A stretch of DNA of 64,000 bases. Source: Paramacrobiotus metropolitanus. Taxonomy: Eukaryota > Tardigrada > Eutardigrada > Parachela > Macrobiotidae. Position numbers and translations under genes: made by a program. Positions 1-64,000 of the stretch are shown one piece after another. Every line of letters starts with the position of its first letter. Positions within the stretch are counted from its first letter, which is position 1. The DNA lies in the NCBI RefSeq assembly GCF_019649055.1, contig NW_026570229.1, forward strand, positions 682,001 to 746,000, written 5' to 3'. The notes below the pieces were generated by a model. That model made no database searches and had not been told where the DNA came from. It saw only the letters and a program-made list of their open reading frames with translations.

Positions 1-1451
1 TCTTCTCGAAGGCAGCGGCGTTTTCTTCTACAAAATGGAAAACAATCGTATGATCTCTAGTGTGAAGGAGAGAGCGGTCGCCCGTGACAACGTACGGCAC
101 TTGAGATTGTCCAGCAGCGGCTTGACGTACTGGTCCCGGTCGCGTCGAGCGTGTTCGTGGCGTAGATCGAACACCGCGTGCAGCAGCTCGTGCATAATCA
201 CGATATGCAGCATCGCATCCGGACGTTGGTGTTCGTTGAATGGTACCGTGTTGATGTAGATGGCGTTGTCGCCATAGTCGTTGTATCCATATTGTTCACT
301 GTGTGGAGCCCTAAAAGAATACGGTACTGTCTCTTAGATAGTGTCATAATTGCACTTAACGGCGGTGTAATTCTTGTTAAAATGACCGGCTCGTTACGGA
401 GCAGTAATGCTATCGGTTGACACTTACCCGCCGTTACAGCTCTTGGAATCGGATACGTCTTGGTAGATGTGGATGCTGAGCACATGACAGGTATCAGCGT
501 CACCAGCAGGGCGCATCTGGAAGCCCGTGCAGTCGATCATGGCGGCGTTGATCATGTCGATCGCCCGTTCAGCACTCAACACAAATCTGTCAGCGCCACG
601 ATCGTCGCTGTCCCTCACTGCAATTCGATTTTAGATATACAAACAAACCAGGGTTATACAAGGTGACAAGGAACGCGTGGAATGCACCGATTTTATAAGG
701 AATTCCGCGGTTCTCGACGTTCGGCCAAATATGCGGCTGGCCAAAAGGTTGCCCGTTGGGGAAGAACGGCTGACATCGGCTAGCGGCCAAACCCGGCAGG
801 CCAAAATTCACGCCGGGAAGGCCGCCGCCGAAATTCACGTTGGGAAGGTTTGGCATACCGGAGAAGAACGGATATGGTGGCATGTTAGCGTAGTTCCCGT
901 AAACCGGGTGACCATTCATGAAACCGGGCAGTCCTACAGAAACAGCACCCCGGCACAAGCGGTGATTTTTACAACATGGCTATAGGTAGCGCGGATGGCA
1001 CTAACCTTCCCCGTCCTGTCTGCCTTCACGGCCGTTGTGGTCCGGAGCGACGGTCGTGGTGGCTGTGTTCACCGGCCGGCGTTTGGTTGTTGTCGGCCGG
1101 GGTTTTGGCTGCTTGGTGGTTGGGCCCGCCGGCTTCACGGAATGCTTGGTGGTTGCTATTGCAGCGGGATGGGGTGGTTGCCTCGAGGTAAGTGGCGGCG
1201 AGGATCTGGGGAATCGGCAAAACCCGAAATCGGGAGTGGTATAGTCGCACTGCAGTCCCAGGTCGGTGCAGCAAAGGATGTCGGCCCTACATCCTTCCTC
1301 TCGGGTCTGGCAGGCGAGAGTCACCTGTTAACAGAGAGCACAAATGGTGACCTTTTGTCTCCATACATACGACATCAGTATGTAAAGTCCCTACCGCAAC
1401 CAGGGTAACACTCCAGATGCCGGCACAGGCTAACAGAGCTATATACCGCAT
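1..1451 (-). CDS. Secreted astacin-family metalloprotease, 3' end beyond window
   Basis: Zinc endopeptidase of the astacin (M12A) family, predicted to be secreted. Exons read from the minus strand are 1451-1395, 1324-1006, 933-688, 617-428, 310-96 and 27-1 (partial). All junctions are GT-AG, phases agree throughout, and introns are 68-117 bp. Exon 1 encodes a 19-residue signal peptide (MRYIALLACAG...). Exon 2 has a six-Cys knottin-like pattern (C-x6-C-x5-CC-x6-C-x9-C) followed by a Thr/Pro/Lys linker. Exon 3 is Gly/Pro/Asn-rich and ends in the astacin domain start (IWPN...GIPYKI). Exon 5 carries the zinc site HELLHAVFDLRHEH and RDRDQYV. The usual spacing is HExxHxxGxxH; here the third His is one residue further on and the Gly is missing, so catalytic competence is uncertain. 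The Met-turn and any C-terminal modules lie outside the window. Confidence 0.85.
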
Positions 1452-2540
1452 AATAAGTTAGGAATTCCTAATGACAGAACGCTACTAACTTTTTTAACTT
1501 GGTTTCGCGCCGTCGGTAGTTAAAATTCCGTTAGTGTTAGTTATACATAATCAGCGTCTTTTATACCTGATGTCCGGACAAGTGTCGTGTCCTCAAGTGC
1601 ATCCAGGTGCAAGCCAGTGATGTGGACGTCAAGTGTTTGCTCTGTCTGGCTGTTTCCTCCACACGTGACTGACTAACCAAGTTTTGGCATCCTCCCGCTT
1701 ACAGTATGTACTAGAAAACAAACTGGAATTTGCAGATTATTGCTGATTGTTGTGGATTGTCTGCTGCACTTCAATTCGTGTCCGCCCTCGAGACAAACGA
1801 CCACATGATGCCGCGCTTGAAAAACTGGATATGGAATTGCAACCCAAAGCAGCTTTTTGAGAGCTTGCAAGCCTGGACAAGTGTGTGACTGCCGTGTGGG
1901 AAACGTGGCGTTCGGAAAAAACACATTGTTATTCACGGCGAAACACTTGGGACGTGCATGCTTCCACGGATGCTGAATTCGCATCGACGAACCATTTTTC
2001 GATTCCGTTCGCAGAAAAATGTAGTCGGTTTATCACTCTTATAGATTCATGCCATGTTTATGGCAGGTCTGCCATACAAAGAGGACATTTCTAGTTAGCA
2101 GAACAAATCTTTCTAACACACAGTGTTCAGAGCCGTGTGTGCTAACTTTTCGAAGTGCGCTGGAAAACCGGTTTGCAACAGCACTGATCAAAATTTTGAC
2201 GGAATATGAGATGCGGGACCGTGTCAATTTTTTATCGTAAAATAAAGTCTCACAGAGGTATATTCGTTTGTAAATCCGTTCCTTGACCTAATTTTATTGA
2301 GTTCCAGGCGACAACTTAGCCACACAGATAGGTTAATATCATAGGCTCATAATTTTGGTTACAGTTTTGCAAATAAGCAACAGAACTGCAGAAGACCAAG
2401 TAATATCTGTACTATGACATTTAATGATTAACCAAATGGAATACAGGTTTTCAACAAAAAATTCGCAGACAGCAAATCTACCAATCCTGAAAACATGACA
2501 AACGAGATAAGCAGCAGTCTAAGACAGATTCCCCACATGT
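1452..2540. other. Intergenic sequence, no gene recognised
   Basis: Upstream flank of the astacin gene. Open frames here are short and overlapping on both strands, without homology or splice signals that I recognise. The astacin promoter should lie in the first few hundred bases, but I see no convincing TATA box or initiator. Confidence 0.4.
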
Positions 2541-2548
2541 TGCACAAA

Positions 2549-2917
2549 CTAGGTCACTGGTTAGCGGTCGAAACGCAAAGCGTTGAATTAATAACCCCAG
2601 ATCACATCGTGCGCAACAAGCAGAAAATCCCGCTCCAGACTTCCACGTCCAATTCGCCAGTCCATAGAGCTCGGAAGATTCACCAGCCAGGAGGTTCGCG
2701 AAGATGACCACAGACAGTTGAATGAAACGAGCGAAGAAATGACGAAAATGCCAGGGTCCTCCAGGGTTCCCGAGTCCAGATCCACGGTTCGCACCCTCAC
2801 CAAACACGAGGGAAGCCCACACGGAACGCCAAAGCACTGCACTAGCTAGGTCACTGGTTAATGGTCGAAACGCAGAGCGTTGAATTACTAACCCCAGATC
2901 ACATCGAGCACAACGCC
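2549..2917. repeat. Direct repeat pair, about 73 bp, 296 bp apart
   Basis: The stretch at about 2549-2622 recurs at about 2845-2917 with a few substitutions. Both begin ctaggtcactggtta, contain cgaaacgca and agcgttgaatta, and end near ccccagatcacatcg. The repeats give a long minus-strand open frame (2478-3038), but nothing else supports coding. Confidence 0.65.
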
Positions 2918-3631
2918 CAGAAATCCCCCGCAGTCCGCCCCCATGGCCAGCTAAATTCTCCCCGTGGCCCCAACTCCAAGCCCCGCATGGCTCCATAAAA
3001 CAGGCAGGAAAACAGTACGACATCAGATCAACAGTCATGAGTAAGAGCAGTAAAGAGTATCAAGGAATGAGAAATGTGCTGGAAGGCAGTAAGTGAGGTG
3101 ATCCAGTACGATGGGCTCGTGGCGAACAATTCCGCGATATGGTTTGTCCCTGCCAATCTGGTATGAACCAGAAATGGCAGGGCTTGTAATTTATTCGAAA
3201 AAGGTTACCAAAAATAAAGTAAATCGTAAGGAAAAACAAGAACTCTAGACAAGCCTGTCTAGAGGAAAAATTAGAGTACATATGACATTGTTCTGAACAA
3301 GTAATATCTGTTGTTGGCAGAGTTCATCATCAGACGCAGAACTTTGACGGGCTACATTGCATGTCAGTTATTGTCATCAAGGTGACGTAAAATCCAAGTA
3401 GAGTATAACAAGGTTGATAATAGCAGCACAGTTCCAATTTCACGTAAGAGTCCACATGAAGTTCCTTGGAAGCGACGTGCTGTTATGATGTTGTGATACA
3501 GGCAGCGTTTCCAAAGTACTTATGCGAATCCGTAGTTAATCATGCGCTCGAAAACAGTTCGACGGAATGTGGACAATTCGATGACTACGAGTAGCTGGCG
3601 ATTGTCGGTTAGTTCTAATAAGTGTTAGTGG

Positions 3632-4510
3632 GCATGGATGGACTGGCTGGACTTAGACGAGGACATTGGCCTGGACGGACACCGGACGGCTTCGTACAAG
3701 GACACTGGACGTGCGCGGACACTTGTTTGTTTTAATACTTCGAAACTTATGTAAGAGGAGAATCCTCTTTACACACAGCAGCCGCCCATCCGCCGCCTAC
3801 CTGGTTGGCTCAAGCTCAAGCACAAATATCTTGATCTTCGCAAACAGCAGCGATGGCACAGTGGCTGTGCTACGTGGATCTCACTCGGTAGCCAGCGGTT
3901 CGATTCCGCTCCATCGCCATTTTTCGGAATTTCCTCAACAGACAGGATCTTCATCTGACCGCCCTCCCTCGCTGAGATCATCACGGACAGCCGACTTATG
4001 GCTGCCTCTGTTATACTTAAAAAAACGTAAAAAAACTGGCTTATAATGTTTTTTGGCACGACTTTGCTGACCGTTTCGCGCGATATCTCATACATACCGG
4101 TTCGCATTTGTGATTTTTGTATTTTAATTTTTCCTGACCACTGGTCATCTTCATGGCCATCGTGTTGCTTTTGTAATAAAGAGCTTTTTTAGGTTTATCA
4201 TTCAAGCTATTGGCATGCTCTGTACGATTGTTTCGTCAGTTGTTATAAAAGGCAATGGAAAATATTTCAGTGCAACATGGTTCCCATGCGTGTTATTTCG
4301 CATAGGTGATTGGTCCTATCTTACTTGATTTATGGTCACTAAAATTTTGAAAATACTTCTTTCTTAACTGAATTAACTTGTCCAGGCCGGATACCGACTG
4401 TACATGGACGAGGATGCTGGGCAGGATGGACACCGGACGGCCTGGCTCGTGCACACTGGACGTGCAGTCGTGCACTGACCTTCAATGTACACAGTGTCTA
4501 TACACAAATA
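3632..4510. repeat. Pair of related GGAC-rich segments flanking a SINE
   Basis: Sequence at about 3632-3735 (gaggac, ggacaccggacggc, actggacgtgc in order) recurs in diverged form at about 4384-4470. The two copies lie on either side of the SINE at 3782-4010. The origin is unknown. The rest of 4010-5170 shows no gene. Confidence 0.5.
3782..4010 (+). repeat. tRNA-derived SINE, copy 1
   Basis: About 230 bp closely related to 25944-26165, with a diverged inverted copy near 13270-13475. The tRNA-like part is 3850-3917: 7-bp acceptor-type arms GCGATGG/CCATCGC, an A-box-like TGGCACAGTGG, and a T arm AGCGG-TTCGATT-CCGCT containing a perfect B box GGTTCGATTCC. The anticodon arm is irregular, so this is a SINE rather than a tRNA gene. 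It is followed by a conserved tail ending near cagccgactta. Confidence 0.75.
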
Positions 4511-5169
4511 CACAAATAAAGTGTAAATCTGGCACTCCCGGCCGACCTTTTGAAATTGTCGAAATAGTGGCAGCTCCCGAAATAACGACACCTCCCCAAA
4601 CCAAGCGCACCTGCACCATGGCGTTCGAACTATTTGCCGCCGAGTGCCACAAACTCGGTAATTACGGTCTGTGCGTGTAGCTTAAACCAGCGTTTACTGA
4701 AAATCAGAAAAACCTCTACGCGGATTAATAATGGCTGAGGACCACTAATGCTGCTTGAAAATTTTTGACGAATAATTTTATTTTACATTTCCAATGGTTC
4801 TAAACAGGCATTACATCTCAAACACGTCCTAACGTTTGGGTGACGAGTCTGCCACTGTAGCATCCCACAGAAAGCGCGCTCTGACCGTGAATGTTAATTT
4901 TATTACAAAGATTACTATTCAAATTCTGACCTAAAAATACTGTACGAGTACATTTTCGAAAAGAGAAGTGAGAATTTGTAGGTTTTAGTTTTGGTTTTAC
5001 ACAATCTAGATTTTGAAAATTTAAATTTTGGTAAATAAATTGGTCAGTCCCTTCCATATCCATTTATCAGAAGGTTAGAACTACTTGCAGTTGACTCGCT
5101 CAGCATGAGGTTTACAGTGAATCGGTCGTTTGGCAGCTGATTGACTTTATTGGCTCAGATTTTGCTTTT

Positions 5170-5684
5170 TCTAAATTTATTTAGGTAATAGGTACTATTA
5201 ACGGATTGCTTAGCTTTCGCTCTACTGTTTAGAAATTCGTTCTTTAATTCTTTGTTTAGTCGTGCATGGGTGGTCCATCGTGATGTCAATCGGCTGCCAC
5301 AACAGTACGTAATGTTCCCCAAGCCATTAAAAGCCCGAATCCATCTTGTCGATCACTCATGGCGCAGATCGCCATAACCTTTTTTTGCTTATTTGTTTTG
5401 CATGCACACGTGCCATTTCCATGGTATTATGATGGTAATTGAAAGCAGTGCACAAATTAGATAATACAAATTATCAACCAATTAATTAATTACAAAATAG
5501 AAAAAAATTATAAGTTCAGTTCAGTTTATTAAACGCTTAAGTTCATTAATCGCAAGCTTATAAGTTTTATTTTCAGTTCATTAAACGCAAATCACATGTT
5601 TACATGATTAAGCGTAGTGAAGCGAGTTTTTAGCGACTTTTCTCGGCAGAGTGCAGCTACAACGGACATTTGGATACATACTGT
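5170..5684. other. Distal 3' flank of gene copy A
   Basis: Homologous to the 3' flanks of copy B (about 22029-22400) and copy C (about 28840-29090); shared blocks include a gtggtcc.tcgtg segment, gaaagcagtgcacaaa, and a gtagtgaagcgag stretch. No ORF is conserved, so this is non-coding duplicated flank. The homology stops at 5684 where an LTR element is inserted and resumes at 11642. Confidence 0.65.
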
Positions 5685-6108
5685 TGTTACGTACCATGCG
5701 GAAGTTGTGTAACGATGAGCGCATAATGACATAATTCTGATATCATATAGTTATGTAAACTGTTAAGTGTTAACATGGAATATGCCATCCTAATGATTGA
5801 TGTGTGTGTACCTTTTATGATAAGTGCTGCTCAATGGTTTCTTAATGAGCTCATAATGGGATGAGTGTAATGACTGATGTCATACTTAGATCAGCGTCCT
5901 AATCTCCTTTTAGTATTTAAGGCTTTTTTGCCCGTAGAGAATTTTAGTATGTTGGATTTTCAAGTCTAGATCACTCTCCTAGTTCCGCTGTATACAGACT
6001 CCCGGAAGTGCCCATTAAAATGTAGTTGACCTTTCATGTCATGTTGCTTATGCTTACATTGCGCTACCTCCGGTATTCATGCAACCCAACGCATTTATAA
6101 GCGTAACA
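5685..6108 (+). repeat. 5' LTR of the degenerate Ty3-like element
   Basis: 424 bp with 7-bp inverted ends TGTTACG/CGTAACA. It matches 8904-9159 plus 11477-11641 apart from scattered substitutions and small indels. It contains a TATTTAAGG promoter-like motif near 5913. The intact copy proves the exact breakpoints of the insertion in the other LTR. Confidence 0.85.
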
Positions 6109-8903
6109 TTTGGCGACCACGAAGGGAATACCGTATCAACAAGGTATGCGTAGTAAGACTAGTGACCTTTAGGCGTAAGTGACACTTTTGCTAATGTTGT
6201 TGAATGATGACCTTTCGTTATGTTTCGGGTGCTTAGCAAAACATATCTGCGGTGATTCGTTCCTAATTTTCTGTTTCCGGGATAAAACCTAAAGGTAACT
6301 GATTTAATCATTAAAATGAAGTTACATGAAGAGCATGTTAATAATGTATCGAATGTCAGTAATATCAGCAAGTATCCTTTTATTATAAGTCGAAAGCTTT
6401 TTAAAATGTTTTTGCAGTGGTTACGATGTCTTATGACGTATAGACGATTGCAAATGGACGGTCATTTGCTATGAGCGCTAAGTCATATTTAGTTCTAGTC
6501 AGTTCGCTTTTAGTTCTAGTCAGTTCGAAAAGCAAGCGAACTGCATAAGAATTATTCGTAGGATATTTTTATTTCCGTAACTAGCTTGGTGCTACGATTT
6601 CGGTTTAAAAGTTTTTGTATATTGTTTCTTGTAATAACGGTCGTAGAGAATACAGTAAAATTGTAAACGTCTCTGCTGCCTTTTTTTTATTGAAATTTGT
6701 TTCTGTTAATATGGAATTTTTCCTTAATTGCGCTACGTTAACTTGGACTGGTTAAGGATATACAGTAATACAAATTTTGGATTCTAAATTTTGGTATTAT
6801 TACTGTACTACCAGCATATATTCCAGTTTTACTGTGGGAAACTAATTGCAGTGACAGCAGTGGTTCAGCACGCGATAGGACAAAATGCATCTTCGTTCTA
6901 TTTTTGGACACCAGTTCCATAACAAAAAATTTTGTGTTTGACGGTTGCATTTGACATGTCGCTATACATTTCGTTAATATGTTGCTCCTGAAAGCGCGAT
7001 CGAACTGTACATGGCTTCCATTTTATTAAATTATATAATAATGTGCATGTGGTCGAGGTGTAATTATGGACACCACTCGATATTTAATTTGGGCATGGGT
7101 TGTGTTGCACGTTTTAATTATTGATGTACGGTAGTTACTGATACATTCGCTCAAAAAAGAGCGCGTCGAGTCTGCAAGTAATTGCAGAAGATGCCTGCCC
7201 AAAACATTTTGTGAAAAGCATTGCAGAAAGGGCAATGTCAATGTTGCAGCGTAATGCAGTGAATGCAGCAAGCCACGAGAGATTAAGTTTTGTTGTCCCG
7301 CAGAAAAGCCAATAATATTTGGATTAATGCAGCGAAGGAAGTATTTATATGGAACCCCAGTCCCGAACCCTGGAATAAAGTGATTTAAGGCCCCGTCAAA
7401 CCTGGATAGGAAGTTTGTCATGACCTTTTACATTATTTGGTGCATTCGCTGTCTACTCTTTAATTTGTCCACTGCCGGAACAGTCATGGAAATTGCGGGA
7501 TTTTGATAAAATAACCTGAAAACAAAGAAACAGAAATTTTAAAGTGCAACTGATTGACAACTCTGGATGAAAACGTCATTTAATGGATCCCAATGGAGGA
7601 TCAGACCTACGGCCTCACACTTAGGGAGGAATCTTTTCATGCCGAATCGGAATATAACAGATGTTGCAGTTCACGAGCCGTCTACTGCCATTCGATTCCT
7701 TGGAGAACAATTACCAACGCTCGTCTACTGGTGCTCATTAAGCGCATCTTCAAAAAAAAGTGACTACTCAGTGCCGCTGAGCGAAGCGAATGCCTTCCTG
7801 GACGATACAACGGTCTGCCTTATTTGGATTGCAGAATTCATCAAGGAACTTTGCTGTGATGGAGAAGAAAAAGCCGCCGAGAGCAGTAATAATACGCCAG
7901 TTCTTTCTTAAAGAGGGGAAGAGATTTTGGAAAAGTTGAAGCGTCGTTTTCAAGCAGGCGCTCACACTGCCTGACCTTTTCGTGAAGAAAAAGATGAGGA
8001 TGACGATATTTACATAACAAACGGTTTGGGCAACAGCGTGATGTCCGAGTATTCAGATGGTTTAGCAGTTCCAGATGGTTTACCTATCTACCGGGTTTAC
8101 AGGAGCATTCAGCAAGCGAGGTGAAACGACTACCAATCGAGCAGAAAAAAAGAATGGATTTCAGAGAGTGTCATAAAACAGATGCGGCATGATTGACAGA
8201 ATAACTACAAATGCTCTGAATTTCTTACACTGTCAGTCCTGGTGAAGTGAAGTGCATTGTACCTATTTGGATACAACAAAACAGACGAACGGATACCGGC
8301 GACAGCGATGTTTTGTTCGGTGAAGTGAAAGTTTACCGCAATATGTTCCGTAAAGGCGTAGACCGAAAAACGTAGAATGGTATACTGTATTGCCAAGTTG
8401 AGATCACGCTGGAGCGAACCTGCGCTGGATTGAGTGTGCGAATTTTACGGGAGTACGCATGGGGAAAACAAAAAGGTCAATCATGTGTAATTGGTGATCA
8501 CTAAACATAAACACGCGGAGGACCAAAAACATCTGGAAATGATGTCAAATTGTAACTGCAAATGCCGGCAGAAAACCCAGTCAGTGAACGTGTCGGGAAC
8601 TCATTGAAATGAAAGAAAACTTGAACGAAGAGGATTTAAACCAGCAATCCAGCGCAGCAGATAACATCAGCGATTACCGGAAGCGGTAATGGAACAGCCT
8701 ACGGCAACAAAGACTACTATTATAAAAAGTCCGCAGATGACGACCTTAAAGAGATGCTATAATTATATACACCTAATCACTTAAAACGACCACAGACCAC
8801 GTACGGATTTTGTTAATCACGTCTTACCGGAAGGACTCAACTCTATCTTTCTTAACCTGGACCAAAGAAACGCTGCGCATTTCTTCTTCTAAGCGGGAGG
8901 AAA

Positions 8904-9159
8904 TGTTACGTACCATGCGGAAGTTGTGTCACGATGAGCGCATAATGACATAATTCTGATATCATATAGTTATGTAAACTGTTAACATGGAATATGCCAT
9001 CCTAATGATCGATGTGTGTGTATCTTTTATGATAAGTGCTGCTCAATGGTTTCTTACTGAGCTCATAATGGGATGAGTGTAATGACTGATGTCATACTTA
9101 GATCAGCGTCCTAATCTCCTTTTAGTATTTAAGGCTTTTTTGCCCGTGAGAATTTTAGT
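8904..9159 (+). repeat. 3' LTR, first part
   Basis: Corresponds to the start of the 5' LTR at 5685. The match stops after gaattttAGT, where the nested TIR element begins. AGT at 9157-9159 is the left target duplication. Confidence 0.85.
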
Positions 9160-11473
9160 TGTGAATTTTCGAAAACGCTTTAAGGGGATCGCTATGAAAT
9201 GAATTTCATATAAATGTGTTATCAATATTAACATCAGGTTGTAGGAAATTTTTCGGGCTTTCAGATAGTATGTCTCGATGGGTCATATTGTACTGCGATC
9301 ATAAGTTATTTACTGGATTGCGGCGGCTCTGAATCGCTGCAGAGCAGCCAACGTTTGCATTCCAAATACCGCTGCTGTTTGGCACAGAAAGACGTCTTTG
9401 GTCTGCTGCTTGAAAAAGACTTGCGAAACAAAACGTGCGCCATCGCATACAATAACAGTAGGGAAACGGGGTACATGTGGACTGATCTTCCACTCACATT
9501 CAGTCATACACTTACGTTCTACACTCAGACCATATGCATTTTGACCAGTCCGAGCGACTTTGCCCTCTCCTGTGTCTTTTGATAGGAAGCAGGGAGCGCA
9601 GCAGACGACCAAGACCTACATGTTCAAAAAGGCGATTTGGACCGGGCTGCAGAGCGTTGCAGAGGACGGTCTGCAGGCCAGACGGGGTCTGACTCAGACC
9701 GCTTGCCATTTTTATTGCCTCTGCAATGCAAACTATCCCTGATTTGTAGCGATTTGAGAGCCGCCGCAATCCAGTTATTAATAAAAAAAACGAGAGCGTG
9801 TCAGCAGAGGCGAAGTAAATGCAGTGATGTTATTGGCTAGCCATGGCCAGCCGCATGGCAGATAGATCTGGACAGAAGACAGAACGCCTCAATGCTGTCC
9901 TGTGGCCGGAGCTAAGCTCATTCTTCCCTCTCAAGCTATGTTCTGTCTGATTTCTATCCTGCAAAACGCGGGCATGGGTAGCCGGCTCTGGCACACATTG
10001 CTGCCGGTCAGTCAGCAAGCCTTTCATTCAGCTGCTGTTTTCCAAAAACTTGTTATATGGCCTTAAAAATCGATAACTTCATTGTGAAACCTGCTATATT
10101 TTCAAAGTCGGTATCAGACGGTGTGCTATTTTCTAGAAAGCTTATATACCGAGACACTGTCATAGTCCAATAAAGCATGTTTGAATAAACTTAAAAAAAA
10201 CACTTTTCAAAAAGTGTTTTTCTCGATTTTTTTGTAAACTGACAACATTTTTTATTAGCATGTTGGAGAATATAAGCTTTCTAGGCTAAAACACATCCAG
10301 TGATGTGTATCACATCTAATTTGGGAAAACTCTCTCATTCGACCTTTGAATTCAAAGTTTTTCCTTTGTTTCTTGAATAGCTCTGTCTAGAGAAAGCGCA
10401 GACAAGATCGCAGCATACCAGTGTGTAGCCAAACCCTTTGCGCATGCAGTGAGAACAATGGCAACAATAATCTTTCAGTTGTTTTTAACCTATTCATGAT
10501 TTCCCAGACCCACTTTCATCTCATAGGGATCCCCTTAAGTTCAAGTTTAAAATCAAGTTCAAGTCAAAAAAGTAGCGGAGGGTATGCCTCGAGCCTTCGA
10601 AATATGAATCTCAACTTGCAAAAATGAACTTATCCAAGCTTCAGTTCAAGTTGGAAGGCCCTCCAACTTGAGCTACTTTCAGATTGTTGCCGTTTGTGAA
10701 CGGCCGAATTATAAACTTGAACCATAGCAAATGTTTAGAAGAAAAAACATTTTTCTGCAACTTCTTTGCCTATCTGCAAGTTTAGTTTGTGGCGATTTAG
10801 ACACTAACGGTGATCAACGGAGAGGACCGATTTTTTTATTTCTGTCGTGGAACTGACACCAACTAACCGCTGGGTGCGGCAATCACCCACTTGACTGTTG
10901 ACAGACGCTGCAAAGCTTTGTACTGTCGTAATTACTTCACCTCTTTGCGAACACTAGGCAACTCTAAAGTAACAGATAGAGAAAAATCTAGCAATTTTCT
11001 TGAATGCACGGAAGGCCGTTTCTGTTCACAATGAATCCCTAAAGGTTTAGTCGAAATTATGTAGCATGGTAACCCTATGGACCGCGGAGTACTCGCACAC
11101 CACCACTTGTAGCTCGTAGGTCCCTATGGTAATATTTAAGAACGGATAAAAACCTTTGTTCTCCATCAAATTTTCCTCCCGTGGTATCAAAAAACACTTC
11201 AGAATTTTTTCATGGGTGTAGTCTAAACTTTCATGAGATGTGAAAAGCGAACGTGATGCCTAAGGATCCTGAAACCAGTCATCAAATTTTCGTAAGGCAG
11301 CATCGCTACCGCGTGCAGGCGACGGTTAGAAAAATTCATGAACTTTAGTTTGGTTTGCTGCGTTTGGAAAAGTCATAAGTGTACAATTTCAACTTAAAAC
11401 TCATGGTTAACTTCAAGTTGCTAACTTGTATTCGAACTTGTGTCTGAATTTAAAGTGGTTTCGAAACGTCCCA
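9160..11473. mobile_element. TIR DNA element nested in an LTR
   Basis: 2,314-bp insertion flanked by the 3-bp duplication AGT (9157-9159 and 11474-11476). The intact 5' LTR shows a single AGT at this point, which fixes the ends. Termini are imperfect inverted repeats: TGTGAATTTTCGAAAAC at the left, and the reverse complement of the right end reads TGGGACGTTTCGAAAC. No transposase ORF is visible, so it is non-autonomous. It contains a smaller palindromic element (9311-9777) and a perfect hairpin of aaaacactttt arms near 10195-10222. The 3-bp duplication and TG...CA ends do not point to one superfamily. Confidence 0.7.
9311..9777. mobile_element. MITE inside the nested TIR element
   Basis: About 467 bp bounded by inverted repeats. 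ACTGGATTGCGGCGGCTCT at 9312 is matched by its reverse complement ending at 9775, and similarity continues inward (gaatcgct, gtttgcatt). It has no coding capacity. The target duplication is unclear. Confidence 0.7.
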
Positions 11474-11476
11474 AGT

Positions 11477-11641
11477 ATGTTGGATTTTCAAGTCTAGATC
11501 ACTCTCCTAGTTCCGCTGTATACAGACTCCCGGAAGTGCCCATTAAAATGTAGTTGACCTTTCATTTCGTGTTGCTTACACTTACACTGCGCTACCTCCG
11601 GTATCATGCAACCCAACGCTTTGAATTTTATAAGCGTAACA
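11477..11641 (+). repeat. 3' LTR, second part
   Basis: Continues the 5' LTR homology after the nested element, from atgttggattttc to the terminal CGTAACA. Compared with the 5' LTR it has a 6-bp difference before tataagcgtaaca. Confidence 0.85.
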
Positions 11642-11936
11642 CTGTATTTTGCGCAGACTTATTGGAGCACTATTATTTGAAAGGGGTTAGGCCAGTTCTC
11701 CTCTGTGACTTCATCCGGTTGAATAGCATTTTCGTTTTTTATACCAACCAGAATATTAACTTTGGAATATCCACCACGAGAAGGTCATCCAGCTGGAGGA
11801 GTGGCAGCAGCAGTGATTGTGAAAGAGCTCGTGGTATGGTAACTCAAGTATACAATGCTCTAGAGCAATCAAAGCATCGCGGGTTATTGCCAAATTTAAT
11901 CTCAGTTCATTTCGTGCAATGGGTCACTCTTCTTAC

Positions 11937-14900
11937 TAGTCTGCTGGCCGTGACAGTGACAGGACTATTGAAAGATTGACAGCCCGCATCGCCGTAAGGA
12001 ACGCCGTTGATTACCAGGAACACTTTGTTGCAAAACTACGAGTTCAGATCCTTTGATAAATCGAAGAACAATCGAAGTACGGTATCTTTAATAGTCTGTA
12101 CTTAGCACGTCTGCACAAATTACGCTTGGGCTTTATTAGCTTACCAGCCAGTTATAAATGACAGGAGCTATCTGAAAAACAAATAGTGAATAATAATATA
12201 ATTATTTTCGATTGCGCTAATGCAACGACATTGTGAATTTCCTTACGGTGATATGGCTTCCAGGAGGTGCAATCATCATAATCGGACATACTGTGATGTG
12301 GTTAGGGTCACTGGAGAGCGATATAGTCGTGTCGGCCGATGTCAGGAAATAGCAGCCTCCACACGCTGCAGAGCAAACACATTGTGCCGGGAGTGCTTTG
12401 TAATCAGCGAGCAAGCTTAGGCACACCAAGTGCTGAATGCTTCGCACCAGCTACTTGGAGCGAACAACACAAATCTACCGGGATGGTCCGCATTAACGGT
12501 CGCAAGGAACTTACGGGTAATCGGGAACGGCGCAGCAGGGGGGTAACCAGCGCTATCTACCATCGAGACTCCCTGCGCCACGCAAGACGTATCGGGGGAT
12601 GCGGTTGTTGTTGCAGTCGTTGGTGTCGTCGCAGTCGCTATGGTTAAACAGTGGTATACAGTTCAATACTAAACAAGTAACGAATCAGCTTGCAAATCTG
12701 GTAACTTAAACAGCAGTAATGGCGAACGCCGATGGCAGTACATTTCAGTGCAGTACGAGGGCAATACTTCAACAAATCCTTAATTCCGGTTCTCCTTTTC
12801 ATTTTAATTAAGTATTATTCCGGCTCCCAGCTGGTTGGAAATGCAGCATAAACAACCGTACCATCGAGGGAAACCATTAAGAATTTTTCGAAGTATACGA
12901 GCTACCTTCGGAATTAAAAACCTTAGTATGGAGCCGCGAGAAACGCTGGATATTACTACTGGTAACGCAGTCTAAATTTGTTTTAATTTCTCGGTTAAAT
13001 TTGTAAAATGTTTGTGAGTACATCAGACGCATGTAACCGGCAAAACGGCGTAAACGGGTGGACAATCTCCTTTTCTGAAAACGAACGCTGTAAATTTTCT
13101 CCAGCTAATTCTTCAATAGTTTTGCTGGCATCGAGCGATGATAAAACAACACTGCGATATTTTCACTGGACAACGAATTTCCAGTCAAACGACTCGCATT
13201 TGGTGGCAGTAGCCAAATTGTGTGGCTGCAGTGTCAGAGAGGATGCCCTAAGTGCGGCTGCCCGTGGTCTTCTCAGCGAAGGAAGGGCGAATCCGTGAGG
13301 TATTCGCAAAAATGGCGATGGAGAGAAATCTAACCGCTGACTACTGAGTGTGATCCACGTAACATAGCCACTCCACTAGCACCGCACTGTTGGCTGATAT
13401 CTAGATATTTTGGCTTGGCCTTGAGCCAATCAGGTAGGCGGCGGTCTGAGCGGCTGCCGTGGATACAAGAGCCTTCTGCCCTTACAATAATGACCATAGC
13501 GATGTTTTTTGAAGTAAAGTGCATTTAAGACAAAGCCTTTATCGATCATGTTGGTGCTACTCCGTTTTAATAATTATTTAACTTACTGGTCGTAATGGCA
13601 GTAGTCGTCGATGGACAAGCGGTGGTGGTCCCAGCTGTCGGTGCTGCGCAAAGCTCGGCCGGGCAGCGCGAGCAGGTGTCTGCCGAACAGGGCGGACAGC
13701 TTCCGCAGAGCTCCGCCGGGCAGCGCGAGCAGGTGTCTGCCGAACAGGGTGGACAAGCTGTGGTGTTTGCAGCTGTTGATAATGCGCAGAGGTCGGCCGG
13801 GCAGCGTGAACAGGTGTCCGCCGAACCGGGCGGACAGGGACAGCGCGCGCAGGTGGTTGCCGAGCAGGGCGGACAGTTTTCTTCCCTGCACGTGAACGGC
13901 GCTGTAAAAAAACTATTTAATAGAACTAATAAGTAGTGCACCCGCGCTTGCAAGTATTGCTATTTGGGTGGCTATTGCCAATAAAGGGACTATATAGAAT
14001 GTACAGATATTTCCTTCAGCAATAGCCATACATATACTGTCATACAAGTATCGGTGGCGCGAGCGCGCCACCAGGTGTGTTTTAGGTATGGAAACACGAA
14101 GGAGATGACGAAGTTCAAAATGGTTGTAGACATATTCAAAGACATAAAAATGCGTAAAAGCGCGGCGCTATCAGCTATTACTGCATCTTAAGCTGTTTAG
14201 ATATTTAGTAATTTTAATTACTCAGATATTTAGGTATCAAAATATTTAGAAATTTTGGTATTCTCAAGCATTAAGATGACGGCCCCGCTGCGCGGGGCGC
14301 GGCTTGGATTTCGAAGGATTTTTAGAAACGTTTAAAAGTATTTAGGAACAGAAGTTTATTTAAATGTTTAGATTTTGAACAATTAGATATTTAAGTATTT
14401 AAATAGTTTGAAAGCTTAATTTCGAAATTCTGAAGCGCAAAAAACTGGAGGTAAAACTTATATTTAGATATGTATTTCACTATTTAGACACTTAGTCAGT
14501 AAGATAATATGATATGTATTCAGATATTTAGTATTTGGAAACATGGATTCTAAATTCTGGGCCGACTAGAAATATTTAAAAAATATTCACTGAACAATAG
14601 AGGGGCGTAAACTATTTAGTGTTTTATATATTGTAGTCTGCAGATTGTTTGTAAATGATGCTAATTGTAAGTTGCAAATCTGTATGTTTTGATCATTCTA
14701 GATGCTTCTAGAAACTTCTAAATACTTAAGGCTAAAGTACGGAAAACCTAAAAACGTTTTTAGAACGTTCTGGAAGAGCAAAGATTTTTTTTCAAAGTGT
14801 AGGTGACCCCCTTTGATGGACGCTAGATTTTTTAAAAATATGAACGGTTCTGAAATGTTAACCTTGAATTAGGAGATAATTTCGAAAAAAAAAAGGACAT

Positions 14901-15492
14901 AAAGTATATATGAATCTATAAATAGATAGATAGATAGATAGAGATAGATAAAATAAATAAAATAAAATAGGCAAATAGAAATAAAATAAAATAAATAAAT
15001 AAAATAAAATAAATAAAATAAATAAAATAAATAAATAAAATAAAATAAAATAAATAAAATAAAATAAAATAAAATAAAATAAAATAAAATAAAATAAAAT
15101 AAAATAAAATAAATAAAATAAAATAAATAAAATAAAATAAAATAAAATAAATAAAATAAAATAAATAAAATAAAATAGAAATAAATAAAATAAATAAAAT
15201 AAACAAATAAAATAAAATAAAATAGAAATATAAAATAAAATAAAAAATAAAATAAAATAAAATAAAATAAAATAAAATAAAATAAAATAAAATAAAATAA
15301 ATAAAATAAATAAAATAAATAAATAAAATAAAATAAAAAAATAAAATAAAATAAACAAATAAAATAAATAAAATAAAATAAATAAAATAAAATAAAATAA
15401 ATAAAATAAAAAATAAATAAAATAAAATAAAATAGATAGATAGATAGATAAATATGAAATAGATAGAATAGATGATAGATAGATAGATAGAT

Positions 15493-15540
<48 letters not shown>

Positions 15541-16942
15541 CAGATTAACCTAGTTTCGATGTATAATAAGATAATAGAAAACCTATACATTAACTAAAAT
15601 AAGAAGTGACCGAAAAATTACCAAAATGTTATTTAAGGATATGATCAAAATGTCATTCTTAATCTAAACCTTAAAACATTAATCCGCTAACTTTGAAATT
15701 CATTGCAAAAATACCGGTAATAAGAGTTGTTATACTAAATTTTTAAAATGTCCTAACCCTTTCAAAGTTAAGCTTCTGTTTATAAGCTATTAGTTTTTTA
15801 GTGTAAAAAACACACTATAGTTTGATTATATAGATGTCCAATGATTATATAGATGACCTTTATATAGATGTGAGTTTGATTATATAGATGTCCTTTAAAT
15901 AACAAATAAAATAAAACAGAAAACAATAACAAATTAAACGAAGACCCACCAATGCCCAAACCTTTGTGTATAACTTTCCAGAGGTAAACAAATTCCTTGA
16001 GGACGTAAAACTTCAAGCCAACCCTGATCTATTTGCATTACTTGAAAAAATATATTTCTTTAAAAAAACCGAAAAAAAAAGAAAAGCTCAGGTGGACAAT
16101 CTTTTTAGTATAATAATCAAAATTAAAAACAATTTCCGTTTTAAAGAAGGTACCAAGAAAATTTTTATTGAATAAATAGAAGAAAAAAATTACTAAAACA
16201 GTTAATAAAACCAGAGTTCAGAGAGAAAAAGCAAGTCAATAAACACTGCCATAAAAAAATTCTTAACACGTGAAAATGTTATCTTATAATTGGACAAAAT
16301 AAAACGAAGAGCATAACTGAAAAAAAAGTACAGCAAGTAATCCTGCGATGTTAGATCAGCCTCGATGTTTCAAAATTTGCAGTTTTGAACTAAGCCGTCC
16401 TCCGGCGTGCAGATTCGATAATTCCGGTGAAATTCTTAATTTAATTCGTTTTTGGCACCGACATATACAACACTGCCGGATAGATACGTACTTGTAGTTG
16501 GGTAGCGAATACAACGGGTGCCACTGGAATCCTGGTAGGCCAGTGCATCATCGCACACGCACTGACGCCGGGCGTTGCAGACGGATGCGGGGTCCGCGCA
16601 GCGCTGGCCAATACCGGCGCACGGGCACTGCAGACCCGCCGCGGAGGTCATGCCTTTACAGGATTCGACGAACGCAACATCCGCGGGACTGCCGTTATCG
16701 GCCGTTTTCCTAGACAGCGCCGGCACTAGTACCCGCCCATTGATGGGCGTGGACGGGGTGGTGGGCAGGGCCGACGGGAGGCTCTGGCGATCCAGCCAGG
16801 TGAATTTCCCCAGAGGTACCACCAGCTGGCATGGTGCCGGACTGATACACCACAGCAGCACAAGGTAGAATAATCCGAAAGTATCTACAGTCGATTTGAA
16901 GAAACTTCTGTTTAAGGAAATCGGAGCGTCGGAAGAAGACAT
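11937..16942 (-). CDS. Secreted EB / Cys-repeat / Thr-rich / CUB-like protein, copy A
   Basis: Exons (minus): 16942-16492, 13901-13587, 12637-12515, 12365-12247, 12035-11937; phases 1,1,1,0,0 all join in frame (about 369 residues). Exon 1 has an N-terminal hydrophobic signal (about residues 22-37), a proline-rich stretch and an 8-Cys EB-like module (about 95-142). Exon 2 repeats a 17-residue motif, CPPCSADTCSRCPADLC. Exon 3 is Thr-rich. Exon 4 (CGGC...ITVCPIMMIAPPG) and exon 5 (NKVFLVINGVPYG...C...ITASRL-like) resemble the two halves of a CUB domain, lacking one expected strand. The final coding exon is unresolved: a conserved segment at 11842-11785 ends at TGA, but its frame does not match phase 0. 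Donors of GTACGT type at exon 1 are conserved in all copies. The function is probably extracellular; ligand unknown. This is the only copy with no visible lesion in these exons. Confidence 0.75.
13270..13475 (-). repeat. tRNA-derived SINE, inverted diverged copy
   Basis: The reverse complement matches the SINEs at 3782 and 25944 over the CCGCC...CTACCTG region, the tRNA-like segment (CGCCATTTTTGCGAATA flank) and the tail. The tRNA-like part is more decayed (the B box is damaged). It lies in intron 2 of gene copy A. Confidence 0.6.
14035..14890. repeat. AT-rich repeat with two GC-rich hairpins, copy 1
   Basis: AT-rich sequence full of atatttag-like motifs, interrupted by perfect hairpins at 14053-14072 (8-bp stem, 4-nt loop) and 14282-14298 (7-bp stem, loop TGC). 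A homologous copy in inverted orientation lies at 19390-20895. It starts near acaagtatcggt, shared with the other copy. It sits in intron 1 of gene copy A, where copy B has only 244 bp; roughly 14038-16350 is inserted sequence. Confidence 0.65.
14924..15541. repeat. Microsatellite: GATA and AAATA/AAAAT tracts
   Basis: A GATA tract (about 14924-14952) is followed by about 480 bp of AAAAT/AAAT units and another GATA tract (about 15434-15541). It yields long low-complexity open frames rich in Phe, Ile, Leu and Tyr on the minus strand, which are artefacts. The rest of intron 1 of copy A up to about 16350 is AT-rich, with no recognised gene. Confidence 0.95.
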
Positions 16943-17830
16943 TGTTGAGCAGTTTGTTACGGTTATACGGTTATGCCAGGTGCAAAGCCTGCGTTTAAAA
17001 TGTTTAAAAAGCAGAAGCGATCTATCTTCACAGAAGCTGGGCGTTTTATGTCTACTGCCGGCTGCGACGTGTTGTGACCTGCAGCTGTTGTTGTACTAAC
17101 TTAACAGGTGGTCACCACAAAAAAAATACCGTACCGTTGTCTATTTTCCTCATAATCTGGGCTCTGCGTTAAAGACCGTTTTATTCAAGTTTCGATAAGG
17201 CAAACCCGCACACGCAATGCGATGATTCGCTGCCGCAGATTAAATTTATGTTTAACGTCTTAGTGAACTGCAATCTCAGTAGAGACAATTACTGACTCGA
17301 TTTCTTTAAGCGAGGCAGTCTCTTTTTGCTAAATCCATCTGCAAATAACTGCGGTGTTGATCATAATTTCCTATAAACAACCGTTATTCTTGACAGCTTG
17401 TCACTTAAGACGGCTATAATGTACCTCAGAAAACGGAAGAAATTCCAAATTTCTGTATCTAGGCTGGTCTGGTTGGCAGGGCAATAAATTAATGTACTCC
17501 GTTTCATGAAAGGAAAGTGAGAAGATCGTTGTCGAGCTTCGAATTTCTGTATTACTTGTTTTTCCATTTGTCTGCGATTTTGTAGCAGTTCAAACGCTTC
17601 TCGGATTTAAACCCTACGGAAAATGAAATTCTTTCCATTTGTCTTACCAGCAAATATGTTGCTGGAAGCGGAAATCTGTCTCAAAGCTTTGTGTAACTGA
17701 CAAGTCCGGTGCATCGTTGATGAATTGATCTGCGTTGAATTGTCAGGAAGCGATTGTCTCGCTTAACGCGAGATTTAAACGGAATCGGATATTTTGCGGT
17801 AGGCCGGTAGCTCGAGTTATATTCTATGAA
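16943..17830 (-). promoter_or_regulatory. Conserved upstream region and promoter of copy A
   Basis: This flank is homologous to the upstream regions of copies B (25760-27660) and C (40326-41470). Near 17041-17055 the minus strand reads CATAAAACGCC; the equivalent in C is ATATAAAACGCC, a good TATA box about 85-100 bp upstream of the ATG. Shared blocks further out include tttaagcgag and cgcttaacgcgaga. It supports duplication of gene plus promoter as one unit. Confidence 0.6.
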
Positions 17831-18284
17831 AACATGATTACGGCGTATAGTGCTGAAGCACTGAGGAAAGATGAAGATTTTTGTACATGCATGGTCAAAT
17901 AACTTGAAGTACAAGTCTGTCCAAGGAACGAGCGACCGCTGTAAGCGGGGAAAATCAAAAGCACGAGCTTGAGCCATTTACCATCCTACGCACGCCACAC
18001 CGCCGTGGTTACCTTAACGACAACCGCGGGAGGTAAGACATAAGCAATTTATGTGGCTGTGTGTGCAATCTTTGATTGCACTCACTCTGCCACTCAGTGT
18101 ACATGTACGTTGATTTTCTGCATTACCGTACGCGTTTCATTATGCCGTCGCTTGCACGGGTCAGCCATTTCGTGGACAGGCTAGTATTTAAGAACAATGC
18201 AGTGAATGCACTTCCTGTGCTGCCGGTACGTCTTGCTTATGTACGAGTTCATATTGCTGTCTACACATACATATACTAGTACAT

Positions 18285-18440
18285 AGAAGGGAAAAGCCAA
18301 ACGCCTTTAACCGTTTCCCAGTACTGCTGCCGTTCCAGGGCTGGAGGATGGCGTTGCGGCAATATTTGTAAAAGCATTCGGCGCGGTACATAAGCATTAT
18401 TTTCGAGTGAGATGTCACACTCCCGCCGGGTGACGACAAC
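18285..18440. mobile_element. Decayed MITE of the GGGGCAAAAGTAAAC family
   Basis: Shares cagtactgctgccgt, a ctggagg block, gcggtacataagcatta and gtcacactc...gggtgac with the two well-preserved copies at 21745 and 41555, but arms are diverged and no longer pair well. Confidence 0.6.
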
Positions 18441-19389
18441 AGAACAAGGAAACGGGTGAAATGATGGCTAAAATCAAATTTAACGGTTAAAGTTCGGTTT
18501 TAGCATCATTTCACCCCTTTCTTATTGCGTACGTGTTATTTCTTATTATACGTTCTTATTTCTTATTGGGTATTGTGAAATGAAACGCTCGTGGATAAAA
18601 GTCGTACTTTAACCCTCCAGCCGGCGGTACCGGAAGGAGTGAGAGTTTCCTTTTGAAAATCAAGATTTCGCCATGAAAAAAATAATTTAGAGAGGCAATT
18701 TTTGTGAGCTTGTGTTGAACATAGGTCAGCATTGGTAACTAGGGTGTTTGCCAACGCCAGTGCCCATGGACGGTCTACAGTCTAAAAGTCAGTGTCTAAT
18801 TTTGTGGTACTAAAGCAAACAAAAATTCCGTAAAAGTAATAGTATAATTAAATAGTACAAAAAACTACTTTAAAACAGGAGTATAGAAGTGGTCAACAAA
18901 TTGACCACTGGTCAGCAACTTACTTCCAAACCTGTTTCCACGTATTTTGACCACTACTACATGTAGGAAAACACAAAAAATAAACGATGCTAACAATAGT
19001 CCTTCCAAACACATTCATTATTTACGCTCTCATATGGTATTTCACGAAACAATTTTGTTTATGCGCAAGAAATTCCTGAGAAGGAAGTAGCCGGAAAAAG
19101 GCGTATCGATTTGATTAAAAATTTATGCAAATTTCGAATTTCTACAAGGAATCATGGCCCCTTGGCACCGTCTGACATTTGGGCCAAAAAAGCTGAGAAC
19201 TTTAAGCAGACGAAATAGGTAACTTAAGCCCCTGGCTAGCTATTGTCATCCCTTTTACCCCCTTTAAGAAATATCGTCCCGTTTCTGAAAATAAAATCAA
19301 CACACCTTAACACAACTGTCACAACTTATTCGTGGTACATTCGATTGGCTGTTGCCACAACCTTATCAATAGATTCATATATCCTTACG
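18441..19389. other. Intergenic, no gene recognised
   Basis: No ORF with support. It contains a TGACCACTGGTCA palindrome at about 18904, a motif that also occurs at about 4137 and, with the centre base changed, at about 43683. Confidence 0.4.
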
Positions 19390-20895
19390 TCCTTATTTTT
19401 TTGAAATTATCTCCTAAATCAAGATTGGTTTTTTCGATAAGTTGATGATTTTATAAAATAGAGCATCGCGCAAACGTTCCTGCCTTTATCTTTCAAAAAA
19501 TCTCAAGTTTTGGAGAAGGTCTAAAAAAATTTTCTGAAGCTGTAGTACTTAAAGGTTGTTAGTACTTAAAGGTTGTTAGTTTTGGAAATTATCTCTAATT
19601 CGAGAATCCATTTGTGAAGCTTTTGATTATTTTATAAAATCCAGCATCTTCTGAAGCTTCCTACCTGCAGCTTGGAAAAAAACTTTGGTTTCCGGAACGT
19701 TTTCAAAAACCCTTTCAAACTTTCAGTACTTAGCGTTTAAAGTTCATAGAAATTTCCAGTAAATTCTAGAAACGTCTCGAATGAGCAAATACAAGTTTCG
19801 CAACTTAGCAACCTAAACTATAGTTATTCAAAATTATAAGTTTGATGGGATTGATAATTTTGATCCCATCAAACTTATAATTTTTAATTATCAATCCCAT
19901 CAAACTTATAATTTTTTTTTAATCCTTGAAACCTTTAAGATGTTTTTAAATCTGTTTGAATACCTCAAAATAACTATAAATTTTTCGAAAGTCGGCTCCA
20001 AAAGCTTTTACATTTCAAGAATTTCTAAATATTTCGACTCGGCCCCGCGCAGCGGGGCCGTTACCTCTAATTTTTTGAGCCTCCAAAATTCCCAAATTTC
20101 GGAATTTAAAAATATCTAGAAATTTGAGTACCTCAATATCTCACGGTCTAAATTGTCTAATTTATAATTTATTTATAAATACGAGGTATCTAAAACTAAA
20201 AGCCAGCCTGCGGCCCGTTTACCGTATTCACTCACATAGCGGCTCTGTGATACTGGTGGTAGCTTGGGTATTCACTAACCTACGTTGCTCTGTAATACTG
20301 GAGGTAGCTTCACTAAATTCAAAATCTAATAAATATGTATTTATTTTATTTTTATAAATACTGAAGAGCTTGACTGAATGGCTGAAAATCTTACAATTAG
20401 TATTTAAAGATGCAGCCTGCCAGGTCACCCTGGACAACCGTTAATTGTTTCTCACTAGTTTCCTTTAATTCTGCGCTAAAATGTCGGCTGAATGGTTTTG
20501 TGGGCATCGTGTTAATGATCCCACTCCATTCATTTAATCACCGTTTAAATATTATCGGTCGTACAAAAAAATTCAAGTTTTCAGTTCGTTAGATCGGCAA
20601 TATAAAGTTACATTAAAAACGTAAAAAAGAACCGTGAAAAATGCAAACAAAAAGAAAAACCGCGGAGGCTTTTACAGTTTTATAACACTGGTCGAATTTA
20701 CCGGAAAACTTGAAAACTGTCCGCATTTCACCATGTTAAAATATTTTCGTAGCTGGCCTCGCTGGGGTTTCATATTTGAAATATTTCTCAAAATCATTTT
20801 TATTGCTGTACGAAGTATATTTTGTATTTTTTTCATTCTTCCATACCTCGAACACAACTGGTCGCGCGCTAGCGCGACCGATACTTGTATTTTAT
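19390..20895. repeat. AT-rich repeat with GC-rich hairpins, inverted copy
   Basis: In reverse complement this matches 14035-14890: the GC hairpin at 20040-20060 (9-bp stem, loop GCA) corresponds to that at 14282, the hairpin at 20860-20879 corresponds to that at 14053, and gaaattatctcct near 19403 corresponds to the stretch near 14870. It also holds a nested inverted and direct repeat at 19831-19915. No coding sequence is supported. Confidence 0.65.
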
Positions 20896-21744
20896 AAGCT
20901 TACGGCTTCATGGATGAGTGTTTATCTGCATAGAATCCACCAGTATGCTGATACTGGAGTTTTGCAGCAAGCTGTTTCACCGTCAGGAATTCATGACGGC
21001 ATCAATGGTTGTCTTGTGATTTTTAGCCAAAGTGTGAAAGGTCACTTTAACAACAGAGTTGTATAAAATGCCCAAAGAGCGGTCGGGTAGCTAAAAGGGT
21101 GGACAGTGGTAATATCCATTTTAATTATTGTGTTCTGAACAAAAGTGGACGGGCAAAAAATAGCCGTCGACAGAATCTTTGTATGTTGAAAAGCGTGATT
21201 ATCTGATTAAAAGACACGAGTACGATTATGAATAGGTATGATTGTGAGAACTTTTAAAACAAGTATGATTATGATTAGGACGACCAGTATGAGTATGATT
21301 AAGAGTTTTATTAGTATGAGGACGATTATGAGTATGAGAGTCTTACCCAGCCCCGAACTCCAGTTAAATTCAACAGTATGAATTCTGAAGGCAAGGACGT
21401 GACAGCCGCATTCGGGGGTGCAATAAAACCTCGTATAGTGTGAACTTTTTTATTCCCTTGCTTCGGGTCACATATGCGTTTTGCCTTTTATCGGACTAAA
21501 GATGAAAAGCAGCATTTCAATGAACCAGCGTACATAGTGCTCGAGGTGGCAGTTGAACGTTTCTTTATATACCCTGGTGCGCTGATAAAAATGCAGCAGC
21601 TTGCCAAGTACACATTATTTTAACAACCAATAATAAGCTACGAGTACGTTCAACCCTTCACGCCGCGCTCCGGTCTGCCAATGCACGTAAAAGTGCATTT
21701 TCCTAGTATTATTAAAGCCTATATGTTACTACATGCTACATATA
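20896..21744. other. Intergenic with degenerate TATGA-type simple repeat
   Basis: About 21210-21340 is a degenerate run of tatga/acgat units. No gene is recognised in the remainder. Confidence 0.5.
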
Positions 21745-21937
21745 AGGGGCGAAAGTAAACGCGTTCCACCGTTCCCACTTACTGCTGCCGTCACCCGCCT
21801 GGAGTGTGACGTTACGGCAATACATGTGGTTAAACCTGGCGCGGTACATAAGCGCCATGTTCAGCCACAACGTCACACTCCATGCGGGTGACGGCAGCAC
21901 TACAGGGGAACGGTGGAACACGTTTACTTTTGCCCCC
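21745..21937. mobile_element. Palindromic MITE, well preserved
   Basis: About 195 bp with near-complete inverted arms of roughly 85-90 bp: the left arm starts aggggcgaaagtaaacg and the right arm ends cgtttacttttgcccc. It is flanked by TATA-type sequence. A second preserved copy is at 41555-41747. Confidence 0.85.
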
Positions 21938-22028
21938 TATATGTAGTTCATATGTACTAATGTACATACTGCTACTGCATATGTACTTACATACAGCTGC
22001 TGCATAAGTACTTCAGTTTAGAAATTCC

Positions 22029-22706
22029 TTGTGTGGTTCTTTGTTTACTTGTGCACAGGTGGTCCGTCGTGGTATTAATCGACTGTCAGCAACAGTATCG
22101 TTCCGCAAAACGGTGAACTTCCATAGAACGGCCGCATCAACCTTGTCGGTCATACATGGTGCAGATTACCCTGGCCTTTTATTTGCTGATTCTCTACGTA
22201 GCATTCCCATGGTCGAAAGCAGTGCACAAAATACAAATGTAATACAAATTACCAATCAATTAACTAGGTATTTACAAATCACAAAAATTTATAAAATTTA
22301 TCAGTTAATTAAACACAAACTACAAAATTACATGCGTATGTAGCGAAGCGAGTGTTTAGCAACTTTTCCCGGCAGCGGGCAGCCATAAGTGACATTTCCG
22401 TATTTCGTGCAGATTCATTAGCGCATTATTTGACAGCGGTAATCCTTATTCTTCTCGGTGACTTCATCCGGTATCGAACAGCGTTTTCCTTTAAAATAGC
22501 AGCAACCATATCAACTTTGAAATATCCACCGCGAGAAGGTCATCCAGCTGGCGGAGTGGCAGCGACGTTGAATTCGACATTGCTATCGGTTTGTTCACTG
22601 TAGTATGCAATTGCCTTGGGTAATCCAAAGCATCGCGGATTATTGCCAAATTCATTGTCAGATAATTTTGAGCAGTGTGATTCATGCACTGGGTCCCTCT
22701 CCTTAC
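22029..22706. other. 3' flank and last intron of gene copy B
   Basis: Homologous to the 3' flanks of A and C. It includes the conserved terminal segment whose minus-strand reading ends ATPPAG-stop near 22549. Changes among copies inside that short segment are indel-free and partly silent, whereas the sequence between it and exon 5 carries indels. Its reading phase does not join exon 5. Confidence 0.45.
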
Positions 22707-25700
22707 CAGTCTGCTAGCCGTCATAGTTATAGGAGCAGTGAAAGGCTGACAGTCCGCGTCGCCGTAAGGAACGCCGTCAATTACCAGCATCACTTTGTCG
22801 CAGTACTACAAGTTCCGATTAAATAATGCATACGAGCCAAATACTGTATGAGAAAAATCGAGTTGAGTATCTTTAACTTAGGTCGTCTGTACACCATTAC
22901 ACCTAGCATACCGGAGAGATATACGATATCGGGGTTATCTGCAAAACAAACAATGATAGTAATATAATGATGACTATCTGTTGCATTAATGTATCGAAAG
23001 CGTGGGTTTCCTCACGGTGATGTGCATTCCAGGAGGGGCTATCATCATAACCGGACATAGTGTGATATGTTCTTCGTCACTGGACATCGATATCGTTGTT
23101 TCGGCCGTTGTCAGGAAATGGCACCCTCCACAACCTGCAAACACGTTTTCTTATCAGCAAGCAAGCTTCCGCAAAACTACGTACTAAATGGTTCGCCCTA
23201 ACTGTAGCGAACATCTTGCACAAAAAAAAACAGCAATCGACCGAGATGGCCTGAATTAACGACTGCAGGGGTTTGAACTTACGGGTGCTAGGGTAACCGG
23301 CGACATCTTCAATCGAGGCTCCGTCGCCCGCGCAAGACGTATCGGGTGATACTGTTGTCGTAGTCGTCGTTGGTGTCGTCGTCGTCGCTATGGCTAAGCA
23401 TTGGTGCAAAGTTAAACACAGGTAACAAATCAATTTGCAAATCCCGTTACTTAAAATGGCAGAGGTCAACTGCATTCTAGTAACCGATGCGCCTCGGGCA
23501 ACGAAGTGTGGGGCAAAACAGCCAAAAGGCTATTTTGACCCACTGCAATGTTTTTATGGCTATTTTGTTATGTGTTTGGGACGAAAACGCATACCGTGAC
23601 ACAGATACAAACTTATAAACTAGACATTTAATTTCTGAGGTGAAAACACGCTAACCATATTCGAGCGTTGGTAAAAATGACTTTTGAGTTTCGCTTTGCT
23701 GTTAAAATTTTTTCCTGGCACGCAAGCGTGCTCACCTTCTGGGTCGCTGATGCGTTGCTCGCTGACTCATCGACAACTTTTACGTGTTTCAGGGTTTAAA
23801 TAGCCTTCTGCTATTTTGCCGCTGTTTTTGAATAATACATAATTATTCAATAATCGCTTGAAATCTGAATGCAAGAGTATCCGATTCAGATTTCTGGCGA
23901 TTCCAAGTTAAGTTCCTCAAGTTGTAAGAACACACGAAATAGCAAAAGGCTACTTCGCCCCAGTATATGAGGCAAAATAGCGAAAGGCAATTTTTCTCCA
24001 AATACAGGGCAAAATAGCCACTTCGAAAACTTTTTAGAACTGTGCAGGCATTGTTGTTCGGATAATGGTTGCACTTCGACGTCGAGCACGGAAAGGCATG
24101 CTGATAATCCGTCACAGAATTTCAGTTTACCAATCAAACCATTTGGCTGCTTACGCGTCATGATGTCATGTTTTGTTACGCGGCTGCCGCTTGCGCGTCG
24201 CGTAAGGCTCACACAGCACATCTGCCTCTAACGCTGATGGCAGTACATTTCGGTACATAATCGTGCCTTCGGAGTTGTAAACCTCTTTTTGCTTGTTGGG
24301 TTTTGTGAGCGGATTATTAAAATTAGAATCAGGGAAGCCCAGGAAATGATATTCAGGTTTTGTGTGCTTGACCGCAGTGTATCATGGCTACATGAGAACT
24401 GTTGCTGCTACTGCTAACGCAGTCTGAATTTATTTTATATTTTCCGCTAAATTTGTGAAATTGTTGATGCTTTTCATGTACTCTTCGGTATTCCTACTGG
24501 CTTTCGAGTGATGAAATTGCCACATTGCGGTATTTTCACTGGAAACAGGAAAACGATCAAACTGCGTATTGTGACATTAGCCAAATTTTGAGGTGACTGT
24601 AGTGACCTTTCATGTTTTCTTGAAGCAAAGTGCATTTAGGGCAAGCATTAAATAATTGATCATGCGGGTACTCACTCGTTTAATAAGTAATTCACTTACT
24701 GGTCGTAGTATCTGCGGTTGTCGTTGGACAGGATGCGCATGTCGTCGACGGACAAGCTGTGGTCGTCGCCGCAGTCGGTGCTGCGCAGAGATCCGCTGGA
24801 CAGCGCGAACAGGTATCTGCCGAACAGGGCGGACAAGCTGTGGTCGCCCCAGTTGTAGTGGCTGCGCAGAGGTCGGCTGGGCAGCGCGAACAAGTGTCGG
24901 CCGAACAGGGCGGACAAGCTGTGGTGGTCGCAGTTGTCGGTGTTGCGCAGAGGTCGGCGGGGCAGCGCGAACAGGTGTCTGCCGAACCGGGCGGACAGGG
25001 ACAGCGCGCGCACGTGGCGGCCGAGCAGGGCGGACAGTTTTCTTCCCTGCACGTGAACGGCGCTGAAAAAGTGAAACGTACTGCATGCCACAAAATGTAT
25101 AGATATTTCGTTCAACAGTAGCCAGACAGCTTGCCCTGTTAGACATCAGCTTCAACAATTTAAACTTTGCACATCGAAAATAAGCGTCCTCCACCTGACG
25201 TTGAAATTGTATACATCAGGTGTGGAAATTGGAAAAGCACGGTAAAATGTGTTAGTTACCTTGTTTGTGTTTCTAACACCAACACATACACAACTCAAGC
25301 GCGTACCGGGGGTTGGGTAGCGAATACAACGCGTGTCGCTGGAATCCTGGTAAGCCAGTGCCTCATCGCACACGCACTGGCGCTGATTGTTGCAGACGGA
25401 TGCAGGGTCGGCGCAGCGATGGCCGATACCGGCGCATGGACAATGCAGACCCGCCAAGGAGATCATGCCCTTACAGGAGTTAACGTATGCCACATCCGCG
25501 GGACTCCCGTTATCGGTCGTTTTCCGGGAGAGCGCCGGCACTTGTACCGGCTCAATGATGGGCGTAGACGGGGTGGTGGGCAGGGCCGACGGGAGGCTCT
25601 GGCGATCCAACCAGTTGAATTCCCCAAAGGTGCCACCAAGTGGCAGAGTACCGGGATGATACACCACAGCAACACAAGGAAGAATAATCCGAAGATATCG

Positions 25701-25759
25701 ACAGCCAGTTTAAAGAAACGTCCGCTTGAGATAACCGGAGCATCAAAAGACGACATCAT
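22707..25759 (-). pseudogene. EB / Cys-repeat / CUB-like gene, copy B, frameshifted
   Basis: Exons (minus): 25759-25307, 25062-24700, 23387-23283, 23134-23016, 22805-22707, with the same splice sites and phases as copy A. Exon 1 has a 1-nt deletion near 25621 (gaattcccc where A and C have an extra t/a), which throws the signal-peptide frame out before the EB module. The EB module itself is still open in the other frame. Exon 2 is the longest of the three copies (363 bp), reflecting an extra length of Cys repeat. Exons 3 to 5 are open and encode the Thr-rich and CUB-like parts. It is either a recent pseudogene, a gene starting downstream without a signal peptide, or a sequencing error in a short homopolymer. 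Confidence 0.75.
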
Positions 25760-27660
25760 TGGGTAGTTCGGTTACTTCGGTGAGGTAATGTGGTTATTTT
25801 GGGTGCAAAGTCGGCTTCAAAAATAGAATGTCTGGAAAGCTTTTCTTCTGCAAAAAAACTGGCGTTTTATGTCTACTGCTGCCTGCGACGCGTTGTGAAC
25901 CGCAGCTGATGTTGTGCTATTAGAGTAGACCACTCTGTGCCCACGACAGCCGCCCATACCGCCGCCTACCTGGTTGACTCAAGCTCAAGCACAAATATCT
26001 TGATCTTCGCCAACAGCGGCGATGGCACAGTGGCTGTGCTACGTGGATCTCACTCGGTAGCCAGCGGTTCGATTCCGCTCCATCGCCATTTTCGCGAATG
26101 CCTCACGGAACCGCCCTCTTCGCTGAGATCCCCACGGACAGCCGACTTAGGGCTGACTCTGTAACAGTGCAAAAAAGAAACTTTACGCAGACGTTCACCG
26201 CAAAAAAATTACAATACTTTTGTCTAGTTCACGTGGTTCGGGCTTCGAGTTGCAGCTTGTATACTATACAGGTAAAGACCATTTCTTCAAGTACGACAAC
26301 GCAGATACACACAAATAATGCGATGATTCGCTGCCGCGTAAATTAGATTTCTGTCTGTGTGGAGGCGGTGCGGACATTACTCGTACATTCACGTAAAGTA
26401 CGTTTGAATGCATCTAACTAAGTCCGCGCGGCCACGCCCTCCCATCTCGCCGATCCAACAGCCAGTCGTTTTTGAGAATTCAAGCCCTCTTCTTTCGTTT
26501 ACTCCTTAAGGGAAATGGCCGGTACATGGTACCAAAATTCGTGTACATGCACGAAATCTTTCACTTTCGCGCACTCCGAAACTTCTTTTTCTCTTGTTTT
26601 ATGACATTCTGTAGAGCCTAGAGGATTTGTATACACTTGCGTGAAAACCGTTTGTGCACGCAACATCCGGTTCAGTTAACGTCAATACTGAACATTAAAA
26701 ATCATTTAAGGAAGCGAACTTTTATTTTTTACAGTCTTTCTTATTTTCATTTTTTTTTATTTTGTTTACACAGTTTTTGATATTATCCATCTTAAGAATC
26801 AATAAACGATGTTAAATATTGTTTAGGGCAAGAACTGTTATCTGGGAATGCGTTTTTAGCAAAAATTTGAATGAATTCGATATACACTTGAAGTATAAGT
26901 ATTTCGGTGCAGTGCAATGCTCAAGTACAACCATTTTGGGTTTGTTCTTTTGGATCTTACGTTAGCGAGAGCATCTCGCCAACCGGATGTAGCGAGCACA
27001 GTGCACTTTGGCGTTATACGCAAACTTCCATGAGTCATCTGGCAACAGAATGCGATAATTCACTTTCGGCACGCCGGCAGAAGCGCGCAAGCTTAACGTC
27101 TTAGTGGAATAAACTCAGAGAAAAAACATTACCGGCTCGGATTCTTTAAGCGAGACAATTAGTTGTTGCTAAATCAACCAAACAACTTCGACGTTGCCCA
27201 TGATTTTAATTATCAGCAACCCGGCATTCTTAACAGATTGTCACTTTAGGTGGCTACAATGTACCGGTGACAAACGGAAGAAATTTCCAAATTGTGTAGG
27301 TTGGGCCAGTTGCAGGGCGATGTACTCCGGTTATTGAAGTGTTAGTTGTCAAGCTTCAGATTTCTTTATTGCTTGTTTTTCCATTTTTCTGCCGATTTTT
27401 TGTGCGGGTCAAACGCTTCTCGGATTTACACCCTACGGAAATCAAATTCTTTTCATTTTTTACCAGCAGACTAGTAGCTTGAAGCAACAAGCTGTCTCCG
27501 AGCTTCTGTGAAACTGATAAAGTCTGTGCATCGTTGTCGTTGATGAATTGAATCTGCGCTAAATTATCAGCAAGCTGCTGTCTCGCTTAACGCGAGAATT
27601 ACACGGAATCGGTCGTTTTGCGATAGCTTACTTACATGCGATAGCTCGAGTAATGCTTAC
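25760..27660 (-). promoter_or_regulatory. Upstream region of copy B, with SINE insertion
   Basis: Homologous to the upstream regions of A and C. The TATA-like segment lies at about 25861-25872 (minus CATAAAACGCC). A SINE at 25944-26165 separates it from the more distal conserved blocks. No other gene is seen in this stretch. Confidence 0.55.
25944..26165 (+). repeat. tRNA-derived SINE, copy 2
   Basis: Nearly identical to copy 1 at 3782-4010. The tRNA-like segment is 26019-26086, with paired ends GCGATGG/CCATCGC and the B box GGTTCGATTCC intact. It is inserted just upstream of gene copy B's promoter region. Confidence 0.75.
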
Positions 27661-28284
27661 ATGCATGCTTTAGCAAGAAAGCATGCAGTTATATATGGCA
27701 GTAATGGCACACAGTTCTCTGAATCAGGCACACAAAAAGGTAAATATTTTGTATATCGTCAAATATTTTAAAAATTATAGTGGCACAATGTGCATAGTAC
27801 AACGAAAGCCTTATGGTGGGCCTCCGTTACCAGTGACTTGGCACTTTGGCTTCACGCGGCGCGACGACGCTAAACAGACTGATGTTAATTGTCTAATTTT
27901 ATGCACGATGCGGATTCAATAAACAGGAAGATCTTACAGTGTATAGTTGTATATTATTGAGTAGGTAAAGGAACGACGAAAGGTGGAAAGCGAACGATCA
28001 ATCGGCAGGTGTCCATGTACGAATTTATTCACAGTTGCCGGGAAATGATAATCACTAACTGATCGCCGTGCAGTTTTACCGTCTTACTTTACATCGTTAA
28101 AACGGAACTACGCTCGCCAGCCGGAACTCATTGGCTTTGCAGGCATCGCCCAATCAAATAAAAATAGACATATGTGATTTATACAAATTTGGTATAATAT
28201 TTGTAGCTGGCAGGCCCTGTTTATGTACAATACAAACTACAGACTGTACGAGTTCATATTACGTGCAGAATGGATGGTGTACAT

Positions 28285-28380
28285 TACATGCATGGAAGGG
28301 GAAAATGAAGCGTCTTTAACCGTTTTCCAGTGCTGCGGCCGTCACTGGCCTGGAGGGTGACTGCGGCAATATAGAGGAAA
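28285..28380. mobile_element. Half copy of the palindromic MITE
   Basis: Resembles the left half of the MITE family (aaggggaaaa, ctttaaccgttttcca, gccgtcac.ggcctggagggtgac, gcggcaatat). The other arm is missing. Confidence 0.6.
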
Positions 28381-28417
28381 AATGAGTCTGTTCGAACCAG
28401 TTCCTTGTACTTCTGAT

Positions 28418-28495
28418 GTAAGCCAGCTGGTGGCTTACGTTGTGGCTGTACAGCGTTTTATGTAAAGAGCAAGCAGCGCTTTACATAAAACGCTG
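28418..28495. other. Two adjacent perfect hairpins
   Basis: GTAAGCCA-GCTGG-TGGCTTAC at 28418-28438 is followed by 17-bp perfect arms CAGCGTTTTATGTAAAG (28451-28467) and their reverse complement (28479-28495) with an 11-nt loop. There is no coding context. It may be a MITE remnant or a structured RNA. Confidence 0.6.
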
Positions 28496-29781
28496 GACAT
28501 AGTACTCGTATTATACTATACAAGAATACACGTACAAAAGACCCGTACACAGTACGGAGAGGGTTCCAGCCAAGTGGTTACAGCTGCGACAGCAATTCGC
28601 ACAATTTTCCCCTTCATAATAAAACAGGAAGCACGGAACTGAGTTTTTTGTGCTTTGGAGTGTTCTCGAGCATATTGTACAGCTGGAAGGTTTGTAAGTA
28701 GCATAGATCCAAAAACGATCTGGAATTGAGATGTCCAGTATTTCGTTTTCAAAGGCGCTTTTTAGCTACTCCGTTTTTTGAAAGTTTCCAGAAATCAAAA
28801 TTTCACCATTTATCGCCTCAACTGACTAGCGGTGGGCTAGCTTGCGTTGTATTTTGTAGCGTTTTATTTGCTGATTTTTTGTTCATACACTCTCATGGCA
28901 TTCCCATAATCGATAGCAGTGCACAAACTCCATAATTCATTTACCAATCAATTATTAATTTACAAATTACAAAAATATATCAAATTCAGTTCATTAAACA
29001 CAAATTACATAATTAAATGCTTAAGTGAAGTAAACCGGTTTTTAGCAGGTTTTTTTCGGCAGTGCGCAGCCACAACTGACGTTTTTGATTTCGTGCAGGC
29101 TTATTAATGTATTATTTGACAGCGGTAACGCCACTTCTTCTGTGACTTCATCCGGTATCGAATAGCATTCCATTAAAATACCAACCAGAATATCGACTTT
29201 GGAATATTCCCCAGCAGAAGGTCATCCAGCTGGCGGAGTGGCAGCAACGGTGAATTCGACAGAGCTTGTTCTAAGATAACTGTGGTATGCAATCGCCTAG
29301 GGAATCCAAAGCATCGCGGATTATATTGCTGAATTTAACGGCAGTTAATTTTTTGCAGTGTGATTCAAGAAGTGGGTTACTCTTCTCACCAGTCTGCTGG
29401 CCGTTATAACGATAGGACTAGTGAAAGACTGACAGTTCGCATTGCCGAAATTAGTCCCGTAAGCAATGCCGTTGATTACCAGCATCACTAAATCGCACAC
29501 CTATGAGTTCAGATCCGTTTAGAAATCGAAAAATCTATATGAGCAAAATATGAGAAAAATCCACTTGGTTATCTTTACTCGGCACGTTTGTACACCATTA
29601 CAGTTAGCATACCGGAGAGACATACGAGACAGGAGTTATCTGAAAAGCAAACAAAGATGATAATGATATATTATTGATTTCGTGTTGCGTAAATGCATGG
29701 AAATTTAGCGTTTCCTCACGGTGATATGGCTTCCAGGCGGGGCAATCATCATAACCGGGCATAGTGTGATGTGGTCAGCGG

Positions 29782-30061
29782 TGCGGGCGGCTCGCCCCAT
29801 ATAAATCTACGTATGTATATACGCTCTAATCAACGGGACTCGGCGCCGGCATTTTATTCCACTGATCAGAGGAGCTCCCTCTGCGCTAGCACAACCGACA
29901 CCATATATACTGCCACTGCGCAGCGCAGCTGCAAAAATCAATAGTCTGACATCACATCTCCAGATCGTTCTGGATACTTCCAGAACGCACGTCAGTCATA
30001 CTCTGATCATGCGTACAGCGCGTGCACATGCATACAGCCTGTATGTGGGAGATATCCCACA
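29782..30061 (-). repeat. 3' LTR of the copia-like element
   Basis: 280 bp, nearly identical to 31243-31519, with TG...CA ends in minus orientation. Confidence 0.9.
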
Positions 30062-30426
30062 TACTTCCCCCTTTCTAAACCGACACGTATAACAGTAGTC
30101 ACACATTAGAAAAAATCGATGACAGTAAAACATTACATGTTAAGGAAATTGCGATTACGATTGCTCGCACATCCAGGAAACGTAGAGGTTTATTGATTTT
30201 TGGAGTGGAAGTAGGTCTTGGAAAGCAGTTTATCGTCACATGGGAATCCGCTCAATAACAGGCAGGCATTTTCTTAGCAGTAGAAGCATTGCAACCGTTA
30301 TTATTCCATTTCCCCACTGGCCGAACTGGCTACATAAGCTATCAGGCTACGAAAGCAACTCGGGCTACACAGGCTAAATCGAATCAATGGCTTCCATACT
30401 TCGTCAATGTCTGTATACGGGCAAAT

Positions 30427-30851
30427 TCATAGGCTTCCTACATGTGGCTGCTTCATGTAACATGAACGTGCGTGAAAGCGATGGTGTTTCTTCGGAGTTT
30501 TCTGGGACGTGTTGACGTGCGATTCTTGGTCTGGTAGAACATGTAGTTTGATCGCATTAAAATTATATGGGGTTGGGCTTACAGCATGGATTTGTTGAAC
30601 AGGAAAGAATAATCTTGGTCGTGAATTAGGTGGGATTGACTTCAGCTCAAAAGTCAGCTGTTGAACAAAGGTGTTGATGGAGTCAGGCAAATTGGCAAAA
30701 ATGTTGGTTTCAGCTGTTCTGGCAGATAGTCGAAGAGAAGAGATAATAAATCTTGAAACGTTGGATTGGGTGTGGTTGATTTTAAGTAGCAGTGGATTGC
30801 TTGTACGTATTGCTCCGGTGACAAAGATTTGGCATCCATGTTGATGGTCAA
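30427..30851 (-). pseudogene. gag-like remnant of the copia-like element
   Basis: Two overlapping minus-strand reading frames (30851-30654 and 30690-30427) appear to be one short gag-like protein interrupted by a frameshift in the 30690-30720 region. The first begins with an ATG near 30851 and contains a helical, Leu-rich stretch typical of copia gag N termini. No protease, integrase or RT is present. Confidence 0.5.
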
Positions 30852-31242
30852 ATGTTATGAAAGGTCACATTTATTCGTATAAATTTCTCAATTGATTTTA
30901 AGGTAATAATGTTAAATAACAGTTCACTAAAATACGTTCAGTACATTTAGTAAAGGTCAAGAAAAACGATGGAATTTCTGATCAGCATATGCAGGCGATG
31001 GAATTAGAATCATGCGTTGGTGAAATCCCGATGAAATATCGCGTTAGGTAGAATAACTAAACACCGCAGAACGTATTCAGGCGGTAATAATCTTGTGTTG
31101 GCAAAATTGGGAAAAGATGGTATAGATTCGTAATGGGCTCGTACTGGGGCGAGCCACCACACAAAAAATTCAGATGAAAAATATGAAAGGTCAGAGGAAA
31201 ACTGATGTTAACATAGATCTCAACCACGATGTGCTACCAATT

Positions 31243-31519
31243 TGCGGGCGGCTCGCCCCATATAAATCTACGTATGTATATACGCTCTAATCAACGGGAC
31301 TCGGCGCCGGCATTTTATTCCACTGATCAGAGGCTCCCTCTGCGCTAGCACAACCGACACCATATATACTGCCACTGCGCAGCGCAGCTGCAAAATCAAT
31401 AGTCTGACATCACATCTCCAGATCGTTCTGGATACTTCCAGAACGCACGTCAATCATACTCTGATCATGCGTACAGCGCGTGCACATGCATACAGCCTGT
31501 ATGTGGGAGATATCCCACA
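31243..31519 (-). repeat. 5' LTR of the copia-like element
   Basis: 277 bp, partner of 29782-30061. It abuts the exon 4 fragment of copy C at 31520. Confidence 0.9.
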
Positions 31520-32329
31520 GCGGCACTGGACATCGATACAGTCGTTGGGGCCGATGTCAAGAAAAAGCACCCTCCACACGCTGCAAACGCATTGTGTCGG
31601 GAATGTTTTTTAATCAGCGAGCTAACATCCGCATACAGCGTACAAACTGTAGCGAGCTACTTGGGTCAGCAAGAAAAATCTACGGAGATGGCTTGCACCG
31701 GTATTGACGAGTGGAAGGTGCTGCACTTACGGGTACTCGGGTAACCAGGGACATCCTCCAGCGAGGCTCCATCCGCTTCACAAGTCGTATCGGGTGCCGC
31801 TGTTGTCGTAGTTGTCGTTGGAGTCGTCGTGGTCGCTATGGTTAAACAATACAACACAGGTATCAAATCAAGTTGCAATCGGACAGCTTACAATAATGAT
31901 TAAGAACGCGGATGACCATCATTTCAGTACATGAAGGGTGGGCCTCAATTAATCATAAGCGAATTCAACTAACCGCACGAGTTGGCTATATGCACAACCT
32001 CGTGAAGCGAGATGCTGTATCGTAGCCAGATTCGCTTCGAATAGACGTTCCCTCAGAAGTCAGGGTACATGTACAATATCTACATACCTTCGCCCTTCGG
32101 GATTAAAAATTGCTGTATAGAGCCAATAAGCAGCCGAACTTTTCCTGTTGTATTCTTATTATTGTGAGCGTAATATTAAATTAGAAATAAGGAATTAAAT
32201 GAGGATTGTTAAATTAGAAATTGTTTTATTACAGTTAAATGAACAATATCTGAACTGTCGTAGCTCGTATGATCCTTTTACCCGCTCACCACGCTTTGAA
32301 CCTCTTAAAATGCAGCATGGGATCGGTTA

Positions 32330-32830
32330 GAATGATCTACAAGCTATGCAGTACGCACTGCGCGGTGTCACCTTGAACCAGATCTACTGCGACAATTTGA
32401 CAAAATGATCATTGGCGGTTTGTCGGCAGTTACCAACGTGCACATCAATGACGCCATATGAATGCAAGCGTCACTTCCGGTTGCACAGGGCTGTCTCGGA
32501 ATCAGAAGCACTGAGAAGCTTGCTCTTCCGGCGTTTTTGGCCTCGGCTTGCTTAGTGGCTAAACTGACTAGCGAGCTATTGGATTTCGACCCGGAAGTGT
32601 ACTGTTGTGGCGCCTCAGAAAAGTGGCAGCGAATGAGTGAAGCCTATCTCCGCCTCTCGAAACCCGAAAACACCGGAAGATGTGGGACGAACCAGTCATC
32701 CGAGGTTCGGTGGACACTTTGCTAGCAGCTGCCCAGTCAGATATTTCAAGTGAAGCTCGCCTGCGTGATGTGAGCACGAAAGAAACCAGGGCGTGATTGG
32801 AAGCGCTTCCAGCAGCATCACTCGGACATT
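32330..32830 (+). pseudogene. Remnant of the C-terminal part of a LINE-type reverse transcriptase ORF
   Basis: The plus-strand reading resembles the region after the RT core in many animal retrotransposon ORFs: ITNV..DDA-like residues, then QASLPVAQGCLGIRS, LALPAFLASA, and, in a shifted frame, WDEPVIRG and LEALPAASLG. Stops and at least one frameshift break it up. No RT catalytic core is present upstream, so this is a 5'-truncated or recombined fragment inside intron 2 of gene copy C. Confidence 0.75.
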
Positions 32831-32839
32831 TCTTAAACG

Positions 32840-34104
32840 ACACAAACTTCCACGGTTTTGTTTGAATTTTTAAATGAATATTAAAATTTTAGAAATTTAT
32901 TTAAAAATTTGAAAAATATACCAGAACAGTGGATTGGTGTAAGGACGATCTTCATGGTAATGCACATTCACGTGCAAAATTTAAAAGAGATCGGTCCCTA
33001 ATGGGACTTTTGGTACGCCTGATTGCATTTAAACTTTTGGAAATTTTGCACCGGTAACTTTCCAACCGGATGTTGTGCGCGCAAACAGATTTCACTCCTA
33101 CGTGAACAAATCCTCAAGCTACAAAATAACATTGAGCAATGCAAAAAATTGTCTGGTAGCGACAGCGAAATTTGCCGTGGATGTACACGAATTTGGTGCA
33201 AAGTACCGGCCAAATTCCTTAAGTACAACAAGCGCAAGTAATCGGCAAAACGGCGCCGTCGGGTTAATTGCCTGCTGGTCAGAAACCACCGCTGTAGATT
33301 TTAGTCAGCTAATTTGCCTTGAACCTGACATAATACACGCACCGCGTGTACTACGACCAACCTGACCGCAGTCAGCAGAGAAGGAACTATGCTAGCCGAT
33401 GCTAGCCGACGACGAAGCGCAGCTTCTGATCGGAGGCTACCGATAAGAACACGGATATACTACGTCATCGCCAGTACAACAGGGAACACACGTACATGTG
33501 CACCTTAAACTCGTACAATATAATACCAATTATGTCAAACCCTTCGATATCTGCGACGTCGCGAGGCCAAATCTTGATTGGCTTCTCGCTTAGGCCCGAT
33601 AAAAATAACGGAATAGCAATTTAAAGAGTACCACATAATCTAGAATATTAATCCTGCGTGCACGGGTGAACACGTGCGCTGGTTATGTGCACGGGTGACC
33701 TTTTGGGTCCACTCCGCACGCGTGTTTTTGCGTGCACGGTGCAGGGTGCTTACAAACGAGTGTGGTCTAATTTATTTATTTTCATTTGTTAAATTTAAAA
33801 AATTAAATTCTGCAGTATTTTGTTCTGTAATAATAACACTGGAATAAGGAAAAAAAACGTTTCCGTTCTTTCAAAGAACTTGTGCTATAACAAAAAGCAT
33901 TTCGAAATGGCTATTTTACCGCAGCGTCTGCCAGCATAATTTTAAGGGGGGGGGGTGCACGGTGGCATGTGCCTCCCAAAACGTATCGAGTGATGATGGA
34001 ACCACACTGCGGTTTTTTCACTGGAAAACGAACTTCCAGTCAAACGACTCGCCCGTGCGGAAAATGAGCACACTGCGTAGTCGGCTGCAGTGACATCAGC
34101 GTTT
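32840..34104. other. Intron sequence of copy C, no gene recognised
   Basis: Parts near 33240-33320 and 34000-34080 (ggcaaaacggcg, ttttcactgga, ccagtcaaacgactcgc) match intron 2 of copies A and B. A GC-rich stretch of gtgcacgggtga-like repeats lies at 33655-33745. Confidence 0.5.
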
Positions 34105-34528
34105 TAACACGCTATGCGTAGAAAGCGTGTACGTACGTACGTGCTATGACGCACGTGTTGTCTGTTTCGTACCATTTTGCTGTTCTTATCTAACGCATTT
34201 GATCACTAATTCCATTAGCGATTCTGATTGCATAGTTAGACTTTGGTCTGCAGAGTTGGAAGAGTCTGAAGACTGTGAAGTTAGCTTTGACTGGAAAGTT
34301 GGTGTGACCTTCTGGTAGAAGTGTGTTCTGTTTGTTGATTAAACATTTGGGAAGTTCCTGAGTGTTTGGGTTTCGGTAGCTTTCGTTAGGCACATCCGCA
34401 GTACCTAGCGGAAGTAGTTTCGTTGTGTACGACCACTCATCGGAGTCCAGAGTGTATTCCCACTGTACCGACTGTGTATGGTTGGTCATCGAGTACGGTA
34501 GTCGGTGCGACTTCCGTATAGCATGTCA
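34105..34528 (+). repeat. 5' LTR of the non-autonomous Ty3-like element
   Basis: Starts TAACACG and ends GCATGTCA. I found no difference from 38806-39229. Confidence 0.92.
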
Positions 34529-34541
34529 TGGCGCCCACCGG
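34529..34541 (+). promoter_or_regulatory. Primer-binding site
   Basis: TGGCGCCCACCGG directly follows the 5' LTR. It would pair with a tRNA ending ...GGTGGGCGCCA. The same sequence follows the LTR of the giant element at 44362. Further into the leader a 30-bp block with gaggcacggttcctaagtg occurs twice, at about 34645 and 34717. Confidence 0.8.
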
Positions 34542-34894
34542 ATTTTAACAACCCTTGGGAGTCTGGATCGTCTGGTGAGTGTTTGGTTTGTTTGGTTGGT
34601 TCTGGTTGTGTTGGTTGGCCACGTGGATCCTCAGAGAGTCCCGTGAGGCACGGTTCCTAAGTGAGAGCCAGGTGCTAGACCGCAGTTTGATACCGCAGTG
34701 ATCTCAGAAGGTCACGCGAGGCACGGTTCCTAAGTGCGAGCCAGGTGCAGGACGGGAGTCCATAATCTGTACTTGTACTGTTGAGTAGTACTGTGTGTAC
34801 TGAGAAGTTGTGGCGAAAGCCCTGTTATTTGGACAGACTTACATCCGGGTACATTGACCTGGATCTCGTGTCTGTGGTTTGGGAAGCAGGCGAA

Positions 34895-36928
34895 ATGGAT
34901 GGTGTACTGTCTGAACCATCAGCATTAACTGCTGGACAGGAGGATGGTAGAGAAGAGCCATCAACTGGTCAAAGTAAAGCATCCAGACGAAAAGGGATGA
35001 TTAAAGTTGACGAGTTTGAAGCCATGTTGAAAAAGGCGGATTACTTAAGCCCGCCTACAGTGCAATGGTTTCTTCCTGAAGATGAACAGGTTGGTGAATT
35101 TTGTAAGAAGTGGGAAATTGTTCTTCCTCGTACTGGTGAGTTAAGCCAGGAGTGGGTTGAATATGACCTAAATGGTGGTAAAAAACCAGGAGGTTATGAT
35201 CAGTGGATCCAGGCAGGAAGGAAGATTCCCGCCCGTAGAACGATCCATTTGACCTTGCATGATTACGATCAGCAGTACGGCACTGAACTGCATGATAAGT
35301 GGATGCAGTATCTTGCTCGTAAGAAGCCGGATGCGTCTGCAGCAGACGGCAGCAAAGCAGCTCGTCCAGGGTCGGATGCGCAGCAAAGTAGTGGTGTGCT
35401 TGCTACAGTCAGTGAGGGCAATGTGCTGTCAGCCAGTGGTGTGGGTGGTACTGCGAAGGATATCGCGGTAACTCAGCATCTGGACCTGACGGGGATGAAT
35501 GAAGTCTTGGAGCGGATTAACAATGCTCCAGATTATTCAGCTGTTGTTACTCGAGACAACGATGATGTTGATGAAGAACTGGCTAGTGTTGGTTATCAGC
35601 GCGATAATGTCGATAATTTGCACCACAGTCAGTTCGTTGCCAAAGAAGGAGATGAGTCATCAACCGCTTCTCTGGTTGATCAGTTACGTAAAGCCTCAGA
35701 TGCAGAAAAGGTACGATATCATGCGCTCAGTTTGAAGCATGATGAATTAACTGGGAAGTATAAAGATTTGATCGACAGATATGACGATGTTGTTGATCGC
35801 CATAATGAGTTGGATGATCAGGTGAAGTTGCTTGGCATTATGCGTACGCGAGATGCAAAGTTAATGCAGGACGCGTTCGAGCATGTTAACAAAGAAAGCG
35901 AGAAGTTGCAACTGGAAAGGCAGAAATTCCAGTTAGAAAAGCAGCAGGCGCAGAATAGTTTTCAAAAGGGCACAGCTGCTTTGAATAAGAAGTATGAAAA
36001 GTTTTTAGCTGAGCAGAAAGCATTTGATGCTAAAGTCGACAAGTTTAAAACTGATCGGAACAACAGACGCCATTCAGTGAATGATGACGTCATCTATGTT
36101 CCACATATTGAGGCAGGTCGAAGCAGCGCAGTAGTACAAGATACGGTTGATCCTGTGCGAAAGCTGTACAGTGCAATTCAGAAGCCCGTCTTTGTGGTTA
36201 AGGATAACCACAAGCTGGATGAATTTCTGGATCTGCGTGAACGTGCTCATAATATGCAAGAATGCTTGGGTGAGTCGCGTAGTCCCTCACCAACGATATC
36301 GGAAGTCAGTACAACTGCTTTCAGTAAGATGGAAGCAAAGGTAGCTGAACTTGATCGTCGATTAAAGGAACAGGAGACCAAGGGCGGTTGTGCTGTTTCC
36401 GCTCCATTCGATATGGAGAAGTTCACGAGTGCGATGAAGGGTGCGTTCAGGACGGATACAATGTATCCTGAAAAGTTTGATGGGAAAACGGATACTAATA
36501 AGGTCGAGCAGTTCATCCAAAGTGTGGATAACTGTAAGAACCACAACGGTTGGTCTGACAGTGACGTCATCAGTAAGTGCCTGTTGCGCTGCCTTACTGG
36601 TACGGCGCTGACGTGGTACTTGGATAAGTACGATTCAAGTAAAAAGTTAAAGTGGTCCGATTGGAAGAAGATGATCCGAGAACATTTCTCGGATAAAAAA
36701 GATTTGATGGCCGTTCGCGATAAGGTTGCTGATCGTCATTTTAACAATGACGATACTCCGAACTCGTATGTTGACTGGTTCACGACTTCGTTCAAAAAGC
36801 TAGACTTGAGCGAATCTGAACGTGTTTATTATCTGAAGCAGGGTTTGATTCAGCTGGTTCAAGTACATGGAGGAAAAAAGAGTGACAGATGTGGAAGAAT
36901 TTCTGTCAGAGCTGAAGTTACAGTTTAA
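34895..36928 (+). CDS. gag: gag polyprotein of the non-autonomous Ty3-like element
   Basis: Structural protein for the particle. ATG at 34895 is chosen because the open frame upstream has no other ATG. The order is an N-terminal domain rich in acidic and aromatic residues, a long coiled coil (about residues 280-390), then a capsid-like region from about residue 525 (KFDGKTDTNK, WYLDKYDSSK). The frame runs into a premature end after a run of six A at 36873-36878. The natural continuation is in the +1 frame (36867-37703). This is either a recent indel in the homopolymer, a sequence error, or a programmed shift. The layout parallels the gag of the giant element. Confidence 0.8.
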   Translation: MDGVLSEPSALTAGQEDGREEPSTGQSKASRRKGMIKVDEFEAMLKKADYLSPPTVQWFLPEDEQVGEFCKKWEIVLPRTGELSQEWVEYDLNGGKKPGGYDQWIQAGRKIPARRTIHLTLHDYDQQYGTELHDKWMQYLARKKPDASAADGSKAARPGSDAQQSSGVLATVSEGNVLSASGVGGTAKDIAVTQHLDLTGMNEVLERINNAPDYSAVVTRDNDDVDEELASVGYQRDNVDNLHHSQFVAKEGDESSTASLVDQLRKASDAEKVRYHALSLKHDELTGKYKDLIDRYDDVVDRHNELDDQVKLLGIMRTRDAKLMQDAFEHVNKESEKLQLERQKFQLEKQQAQNSFQKGTAALNKKYEKFLAEQKAFDAKVDKFKTDRNNRRHSVNDDVIYVPHIEAGRSSAVVQDTVDPVRKLYSAIQKPVFVVKDNHKLDEFLDLRERAHNMQECLGESRSPSPTISEVSTTAFSKMEAKVAELDRRLKEQETKGGCAVSAPFDMEKFTSAMKGAFRTDTMYPEKFDGKTDTNKVEQFIQSVDNCKNHNGWSDSDVISKCLLRCLTGTALTWYLDKYDSSKKLKWSDWKKMIREHFSDKKDLMAVRDKVADRHFNNDDTPNSYVDWFTTSFKKLDLSESERVYYLKQGLIQLVQVHGGKKSDRCGRISVRAEVTV

Positions 36929-37703
36929 ACTGCGGAATAGTAATCCAGGTTCGGTTTACTCGGATGGGAAGCAGTTTAGTGGCAAGAAGCCAAGTGATGC
37001 TAACAGCAGTGCAGATAAGACCGTTGTTAGTGAGTCGAAGAAGTCCGATGGGACCGCAAGTGATAATGGTAAGCAGGTTACCATTAATTACGCGAAGTGG
37101 TATTTCCCAGACGGGCAGCCTATTTGTTTCAAGTGTCATGGTGCTCATGTTGGTAAGAAGTGTACCAGCACTGAACCACGTAAGCCTCTGACAGCGGAAC
37201 CGCCTGATCATGTTATCAAGGCTTACATGATGAGAAAGTCGACAGGAAAAAATCCCGAAAGTAATAATTTGGGATTGTGTTTATTGCGTAGGCCGGAAGT
37301 TAATTCTTTCAGTGTGCAAAGTAACCGTGCACAGGAAGTTAATGTACGGAAGGGAACTTGCAGTGGGGGCAGAGCCGCCCAAGCACAGTTCAGCTCGATA
37401 CGCCGTTCAATGGGGCACTCGCTTCGCAGTGGGGGTGCTCAGGCTCATGAAGAGTGGCGTCAGAAGCAGTCTGGAAGTGCTTATGTAAAGCACTTGAAGT
37501 TCCTGATCAAAACTCCCGAAGCAGGAATGAACCGGGATGGGAAATTAGATGTGAAACTGTTTCACATTTATCGTGGCACTGTGTACCGTAGCAAGGGCGG
37601 TAGGTATAGTATACACCGTGTTGTCGTACCGGAAGTAAGCCGTCAGGACTTGTTACAAAACTGCCATGATAGTTATCATGCAGGTGAACTGCATGATTGT
37701 TAG
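36867..37703 (+). CDS. gag C-terminus (zinc knuckle) fused to integrase N-terminal fragment
   Basis: Continues gag in the next frame. It encodes the remaining capsid helices (TDVEEFLSELKLQFKLR), a zinc knuckle of unusual spacing CX2CX3HX4C (CFKCHGAHVGKKC, from 37125), then a linker and a region like that between RNase H and integrase. It ends in an HHCC-like start (VPEVSRQDLLQNCHDSYHAG) and a stop at 37701. Everything from protease to RNase H is missing, consistent with an internal deletion. Two copies of GCAGTGGGGG (37360 and 37426) lie in the fusion region. Confidence 0.7.
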   Translation: MEEKRVTDVEEFLSELKLQFKLRNSNPGSVYSDGKQFSGKKPSDANSSADKTVVSESKKSDGTASDNGKQVTINYAKWYFPDGQPICFKCHGAHVGKKCTSTEPRKPLTAEPPDHVIKAYMMRKSTGKNPESNNLGLCLLRRPEVNSFSVQSNRAQEVNVRKGTCSGGRAAQAQFSSIRRSMGHSLRSGGAQAHEEWRQKQSGSAYVKHLKFLIKTPEAGMNRDGKLDVKLFHIYRGTVYRSKGGRYSIHRVVVPEVSRQDLLQNCHDSYHAGELHDC

Positions 37704-38795
37704 TCAGTCCGTAAGCATATTTTGCGGACTTATTACTGGCCTGGGATGAATTCTGACTTGTGGAGAATGCAATCAGAGTGTGCGCACTGTTGCACGCACT
37801 GTTAAGTTGAGACTGCAACGTTGCGAGTCCGCGATTTCTGTCACGGGTGTGTTGACAGAAAACTTGCTTTTATTCGCAACCGCAGAATTAATCAGCAAAA
37901 AGGGGATGCTGATTGTGAATGTGATTGATAGTGAACAGTTATGGATTATGACTGTTCATGAATTTGAAGTTAAGTATTTATCGTTTAAGTACTTTGTGTC
38001 TGGTGTCGTAGCCGCTGGTGTAGCAGTTACGCGTGCCGAAACGCTGTACGGCATTAAAGCGCGTGCATTTTTCAAAAATGATTTCAAAAATCAGTTTGAA
38101 CTTTTGCAGTTGTAAAAAGTGCAGTTACTGTTTGTTTGTTTGAGAACTGGATGTTGTGTTTAATCCAGTTCTGATCGATCATCCTTGAGTTAATTTGGGA
38201 TAATGTTGGCTGTAATGGCCAGGTTTGCTCGATCGTTGCAAGAACCGTACGCTGAGGTTAGTTCTTGTGGTCTGCTTGATTCTGGCTTGTTCGATCGTTT
38301 AACTGCAAGTGCAAACTTGCAGTGGGGGTGAGTGCCAGAAAAAGTGGAAAATAAATATCCGCTTTATGGTGCACTCTGAAGATGTGGTAACATGGATTTT
38401 ATTTATCCATTTTGATTCGTGCTGTTGATTGATTTTGCCAGTGTTATCAGAGATTTTGCCATTTCTGATATGTTTGGCTGGTTTAAGTGTGGATCCTCGA
38501 GCTCTTTGGAGGAAGAGGAGAGACGAAAAACTCATGGACGGAACGGACGGAATTTTCAACGTTTTGGATGGATGATGATGTACGCGTCTGGAACAAGGAA
38601 CTCCGGAGGACGTGGACGGATCGCTAACTTGGACCGCTCTTCGAACCCCCGTTTCACCCCCGGATTCCACACACGGATGGTGATGCACTGGATCCTCCAG
38701 GATTACGGTACTTTTCCTGGAGTTGGAGTGTTTTTATTGATTTGGTTTTGTTCTGTTTGTTTTGCGCTGTTGATTAACGCGGACGTTAATTCCCA
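37704..38795 (+). other. Non-coding 3' region of the Ty3-like element
   Basis: No supported ORF. It contains AACTTGCAGTGGGGG at 38314-38328, the same 15 bases as at 37355-37369. Confidence 0.5.
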
Positions 38796-38805
38796 GCAGT
38801 GGGGG
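38796..38805 (+). promoter_or_regulatory. Polypurine-tract-like GCAGTGGGGG at the 3' LTR
   Basis: Abuts the 3' LTR and is the expected plus-strand primer site. The same 10-mer occurs at 37360, 37426 and 38319. Confidence 0.6.
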
Positions 38806-39229
38806 TAACACGCTATGCGTAGAAAGCGTGTACGTACGTACGTGCTATGACGCACGTGTTGTCTGTTTCGTACCATTTTGCTGTTCTTATCTAACGCATT
38901 TGATCACTAATTCCATTAGCGATTCTGATTGCATAGTTAGACTTTGGTCTGCAGAGTTGGAAGAGTCTGAAGACTGTGAAGTTAGCTTTGACTGGAAAGT
39001 TGGTGTGACCTTCTGGTAGAAGTGTGTTCTGTTTGTTGATTAAACATTTGGGAAGTTCCTGAGTGTTTGGGTTTCGGTAGCTTTCGTTAGGCACATCCGC
39101 AGTACCTAGCGGAAGTAGTTTCGTTGTGTACGACCACTCATCGGAGTCCAGAGTGTATTCCCACTGTACCGACTGTGTATGGTTGGTCATCGAGTACGGT
39201 AGTCGGTGCGACTTCCGTATAGCATGTCA
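38806..39229 (+). repeat. 3' LTR of the non-autonomous Ty3-like element
   Basis: 424 bp, partner of 34105-34528, followed by the target copy GTTT. Confidence 0.92.
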
Positions 39230-40325
39230 GTTTCTTATTAAAGCAGATTGCAGGTGAAACAAGCATATACGTACTCAACTGATCATGCTGGCGCTCATTT
39301 GTTTGATGATTAATTCACTTACTGGTCGTAGTGTCTGTGGTTGTCGTTGGGCAGGGTGCGCATGTCGTCGATGGACAAGCTGTGGATGTCGCAACAGTAG
39401 ATGTCGCAGTTGTAGTGGCTGCGCAGAGGTCGGCTGGGCAGCGCGAACAAGTGTCGGCCAAACAGGGCGGACAAGCTGTGGTCGTAGCAGCTGTTGGTGC
39501 TGCGCAGAGGTCGGCAGGGCAACGCGAACACGTGTCTGCCGAGCAGGCCGGGCAGGGACAGCGCGCGCAGGTAGCTGTCGAGCAGGGCGGACAGTTTTCT
39601 TCAGTGCAAGGACGAGAGGGCGGGCACGTAAATGGCGCAGTTGAAGGTAAAGCTTTAAGAAATGCGTTGCAATCAGCAGTAGCAGGACAGCAGCGACCTC
39701 GCGCTGTCAGACATTAGTTTCGACGGTTAAAAATTTGCAAAACCGAAATAACAAGATTTTTTACTTCAGGCGTGCAAGTGCAAGTGCAGTAATTACGGTA
39801 AAATGTATAATTTTATCCATTTTTAGCACCGATTCACCGACATAATTGTATATAAAACTGCATGCAATACGTACTAGTAGTTGAATAGCGAATACAGCGG
39901 GTGCCGCTGGAATCCTGGTAGGCCAGCGCATCATCGCACACGCACTGGCGCCGGGCGTTGCAGACAGATGCCGGGTCCGCGCAGCGCTGGCCGATCCCGG
40001 CGCACGGGCACTGCAGACCCGCCGCGGAGGTCATGCCCTTGCAGGCCTCGACGAATGCCACATCCGCCGGACTTCCGTTATCGGCCATTTTCCTAGGCAA
40101 TGCTGGCACTTGTACCTGCTCATTGATGGGGGTAACCGTGGTGGTTTGCAGGGCCAACGGGAGGCTCTGGCGGTCCAGCCAGGTGAATTTTCCCAAAGGT
40201 ACCACCAGTTGGCATGGTACCGGACTGATAAACCACAACAGCGCAAGGAAGAATAAACTGGAGACATTGACAGACAGTTTGCAGGAACGTCTGCTTAAGG
40301 TCATTGGAGCATTAGAAGATGACAT

Positions 40326-41470
40326 TATTAGTGCGGGTATGCCGGGTACAGATTCAGGTATATCAAACAGAAGGTCTGGTTTGCGTTTTACCTCGAAGCC
40401 GGCGTTTTATATCTACTGCTCGATGCGGCGCGTTGTGGCCCGCAGCTGTTGCTGTACAGTTTTTTAAGAGGTGGTGAGCAAAAAAAAATTCAAAGAACTT
40501 TGCTAAGGCGTAACATTTTCGGGGCTTTGCGTTGCTGCTTGTATGCTGTACTAGTATAAGTATGGACCGTTTACTTGAGTAAGACACCGCAGATACACGT
40601 CGCAAAGCGATGATTCGTTGCCGCGCAAAAGATTTAAGGAGGTGTTATAATATGTTTGTGTAAAGGCGGTGCCAGAAACTATAACAAGCCTTCGTGAGAT
40701 CGAGTGCATTTTTCTTTATATCGCATTTTTAGCGAATTCCACATCATAGTATAATTGAGAATTCTGAGTTATGTATAAACATTTTTAAATTTTGTTCTTT
40801 TTGGAATCGCACGATAACCATAGCTACCCACTAACCGGATGTTGCGAGCACAACCCACTTCGGCATTAACTAGCATGAATCATATAGCAGCAGAATGCAA
40901 TAACCTGCTTCCAAAAACGCCGGCAGAAGCGCGCAGCCTTAACGTCTTAGTGAATAAACTCACGGTACAGAAAGTACTGGCTCAGCTTGTTTAAGCGAGA
41001 CAATCATCTGTTGTTAAATCCACCAAATAACTTTGACGTGCTCATGATTTTGTATCGGCAGCGCGACATTCTTGATCGAATGCCGCTTAAGACGGCTACA
41101 ATGAATCAGTGAAAGATGAAACAATTGCAAATTATGTAGGTTGGGCCTGTTAGCAGGGCAGTGAACTACTGTTAATGATAGGAAAGCGCAGTGATGCTTG
41201 TCAAGCTTCCGGTTACTTCGCGGCTTATTTTTTCGTTTCCCTGACGATTTTTTGTGCAAATCAAATTCTTTCCACTTTTCACCAGCAATGCTAGTCGCTC
41301 GAAGCAGCAAGTTGTCTGCAAGCTTTGTGTAGCTGACAACGCTTGGTGCATCGTTGCCGTTGATGAGCTGATCTGCAGTGATTTACTAGCAAGCGACTGT
41401 CTCGCTTAACGGGTGATGTACACCGAATCGGTCATAATGCGGTGGCTTGGGTTCTGCTATAAAAGAACAG
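40326..41470 (-). promoter_or_regulatory. Upstream region and TATA box of copy C
   Basis: Minus strand ATATAAAACGCC at about 40401-40412, about 80 bp upstream of the ATG at 40325. More distal blocks match A and B. Confidence 0.55.
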
Positions 41471-41554
41471 GTTTATGGTTACCATTGTGCTTAGCGCATT
41501 TGAGCACAAAGGAAAGAAAGAATCTCGTGTATGGTCAAAATCAATACCAAATAT

Positions 41555-41747
41555 AGGGGCAAAAGTAAACGTGTTCCACCGTTCTCCTGTACTGCTGCCG
41601 TCACCCGACTGGAGTTTGACGTTGTGGCTGAACATGGCGCTTACGTACCGCGCCAGATTTAACCATATGTATTGCCGTAACGTCACACTCCAGGCGGGTG
41701 ACGGCAGCAGTACAGGGGAACGGTGGAACGCGTTTACTTTCGCCCCT
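41555..41747. mobile_element. Palindromic MITE, second preserved copy
   Basis: Same element as 21745-21937 in the opposite orientation: arms start ggggcaaaagtaaacg and end cgtttactttcgcccc, with TATA-type flanks. Confidence 0.85.
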
Positions 41748-41869
41748 TATATTAAGAATTAATATATACTATTTTGCCGCCTGTAGGTTGGACGAGTTCA
41801 TTATTATTATTGTCTAAACGTTATGTAAATGTAGTGTACACTATAATACCGGTATATTATAATACAGAA

Positions 41870-42030
41870 GGGGGAAAACGGAACGCCTTTAACCGTTTCC
41901 CAGTACTGCTGCCTGCGCCGGTCTAAAGGGCTAAGGGGCAACATTTGTGGCTGAATTCGTCACGGTATATAAGCATTAAGCAACCATCATTAGTCAAAAC
42001 GTCACACTCGAACCGGGTGCGAACTGTGCT
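41870..42030. mobile_element. Decayed MITE of the same family
   Basis: Retains aagggggaaaacgg, cagtactgctgcc, ggtatataagcatta and aaaacgtcacactc. Arms no longer pair fully. Confidence 0.55.
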
Positions 42031-43690
42031 CAGAGCTTGTGCTTGTGCTTGCTACTGAATACGAATAATACGAAAATTAAATACGAATAGAGCTTGTACT
42101 TGTGCTTGTTATTAGGCCGACCCTCTCGATTGATGTCTAATAAGTGATTGTCTCCCAAGTTACTAACGGTCAAATCAAAGTCAAAGCGAAATACGAAAAA
42201 CATTGGTTCTGAAAACCTCTACACACTAGTACTAGGGTGTACTGCTTTTCAGTGCGAGTGCTTTTTAGTTTTTGTTGTGCCCCGCACTAGTGCAGGGCGT
42301 ATTTTTGCCACTTTTGCCTAATCGAAAACAATTCGCAGTAATTCTCCCCTTCCTAATAAAGCACGAAGTACGGTATATACGTACATGGTTTCATTGTGCT
42401 TTGAAATGTTCTCGAACTTGTAGTACAACTGGAAACCTTGTAAGTTCGTCAAAAGAACAAAAAATTATTTGGAAACGAGGCTTACGAATGACGGTGGGGT
42501 AAGTCTCTCACTGCTGAAGTCAGCCTGAGCTTTTCTACTCACCACTATCAATGCCGCATTCTATGTGTCTGTCCTACTTCCGCCTTGGCAACAACATGCA
42601 CTCACGCACTGAGTTTCCAGCAAACCAGCACTATCTGTAGAACTACATCGTGTTCTTAATACTTACATTTTTCAGGTCCTTGAATGAAGTGGTTTCTTTG
42701 CAAGGATGGTGACGATAACTACCGCGTTCTGCAGCAGTCAGCAACATGCTGTGAATACAGAGGCTGCAAAAGTGCGAAAACACCAGCCAGCAGCTCGTGT
42801 CGGAGCCAAAGGCATTTATAGAGGAAATGTACCGGCGATCCAGAAAACCTTGTGCGTGAATATCTGCACCGAGCGCCCGTATTCCCTGCGGTAGTTACAA
42901 AAAAAATACAACGAAATGTAGCTTAGTTGCGCACTAAATTTCCCATATGCAGATGCAACTCTTATTCAATTGTTTTCCGGAGACTAAAAAAGCAAAGCAG
43001 CACTCAAGGGCTTCGCTCGCTAAGATCCAGACAAGAGCGGCATAACACCGTAATGCAGGATCCGTTTCCTCACAGTGGTTCTGATCATCAGAGCCGAGAG
43101 CATTCTGGATGCGAAAAAAATGGCATACGGAGTCGAAATTTGAGGCATTTCTAAGAGCCATAGGAAAGGGAATTTGCTCTTCCATGAGATAGCCTGACTG
43201 CCTGGAAAATCAGTCAGACTTTTACAGTACGAACAGTGTTGCGATCCTTCGACTATCTGCAGGAGTGTCTGTTTGGGGAGCATGTCTGAACTACGCTCTG
43301 ATAGGGATCATCTTCTTTTATTGTACATGTGTCGCCCTGCCAGATTATGTTCCAGGAAACACAGGCCGTCTACACCGTCTTGAATCTCACATCTCCATGC
43401 AACACCAACAACGAATTACGGCAGCGGAAATATTTAAGTTTTGGCATCGGAATCTTTATGTCTGTGCGATACTGCATCTGTAGTTCTACAGTATATATGC
43501 ATGCATTTCACTTCCGAACAATGTGCAGACTATGGTGCTGATTGCGGAATCACTACGAGTACTGCATGCGCAGCCAGATGAGATTCAGTAAAACGCAGTA
43601 AAATTAACCTAACCTTTCTTGTGATGATTGCGTCGTTAGGTTTGGTCGTAGCAAAAACCCGGTGACAAATTTATCAAGAAGCTGACCAGT
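42031..43690. other. Spacer, partly homologous to the B-C spacer; no gene recognised
   Basis: About 42330-42500 matches about 28590-28740 (ccccttc.taataaa, tgtgctttg.a.tgttctcga), so another spacer copy of the tandem array begins here. I see no further gene copy; the array ends or is disrupted before the giant element. Short ORFs such as 43265-43483 are not supported. Confidence 0.45.
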
Positions 43691-44361
43691 GGTCATTAAG
43701 GTGGTCACAGTAATGTTTGCACTAAAATTGCACTCGAAAAATTTCTTCATGACAGCTGTATTGACGTGTGGAGGAGTACGTACGAGGGATTCCACCGTGC
43801 ATCCACTGACTGTCCGCCTCTACCTGCAAGTACAACCGGAAGTGGTTATCGTTCCATCTAGTCTGTGATTCGTTACTCGTTATGGCTTAGCGATGTATTC
43901 TGATGTACGGCATTTCTAGTCTATATAAGCTTGAGTTATTCCTAATATTGGAGCGGTCTCGGATCAGTCTTGGATTTCAGACTTTGAGACTACTTACTTT
44001 CAACTTCCCTGTGTTGTGCATATGATTGTGTGTTAGCGGAGTAAAGCATTTTCTGTGTTATCGACGTTCATAATTAGATACGGATTATAGCGTGGTAATC
44101 ACGGTATGCTCGTGCTTCGTGGACCCTCATGTGTATCGACCGGAAGTTAGGAGTATTCAGCACAATTGCTGAGGGATTCCTGATTTTACGTGTTCCAGAA
44201 TTATCCATTTCCGTCCGATTTACTGTAACAGTTGATTTAAGAGTTGTTCTACCGACTGGGCATTAAGGCAGGGAGCAGATCTACAATCCGTTTCGTACAG
44301 GGCATCCACCGGATATACCGTACCGAACTGACTGTCATTAGCAGGATCGAGCAATACGACA
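43690..44361 (+). repeat. Putative 5' LTR of the giant Ty3-like element, left end uncertain
   Basis: The right end is fixed by the primer-binding site at 44362. A TATATAAG box lies at 43922-43929, about 430 bp before the LTR end. The left boundary cannot be set without the partner LTR, which is not in the window. Confidence 0.55.
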
Positions 44362-44374
44362 TGGCGCCCACCGG
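44362..44374 (+). promoter_or_regulatory. Primer-binding site of the giant element
   Basis: TGGCGCCCACCGG, identical to the site at 34529, directly follows the LTR end ...acgaca. Confidence 0.8.
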
Positions 44375-44527
44375 GTGTCTCGTAATTTCCCTGATGTTAC
44401 GGTAAATTACGGATGGAAATTGGATGGTGTTTTGTGAAAAAGTGTTGATGGTCCGAGAAAGGCGTCGAACCGAAAGGTGCGCCGAAGGAGGTCAGCGTTC
44501 CTGATCTGGCCTAGGGTTTTTGTTTTA

Positions 44528-44583
44528 AGCGAGCTTCCTCGCTAAATTGGTGTGCTTCCACACCGGGTTGAGCTTCCTCGCCC
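44528..44583 (+). promoter_or_regulatory. Three tandem leader stem-loops with CTTC loops
   Basis: AGCGAG-CTTC-CTCGCT (44528-44543), GGTGTG-CTTC-CACACC (44549-44564), and a bulged GGG(t)TGAG-CTTC-CTCGCCC (44565-44583). Three adjacent hairpins with one loop sequence and different stems sit between the primer site and gag, where genomic-RNA packaging signals usually lie. Confidence 0.65.
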
Positions 44584-45174
44584 AGTAAATTTAATAATTG
44601 TATTGCATTCGGACCGAAACTGTGCAGTAATAACTAGTAGTCGAAACCTTAAAGGTCGGCTACAGTGCTTTTTGCGGAAAGCAGAAAGTGGGTAATTTCC
44701 GGGTTGTCTGCGCAAAGCAGTGACCGCGGAGAATAAAGTGTAATTGCAGTGTCAGTGTGCCTGGCCTGTAGTAAGCAGTAGCTGTAGATATAATCAGGGC
44801 TAAAGCCATAGTAATTGGCCAGCCTAGATAAAATCTTCAGCGGAGCAGAACAAAAGGCGCCAAATCGGTAGCCAGATCAGCAGCTAGCGGTAGCTGGCAG
44901 CTAAAACGTAAACAAACCAGGTAGTCGGTGACTGACCTGCAGCAGTAAGAAATTAAGTAAAGTTTAAACTGTGGTAGAGATCGCAAAGATTTCCCACAGC
45001 ATAGGGAATTATCCTGCATACCGTTTCAAACCTAAAAGGAGAATCGGGAGCGGATATAAGGCGGCAAAAGTGCTGCTGTATTTCTGGCACAATCGCCGGA
45101 AATAAAATAAGTAATAAGTAGTAGTTTACTTGGGTAGATTAACCGCAAAGGTTAACGACCAGTAAAGCTACATC

Positions 45175-46317
45175 ATGGCAGATTCAGGGAAGAAAAGTTC
45201 GAGGGCGATCACAAAGATTGACCCGAACATTCTTGCACTGTATAAAGGCGCATACGATGCGTCACAGCAGAAAAGGTTCAAGTTTAATGCGGAAGAAATC
45301 TCCTTGGAACTGTTGTATCGGGAACTAGGCATTGAAGTGCCCGATGTAATGTATTGCGGGAAACTCTGGACAAAATACCAAGAGGACCCACAACAGCCAC
45401 AGTTCCAAAAGAGACGTCCTAATTATTACCCAAATTGGCTTACGACAGACCGGTGCATTCCGGAACCGTACATAAAAGAATATGTGTCGGATGAGCAGTT
45501 TAAAGCGGCAGTCGCCCGTGCACGTGAGAAAATGCCTGAATTTTTGAAAGAAATTGAGGCAAGGAAACAAACAGAGGCTGCGGCGCAGCGCAAAGTTACG
45601 CCACAGGAAACGGAAAGACAAACCCGATCCGCACAGGAAAAGGTCGTCACAACAGTTGTGAATCAGGAAGAGAAGTCGGCACCAAAAGAGGCGCCCTCTC
45701 AGCCTGAGAATTTAAACGAGCCTATATCGGCCGGAAGTCTCATTGACTTCAATGCAGCCATGATGGAAACGGAAGACGATTACTCGTCTAATTACGAGTC
45801 ACCAACCAGTAGGTTGGAGGATAAATCAGACTTACCTAAAATGAAAATGATTCGCACAGGTAATTCCACTTTCCATGCATCCCAGTTGGGATTGCAGCAG
45901 TACATAACGGATAAGGATTTCGAATTCTCTGACGAAGAATTCATGGAACAGGCCGCCAGCGTTGATGATAGGTTGGCCACGGCAGTCACAGAAAAAGATT
46001 TGGAAAAGATCACACGTGAGTCACTCCCGTTCCTATTCCGAGGAATACGGAGAATAGTGGCACAGTCAAAAGCAAAACTGGACTCCATTGGTGAATCAAA
46101 ACGCATGGATCAGCTCCTGCAGGAGGAGAGGAATAATAAATTAAAATTTCAAAATGAATTTAACGAAATGCGGAAAAAGTGCGAAACAGTTAGTAAAGAG
46201 CGGGATACGGCCCTTTACCGGAATAAAGCACTCAACGAAAGTATCTTAAACTATCGACAAAAATCGGAAGAAGATAAAAGGGAATACGAAAATTACTGGA
46301 TGAACTTAACCAGTTAA
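45175..46317 (+). CDS. gag: gag N-terminal ORF of the giant element
   Basis: 380 codons from a true ATG. It is an N-terminal domain (about residues 1-120) with many Lys and aromatic residues, a Glu/Gln-rich linker, and a coiled coil from about residue 300 to the end. The coiled coil clearly continues in the -1 frame (from about 46290) into the long ORF, and this ORF stops 30 bases later. The junction lies at GAAAATTAC (46288-46296), so either -1 frameshifting or a 1-nt indel in the A run links gag to gag-pol. The site is not a canonical X-XXY-YYZ heptamer. The leader from 44362 to 45174 has no other ORF. Confidence 0.8.
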   Translation: MADSGKKSSRAITKIDPNILALYKGAYDASQQKRFKFNAEEISLELLYRELGIEVPDVMYCGKLWTKYQEDPQQPQFQKRRPNYYPNWLTTDRCIPEPYIKEYVSDEQFKAAVARAREKMPEFLKEIEARKQTEAAAQRKVTPQETERQTRSAQEKVVTTVVNQEEKSAPKEAPSQPENLNEPISAGSLIDFNAAMMETEDDYSSNYESPTSRLEDKSDLPKMKMIRTGNSTFHASQLGLQQYITDKDFEFSDEEFMEQAASVDDRLATAVTEKDLEKITRESLPFLFRGIRRIVAQSKAKLDSIGESKRMDQLLQEERNNKLKFQNEFNEMRKKCETVSKERDTALYRNKALNESILNYRQKSEEDKREYENYWMNLTS

Positions 46318-49300
46318 AGGATGATAATCGCAATCTGGAAAATGCCACAGAAGAGCTCCGACGGGAGTATGAAGCATTGAAAGCATCCCGGCAGTCAAAT
46401 GTTAATCAGCAGGCTGACGCCGACCTGCAGAAACAGAATCATAGATTAGCGGAACAGGCAAATACGTTGCGTAGAGAATTACAGCAACAGAGAGATGCCT
46501 ACGTGGAGCTACAGAAAAGAAGTAGTTCAGAGTATAATGAACTGGAAAAGTTGCGGAAGCAGTTGGTAGAAGAACAAAAAAGAATTAATCCGAATGCCGA
46601 TTATGTAGCACAGTTACAGGAAGAACTGGCTACGGTAAAATCCCAGAATGAATTATATTTACAATCGACTAGAGCAGCAACCTCGGCCGTCTCTAAAAAT
46701 AGGGAAGAAACGTTGCTGTCTACAATTGAACAGTATAAAGTTGAACTGGCCAATGAAAAGGCAGAAAGTGAAAAATTAAAGAAGGAACGTCGGCTGGATA
46801 AACCGTGTAATAAATGCTCAGAGTTGGAAAAAGAAGTAAAAGAAGCACAAGCTGTTGCTTACCTGCGCCAAACGGAAGCGGATCGTCTTCGAGCGGAAGG
46901 TGATCAATGTCGAGTCGCCATATATAATCTGCAACAGCATTTGCACAACAATGAAGCAGCTTACGCAGAATTGCAGGAGGAAGTGCAACATTACCGGAAT
47001 CAGGCACAGCATCCGGCCCGAGAAGTTCACTTTGAACCGGAAGCACCAGTGAGCACGGGAGACACAGTTGCTCCGCCCGGAAATGATCGCTACGATCATC
47101 AGACATTCACCCCTTCTGATCCAAATTCGTCACATACACAACGGGAAGCGAGTGCAGCTCCGTCGCTGAAGCCGGTAATCCGTCAGGATAAGGCAGCAGA
47201 AAGGCCTGAAATAAAAGACAATTTTATTAAGTTAAAGAAAACATCAAAACCGGGATTACGGAAGGAAGTGTTGCAGAAGCACACTATCGAAACAGAACAG
47301 AAGAAGAAGAAAAATAGCCGTAAGATTGAATCGGATGAGGAAACAGAACGTGATGACGATAGCGAGGATGATGAACAAAGCGGTCCGCCCAGTGCGACGG
47401 GATCGACGTCGTCTCGATCGTCCCACAGAATTATCCTCCAGGATCCTCGGGAAGTACGACAATCAGAGCGCGACGATAAAATCGCGGATATTCTGGAGAG
47501 GTTAACGGAAAGGGGTACAGAGAGGAATGAGTCCGGGATGAAGCTTCAGAATTTCGATGACACCCGGCCTGAGCGTATCCAGCAGTGGGTGATTTCCGTC
47601 GATCAGTGTCGTACCACAAACGGCTGGAACGATAAACAGACTTGTCGAGCGATTTCCGGTGCACTAAAGGGACCGTCTTATGTTTGGTTCGCTGATCTCT
47701 ATAAAGACAATAAGACAAAGACATGGTCAGAATTCTTCAAACCGGCCATAATTAAGCATTTTAATGGTGCATCGTCTAAAGCGGAAATGAGAAGAGCAAT
47801 GAACAATCGTCATTGCCAGCGGGATGAAGCTGTACGCACGTATATGGACAGTTTCTTAATATGGTTTAAGGAACTAAAAGTTCAAGAAGAAGAAAAAGTG
47901 GAAATTCTCCTGGAAGGTTTGAAAAAGAACAGGAAAGAGTGGTATCGAACCATCTACAGGGATCGACCGGAAACGTATGCCGAGTTCGAAGCACAGCTTC
48001 AGGACTGTGAGAAACTGCAAAAGATTTTGGATGACGAACGGAAGGAAGATGAGCCGCGTCAGCGCGTAACAATTCGAGAGCCGCGGAGTGCGGGCAGTAA
48101 CGTTGAAGCGGAAAATCGCACCAGTCGCGGTGAATACCAGCCACGAGGAAATTACTATTCGTCACGAGGGAATCGCGGGAGCTTTTATAATAACCGCGGA
48201 GGATATTCCAGGCCGTACTACGGCTCTGGCAATTATCAGAATGTACAGACCGGAAGTCAGACGCCGCCACCGCCGGCGCCGGCGCAGCCTATTTCTGTAC
48301 CGAATGTACCTCAGCAACAAGTACAGTACATACCGTATCCGGTATATCAGCAGCCGCAAGTGATGGAGATGCAGCCAGTGCAGTACGCCCAGGCATTTCC
48401 TCCGCCGCCGATAATCCAGCCTCAGATACAGCCGCAGATGCAGGCTCCGGCGCCGCCGCCCGTGCAGCAAGTACAGCAGCCGCTTCCGCCGATGCAGAAT
48501 TTTCAGAATTTCCGGCCAAACGGACCTGCAAATAATAATAATTATAACCAGGGTAACTTCCGGCCGAATAATTACGGTTATAATAATCGTAATAATAATA
48601 ATTTTCATCGGGGTGGAAATAATAATAATTATCGCCCACAGAATAATAATAATAACTTCCGTCCGCAGTATAATAATAATAATAATAATCGGCAAAACAC
48701 GCCAGTGCCTAATCAAGGGGAAGAAATTCCGTTCGATGAGAGAAATGTTGTTAGGGAAAAATGGGCAACCACACGGGGCATTGAGATTTGCTACCGTTGT
48801 CACGGAATACATACGGCAAACTCGTGCAGAAACCCGTTAGCACTACCCAGGTTGTACGAGCCAACTCCGGAAATTCTAAATAGGGCAAACGGCCTCCAAA
48901 TAAATATGATGGACCTTGATCTACCTGCGGGACTGGAAATCCCTCCGATCCAGTGTAATTCGGCAGAAGTAGTGGACATTGATCAGTACCCGCTAGCTGA
49001 TCATGTATGCTTGATGCCGACACTTGACGCACAGGCTTGGTACTCTGTAATTGATGTAAATTACAGAAAAGTCAAAACTATGATAGATACCGGCTCGAGC
49101 ATTTCTGTAATGTCCTATAAAATGGCGAAGGATATGAATTTAAAAATTCACCGGTGTCCGGATCACATTCAGGGAAGAGTGGTGCACACGGCGTATCAAG
49201 GGCGCCAAGTAATTGAGCCGATGTCGGTGGTAGTCACCATACACGAGTTCGGAACAGCGTTTGAACACGCCTTACTGGTCAGCACCATGTTTGATCGGGA

Positions 49301-52300
49301 TCACATTGTGCTCGGTCTTGATTTCCTAGCGACAAAGCCGTTCATTCTGGATATGAGCACGATGACTTGGAGACTCTCACGTCGTCATCCCACTGCACCG
49401 GATTGGTATCCGCGCCGAATGCATCATATGGCGGACATCATACGGTCACATCATTTTGACCCATTGCTGCCGCCAGGAGTTAAGCAGTCGCCGTCGATAC
49501 CGGCGCTGATGTTGACTGAAAGAATAGGTGTAGCAAAAGAAGCTCAGTTTGTACCATATGAATCAGCTCACCTGATACTTGCAAAAGCGAAACCGGAAAT
49601 ATGCCTTATGCATTTACAACGGGCAAAAGAAGAGTGGCCGCGCCCTACAAAACTGGAGAATCCAGTACGTACGGTTGTGTCGACGCCGTCGCCGGCACCG
49701 AAGCCATTGTTGCCGGGCTCAGACAAACGTGACAAAGAATTCCTGGAGGAAGCTGTACATGAAGCAGTAAAGGGCTATGTAAAGCCAAAGCAACAAAAGA
49801 AAACAGAAGTTGTACCGACAATGGAAGTAACCTCCGGTCCAAGTCAAGTTTGTGGGGGAGGTGGTGTGCCACAGCAAAACTTCCAGGAGGAACGAATTAG
49901 AAAGGAAAGTGAACAGTTTCCGCTACCGTCACGGTGCGTGAATAATCCAAATGAAACGGCAATTAAAGGTGGACGATGTCTTGCAATAGATCCCAGTCAA
50001 GTTTGTGGGGGTGACAATAAACCTCCGGTAAAATCACTTTCCACATTGGCAGCATTATTGAGAATGGTACCGGATGAACAGTACACATTCGCCGGGTTTC
50101 CTAAAAAATCAAATAAAACAGTTGAATGCGTAGTTTTTAGTACAAAGGTGCTAAATGTTGTACCGATTGACTTCAATCACCAGCACGTTGACGAAGTGCA
50201 CGAACGGGAATACCCGCACCGCTTGGCGCGAAATCCAGAATTGATGAAATGGATGATGCCGTTAACCCGGCCGCAGGACAAGGACAGATTCCCGACGGAA
50301 AAGGAATTCAGAGATGTTGAGTTCTGGAAAAAAGAGCAGCAGAATTGTATGGATAGCCGGATGTGGCTGAAGTTTCTAAATAACCCGCAAAATGCGAATA
50401 CGAATTACTTGAAGAATGAATTAAACCGGATGCTTACGTTTGAAGGCTTGATTTGCCGCGTCCCTGATCATGACGGGCAGTGCCCACGCATATATGTCCC
50501 ATTTCAGTGGCGGGACAAGTTAATAGCTAAATTTCACGAAATATTGATACATAATCAAGTATATGGGCCACGTGAAAAATTATACCCGTATCTTGTAAAA
50601 ATGTTTTACTGGCCGGATATCATCATCCAGATTGAAGAGTATGAAAAAGAGTGTGAAGTATGCCGTAATTCAGTTAATTTCCGGCAGCAGTTTACAATTA
50701 CTCACCGGAAGGAACGGTTAGCTGAGCCAGAAAAGAAGAGAGTTACATTCTCACCGGAAAATCCCGCTCCGGCAGGTGACTTCGAAAACGGAAGGTTTAT
50801 TCCAGAACCGAGTATGTCGCCAATTGACATGGGACATGTACCAGTCTCCTACGAGGATAGACAGGCGGAGAAGCAGCAATTTACGCGAGATCAAGCGCTA
50901 TCGAAATTACCGTACGGTCTTGACGTTTCCAAAGTACGGCGCAGACCACAGACACATCCGAATGATACGGTGGTGTATTCAGGCGCAACGCAGGACCCGT
51001 CAGTGGCATATCATGGACAGAGAAAAAGAATCCCAGATTTCTGTAACCCGGATGTCCAGTTAAACCAGGTCGCAGTGGCGGATGTCAGTATCGAGGAACA
51101 GCACCGGTTATGGAATCAGATTCAACAAAATAACGAGGTTATCCCTCCTCCAGAACAATTTGCAGATAATCCGGTATACGGAAACACAGGAACTTTCGGA
51201 ATACAACCGGAAGATACGGGGTATATGCCTGCAAGAAGAAGGAAATCAGGTGCGAGCCGCCGGTGGAAACGGCAGCTATTACAACAGCAAACAGTAGCGC
51301 AGATGGCTATGGAAAGCCAGCCGCCACAGAGAGTGGCACACAGTTTGCCCAAGAGATCACAGGACGCGAGGGAATCGGTGGAAATTCCGGCGTGTGTATA
51401 TACGCGCGACGGTATCGAGTTAGCCTATCGTGAAGCGCATCTGCAACAAGCGGAAATGAATATGACTGAGCACAATATGTACCAGCCCGAATTAATGCAA
51501 GATACACGGGAAATGATGCAGGAAATGTTTCCCTCTGACCTTGATGAAATTTATAATGTACAGCCGGAAGTCGGCCCGATAGAATTCTTCAAGATGGAAT
51601 TATTTCCGGTCCAACCAGTGGTAATTCAACCGCACAGTCAGGGAATTATCCGTGCAACAACAGAACTGTCACCGGAAAGTCTGCACCGATTTAACAGGGC
51701 AAACCTGCAAGAGAAGCCGTATCTGTATGAAGGCAAAATCCCAGAAAATAACAAGAATGCCTTGTTGTTTGATGGCGTTGTTTCGCTGAATGATAAAGGA
51801 AACTGTCGACTTTGTGTTATGAACGTTTCCGATCAGCAGTTAATTTTGAATAAAGATACTAACCTGGGTAGTATCGTTGCCGTAGAGGAAGTGTACCAAA
51901 TGAATACCCCAGAGTACAACGAAAATTATCATGACGAGTTCTGCCGTATATCACGAGATAATAATGGACTTCCTGTGCAGGATAAACGCTGTGAATGTCG
52001 GGCGATGCAGGCACAAAGTCCACTGTTTGATAATGCGGTTGACGCTGAAACAGAGGAAACATTTTCCAAAATTAAAGTTGGGGACATTTGCCCAGATAAA
52101 CAGGCATTGAAGAAAATATTTTACAAGGCCAAGGCGGTATTACCTACCAAGGCACGGCCAGTAGGATGTTGCACCATTTACGAACACTCGGTAGACACCG
52201 GAAATAGCGCACCGGTGCGGACGCCGCCGTACAGGACGTCCTTCGAGGACCGGAAATGGCTGCAAGCAAAAACACAGGAAATGGTTAAGGACGGTATCAT

Positions 52301-55300
52301 CGAGCCGACTAATTCGGCGTGGGGAAGCCCCATATGCATCGTAAAGAAAAAAGATAAGTCGCGCCGACTTACCGTTGACTTTCGAAAGCTTAACGAGCGC
52401 CTGCTAGGCAGCTCGTATCCGTTACCGCGTGTCGATGATATCCTCAATGCGCTTGACAAGGCGAAGGTATTTTCGAAGATAGACCTGAAGTCTGGCTTCT
52501 GGCAAATAAAGATTAAACCAGAAGACCGTCCTAAAACAACGATGGTAGGCGAGGAATTTACATTTCAATACAAAGTATTACCTTTCGGGATGAAGGACGC
52601 GCCTTCCGCTTTCCAACGTGCCATGGATTTGACGTTAGCCAATATGAAATGGCGTAACGTGTTAGTATTTATTGATGACATTATTGTATTTTCAAAGAAT
52701 CTTCAAGATCACATGAAGGATCTTGAAGAATTATTCCTTCGTCTTCAGGAATGCGGCTGGACAATTAGCCCAGAAAAAACGGAGCTTTTTGTAAATACGA
52801 TAACGTTTTTGGGACATACTGTTGATGAACACGGCATTAGTACAGACCCTGAGAAAATACAGGCTGTACGTGATTTCGGCCCGATTAAAGACAAAAAGGA
52901 CATACTTCGATTTTTGGGAATGGTAGGTTACTACCGCCAGTTTATTAAGAATTTTCAGGAGAAGGCAGAGCCATTACAAAGGTTGATACCGAAAAAGGTA
53001 GATTTCGAGTGGGGTGAAGAGCAAATTAGAGCGGTTGAGGAGCTAAAAGATGCACTTACTTCGGCTCCAGTATTGGCCCGTTATGACCCGGAAGCGGTGT
53101 CACGTGTTGTTGTCGACGCGAGCACTATTGCCGTCGGCGCCGTGCTGATGCAGTGCCCTAAAGGACAGAAAACAGAGGTACCAGCAAACTGGAGGCCAAT
53201 CGCATATTTAAGCCGAAAGTTAACCGAAACTCAGAAGAGATTATATTTTCCAACTGAGTTAGAGGCGTACGCCTTAATCTGTGCGTTAAAAAAGTGGCGG
53301 CACTATCTCTCCGACTACTTGTTCGAGGTCCAGATCGACCACCAAGCGCTGGTTTTTCTTCATAATATGCGGGACGCCGCAGGCCGTCTTGGACGCTGGG
53401 CCCTTTACGTACAGCAATTCAACACGAAACCTGTGCATATACCTGGGAAGGAGAACGTCATAGCAGATGCACTCAGTCGTAATCCAGGGGATCAACCCGA
53501 GCCAACATCCGACGAGTCTGACATCGAGTTTGATTACCGGCAAACGTATCCATTCACTGGCGATGCCGCCATGATTGAGTTGTGTCATAAGGTACTTGAA
53601 CGGGATTACTTGGATCATTACATGGAAATGACTGCGATGTCCATGGAATTGAAAGTGATAAACAAACATGATGAAGAAGCGTTCGATGCTAATAAAATAC
53701 AGAAATTAGTACAGGATGAAAAAGCGGCATACTGGGCAGAGGAACAGTCACGGGATAAAACCATTTGCAGGTGGAAATTATTATTAGAGAATAATAAGGA
53801 GAAAATGTCTGCGCATGAGCGGTTACATTTGAATAAATTCGTAGTACGCCAGGGCGTTGTGTATTACAAATTCGAACTAAACAAGAAGATATATTACTGC
53901 ATGTATGTACCTTTGCATCGGCGTTTCGAATTCCTTCGGGATAACCACGACTCTCCATTAGCAGCTCACCTAGGAGTACTGGCAACCTATAAAAGAATTT
54001 ATAAGTACTTCTACTGGCCGAAAATGTTTGAAGCAGTGAGACAGTACTGTGCTTCGTGTCCGGCATGTCTGGCGCAGAATACACCGGCAACGGCACCGGC
54101 GGGGCAGTTGCAGACGAATCCCACGGTTCCTCCAAGAATGGTCTGGGCGATCGATGTTGCTCCAGCACTTCCGCCAACCGAATCTGGAAACAAAAACATA
54201 ATTATTGCGGTAGATTACGGGAGCAAGTACGTAGTGGCGGAGGCAGTAGAAAGAAATGATGCGGCCACTTTGGCGCTGTTCTTTTACCGGCGTATTTTAA
54301 CAGTATTTGGTATGCCAGCGCACATCACTTCCGATCGTGGTAGCAACTTCATGTCTGAGCTTTTTCGGGAATTGTTAGCACTTTCAGGCGTCGCTCACGC
54401 ACCCACGGCGTCAGGACATCAACAGGGGAATGGCCTTGTTGAGAAAAGAGTAGGCGAGATAAAACGGGCATTGGCCAAATATGTTAATGAGAAACAGAAC
54501 GACTGGGATGTCTTTCTGCCCGCACTTACTGCAGCCTTCAACGCTAAAGTGGTCGAACGGACGCAGCATTCTCCATTTTTCCTGATGTACGGACAGGAAA
54601 TGAGGCTCCCGATGGCTAATTTCCTTCCACTCGATGAAGATTATGTGGTTCCTGCACACGTATATGTGCAACAGATGCAGAGAGGATTGGGTGAAGCATT
54701 AGAGATGGTTAATGCAGAGGAGTTCAGGCATAAACTAAAAGATAAAATACGGTATGATGCTAATACATCGGAAGTAAAATATAATGCGGGTGACCATGTA
54801 TTGGTATACGTATTACACCGGAAATTGGGTAAAAATCCGAGTCTCAGCCCTAAATGGACCGCAGGCTGGGAAGTGGTTAGGCAAAGTAGCCCCGTGCACT
54901 ATGTAGTTAAGAGTAACAAAAAGGGAAATGTTAAATTAGACACAGTGCATGTGTCCAGGCTAAAGCCTTACTGTTTTCGGGATGTGGACGTCATCCTTGC
55001 TGATGAGCAGCCGCTGAAGCTCCTTTCTTGTTTTGAAAAAGAGAGCCCAGATGTGGTAGACGAAGTGCCGGCTCCGCCGCCCGTCCTACCGACACCGGAT
55101 ATGGCGACATCGCCACTGGATCGTGAATACGCGGAGTTTTTGGACAAACAAGAAATGGCCCCGGTTGTACGCACAAAGTCTGGACGTGTCAGTAAACCAG
55201 TGGTAAAATTCGCGGTTGAGCATTCTAAAAGAAAAAGGGATCAGAGTACCGGTAGACCGGCTGATACTACTTCGGCAGACAAATTAGCCGATGTCCCGAA

Positions 55301-56006
55301 TGTATCCCAGTATATGACGGTATCGGCAGAAAGACAAGTACCACAGAAGCGAATAAAAATTGAACCAATATTTCCACCATCGATACCTATGCCAGAGACG
55401 AAAATAATTTATCCAGAACACGACATGGCCCCTACCGACAAGATAGCAAAAGTAACTGTAAAACCGGAGATATTTTGCGGTATTTTCGAAACGGAAGTCA
55501 ATGCAATGGTAAGTCAACAGAAAAGTAACATACCGGTACACGACATGGTCCCACCTGAAATACCAGATTGGGCGAAGCCCACGGAGAAATTTTGGCCCGT
55601 TGGTGTTGTAAATGATGACATTATGGAGCGTCCGGAATTCTGGCGTTTCCGGCAATCCGAATGTGCAGATATACAAATGTGGAAGGCGCTGGTAGATGGC
55701 GTACTTGTGGATAACTCCCGGTATGTACAGCAGCATTTACCTAAAATAATAAATAAGAATGGGTACATCTGCTATGTAGACAGTTCACCGGAAAAAGTGC
55801 ACAGAATTTTGGTACCTCACCAATGGCGCACTCTGTTGTTGGAATCTGTACATTGGCGCCTTAAACACAAATATTTTAGTAATGTGCGCGTACTGGATTA
55901 TATACTGTATGAATTAAGACTATACTGGCCGGAAGTCGAACGCGACGTATTGTCTTATGAAGATGATTGTGTACACTGCTGGTCCAAAGGAAACCACCGG
56001 AAATAA
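46290..56006 (+). CDS. pol: Giant gag-pol polyprotein with three HHCC zinc modules
   Basis: 3,209 codons counted from 46377 (TTG; no ATG is needed if frameshifted from gag). Residues: coiled coil 1-220; Lys/Asp-rich 300-350; capsid-like 385-560; Pro/Gln- and Asn-rich 640-800; knuckle CX2CX3HX4C from C805; aspartic protease DTGSS at D904 and VLGLDFL later; extra HHCC module H1387-x4-H1392-x33-C1426-x2-C1429; RT with VDF at D2001 and FIDD (D2100, D2101); RNase H with D2247; integrase HHCC H2524/H2531/C2561/C2564 and D2593, D2653, E2689 (D35E); then a tail with a third module H3159-x4-H3164-x33-C3198-x2-C3201. All catalytic residues I looked for are present and there is no internal stop, so it looks functional. 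The extra modules and great length are unusual for Ty3 elements. Confidence 0.92.
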   Translation, partial: KLLDELNQLKDDNRNLENATEELRREYEALKASRQSNVNQQADADLQKQNHRLAEQANTLRRELQQQRDAYVELQKRSSSEYNELEKLRKQLVEEQKRINPNADYVAQLQEELATVKSQNELYLQSTRAATSAVSKNREETLLSTIEQYKVELANEKAESEKLKKERRLDKPCNKCSELEKEVKEAQAVAYLRQTEADRLRAEGDQCRVAIYNLQQHLHNNEAAYAELQEEVQHYRNQAQHPAREVHFEPEAPVSTGDTVAPPGNDRYDHQTFTPSDPNSSHTQREASAAPSLKPVIRQDKAAERPEIKDNFIKLKKTSKPGLRKEVLQKHTIETEQKKKKNSRKIESDEETERDDDSEDDEQSGPPSATGSTSSRSSHRIILQDPREVRQSERDDKIADILERLTERGTERNESGMKLQNFDDTRPERIQQWVISVDQCRTTNGWNDKQTCRAISGALKGPSYVWFADLYKDNKTKTWSEFFKPAIIKHFNGASSKAEMRRAMNNRHCQRDEAVRTYMDSFLIWFKELKVQEEEKVEILLEGLKKNRKEWYRTIYRDRPETYAEFEAQLQDCEKLQKILDDERKEDEPRQRVTIREPRSAGSNVEAENRTSRGEYQPRGNYYSSRGNRGSFYNNRGGYSRPYYGSGNYQNVQTGSQTPPPPAPAQPISVPNVPQQQVQYIPYPVYQQPQVMEMQPVQYAQAFPPPPIIQPQIQPQMQAPAPPPVQQVQQPLPPMQNFQNFRPNGPANNNNYNQGNFRPNNYGYNNRNNNNFHRGGNNNNYRPQNNNNNFRPQYNNNNNNRQNTPVPNQGEEIPFDERNVVREKWATTRGIEICYRCHGIHTANSCRNPLALPRLYEPTPEILNRANGLQINMMDLDLPAGLEIPPIQCNSAEVVDIDQYPLADHVCLMPTLDAQAWYSVIDVNYRKVKTMIDTGSSISVMSYKMAKDMNLKIHRCPDHIQGRVVHTAYQGRQVIEPMSVVVTIHEFGTAFEHALLVSTMFDRDHIVLGLDFLATKPFILDMSTMTWRLSRRHPTAPDWYPRRMHHMADIIRSHHFDPLLPPGVKQSPSIPALMLTERIGVAKEAQFVPYESAHLILAKAKPEICLMHLQRAKEEWPRPTKLENPVRTVVSTPSPAPKPLLPGSDKRDKEFLEEAVHEAVKGYVKPKQQKKTEVVPTMEVTSGPSQVCGGGGVPQQNFQEERIRKESEQFPLPSRCVNNPNETAIKGGRCLAIDPSQVCGGDNKPPVKSLSTLAALLRMVPDEQYTFAGFPKKSNKTVECVVFSTKVLNVVPIDFNHQHVDEVHEREYPHRLARNPELMKWMMPLTRPQDKDRFPTEKEFRDVEFWKKEQQNCMDSRMWLKFLNNPQNANTNYLKNELNRMLTFEGLICRVPDHDGQCPRIYVPFQWRDKLIAKFHEILIHNQVYGPREKLYPYLVKMFYWPDIIIQIEEYEKECEVCRNSVNFRQQFTITHRKERLAEPEKKRVTFSPENPAPAGDFENGRFIPEPSMSPIDMGHVPVSYEDRQAEKQQFTRDQALSKLPYGLDVSKVRRRPQTHPNDTVVYSGATQDPSVAYHGQRKRIPDFCNPDVQLNQVAVADVSIEEQHRLWNQIQQNNEVIPPPEQFADNPVYGNTGTFGIQPEDTGYMPARRRKSGASRRWKRQLLQQQTVAQMAMESQPPQRVAHSLPKRSQDARESVEIPACVYTRDGIELAYREAHLQQAEMNMTEHNMYQPELMQDTREMMQEMFPSDLDEIYNVQPEVGPIEFFKMELFPVQPVVIQPHSQGIIRATTELSPESLHRFNRANLQEKPYLYEGKIPENNKNALLFDGVVSLNDKGNCRLCVMNVSDQQLILNKDTNLGSIVAVEEVYQMNTPEYNENYHDEFCRISRDNNGLPVQDKRCECRAMQAQSPLFDNAVDAETEETFSKIKVGDICPDKQALKKIFYKAKAVLPTKARPVGCCTIYEHSVDTGNSAPVRTPPYRTSFEDRKWLQAKTQEMVKDGIIEPTNSAWGSPICIVKKKDKSRRLTVDFRKLNERLLGSSYPLPRVDDILNALDKAKVFSKIDLKSGFWQIKIKPEDRPKTTMVGEEFTFQYKVLPFGMKDAPSAFQRAMDLTLANMKWRNVLVFIDDIIVFSKNLQDHMKDLEELFLRLQECGWTISPEKTELFVNTITFLGHTVDEHGISTDPEKIQAVRDFGPIKDKKDILRFLGMVGYYRQFIKNFQEKAEPLQRLIPKKVDFEWGEEQIRAVEELKDALTSAPVLARYDPEAVSRVVVDASTIAVGAVLMQCPKGQKTEVPANWRPIAYLSRKLTETQKRLYFPTELEAYALICALKKWRHYLSDYLFEVQIDHQALVFLHNMRDAAGRLGRWALYVQQFNTKPVHIPGKENVIADALSRNPGDQPEPTSDESDIEFDYRQTYPFTGDAAMIELCHKVLERDYLDHYMEMTAMSMELKVINKHDEEAFDANKIQKLVQDEKAAYWAEEQSRDKTICRWKLLLENNKEKMSAHERLHLNKFVVRQGVVYYKFELNKKIYYCMYVPLHRRFEFLRDNHDSPLAAHLGVLATYKRIYKYFYWPKMFEAVRQYCASCPACLAQNTPATAPAGQLQTNPTVPPRMVWAIDVAPALPPTESGNKNIIIAVDYGSKYVVAEAVERNDAATLALFFYRRILTVFGMPAHITSDRGSNFMSELFRELLALSGVAHAPTASGHQQGNGLVEKRVGEIKRALAKYVNEKQNDWDVFLPALTAAFNAKVVERTQHSPFFLMYGQEMRLPMANFLPLDEDYVVPAHVYVQQMQRGLGEALEMVNAEEFRHKLKDKIRYDANTSEVKYNAGDHVLVYVLHRKLGKNPSLSPKWTAGWEVVRQSSPVHYVVKSNKKGNVKLDTVHVSRLKPYCFRDVDVILADEQPLKLLSCFEKESPDVVDEVPAPPPVLPTPDMATSPLDREYAEFLDKQEMAPVVRTKSGRVSKPVVKFAVEHSKRKRDQSTGRPADTTSADKLADVPNVSQYMTVSAERQVPQKRIKIEPIFPPSIPMPETKIIYPEHDMAPTDKIAKVTVKPEIFCGIFETEVNAMVSQQKSNIPVHDMVPPEIPDWAKPTEKFWPVGVVNDDIMERPEFWRFRQSECADIQMWKALVDGVLVDNSRYVQQHLPKIINKNGYICYVDSSPEKVHRILVPHQWRTLLLESVHWRLKHKYFSNVRVLDYILYELRLYWPEVERDVLSYEDDCVHCWSKGNHRK

Positions 56007-56384
56007 GCAAAATAAATAAGCAGGTACATGGTACCTTGTAAATGTTGTACATATGATTTGATATTTTAACTTCCGTTAGGTTTCAATGGTTTTACATGTA
56101 TATAGTCAAATTATACGCGGTTAACTTGCTATCAGCAGAATCTGGAAGGGTTAAATTGTACGTACTCGTATGAGAATAATTCGTCATTGGTTGGCAGGAT
56201 TAAGAGAATTAGACAGCGTTCGTTGTCTTCTTATGATGCACGAGATCCGGGTAAAATTTTACAGTCAAAATCTAATTAGTAGGTAGCAGCACACAGTGTT
56301 AAAGTTTAAAGGTGCGAATTTTAATTGAGAGCGATTTAACGGCAAATTTTTGCAAGTGTGCTCCCTTCTGACTTACACGTTATC
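56007..56384 (+). other. Spacer after pol, no LTR
   Basis: About 380 bp with no ORF. It shows no match to the 5' LTR, so the element does not end here. Confidence 0.5.
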
Positions 56385-57092
56385 ATGGATCCCAATGATC
56401 AGCAGATTCCTCCTGAGGATGAGTTAATGGCAGAGGAACTGCCAGATGACGATGCAGAAATGGTAGAGGCGGACGATGAAGGATCAGAGACGGGCACCAG
56501 TGACTCTGTTGATGGAGAATCGGACAGTGGTGCATCACCGTCAGACAGCGGACAGGAAACTGAGGAAGATGACTGTCAACTTCCTCCGACTACGAAGGAC
56601 TACGCACGTGGTGCGGATGGCCGTCCGCATCCATGGTCGATTTGGCGACGGGAAAACGAAGAACCGTATGTTGCCGTCCATCCTGATACGCGAATCTACA
56701 TTGGCAATAAGTGTCTACAAGCGGGTGGTGTCATGCCAGTGAAACGTTTCAATGAGTACCTGGCTACATTGGATTATGAGCATCCGGCGGATAACTTGAT
56801 TTGGCAGTTCTTGTGTGCCAGCCCGCATAACACTTCAAAGATTGCTCACCTGGTGTATCAGCTGCGTCGAAACCACGGAGTGGATATCGTGAAGGACCCG
56901 TTGTTCACGATTACAGCCGTTGGGTTGGATCCAGGCGAATTGAATGATAAAGGAGCTACGTTGACGTATGGACAAGTCTTGGCGCGCGTGTCGAACCAAG
57001 CACAACAGCCACGGAATGAATTTCCGCTCCAGGATGCTGCTGTACGCGAGGATGCCATGCAGCGAGGGACTAAGCGTGGTCATGATGAATAA
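56385..57092 (+). CDS. Accessory ORF 1, acidic N terminus, unknown function
   Basis: 235 codons from the ATG at 56385. The first 75 residues are highly acidic (Asp, Glu, Ser), like a disordered or activation-type tail. A folded part follows (HPWSIWRRENEEPYVAVHP, IYIGNKCLQAGGVMP) ending in RGTKRGHDE, which could include a nuclear signal. It has no signal peptide or membrane segment. It is the first of five same-strand ORFs after pol with similar style and base composition. I recognise no family. Confidence 0.65.
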   Translation: MDPNDQQIPPEDELMAEELPDDDAEMVEADDEGSETGTSDSVDGESDSGASPSDSGQETEEDDCQLPPTTKDYARGADGRPHPWSIWRRENEEPYVAVHPDTRIYIGNKCLQAGGVMPVKRFNEYLATLDYEHPADNLIWQFLCASPHNTSKIAHLVYQLRRNHGVDIVKDPLFTITAVGLDPGELNDKGATLTYGQVLARVSNQAQQPRNEFPLQDAAVREDAMQRGTKRGHDE

Positions 57093-57620
57093 TGCAGAAG
57101 GCCGCTTGGCGTGAAATTCCCCATGGGATAGAGCAACCTACGGAATAATAATGATTTTAGTTCTAAAATGAATAGTGATTTGTTGTTTCGTTAAGCCGTT
57201 GGACCACGAAAATTATGGAAAACTTTAACTGCACTGTGTGTTCTTAGGTTTTCACTCACAAACCTGTCTGTATCGTTATAGTCGGTGCATCTTCGTTGTG
57301 TCCGGTTAGAATAATTGATGAAGTATAAAATAAATGGAAGATGAATGCGAGACTGATCGTGGATTCAGAATCTGAATAAAAGGAATAAAATGCAAATAGA
57401 ATACCGTAGGGGCAAACGGTAAAACCACAACAAACTGGCAACAAGCCAACCACCCTCGGTAGTGACTGCCTGGGGTACTCAGAGAATTGTGCACGCTGTA
57501 TCGCGCATAACGCGTAATGCAAAACGGAAGTTTACATTTTATTCTTTTATTTGGAAGTTCTCAAGACTTTTAGATCCTGCGGCTCTTAAACAGTCTAAAA
57601 CAATTTTAATTAACGCAAAC

Positions 57621-58166
57621 ATGACGTCTCCTGTTTCCGACGCTGTGTTTTTGACAAACGAAGTCTACAGCAGGCTTAAAGCCCCACCGAAATGGGACTT
57701 TAATGCTTGGTTGTATGCGGATGCGATTCAGATTTGGCGAGAGTCGCCCAGCGGGATTCCGTTACAGAAAGCTCTTGAAAGAGCTATGGAACAGGATCTG
57801 GGCCCAGAGAGTGAAGAAGAGAGTCTCCTCACTCGGAATTTTCATCCTGATACTGCGGAACACCAGAAAGATCACTTCTGTAGCTTCGCGCACCGTATGT
57901 TGGAAGCACGTGCACACCTACAGCAGCTGCAGCGTGATACGCTCGCCGCGGGCCGTTTCTTCACGAAGGAAGAGGCAGAGAAGTTTGCCCAAGCAATTCA
58001 CACCTTGGACACCATGCAGCGCGGTGCGGACATGTTTGCGGACGACCGCATCCGAATCTTACTTAAGAAGAAGCTGGAACGCCAGCAGGAGATTTTGGAT
58101 GCTATGAAGCAGACCGCAGAAGAACAAGAGCAGGCTGAAATAGCCACGATCAGTAAGGCGCATTAG
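57621..58166 (+). CDS. Accessory ORF 2, helical, unknown function
   Basis: 181 codons from the ATG at 57621; the open frame extends upstream but has no earlier ATG. It is mostly helical, with an acidic stretch (GPESEEES) and a C-terminal Gln/Glu/Lys-rich helix that may form a coiled coil (KKKLERQQEILDAMKQTAEE). No membrane segment and no recognised family. Confidence 0.6.
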   Translation: MTSPVSDAVFLTNEVYSRLKAPPKWDFNAWLYADAIQIWRESPSGIPLQKALERAMEQDLGPESEEESLLTRNFHPDTAEHQKDHFCSFAHRMLEARAHLQQLQRDTLAAGRFFTKEEAEKFAQAIHTLDTMQRGADMFADDRIRILLKKKLERQQEILDAMKQTAEEQEQAEIATISKAH

Positions 58167-58273
58167 TACTTGTTCAGACATTCAGTCTTATTAAGACGTT
58201 CTACAGCTCTAATAGTTAAGAGCGGAGACCTAGTACGGTTTAATGGTTTAAAATAATACTAACTGAATGGTGC

Positions 58274-58693
58274 ATGTATGTAGGCAAACCCTCACCGGAA
58301 ATGGCACAACAGCAGATGATCCACGCTGCTGCTACGGTGCGGTATTGGCAAGTACATTTGCGTTGGGCAGCGAAGAGAGCTGCAGTCCGCAAGGCATACA
58401 AGAATTGCCCCAAGGAACCGAAACAGACGAAGGCACCGGAACTTGAATCAGCTGAGCCAGTGGTGCAGGCGATGCAACTGAAGCCACACGCTGAAGTAGC
58501 TCCAGCTGCACAACAACTTCCGCCGAAACCAAGGAAAGTCAAGAAGTTGCACGCCCGTCCCGTCAGCTTGTACAAAAACGCTGAGGAAGTGGATGCAGCA
58601 GTAGCAGTTATTCTGAAGCAGCCGGAGGAGAAACAGGATCGTAAACAGCTGCGTTGGCTTATGAAGCAGTATGTTCGCTTGGCTGACAAGTGA
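58274..58693 (+). CDS. Accessory ORF 3, basic protein, unknown function
   Basis: 139 codons from the ATG at 58274, 107 bp after ORF 2. Strongly basic with Ala, Gln and Pro runs, and helices rich in Lys/Arg and Trp at both ends (RYWQVHLRWAAKRAAVRKAY; KQLRWLMKQYVRLADK). It may bind nucleic acid, an inference from charge only. Confidence 0.55.
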   Translation: MYVGKPSPEMAQQQMIHAAATVRYWQVHLRWAAKRAAVRKAYKNCPKEPKQTKAPELESAEPVVQAMQLKPHAEVAPAAQQLPPKPRKVKKLHARPVSLYKNAEEVDAAVAVILKQPEEKQDRKQLRWLMKQYVRLADK

Positions 58694-58982
58694 ATACGGA
58701 ATTGGATAGTAATAATCGAGATAAACAGAACTTTGGTTTTAAGGTTTAAATCAATTAAACGCTGTGATAATGTGGATCTTTTGTTGTTTAACCGAATGTT
58801 AAATATGGCAATATTAAATTCAAAATACTGTAAAACTCGAATTTGAGAAATTGAAGTATACGACGGCAGAACGTTATGCTAAATTGATGGCCGTATATTG
58901 GAATTAAACAATTTTTAAGCCACTCTGCCGTAAGCACGACGCTTTAAGAGCAGCGGGTTGCAATCAGCGGTATGACTGCAGT

Positions 58983-59348
58983 ATGGTAGCGGATGACAGC
59001 TTCCGGTCGCAGCACTATACATTTCGATGGTGGGAGGCATCAAACTTAAGACTAGGAGAAGGAAATATCGCACAAATTGCTAGGTGTAAAATCGTATTAT
59101 GTTACGCGGAATATAATGAACCACCTCCAGAAAAGAAAACAGCTGAATTTGGGAAACCTATGGACCTCCGAGCACGTGTCATCCGGTACATTACTGTACT
59201 AAAGGTTTTGAACCCGGTGAACTGCACCGCGTCACAGGAACACAAGTTAACTTCATTGGAAGTACGCCGTCGGAGACTTCTAAGCCTCCATTACCACATG
59301 AACACTCTAAGAACAGTACAAATTAACGGGAGCGCCTGTGGTGCTTAA
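58983..59348 (+). CDS. Accessory ORF 4, small, unknown function
   Basis: 121 codons from the ATG at 58983. It is mildly basic with an Arg run (SLEVRRRRLLSLHYH). It is the weakest of the five ORFs; the spacing and strand match the rest. Confidence 0.4.
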   Translation: MVADDSFRSQHYTFRWWEASNLRLGEGNIAQIARCKIVLCYAEYNEPPPEKKTAEFGKPMDLRARVIRYITVLKVLNPVNCTASQEHKLTSLEVRRRRLLSLHYHMNTLRTVQINGSACGA

Positions 59349-59748
59349 CTTTTAGGGACTTCCGGTGAAGTTTGTAATGTAACGCGCCGAAGTGTAGCAT
59401 AGGGGCGCACAAGCATACACAGCTGCCCCTTAGCTTTCAATATTCGTTTTCAGTTTTAAATAGGGAGTCCTCGCCTCCAAATGCGAAATTAAGGTACAAA
59501 TTTATATTTCAAGTAAAATTTAACCAAAAGGAAGGACAGAGCGGTCGAATTCGGATTTTGAGTAACGTTCAAAAATTAACAGACAGTGGCGAGCTGAACC
59601 ATTAAAAACTTCCGCTCACGTACTCATTTTCAACGGTGTAACATTCATAATTACAGTTAGTCGTGGATAATTTTGAATTCCGGAAAAGTCGTAGTATTTT
59701 AATGACGCGGTCGAACTAATTGTGTTAATTGTGGAATTTTATCGTAAA

Positions 59749-60453
59749 ATGGCTCGTCAAGTGCAGGACGAGGAGAAAGTTCCTCAGTTGGTGCCTGCAG
59801 CCAGGCTGCCTCTGAAACAGATGCCTAAACTACAGCGAGTTTTGGAGATTAAGGAATGGTATGCGGAGGCTACGTGGGCAGCGAAACCATACGAACCCGA
59901 GCCCAAGCCTGTGCAGAAACCTACAGATGTGGGGGATTTAATGCAACTCTCCGATGATGAAGTTGAAATGGAGGGAACTGGAAAAGACGAACAGGTGATT
60001 CCGTCCTCCATCCCAGTTAAATTTCCGCTGCCTGTACCCCTCAGAGTTGAGCAGCGCGCACAACAGTTGGCTGCAGAAGCTCACGATCCGAATGAGGAAC
60101 CAGACGAAGAAGATCCTCCTATGGGTGTACACAAAGAGACGTTAGCGGAAATTGAGCTTAAGGCTCGATTGGCGCAACAGCGTAGCGGACGCCAGATGAT
60201 CATCCAGCAACACCAGTTGCCGAACAATCAGCTTTTGCCCAAGTGGCATGTGAAGTACACAGCGCACCTCACTCCAGAGCAGCTGACCAAGCTGACTTAC
60301 GAGAAGTTCATTCGCATGGCTCGACGCCAGTACTGGGAGGAGTACAATCGGATCTTGTGTGGACGCGGACCGTATTGTGACGCGTGGACTCCGCGCGGTT
60401 CTGGTTTAGATTGGATGCCAACTTATAACGGATTCAATTTTGTTTATTATTAA
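59749..60453 (+). CDS. Accessory ORF 5, unknown function
   Basis: 234 codons from the ATG at 59749. The N-terminal half is Pro/Glu/Lys-rich with an acidic patch (MQLSDDEVEMEG and NEEPDEEDPP). The C-terminal part is richer in aromatic residues (KWHVKYTAHLTPEQLTKL, RRQYWEEYNRILCG, ending NGFNFVYY). Like ORF 1 it combines an acidic disordered region with a compact domain. No known family is recognised. Confidence 0.6.
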   Translation: MARQVQDEEKVPQLVPAARLPLKQMPKLQRVLEIKEWYAEATWAAKPYEPEPKPVQKPTDVGDLMQLSDDEVEMEGTGKDEQVIPSSIPVKFPLPVPLRVEQRAQQLAAEAHDPNEEPDEEDPPMGVHKETLAEIELKARLAQQRSGRQMIIQQHQLPNNQLLPKWHVKYTAHLTPEQLTKLTYEKFIRMARRQYWEEYNRILCGRGPYCDAWTPRGSGLDWMPTYNGFNFVYY

Positions 60454-60870
60454 ATGGCCCAGGTCTTCACGCCACTATGTACATAATTTTATGGTTTTGT
60501 AGATGAATTTATCTTGGTTTCTGTCCTTGGTTTATTCAGTTAATTTCGTTTTATACATTTTAGAGAGAATCTTCCAGATTTTAATTGCTTGGTTGGGATT
60601 CAACCAGTAGAGTGATTGCGCTTTCGTTAGAATTTTATCAAAGTATTGAAGTATTATACGGTATGCGGATGTAAATTAAATTTACGGAGTCGTCATGGCA
60701 AACGCATTTGGAAATTACAGAACGTAGTGGCTTGCAAACCCCCAGCGTAGGCAACTTGCGAAAATAAGATCTGACTGCCGCGTGAATAGCATACCACGTA
60801 CACTGAGTTACAGTTTACGACATGGCACCACCTGATGGATCATTAAATTGATTCAACCACTAATTAAAAC
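60454..60870. other. Spacer before the tRNA-like array
   Basis: No gene. A possible very decayed repeat unit lies near 60721 (acgtagtggcttg), but it is too weak to call. Confidence 0.4.
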
Positions 60871-61640
60871 GGTAGCGTATGGGCTAGCTTGTGACAGTGC
60901 TGTCCCACTGGTTCAAGGTTCTAACCCTGCTAAGGAAATGAATTTTGCAATTAGAATTTCATTTTTAACGATTTTTACGCTGAATCAGCTACGAATACAA
61001 TCATAGTGACACAATTAAAATTTTAAACCAAGAATGCCGTAGTGGCTCAGTGGCTAGTAAGGCGTTACTTAGCATCTAGGCCCCAAGTTCGATTACCACA
61101 CCGGGAGAATATTTTGTAAAGGAACCTTACTTTTTGTCACCATTACAGGGGAATATTATTGCACTAATTACTGTGCTATTTTTCCCCGGGGAAACACTGA
61201 TAATTGTAGTAGCGCAGTGGTTAGGAAATTTATCAATGCGCGGGAAGGTCACTAGTTCGATACCCATAACAGGAGACATTTTCTGAAGTGAACCTTAATT
61301 TTTCGTTGTTTTTACGTGGGAATATATCTCGTACTAATTTCGACGTTGAAATTTTTAATAGAAATCATGAAAGCCGCAGTGGTCAACTGTACATTGGTTT
61401 GAGCATCTTGAGTGAAGGTTGCTAGTTCAATACACCTGTGTGGCAAGAATTTGGTAAATTAATCCTTATTTTTATTCTTCTATGGTTTTAATAGTTGACA
61501 TGACGTTTACGGGGAATTTTAAAAGTGTTGAAATTATGAATGCCCGTAGTGGCCGAGTCGTAGACTAGTTACCGCAGTATTTCCAGATCACGTGATCTAA
61601 CCTCCTGCGAGGACGAGATTTTGCAAATAAGTTGCCGAAT
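60871..61640 (+). repeat. Tandem array of five tRNA-like Pol III-type units
   Basis: Units start at 60871, 61036, 61206, 61373 and 61542 (spacing 165, 170, 167, 169). Each has a tRNA-like head with an A box in units 2, 3 and 5 (TGGCTCAGTGG, TAGCGCAGTGG, TGGCCGAGTCG) and B-box-like sequence (AGTTCGATTACC, AGTTCGATACCC, AGTTCAATACAC, weaker in units 1 and 5). Then comes a shared tail (gaaTTTTg..aa..aaccttatttttt). Bodies are diverged from each other, and the heads do not fold as regular tRNAs. Confidence 0.7.
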
Positions 61641-62039
61641 TAATTATAGAAAAACTTCTTTTTGGCTCTTTATTATTTTAATTAATTTTTGATTCACCTA
61701 AGAAATTCGGAAACTGCCTTGGTGAATTATGCAGATGGAACTATAGAGCAGAACTACGGCTAAATACGTTACTTAATTTAATTCAACTTCATAACCGGCC
61801 GTCAGACTGAATTTGCAGAAGGAATCTATCAACAACAAAATCCTCTGTTAATCTCTTGAAATGCACAGTATAATTAAACAACAAGATCAATTTTTCCGGA
61901 GATTATTAACAATTAATCAACAAGCAACAAGTGGGTTTAACAATAATAATTCTGCGGATAACATTGTGTAACAATTATTAACAACGCAAACAATGGGTGA
62001 TGAGAATGTTGAAATTCACGAAGAATTGAATTCACGGTC
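61641..62039. other. AT-rich spacer, no gene recognised
   Basis: About 400 bp rich in ttaac/aattaat motifs, including repeated caacaa runs between 61825 and 61990. It lies downstream of the minus-strand gene and may hold its 3' UTR. Confidence 0.4.
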
Positions 62040-63324
62040 TTAATTAAGATCAGATGGAGAACAAAGAGCGGCCTTGATAGAGTCCTTCTCCTTCTCGTGA
62101 TCTGCCATTCGTTTCTTCAGCTTGGCGATCGAGCGATCTGCGCGAGTAATATTATCGCGCAACGAGTCGGCAATAGCGTTCAGAACCTTGCCTGTCTGAA
62201 CGCAATCCTTTCGAATGATTTCACTGAATGTTGGACCTTCAGTCTTTGCGCGTGTAGATCGGCGTGGCATTAGGGAAACGCGGTCAGCAGAAGAACAACC
62301 AAAGTGCAGCGGACCGGGCTTCGCTTTAATTGTAGGATCTGAGTCCGCGTTGATCATACCCATTGTACCAGCCAGGAAACACGGTTGCTCGTTTCGCGCT
62401 TTCTTCACAGCGCCCCCCACGATTTCAGCGGCGTCCGCGCCGATGAAGCCCACGCTGGCGACGGCCAAGTTGCCAAACCCTTTACACCCACCAGCGCAGT
62501 CGGTTTGGTGCGCCTGCATACGAACATCTGCAACACATTTAAAAATTAAAATTAGGATAATGATGTGCTGATTAGCAAAATGGCGGGTGAATTAATGCGT
62601 CAGTAAATATGAAAATTGCACGGACTCATATATTAGTAAAGATTGGGTGATTAAATTATTGGATGAAAACTAACAACTCACTTAAAGTACGGCCTAGCTC
62701 CGATGATAGCTCTCCGACACGAATCGCTCGTAACTTGTCATCCACGCAGGGATGAATAAACAGCGTCCCATTGCTGGTCCGTACGCATCCTTTCTTTAAC
62801 ATAAACATTAGAGCACGGCGGAAATCACTACGGAAATACTGCAGTTTGACGGCGTACGTCTGTTTCAGCCAGACGAGAAGTTCGATACGCGTCAGCCCGT
62901 GCCCAGCTTCCAGCAGAATTCCCGAAATGGCAGCACGTAGACGGTGAGCAGTGTCGATTGTCATCGTTTGTCGTTCACTGCGCAGGCGTTCAGCTTCACG
63001 TAACACAAAGCGGCCATCATCATTCAGCTGTTTGAGGAGAAATCCGGTTGACAGAGCGTTTTCGATATACAATTTCACTCGCGGTGTGGTGAAATCCGGG
63101 TGAAGAGTACACAGGAAATCCTCCATGGATTTCACATCCACGAGTTCGTCCTTTATGAAGGCATCTAATAACCGAACTTGGACAGCGACTTTCAAAGCGT
63201 CGTCACGTCGGATTTTCTTCGTTTCTTCAAGATCCAGCGGGGCGTCCATCATGCCTTTGAGATCTTTGCAGAGACGGCGCGATCCTTGCTGATCTCCAGG
63301 GACAGGAGCTCCTAAGCAATACAT
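62040..63324 (-). CDS. Spliced minus-strand gene of unknown function
   Basis: Two exons: 63324-62682 and 62527-62040. The intron (154 bp) has a donor GTGAGT and an acceptor TTGCAG. Exon phases agree (643 bp ends in phase 1; the second exon continues the frame to the stop), giving about 376 residues. The start is the ATG at 63324; an upstream exon is possible because AG sites lie just before it. The N-terminal half is helical, and a segment (ISGILLEAGHGLTRIELLVW, then a basic FRSDFRRALMFMLKKGCV) looks like a winged helix. The second exon starts with a Gly/Cys/Ala-rich stretch and ends in a charged coiled coil (RDNITRADRSIAKLKKRM). I recognise no family. It is antisense to the accessory ORFs, so it is either host or captured by the giant element. 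Confidence 0.6.
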
Positions 63325-63931
63325 TGCGCTGATATAAATAGGATAAATAAATAAGTAATAATAAGAAACGGAAATAAACAGAACACGACAGACAAATAGC
63401 ACGAGAAACGAGAGAGGAAAAGACGAGCACAGCTGATGAGTTCGCGAAACTCAGCTGTTAAAATTCGAAATTCAGCGAACTCCTATTCGGCATGCTGTCG
63501 TATGCTGAACACCCGTTAAAAGGCAGTTACGGTCAGAAACCGAATGTATCCCAGCCTGTATGTGCCCATGCGGGTACCCGCTCTTTGATTGATCTGGAAA
63601 CTATGAATTGGTAGTTTCCCGTCTTCTAAACATTAAAATATTATAATTTAGACTAAAAAGAATTTTATGATCCATAAAAACTACCGGAAATGAGTTCCAG
63701 TAGTTTGGAATAAGTGAATTTAGTACTGTATTTACGCACCGGAAATTGTGCCTGTCGTCAGGCAACCGCTGTTGAATGATGCTTACGTGACTTTACGGTT
63801 TGTGCAGTCCTATCGAGCACATGGCCGGCGAAATTTTGCAAGTTAAAATTTTCGGGTTCGCCACTTTAGTATTTTAAGCCTTGGAATTTACATTGTATAT
63901 GGGATCGTTGCCCATTTCCCTTCGTTTCACG
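63325..63931. promoter_or_regulatory. Divergent intergenic region
   Basis: About 600 bp between two divergent reading frames, so it should hold both start regions. I see no clear TATA box on either strand. Confidence 0.4.
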
Positions 63932-64000
63932 ATGTCTCGCGAACACTCGCCCGAATTTCCGGAGCGAGCACCTGCTCCTACTCCGCCGGTTGTTATCATT
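63932..64000 (+). CDS. Start of an ORF cut by the window edge
   Basis: The ATG at 63932 opens a frame (MSREHSPEFPERAPAPTPPV...) that is still open at the last base. The Pro/Glu-rich start is in the style of the accessory ORFs. Only 23 codons are visible. Confidence 0.45.
   Translation, partial: MSREHSPEFPERAPAPTPPVVII

What the first reader, a model, noticed from the sequence alone, without database searches (positions are those of the whole stretch)
46290..56006. Ty3-type polyprotein with three HHCC zinc-binding modules
Besides the normal integrase HHCC (H2524/H2531/C2561/C2564), the polyprotein has one module between protease and RT and one at its C terminus. The two extras have identical spacing, H-x4-H-x33-C-x2-C, distinct from the integrase one (H-x6-H-x29-C-x2-C). 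All three have an F/YW...EQ/RQ-type lead-in, and the extras share RI(Y/L)VP(F/H)QWR before the His pair and YWP before the Cys pair. This implies duplication of an integrase N-terminal module within one element. I know of no Ty3 element described with this layout.
Basis: partly seen in the sequence, partly recalled or inferred. Interest (0 to 1): 0.9.

Follow-up and report, generated by a model that had tools for sequence, protein, structure and literature searches.

The report
Giant retroelement with triplicated integrase module
A recently inserted giant jumping gene, most likely of a tardigrade, carries two extra copies of the zinc-binding front end of its integrase enzyme, and stripped-down relatives keep only that piece on their shell protein, which suggests the piece has a job of its own.

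Summary
Confirmed and enlarged. The 3,209-aa Ty3/gypsy polyprotein holds three integrase-type NED+HHCC modules: between protease and RT, the integrase's own, and at the C terminus. Profile, profile-profile and predicted-fold tests support both extras. They are no one-element oddity: 64 of 80 related mod1 hits in the genome have all three in order; dN/dS is 0.03-0.19 in 12 of 15 computable pairs. All extra modules in the tree form one group apart from all integrase NTDs sampled (100/100), so mod1 and mod3 share an ancestor. Families C, E and F also carry a module ahead of the integrase. The element is far bigger than stated: about 26 kb between identical 600-bp LTRs (43762 to about 69832, past the window), with ten accessory ORFs under purifying selection, two of them antisense. 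Relatives in which no RT or integrase was found keep the module, among them a small Gag-module family with a copy in this window (34105-39229) whose frame ends just after it. I favour a docking/recruitment role over a catalytic one (inferred). No equivalent layout turned up in the searches made. Host inferred: the tardigrade Paramacrobiotus metropolitanus. New variant of a known kind.

The parts
43762..44361 (+). 5' LTR, 600 bp, TG...CA; 100% identical to the 3' LTR outside the window (contig C9 751233-751832); TSD GTAT
44362..44382 (+). primer binding site TGGCGCCCACCGGG...
   Evidence: PBS role recalled, not tested against a tRNA
45175..46317 (+). N-terminal part of Gag; other frame than the rest in this copy
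46377..56006 (+). Gag-Pol polyprotein, 3,209 aa listed (frame open from 46278)
48789..48827 (+). nucleocapsid-type Cys knuckle
   Evidence: motif read by eye
48894..49376 (+). aspartic protease
   Evidence: PF13975 1.2e-7
50271..50699 (+). extra module 1 (NED+HHCC) between PR and RT
50712..52076 (+). linker region before RT; its last ~165 aa recur twice in family D (possibly dUTPase-like by eye, not tested)
52077..53696 (+). RT and RNase H
   Evidence: RVT_1 2.9e-35; RT_RNaseH 9.8e-28
53721..54149 (+). integrase's own NED+HHCC
   Evidence: (PF17921 6.9e-18)
54117..54986 (+). integrase core and C-terminal domain
55596..56003 (+). extra module 3 (NED+HHCC), C-terminal end of the polyprotein
56358..57092 (+). 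accessory ORF 1
57462..58166 (+). accessory ORF 2
58274..58693 (+). accessory ORF 3
59722..60453 (+). accessory ORF 4
62040..62519 (-). accessory ORF 5, antisense
62656..63402 (-). accessory ORF 6, antisense; relatives 4-16 kb downstream of 62 of 72 mod3 hits
34105..39229 (+). related small LTR element (424-bp LTRs, 100% identical): Gag + one NED/HHCC module, no PR/RT/RH/IN core recognised
37449..37799 (+). NED/HHCC module of the small element; one stop between HH and CC in this copy, none in the 6 other copies read

Best explanation
A lineage of Ty3/gypsy LTR retrotransposons, giant in its A family at least, copied the NED+HHCC front end of an integrase to a second place in its polyprotein, and in families A and B to a third, and has kept these copies under selection (shown). 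Most likely the extra modules are docking modules: as integrase NTDs do inside an intasome, they contact integrase (or each other) and so hold Gag/Gag-Pol, RT and integrase together in the particle or pre-integration complex. Relatives without recognisable RT/IN keep the module as the C-terminal tail of Gag or Gag-PR because it lets them collect a helper's enzymes (inferred). Identity and homology about 0.97; the docking role about 0.4.
For: Homology and fold. Conservation: 64 of 80 mod1 hits have IN-NTD and mod3 in order; dN/dS 0.032 (mod1, window vs C11 copy) and 0.060 (mod3, same pair), with dS near 2. One ancestry of the extras. Retention without enzymes: family D, 13 copies with two modules, 0 of 13 with a listed IN-NTD within 8 kb downstream, D mod1 pair dN/dS 0.039; C51 and C30 loci, PR-module then stop, with a Gag-type Cys knuckle read by eye in C51; small family H, frame ends within 4 residues after the last Cys in 6 of 6 copies read, dN/dS 0.18-0.42 in 10 of 10 pairs of 5 of these copies.
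Against: No interaction was measured. Zinc ligands are not universal: 32 of 45 distinct mod1-type rows and 27 of 30 mod3 rows hold H-x4-H...C-x2-C; the second module of D and those of E2 have lost ligands, and 1 of 6 H copies has lost the second His. Of D only one copy (L050) was read; RT/IN could lie further downstream than the 3.2, 1.9 and 1.2 kb read in D, C51 and C30. The IN list scored 150 of 942 candidates and I used its best 100 or so rows. dS is close to saturation in many pairs, 10 of 25 could not be computed. Copies in dead elements keep selection signatures for a while.
Confidence: 0.45

Rival explanations
1. Target-site tether: mod3, at the end of the integrase, does what the chromodomain does in chromoviruses and binds chromatin or a host factor.
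For: mod3 follows the integrase CTD by a tail of about 200 residues, the place of the chromodomain (recalled). The best PDB match of both module profiles, Ty3 integrase, was solved on a TFIIIB-bound tRNA gene (7q5b).
Against: Does not explain mod1 before RT, nor the module as the tail of a Gag without recognised integrase.
Confidence: 0.22
2. Extra intasome subunits in cis: the spare NTDs fill NTD positions of a larger integrase multimer.
For: Same predicted fold, HHCC kept in most copies.
Against: Kept in polyproteins where no integrase was found.
Confidence: 0.15
3. RNA/DNA-binding role in packaging or reverse transcription of a very long genome.
For: The element is about 26 kb; a module follows Gag in family H.
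Against: The H element is only 5.1 kb; integrase NTDs are mainly protein-contact domains (recalled).
Confidence: 0.13
4. Functionless duplication or nested-insertion debris.
For: Some modules have lost ligands.
Against: dN/dS far below 1, retention across families, one open frame through all three modules in 6 loci.
Confidence: 0.02

Closest known systems
Ty3 integrase NTD (7q5b) and PFV/MLV integrase NED+HHCC
   Same: predicted fold of both extra modules; HHCC ligands
   Different: one per polyprotein there (recalled); three here, two of them outside the integrase's own N terminus
Burro giant gypsy-like elements of planarians (PMC6431247, passages read)
   Same: internal region above 20 kb, huge polyprotein, accessory ORFs, an extra domain between PR and RT
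   Different: Burro's extra domains are BIR, MATH, BCL2-like, ankyrin, dUTPase-like and others; none matched here in Pfam; the passages read mention no integrase NTD duplication
Retand/Grande plant elements with antisense ORFs between pol and 3' LTR (PMC11963269, PMC7264820, passages read)
   Same: conserved antisense ORF between pol and 3' LTR; non-autonomous members
   Different: pol-3'LTR region 2.9-6.6 kb in Retand, about 13.2 kb here; no PF04195 match
Chromoviruses
   Same: extra domain after the integrase CTD
   Different: chromodomain there; NED+HHCC here, no chromodomain match

Membership tests
Ty3/gypsy (Metaviridae) | domain order PR-RT-RH-IN | tested here: met
Ty3/gypsy (Metaviridae) | LTRs TG...CA, short TSD, PBS next to the 5' LTR | tested here: met
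   600/600 identical LTRs, TSD GTAT, PBS at 44362
Ty3/gypsy (Metaviridae) | nearest RTs are Ty3/gypsy | tested here: met
   120 of 1,363 hits listed: highest identity 44%, one of the two a Dinothrombium 297-like pol (P0012)
Integrase H2C2 zinc-binding domain (mod1, mod3) | HHCC ligands | tested here: met
   kept in 32 of 45 mod1-type and 27 of 30 mod3 distinct rows
Integrase H2C2 zinc-binding domain (mod1, mod3) | fold of integrase NED+NTD | tested here: met
   predicted models only, pLDDT 65.7 and 78.3, from 3-row alignments that include the integrase NTD
Integrase H2C2 zinc-binding domain (mod1, mod3) | Pfam PF17921 gathering score by the window's own sequence | tested here: not met
   24.5 and 14.9 bits against 25.5; a detection threshold, so I call them divergent homologues
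Integrase H2C2 zinc-binding domain (mod1, mod3) | zinc binding | not testable with these tools
   needs protein
Burro | BIR/MATH/BCL2/ankyrin domains | tested here: not met
   no such Pfam match in polyprotein pieces or accessory ORFs
Chromovirus | chromodomain at the integrase C terminus | tested here: not met
   piece 55002-56003: only PF17921, E 0.13
Retand | antisense ORF with PF04195 | tested here: not met

The most novel reading that the evidence does not exclude
An integrase domain has been turned into a portable recruitment tag: autonomous giant elements use it to tie RT and integrase to the particle, and enzyme-less families (Gag-module, Gag-PR-module) use the same tag to hijack a helper's enzymes.
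Probability: 0.33. Interest if true: 0.87.

Novelty: new variant of a known kind. Interest (0 to 1): 0.72.

Why it matters
How non-autonomous LTR elements obtain a helper's RT and integrase is, to my knowledge, poorly understood; a conserved integrase-type module on an enzyme-less Gag would give a concrete, testable answer. It also shows an integrase NTD evolving apart from catalysis, and adds a (probably tardigrade) lineage to the retroelements above 20 kb with a large accessory gene set.

Tried and rejected
ORF 58983-59348 as an accessory gene: rejected (pN > pS against C13, 7 stops), with its weak integrase-SH3 hit (E 0.036). Nematode host: no exact SL1; no cuticle-collagen match, but none of the 14 control genomes rang either, so that search is uninformative. 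Homologues of mod1 elsewhere: none in two protein searches (only proteins of about 880-3,850 aa were candidates) and none in viral contigs. Four Closterium proteins with two H2C2 domains also carry two or three RT matches, so I read them as joined pols. PDB profile hits alone are weak (E 0.07 and 0.09). Single-sequence PDB searches of the two modules found nothing relevant. Accessory ORFs: no convincing Pfam match; the antisense ORF looked winged-helix-like by eye, but there was no PDB match. No opposite-strand control was made for the antisense pN/pS. Holding the pre-RT modules together as one clade is not rejected (p 0.351), so the order of copying is open. In the tree with family H the branch dividing H from the other extra modules is weak (93/65). 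Of the five mod3 models only the best reached pLDDT 78; the others lay at 50-60.

Not followed for want of letters: the 3' sides of families B, E and F, and larger stretches round C51, C30 and C99.
Full report
WHAT IS THERE. The ORF 46377-56006 encodes protease, RT, RNase H and integrase in Ty3 order. The three modules share 17 invariant columns over about 120 residues, from a W..Q...W lead-in (the N-terminal extension, NED; name recalled) to the last Cys.

A MULTI-COPY LINEAGE. From the 150 rows I took 80 as mod1 of families A, B and G; 64 of the 80 have both an integrase NTD and a mod3 downstream in order, 4.2-6.5 kb from mod1 to mod3 (with rows; each search scored at most 150 candidates). 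Six loci list one open-frame length (3,242-3,610 aa) for all three modules. dN/dS between the window and C11 copies is 0.032 for mod1 and 0.060 for mod3, with dS near 2, so only roughly known. Of 25 pairs 10 were saturated; the 15 others range from 0.032 to 0.331, 12 of them under 0.19. Ligands: 32 of 45 distinct mod1-type rows and 27 of 30 mod3 rows keep H-x4-H...C-x2-C; misses include copies with stops, family E (other Cys spacing), E2 and the second module of D.

ARCHITECTURES. A and B: mod1, integrase, mod3. C (L052): PR, mod1, RT, RH, integrase. F (L107, L108, L111): PR then a module, integrase further down. E: a module about 2.9 kb upstream of an integrase NTD on C57 and C378; RT between them was not read in E and F. 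No mod3 was found after the CTD in L052, L115 and L116. The C217 element has PR and integrase 2.0 kb apart and no module in the stretch read after PR (L109), so it looks canonical. D (L050): PR-mod1, two copies of the pre-RT region, each followed by what looks like an RT vestige (one matched by tblastn, one by eye), then a C-terminal module and stop; no RT or integrase match in 3.2 kb beyond. Thirteen D-type places have both modules and none has a listed integrase NTD within 8 kb downstream; only L050 was read. L113 and L114: PR-module-stop. H: a module after Gag; 14 copies of 72% identity or more over most of the query, the window's included, 7 of 14 with frames of 987-1,143 aa. In 6 of those 7, of which I read only 701 bases each, the stop follows the last Cys by at most 4 residues.

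ANCESTRY. With 58 rows all 26 integrase NTDs lie on one side and all 32 extra modules on the other (100/100); mod3 is one group (100/99) among modules that end their frames (95/87). Adding six H modules leaves the integrases together (100/99) and puts H between them and the other extras, weakly (93/65). The lineage's own integrase NTDs, the other integrases and the extras meet at one node, so without a root I cannot tell a copy of the lineage's own NTD from a copy of an older one; the shared lead-in favours its own (mod1 aligns to lineage NTDs over 118 columns, to others over 94). Holding pre-RT modules together is not rejected (p 0.351).

THE WHOLE ELEMENT. The 600-bp 5' LTR (43762-44361) recurs identically at C9 751233-751832, ending 5.8 kb beyond the window: about 26.07 kb in all, TSD GTAT, PBS at 44362. 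Identical LTRs mean a recent insertion. The C13 copy has LTRs 98.7% alike. Between pol and the 3' LTR (about 13.2 kb) lie ten ORFs with relatives in C13, C11 and C248: six in the window (two antisense), four beyond it (L046 882, 1622, 3446, 4720). pN < pS in 32 of 32 comparisons of these ten (two of the 32 contain stops; some cover part of the ORF). No Pfam family convinces (best E 0.017). The antisense ORF 62656-63402 has a relative 4-16 kb downstream on the opposite strand of 62 of 72 mod3 hits (72 of the 150 rows taken as mod3) and of 11 of 13 second modules of D; same-strand and upstream controls for mod3: 0 and 0. So D looks like a giant element that lost its enzymes.

A SECOND MEMBER IN THE WINDOW. 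At 34105-39229 lies an H element: 424-bp LTRs, 100% identical, the same PBS start, a capsid stretch 31% identical to the large element's Gag (8e-18), a Cys knuckle (by eye), and one module (HMM 5e-17) with one stop in this copy. Matches there to PR, RT, RH or integrase core/CTD of the large element are at E 0.024 or worse.

HOST. The genome has 169.8 Mb and its first contig C1 has 4,484,719 bases, the longest that I saw. The published P. metropolitanus genome is given as 170 Mbp with a longest scaffold of 4.48 M (PMC11191345, passages). I infer that species, about 0.9.

MECHANISM. Shown: homology, fold prediction, conservation, selection, retention where no RT/IN was found. Inferred: that the module docks integrase. 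Integrase NTDs work by protein contacts in intasomes (recalled), and an enzyme-less Gag needs a way to obtain integrase; one tag serving both explains pre-RT, C-terminal and Gag-terminal placements. Chromatin tethering, an intasome role in cis and nucleic-acid binding remain possible.

LITERATURE. Searches listed no title or abstract start that tells of duplicated integrase NTDs in an element; passages were read in PMC6431247, PMC11071193, PMC11191345, PMC7264820 and PMC11963269, nothing whole. Most subscription journals are outside the library, and Repbase reports were not searched. PMC11071193 lists two other tardigrades and does not contain the name metropolitanus.

Noticed in passing
window 34105-39229: Small LTR element with 100% identical 424-bp LTRs: Gag plus one integrase-type module only; 14 copies of 72% identity or more in the genome.
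   Followed up: yes
window 62040-62519 and 62656-63402 (-): Two antisense ORFs inside the giant element with pN < pS; the second recurs at a similar place in families A, B and D. By eye it resembles a tandem winged helix; not supported by Pfam or PDB.
   Followed up: partly
L050 (C86), 3214-8001 (-): Multi-copy family whose frame has two modules and doubled pre-RT regions with RT-like vestiges but no recognised RT/IN.
   Followed up: partly
window 5761-5935 and 8973-9147: 175-bp direct repeat, 97% identical, 3.2 kb apart: possible LTRs of another element.
   Followed up: no
window 11.5-42 kb: Diverged blocks (about 60-90% alike) repeated two or three times, as in a tandemly duplicated gene region; an inverted repeat recurs at 21733-21946 and 41555-41759.
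   Followed up: no
window 14854-15400: AT-rich tandem array with 8-15 bp spacing (GC 0.23 in 14001-16000).
   Followed up: no
L046 7294-7743: Kinase-like ORF just downstream of the 3' LTR (read by eye).
   Followed up: no
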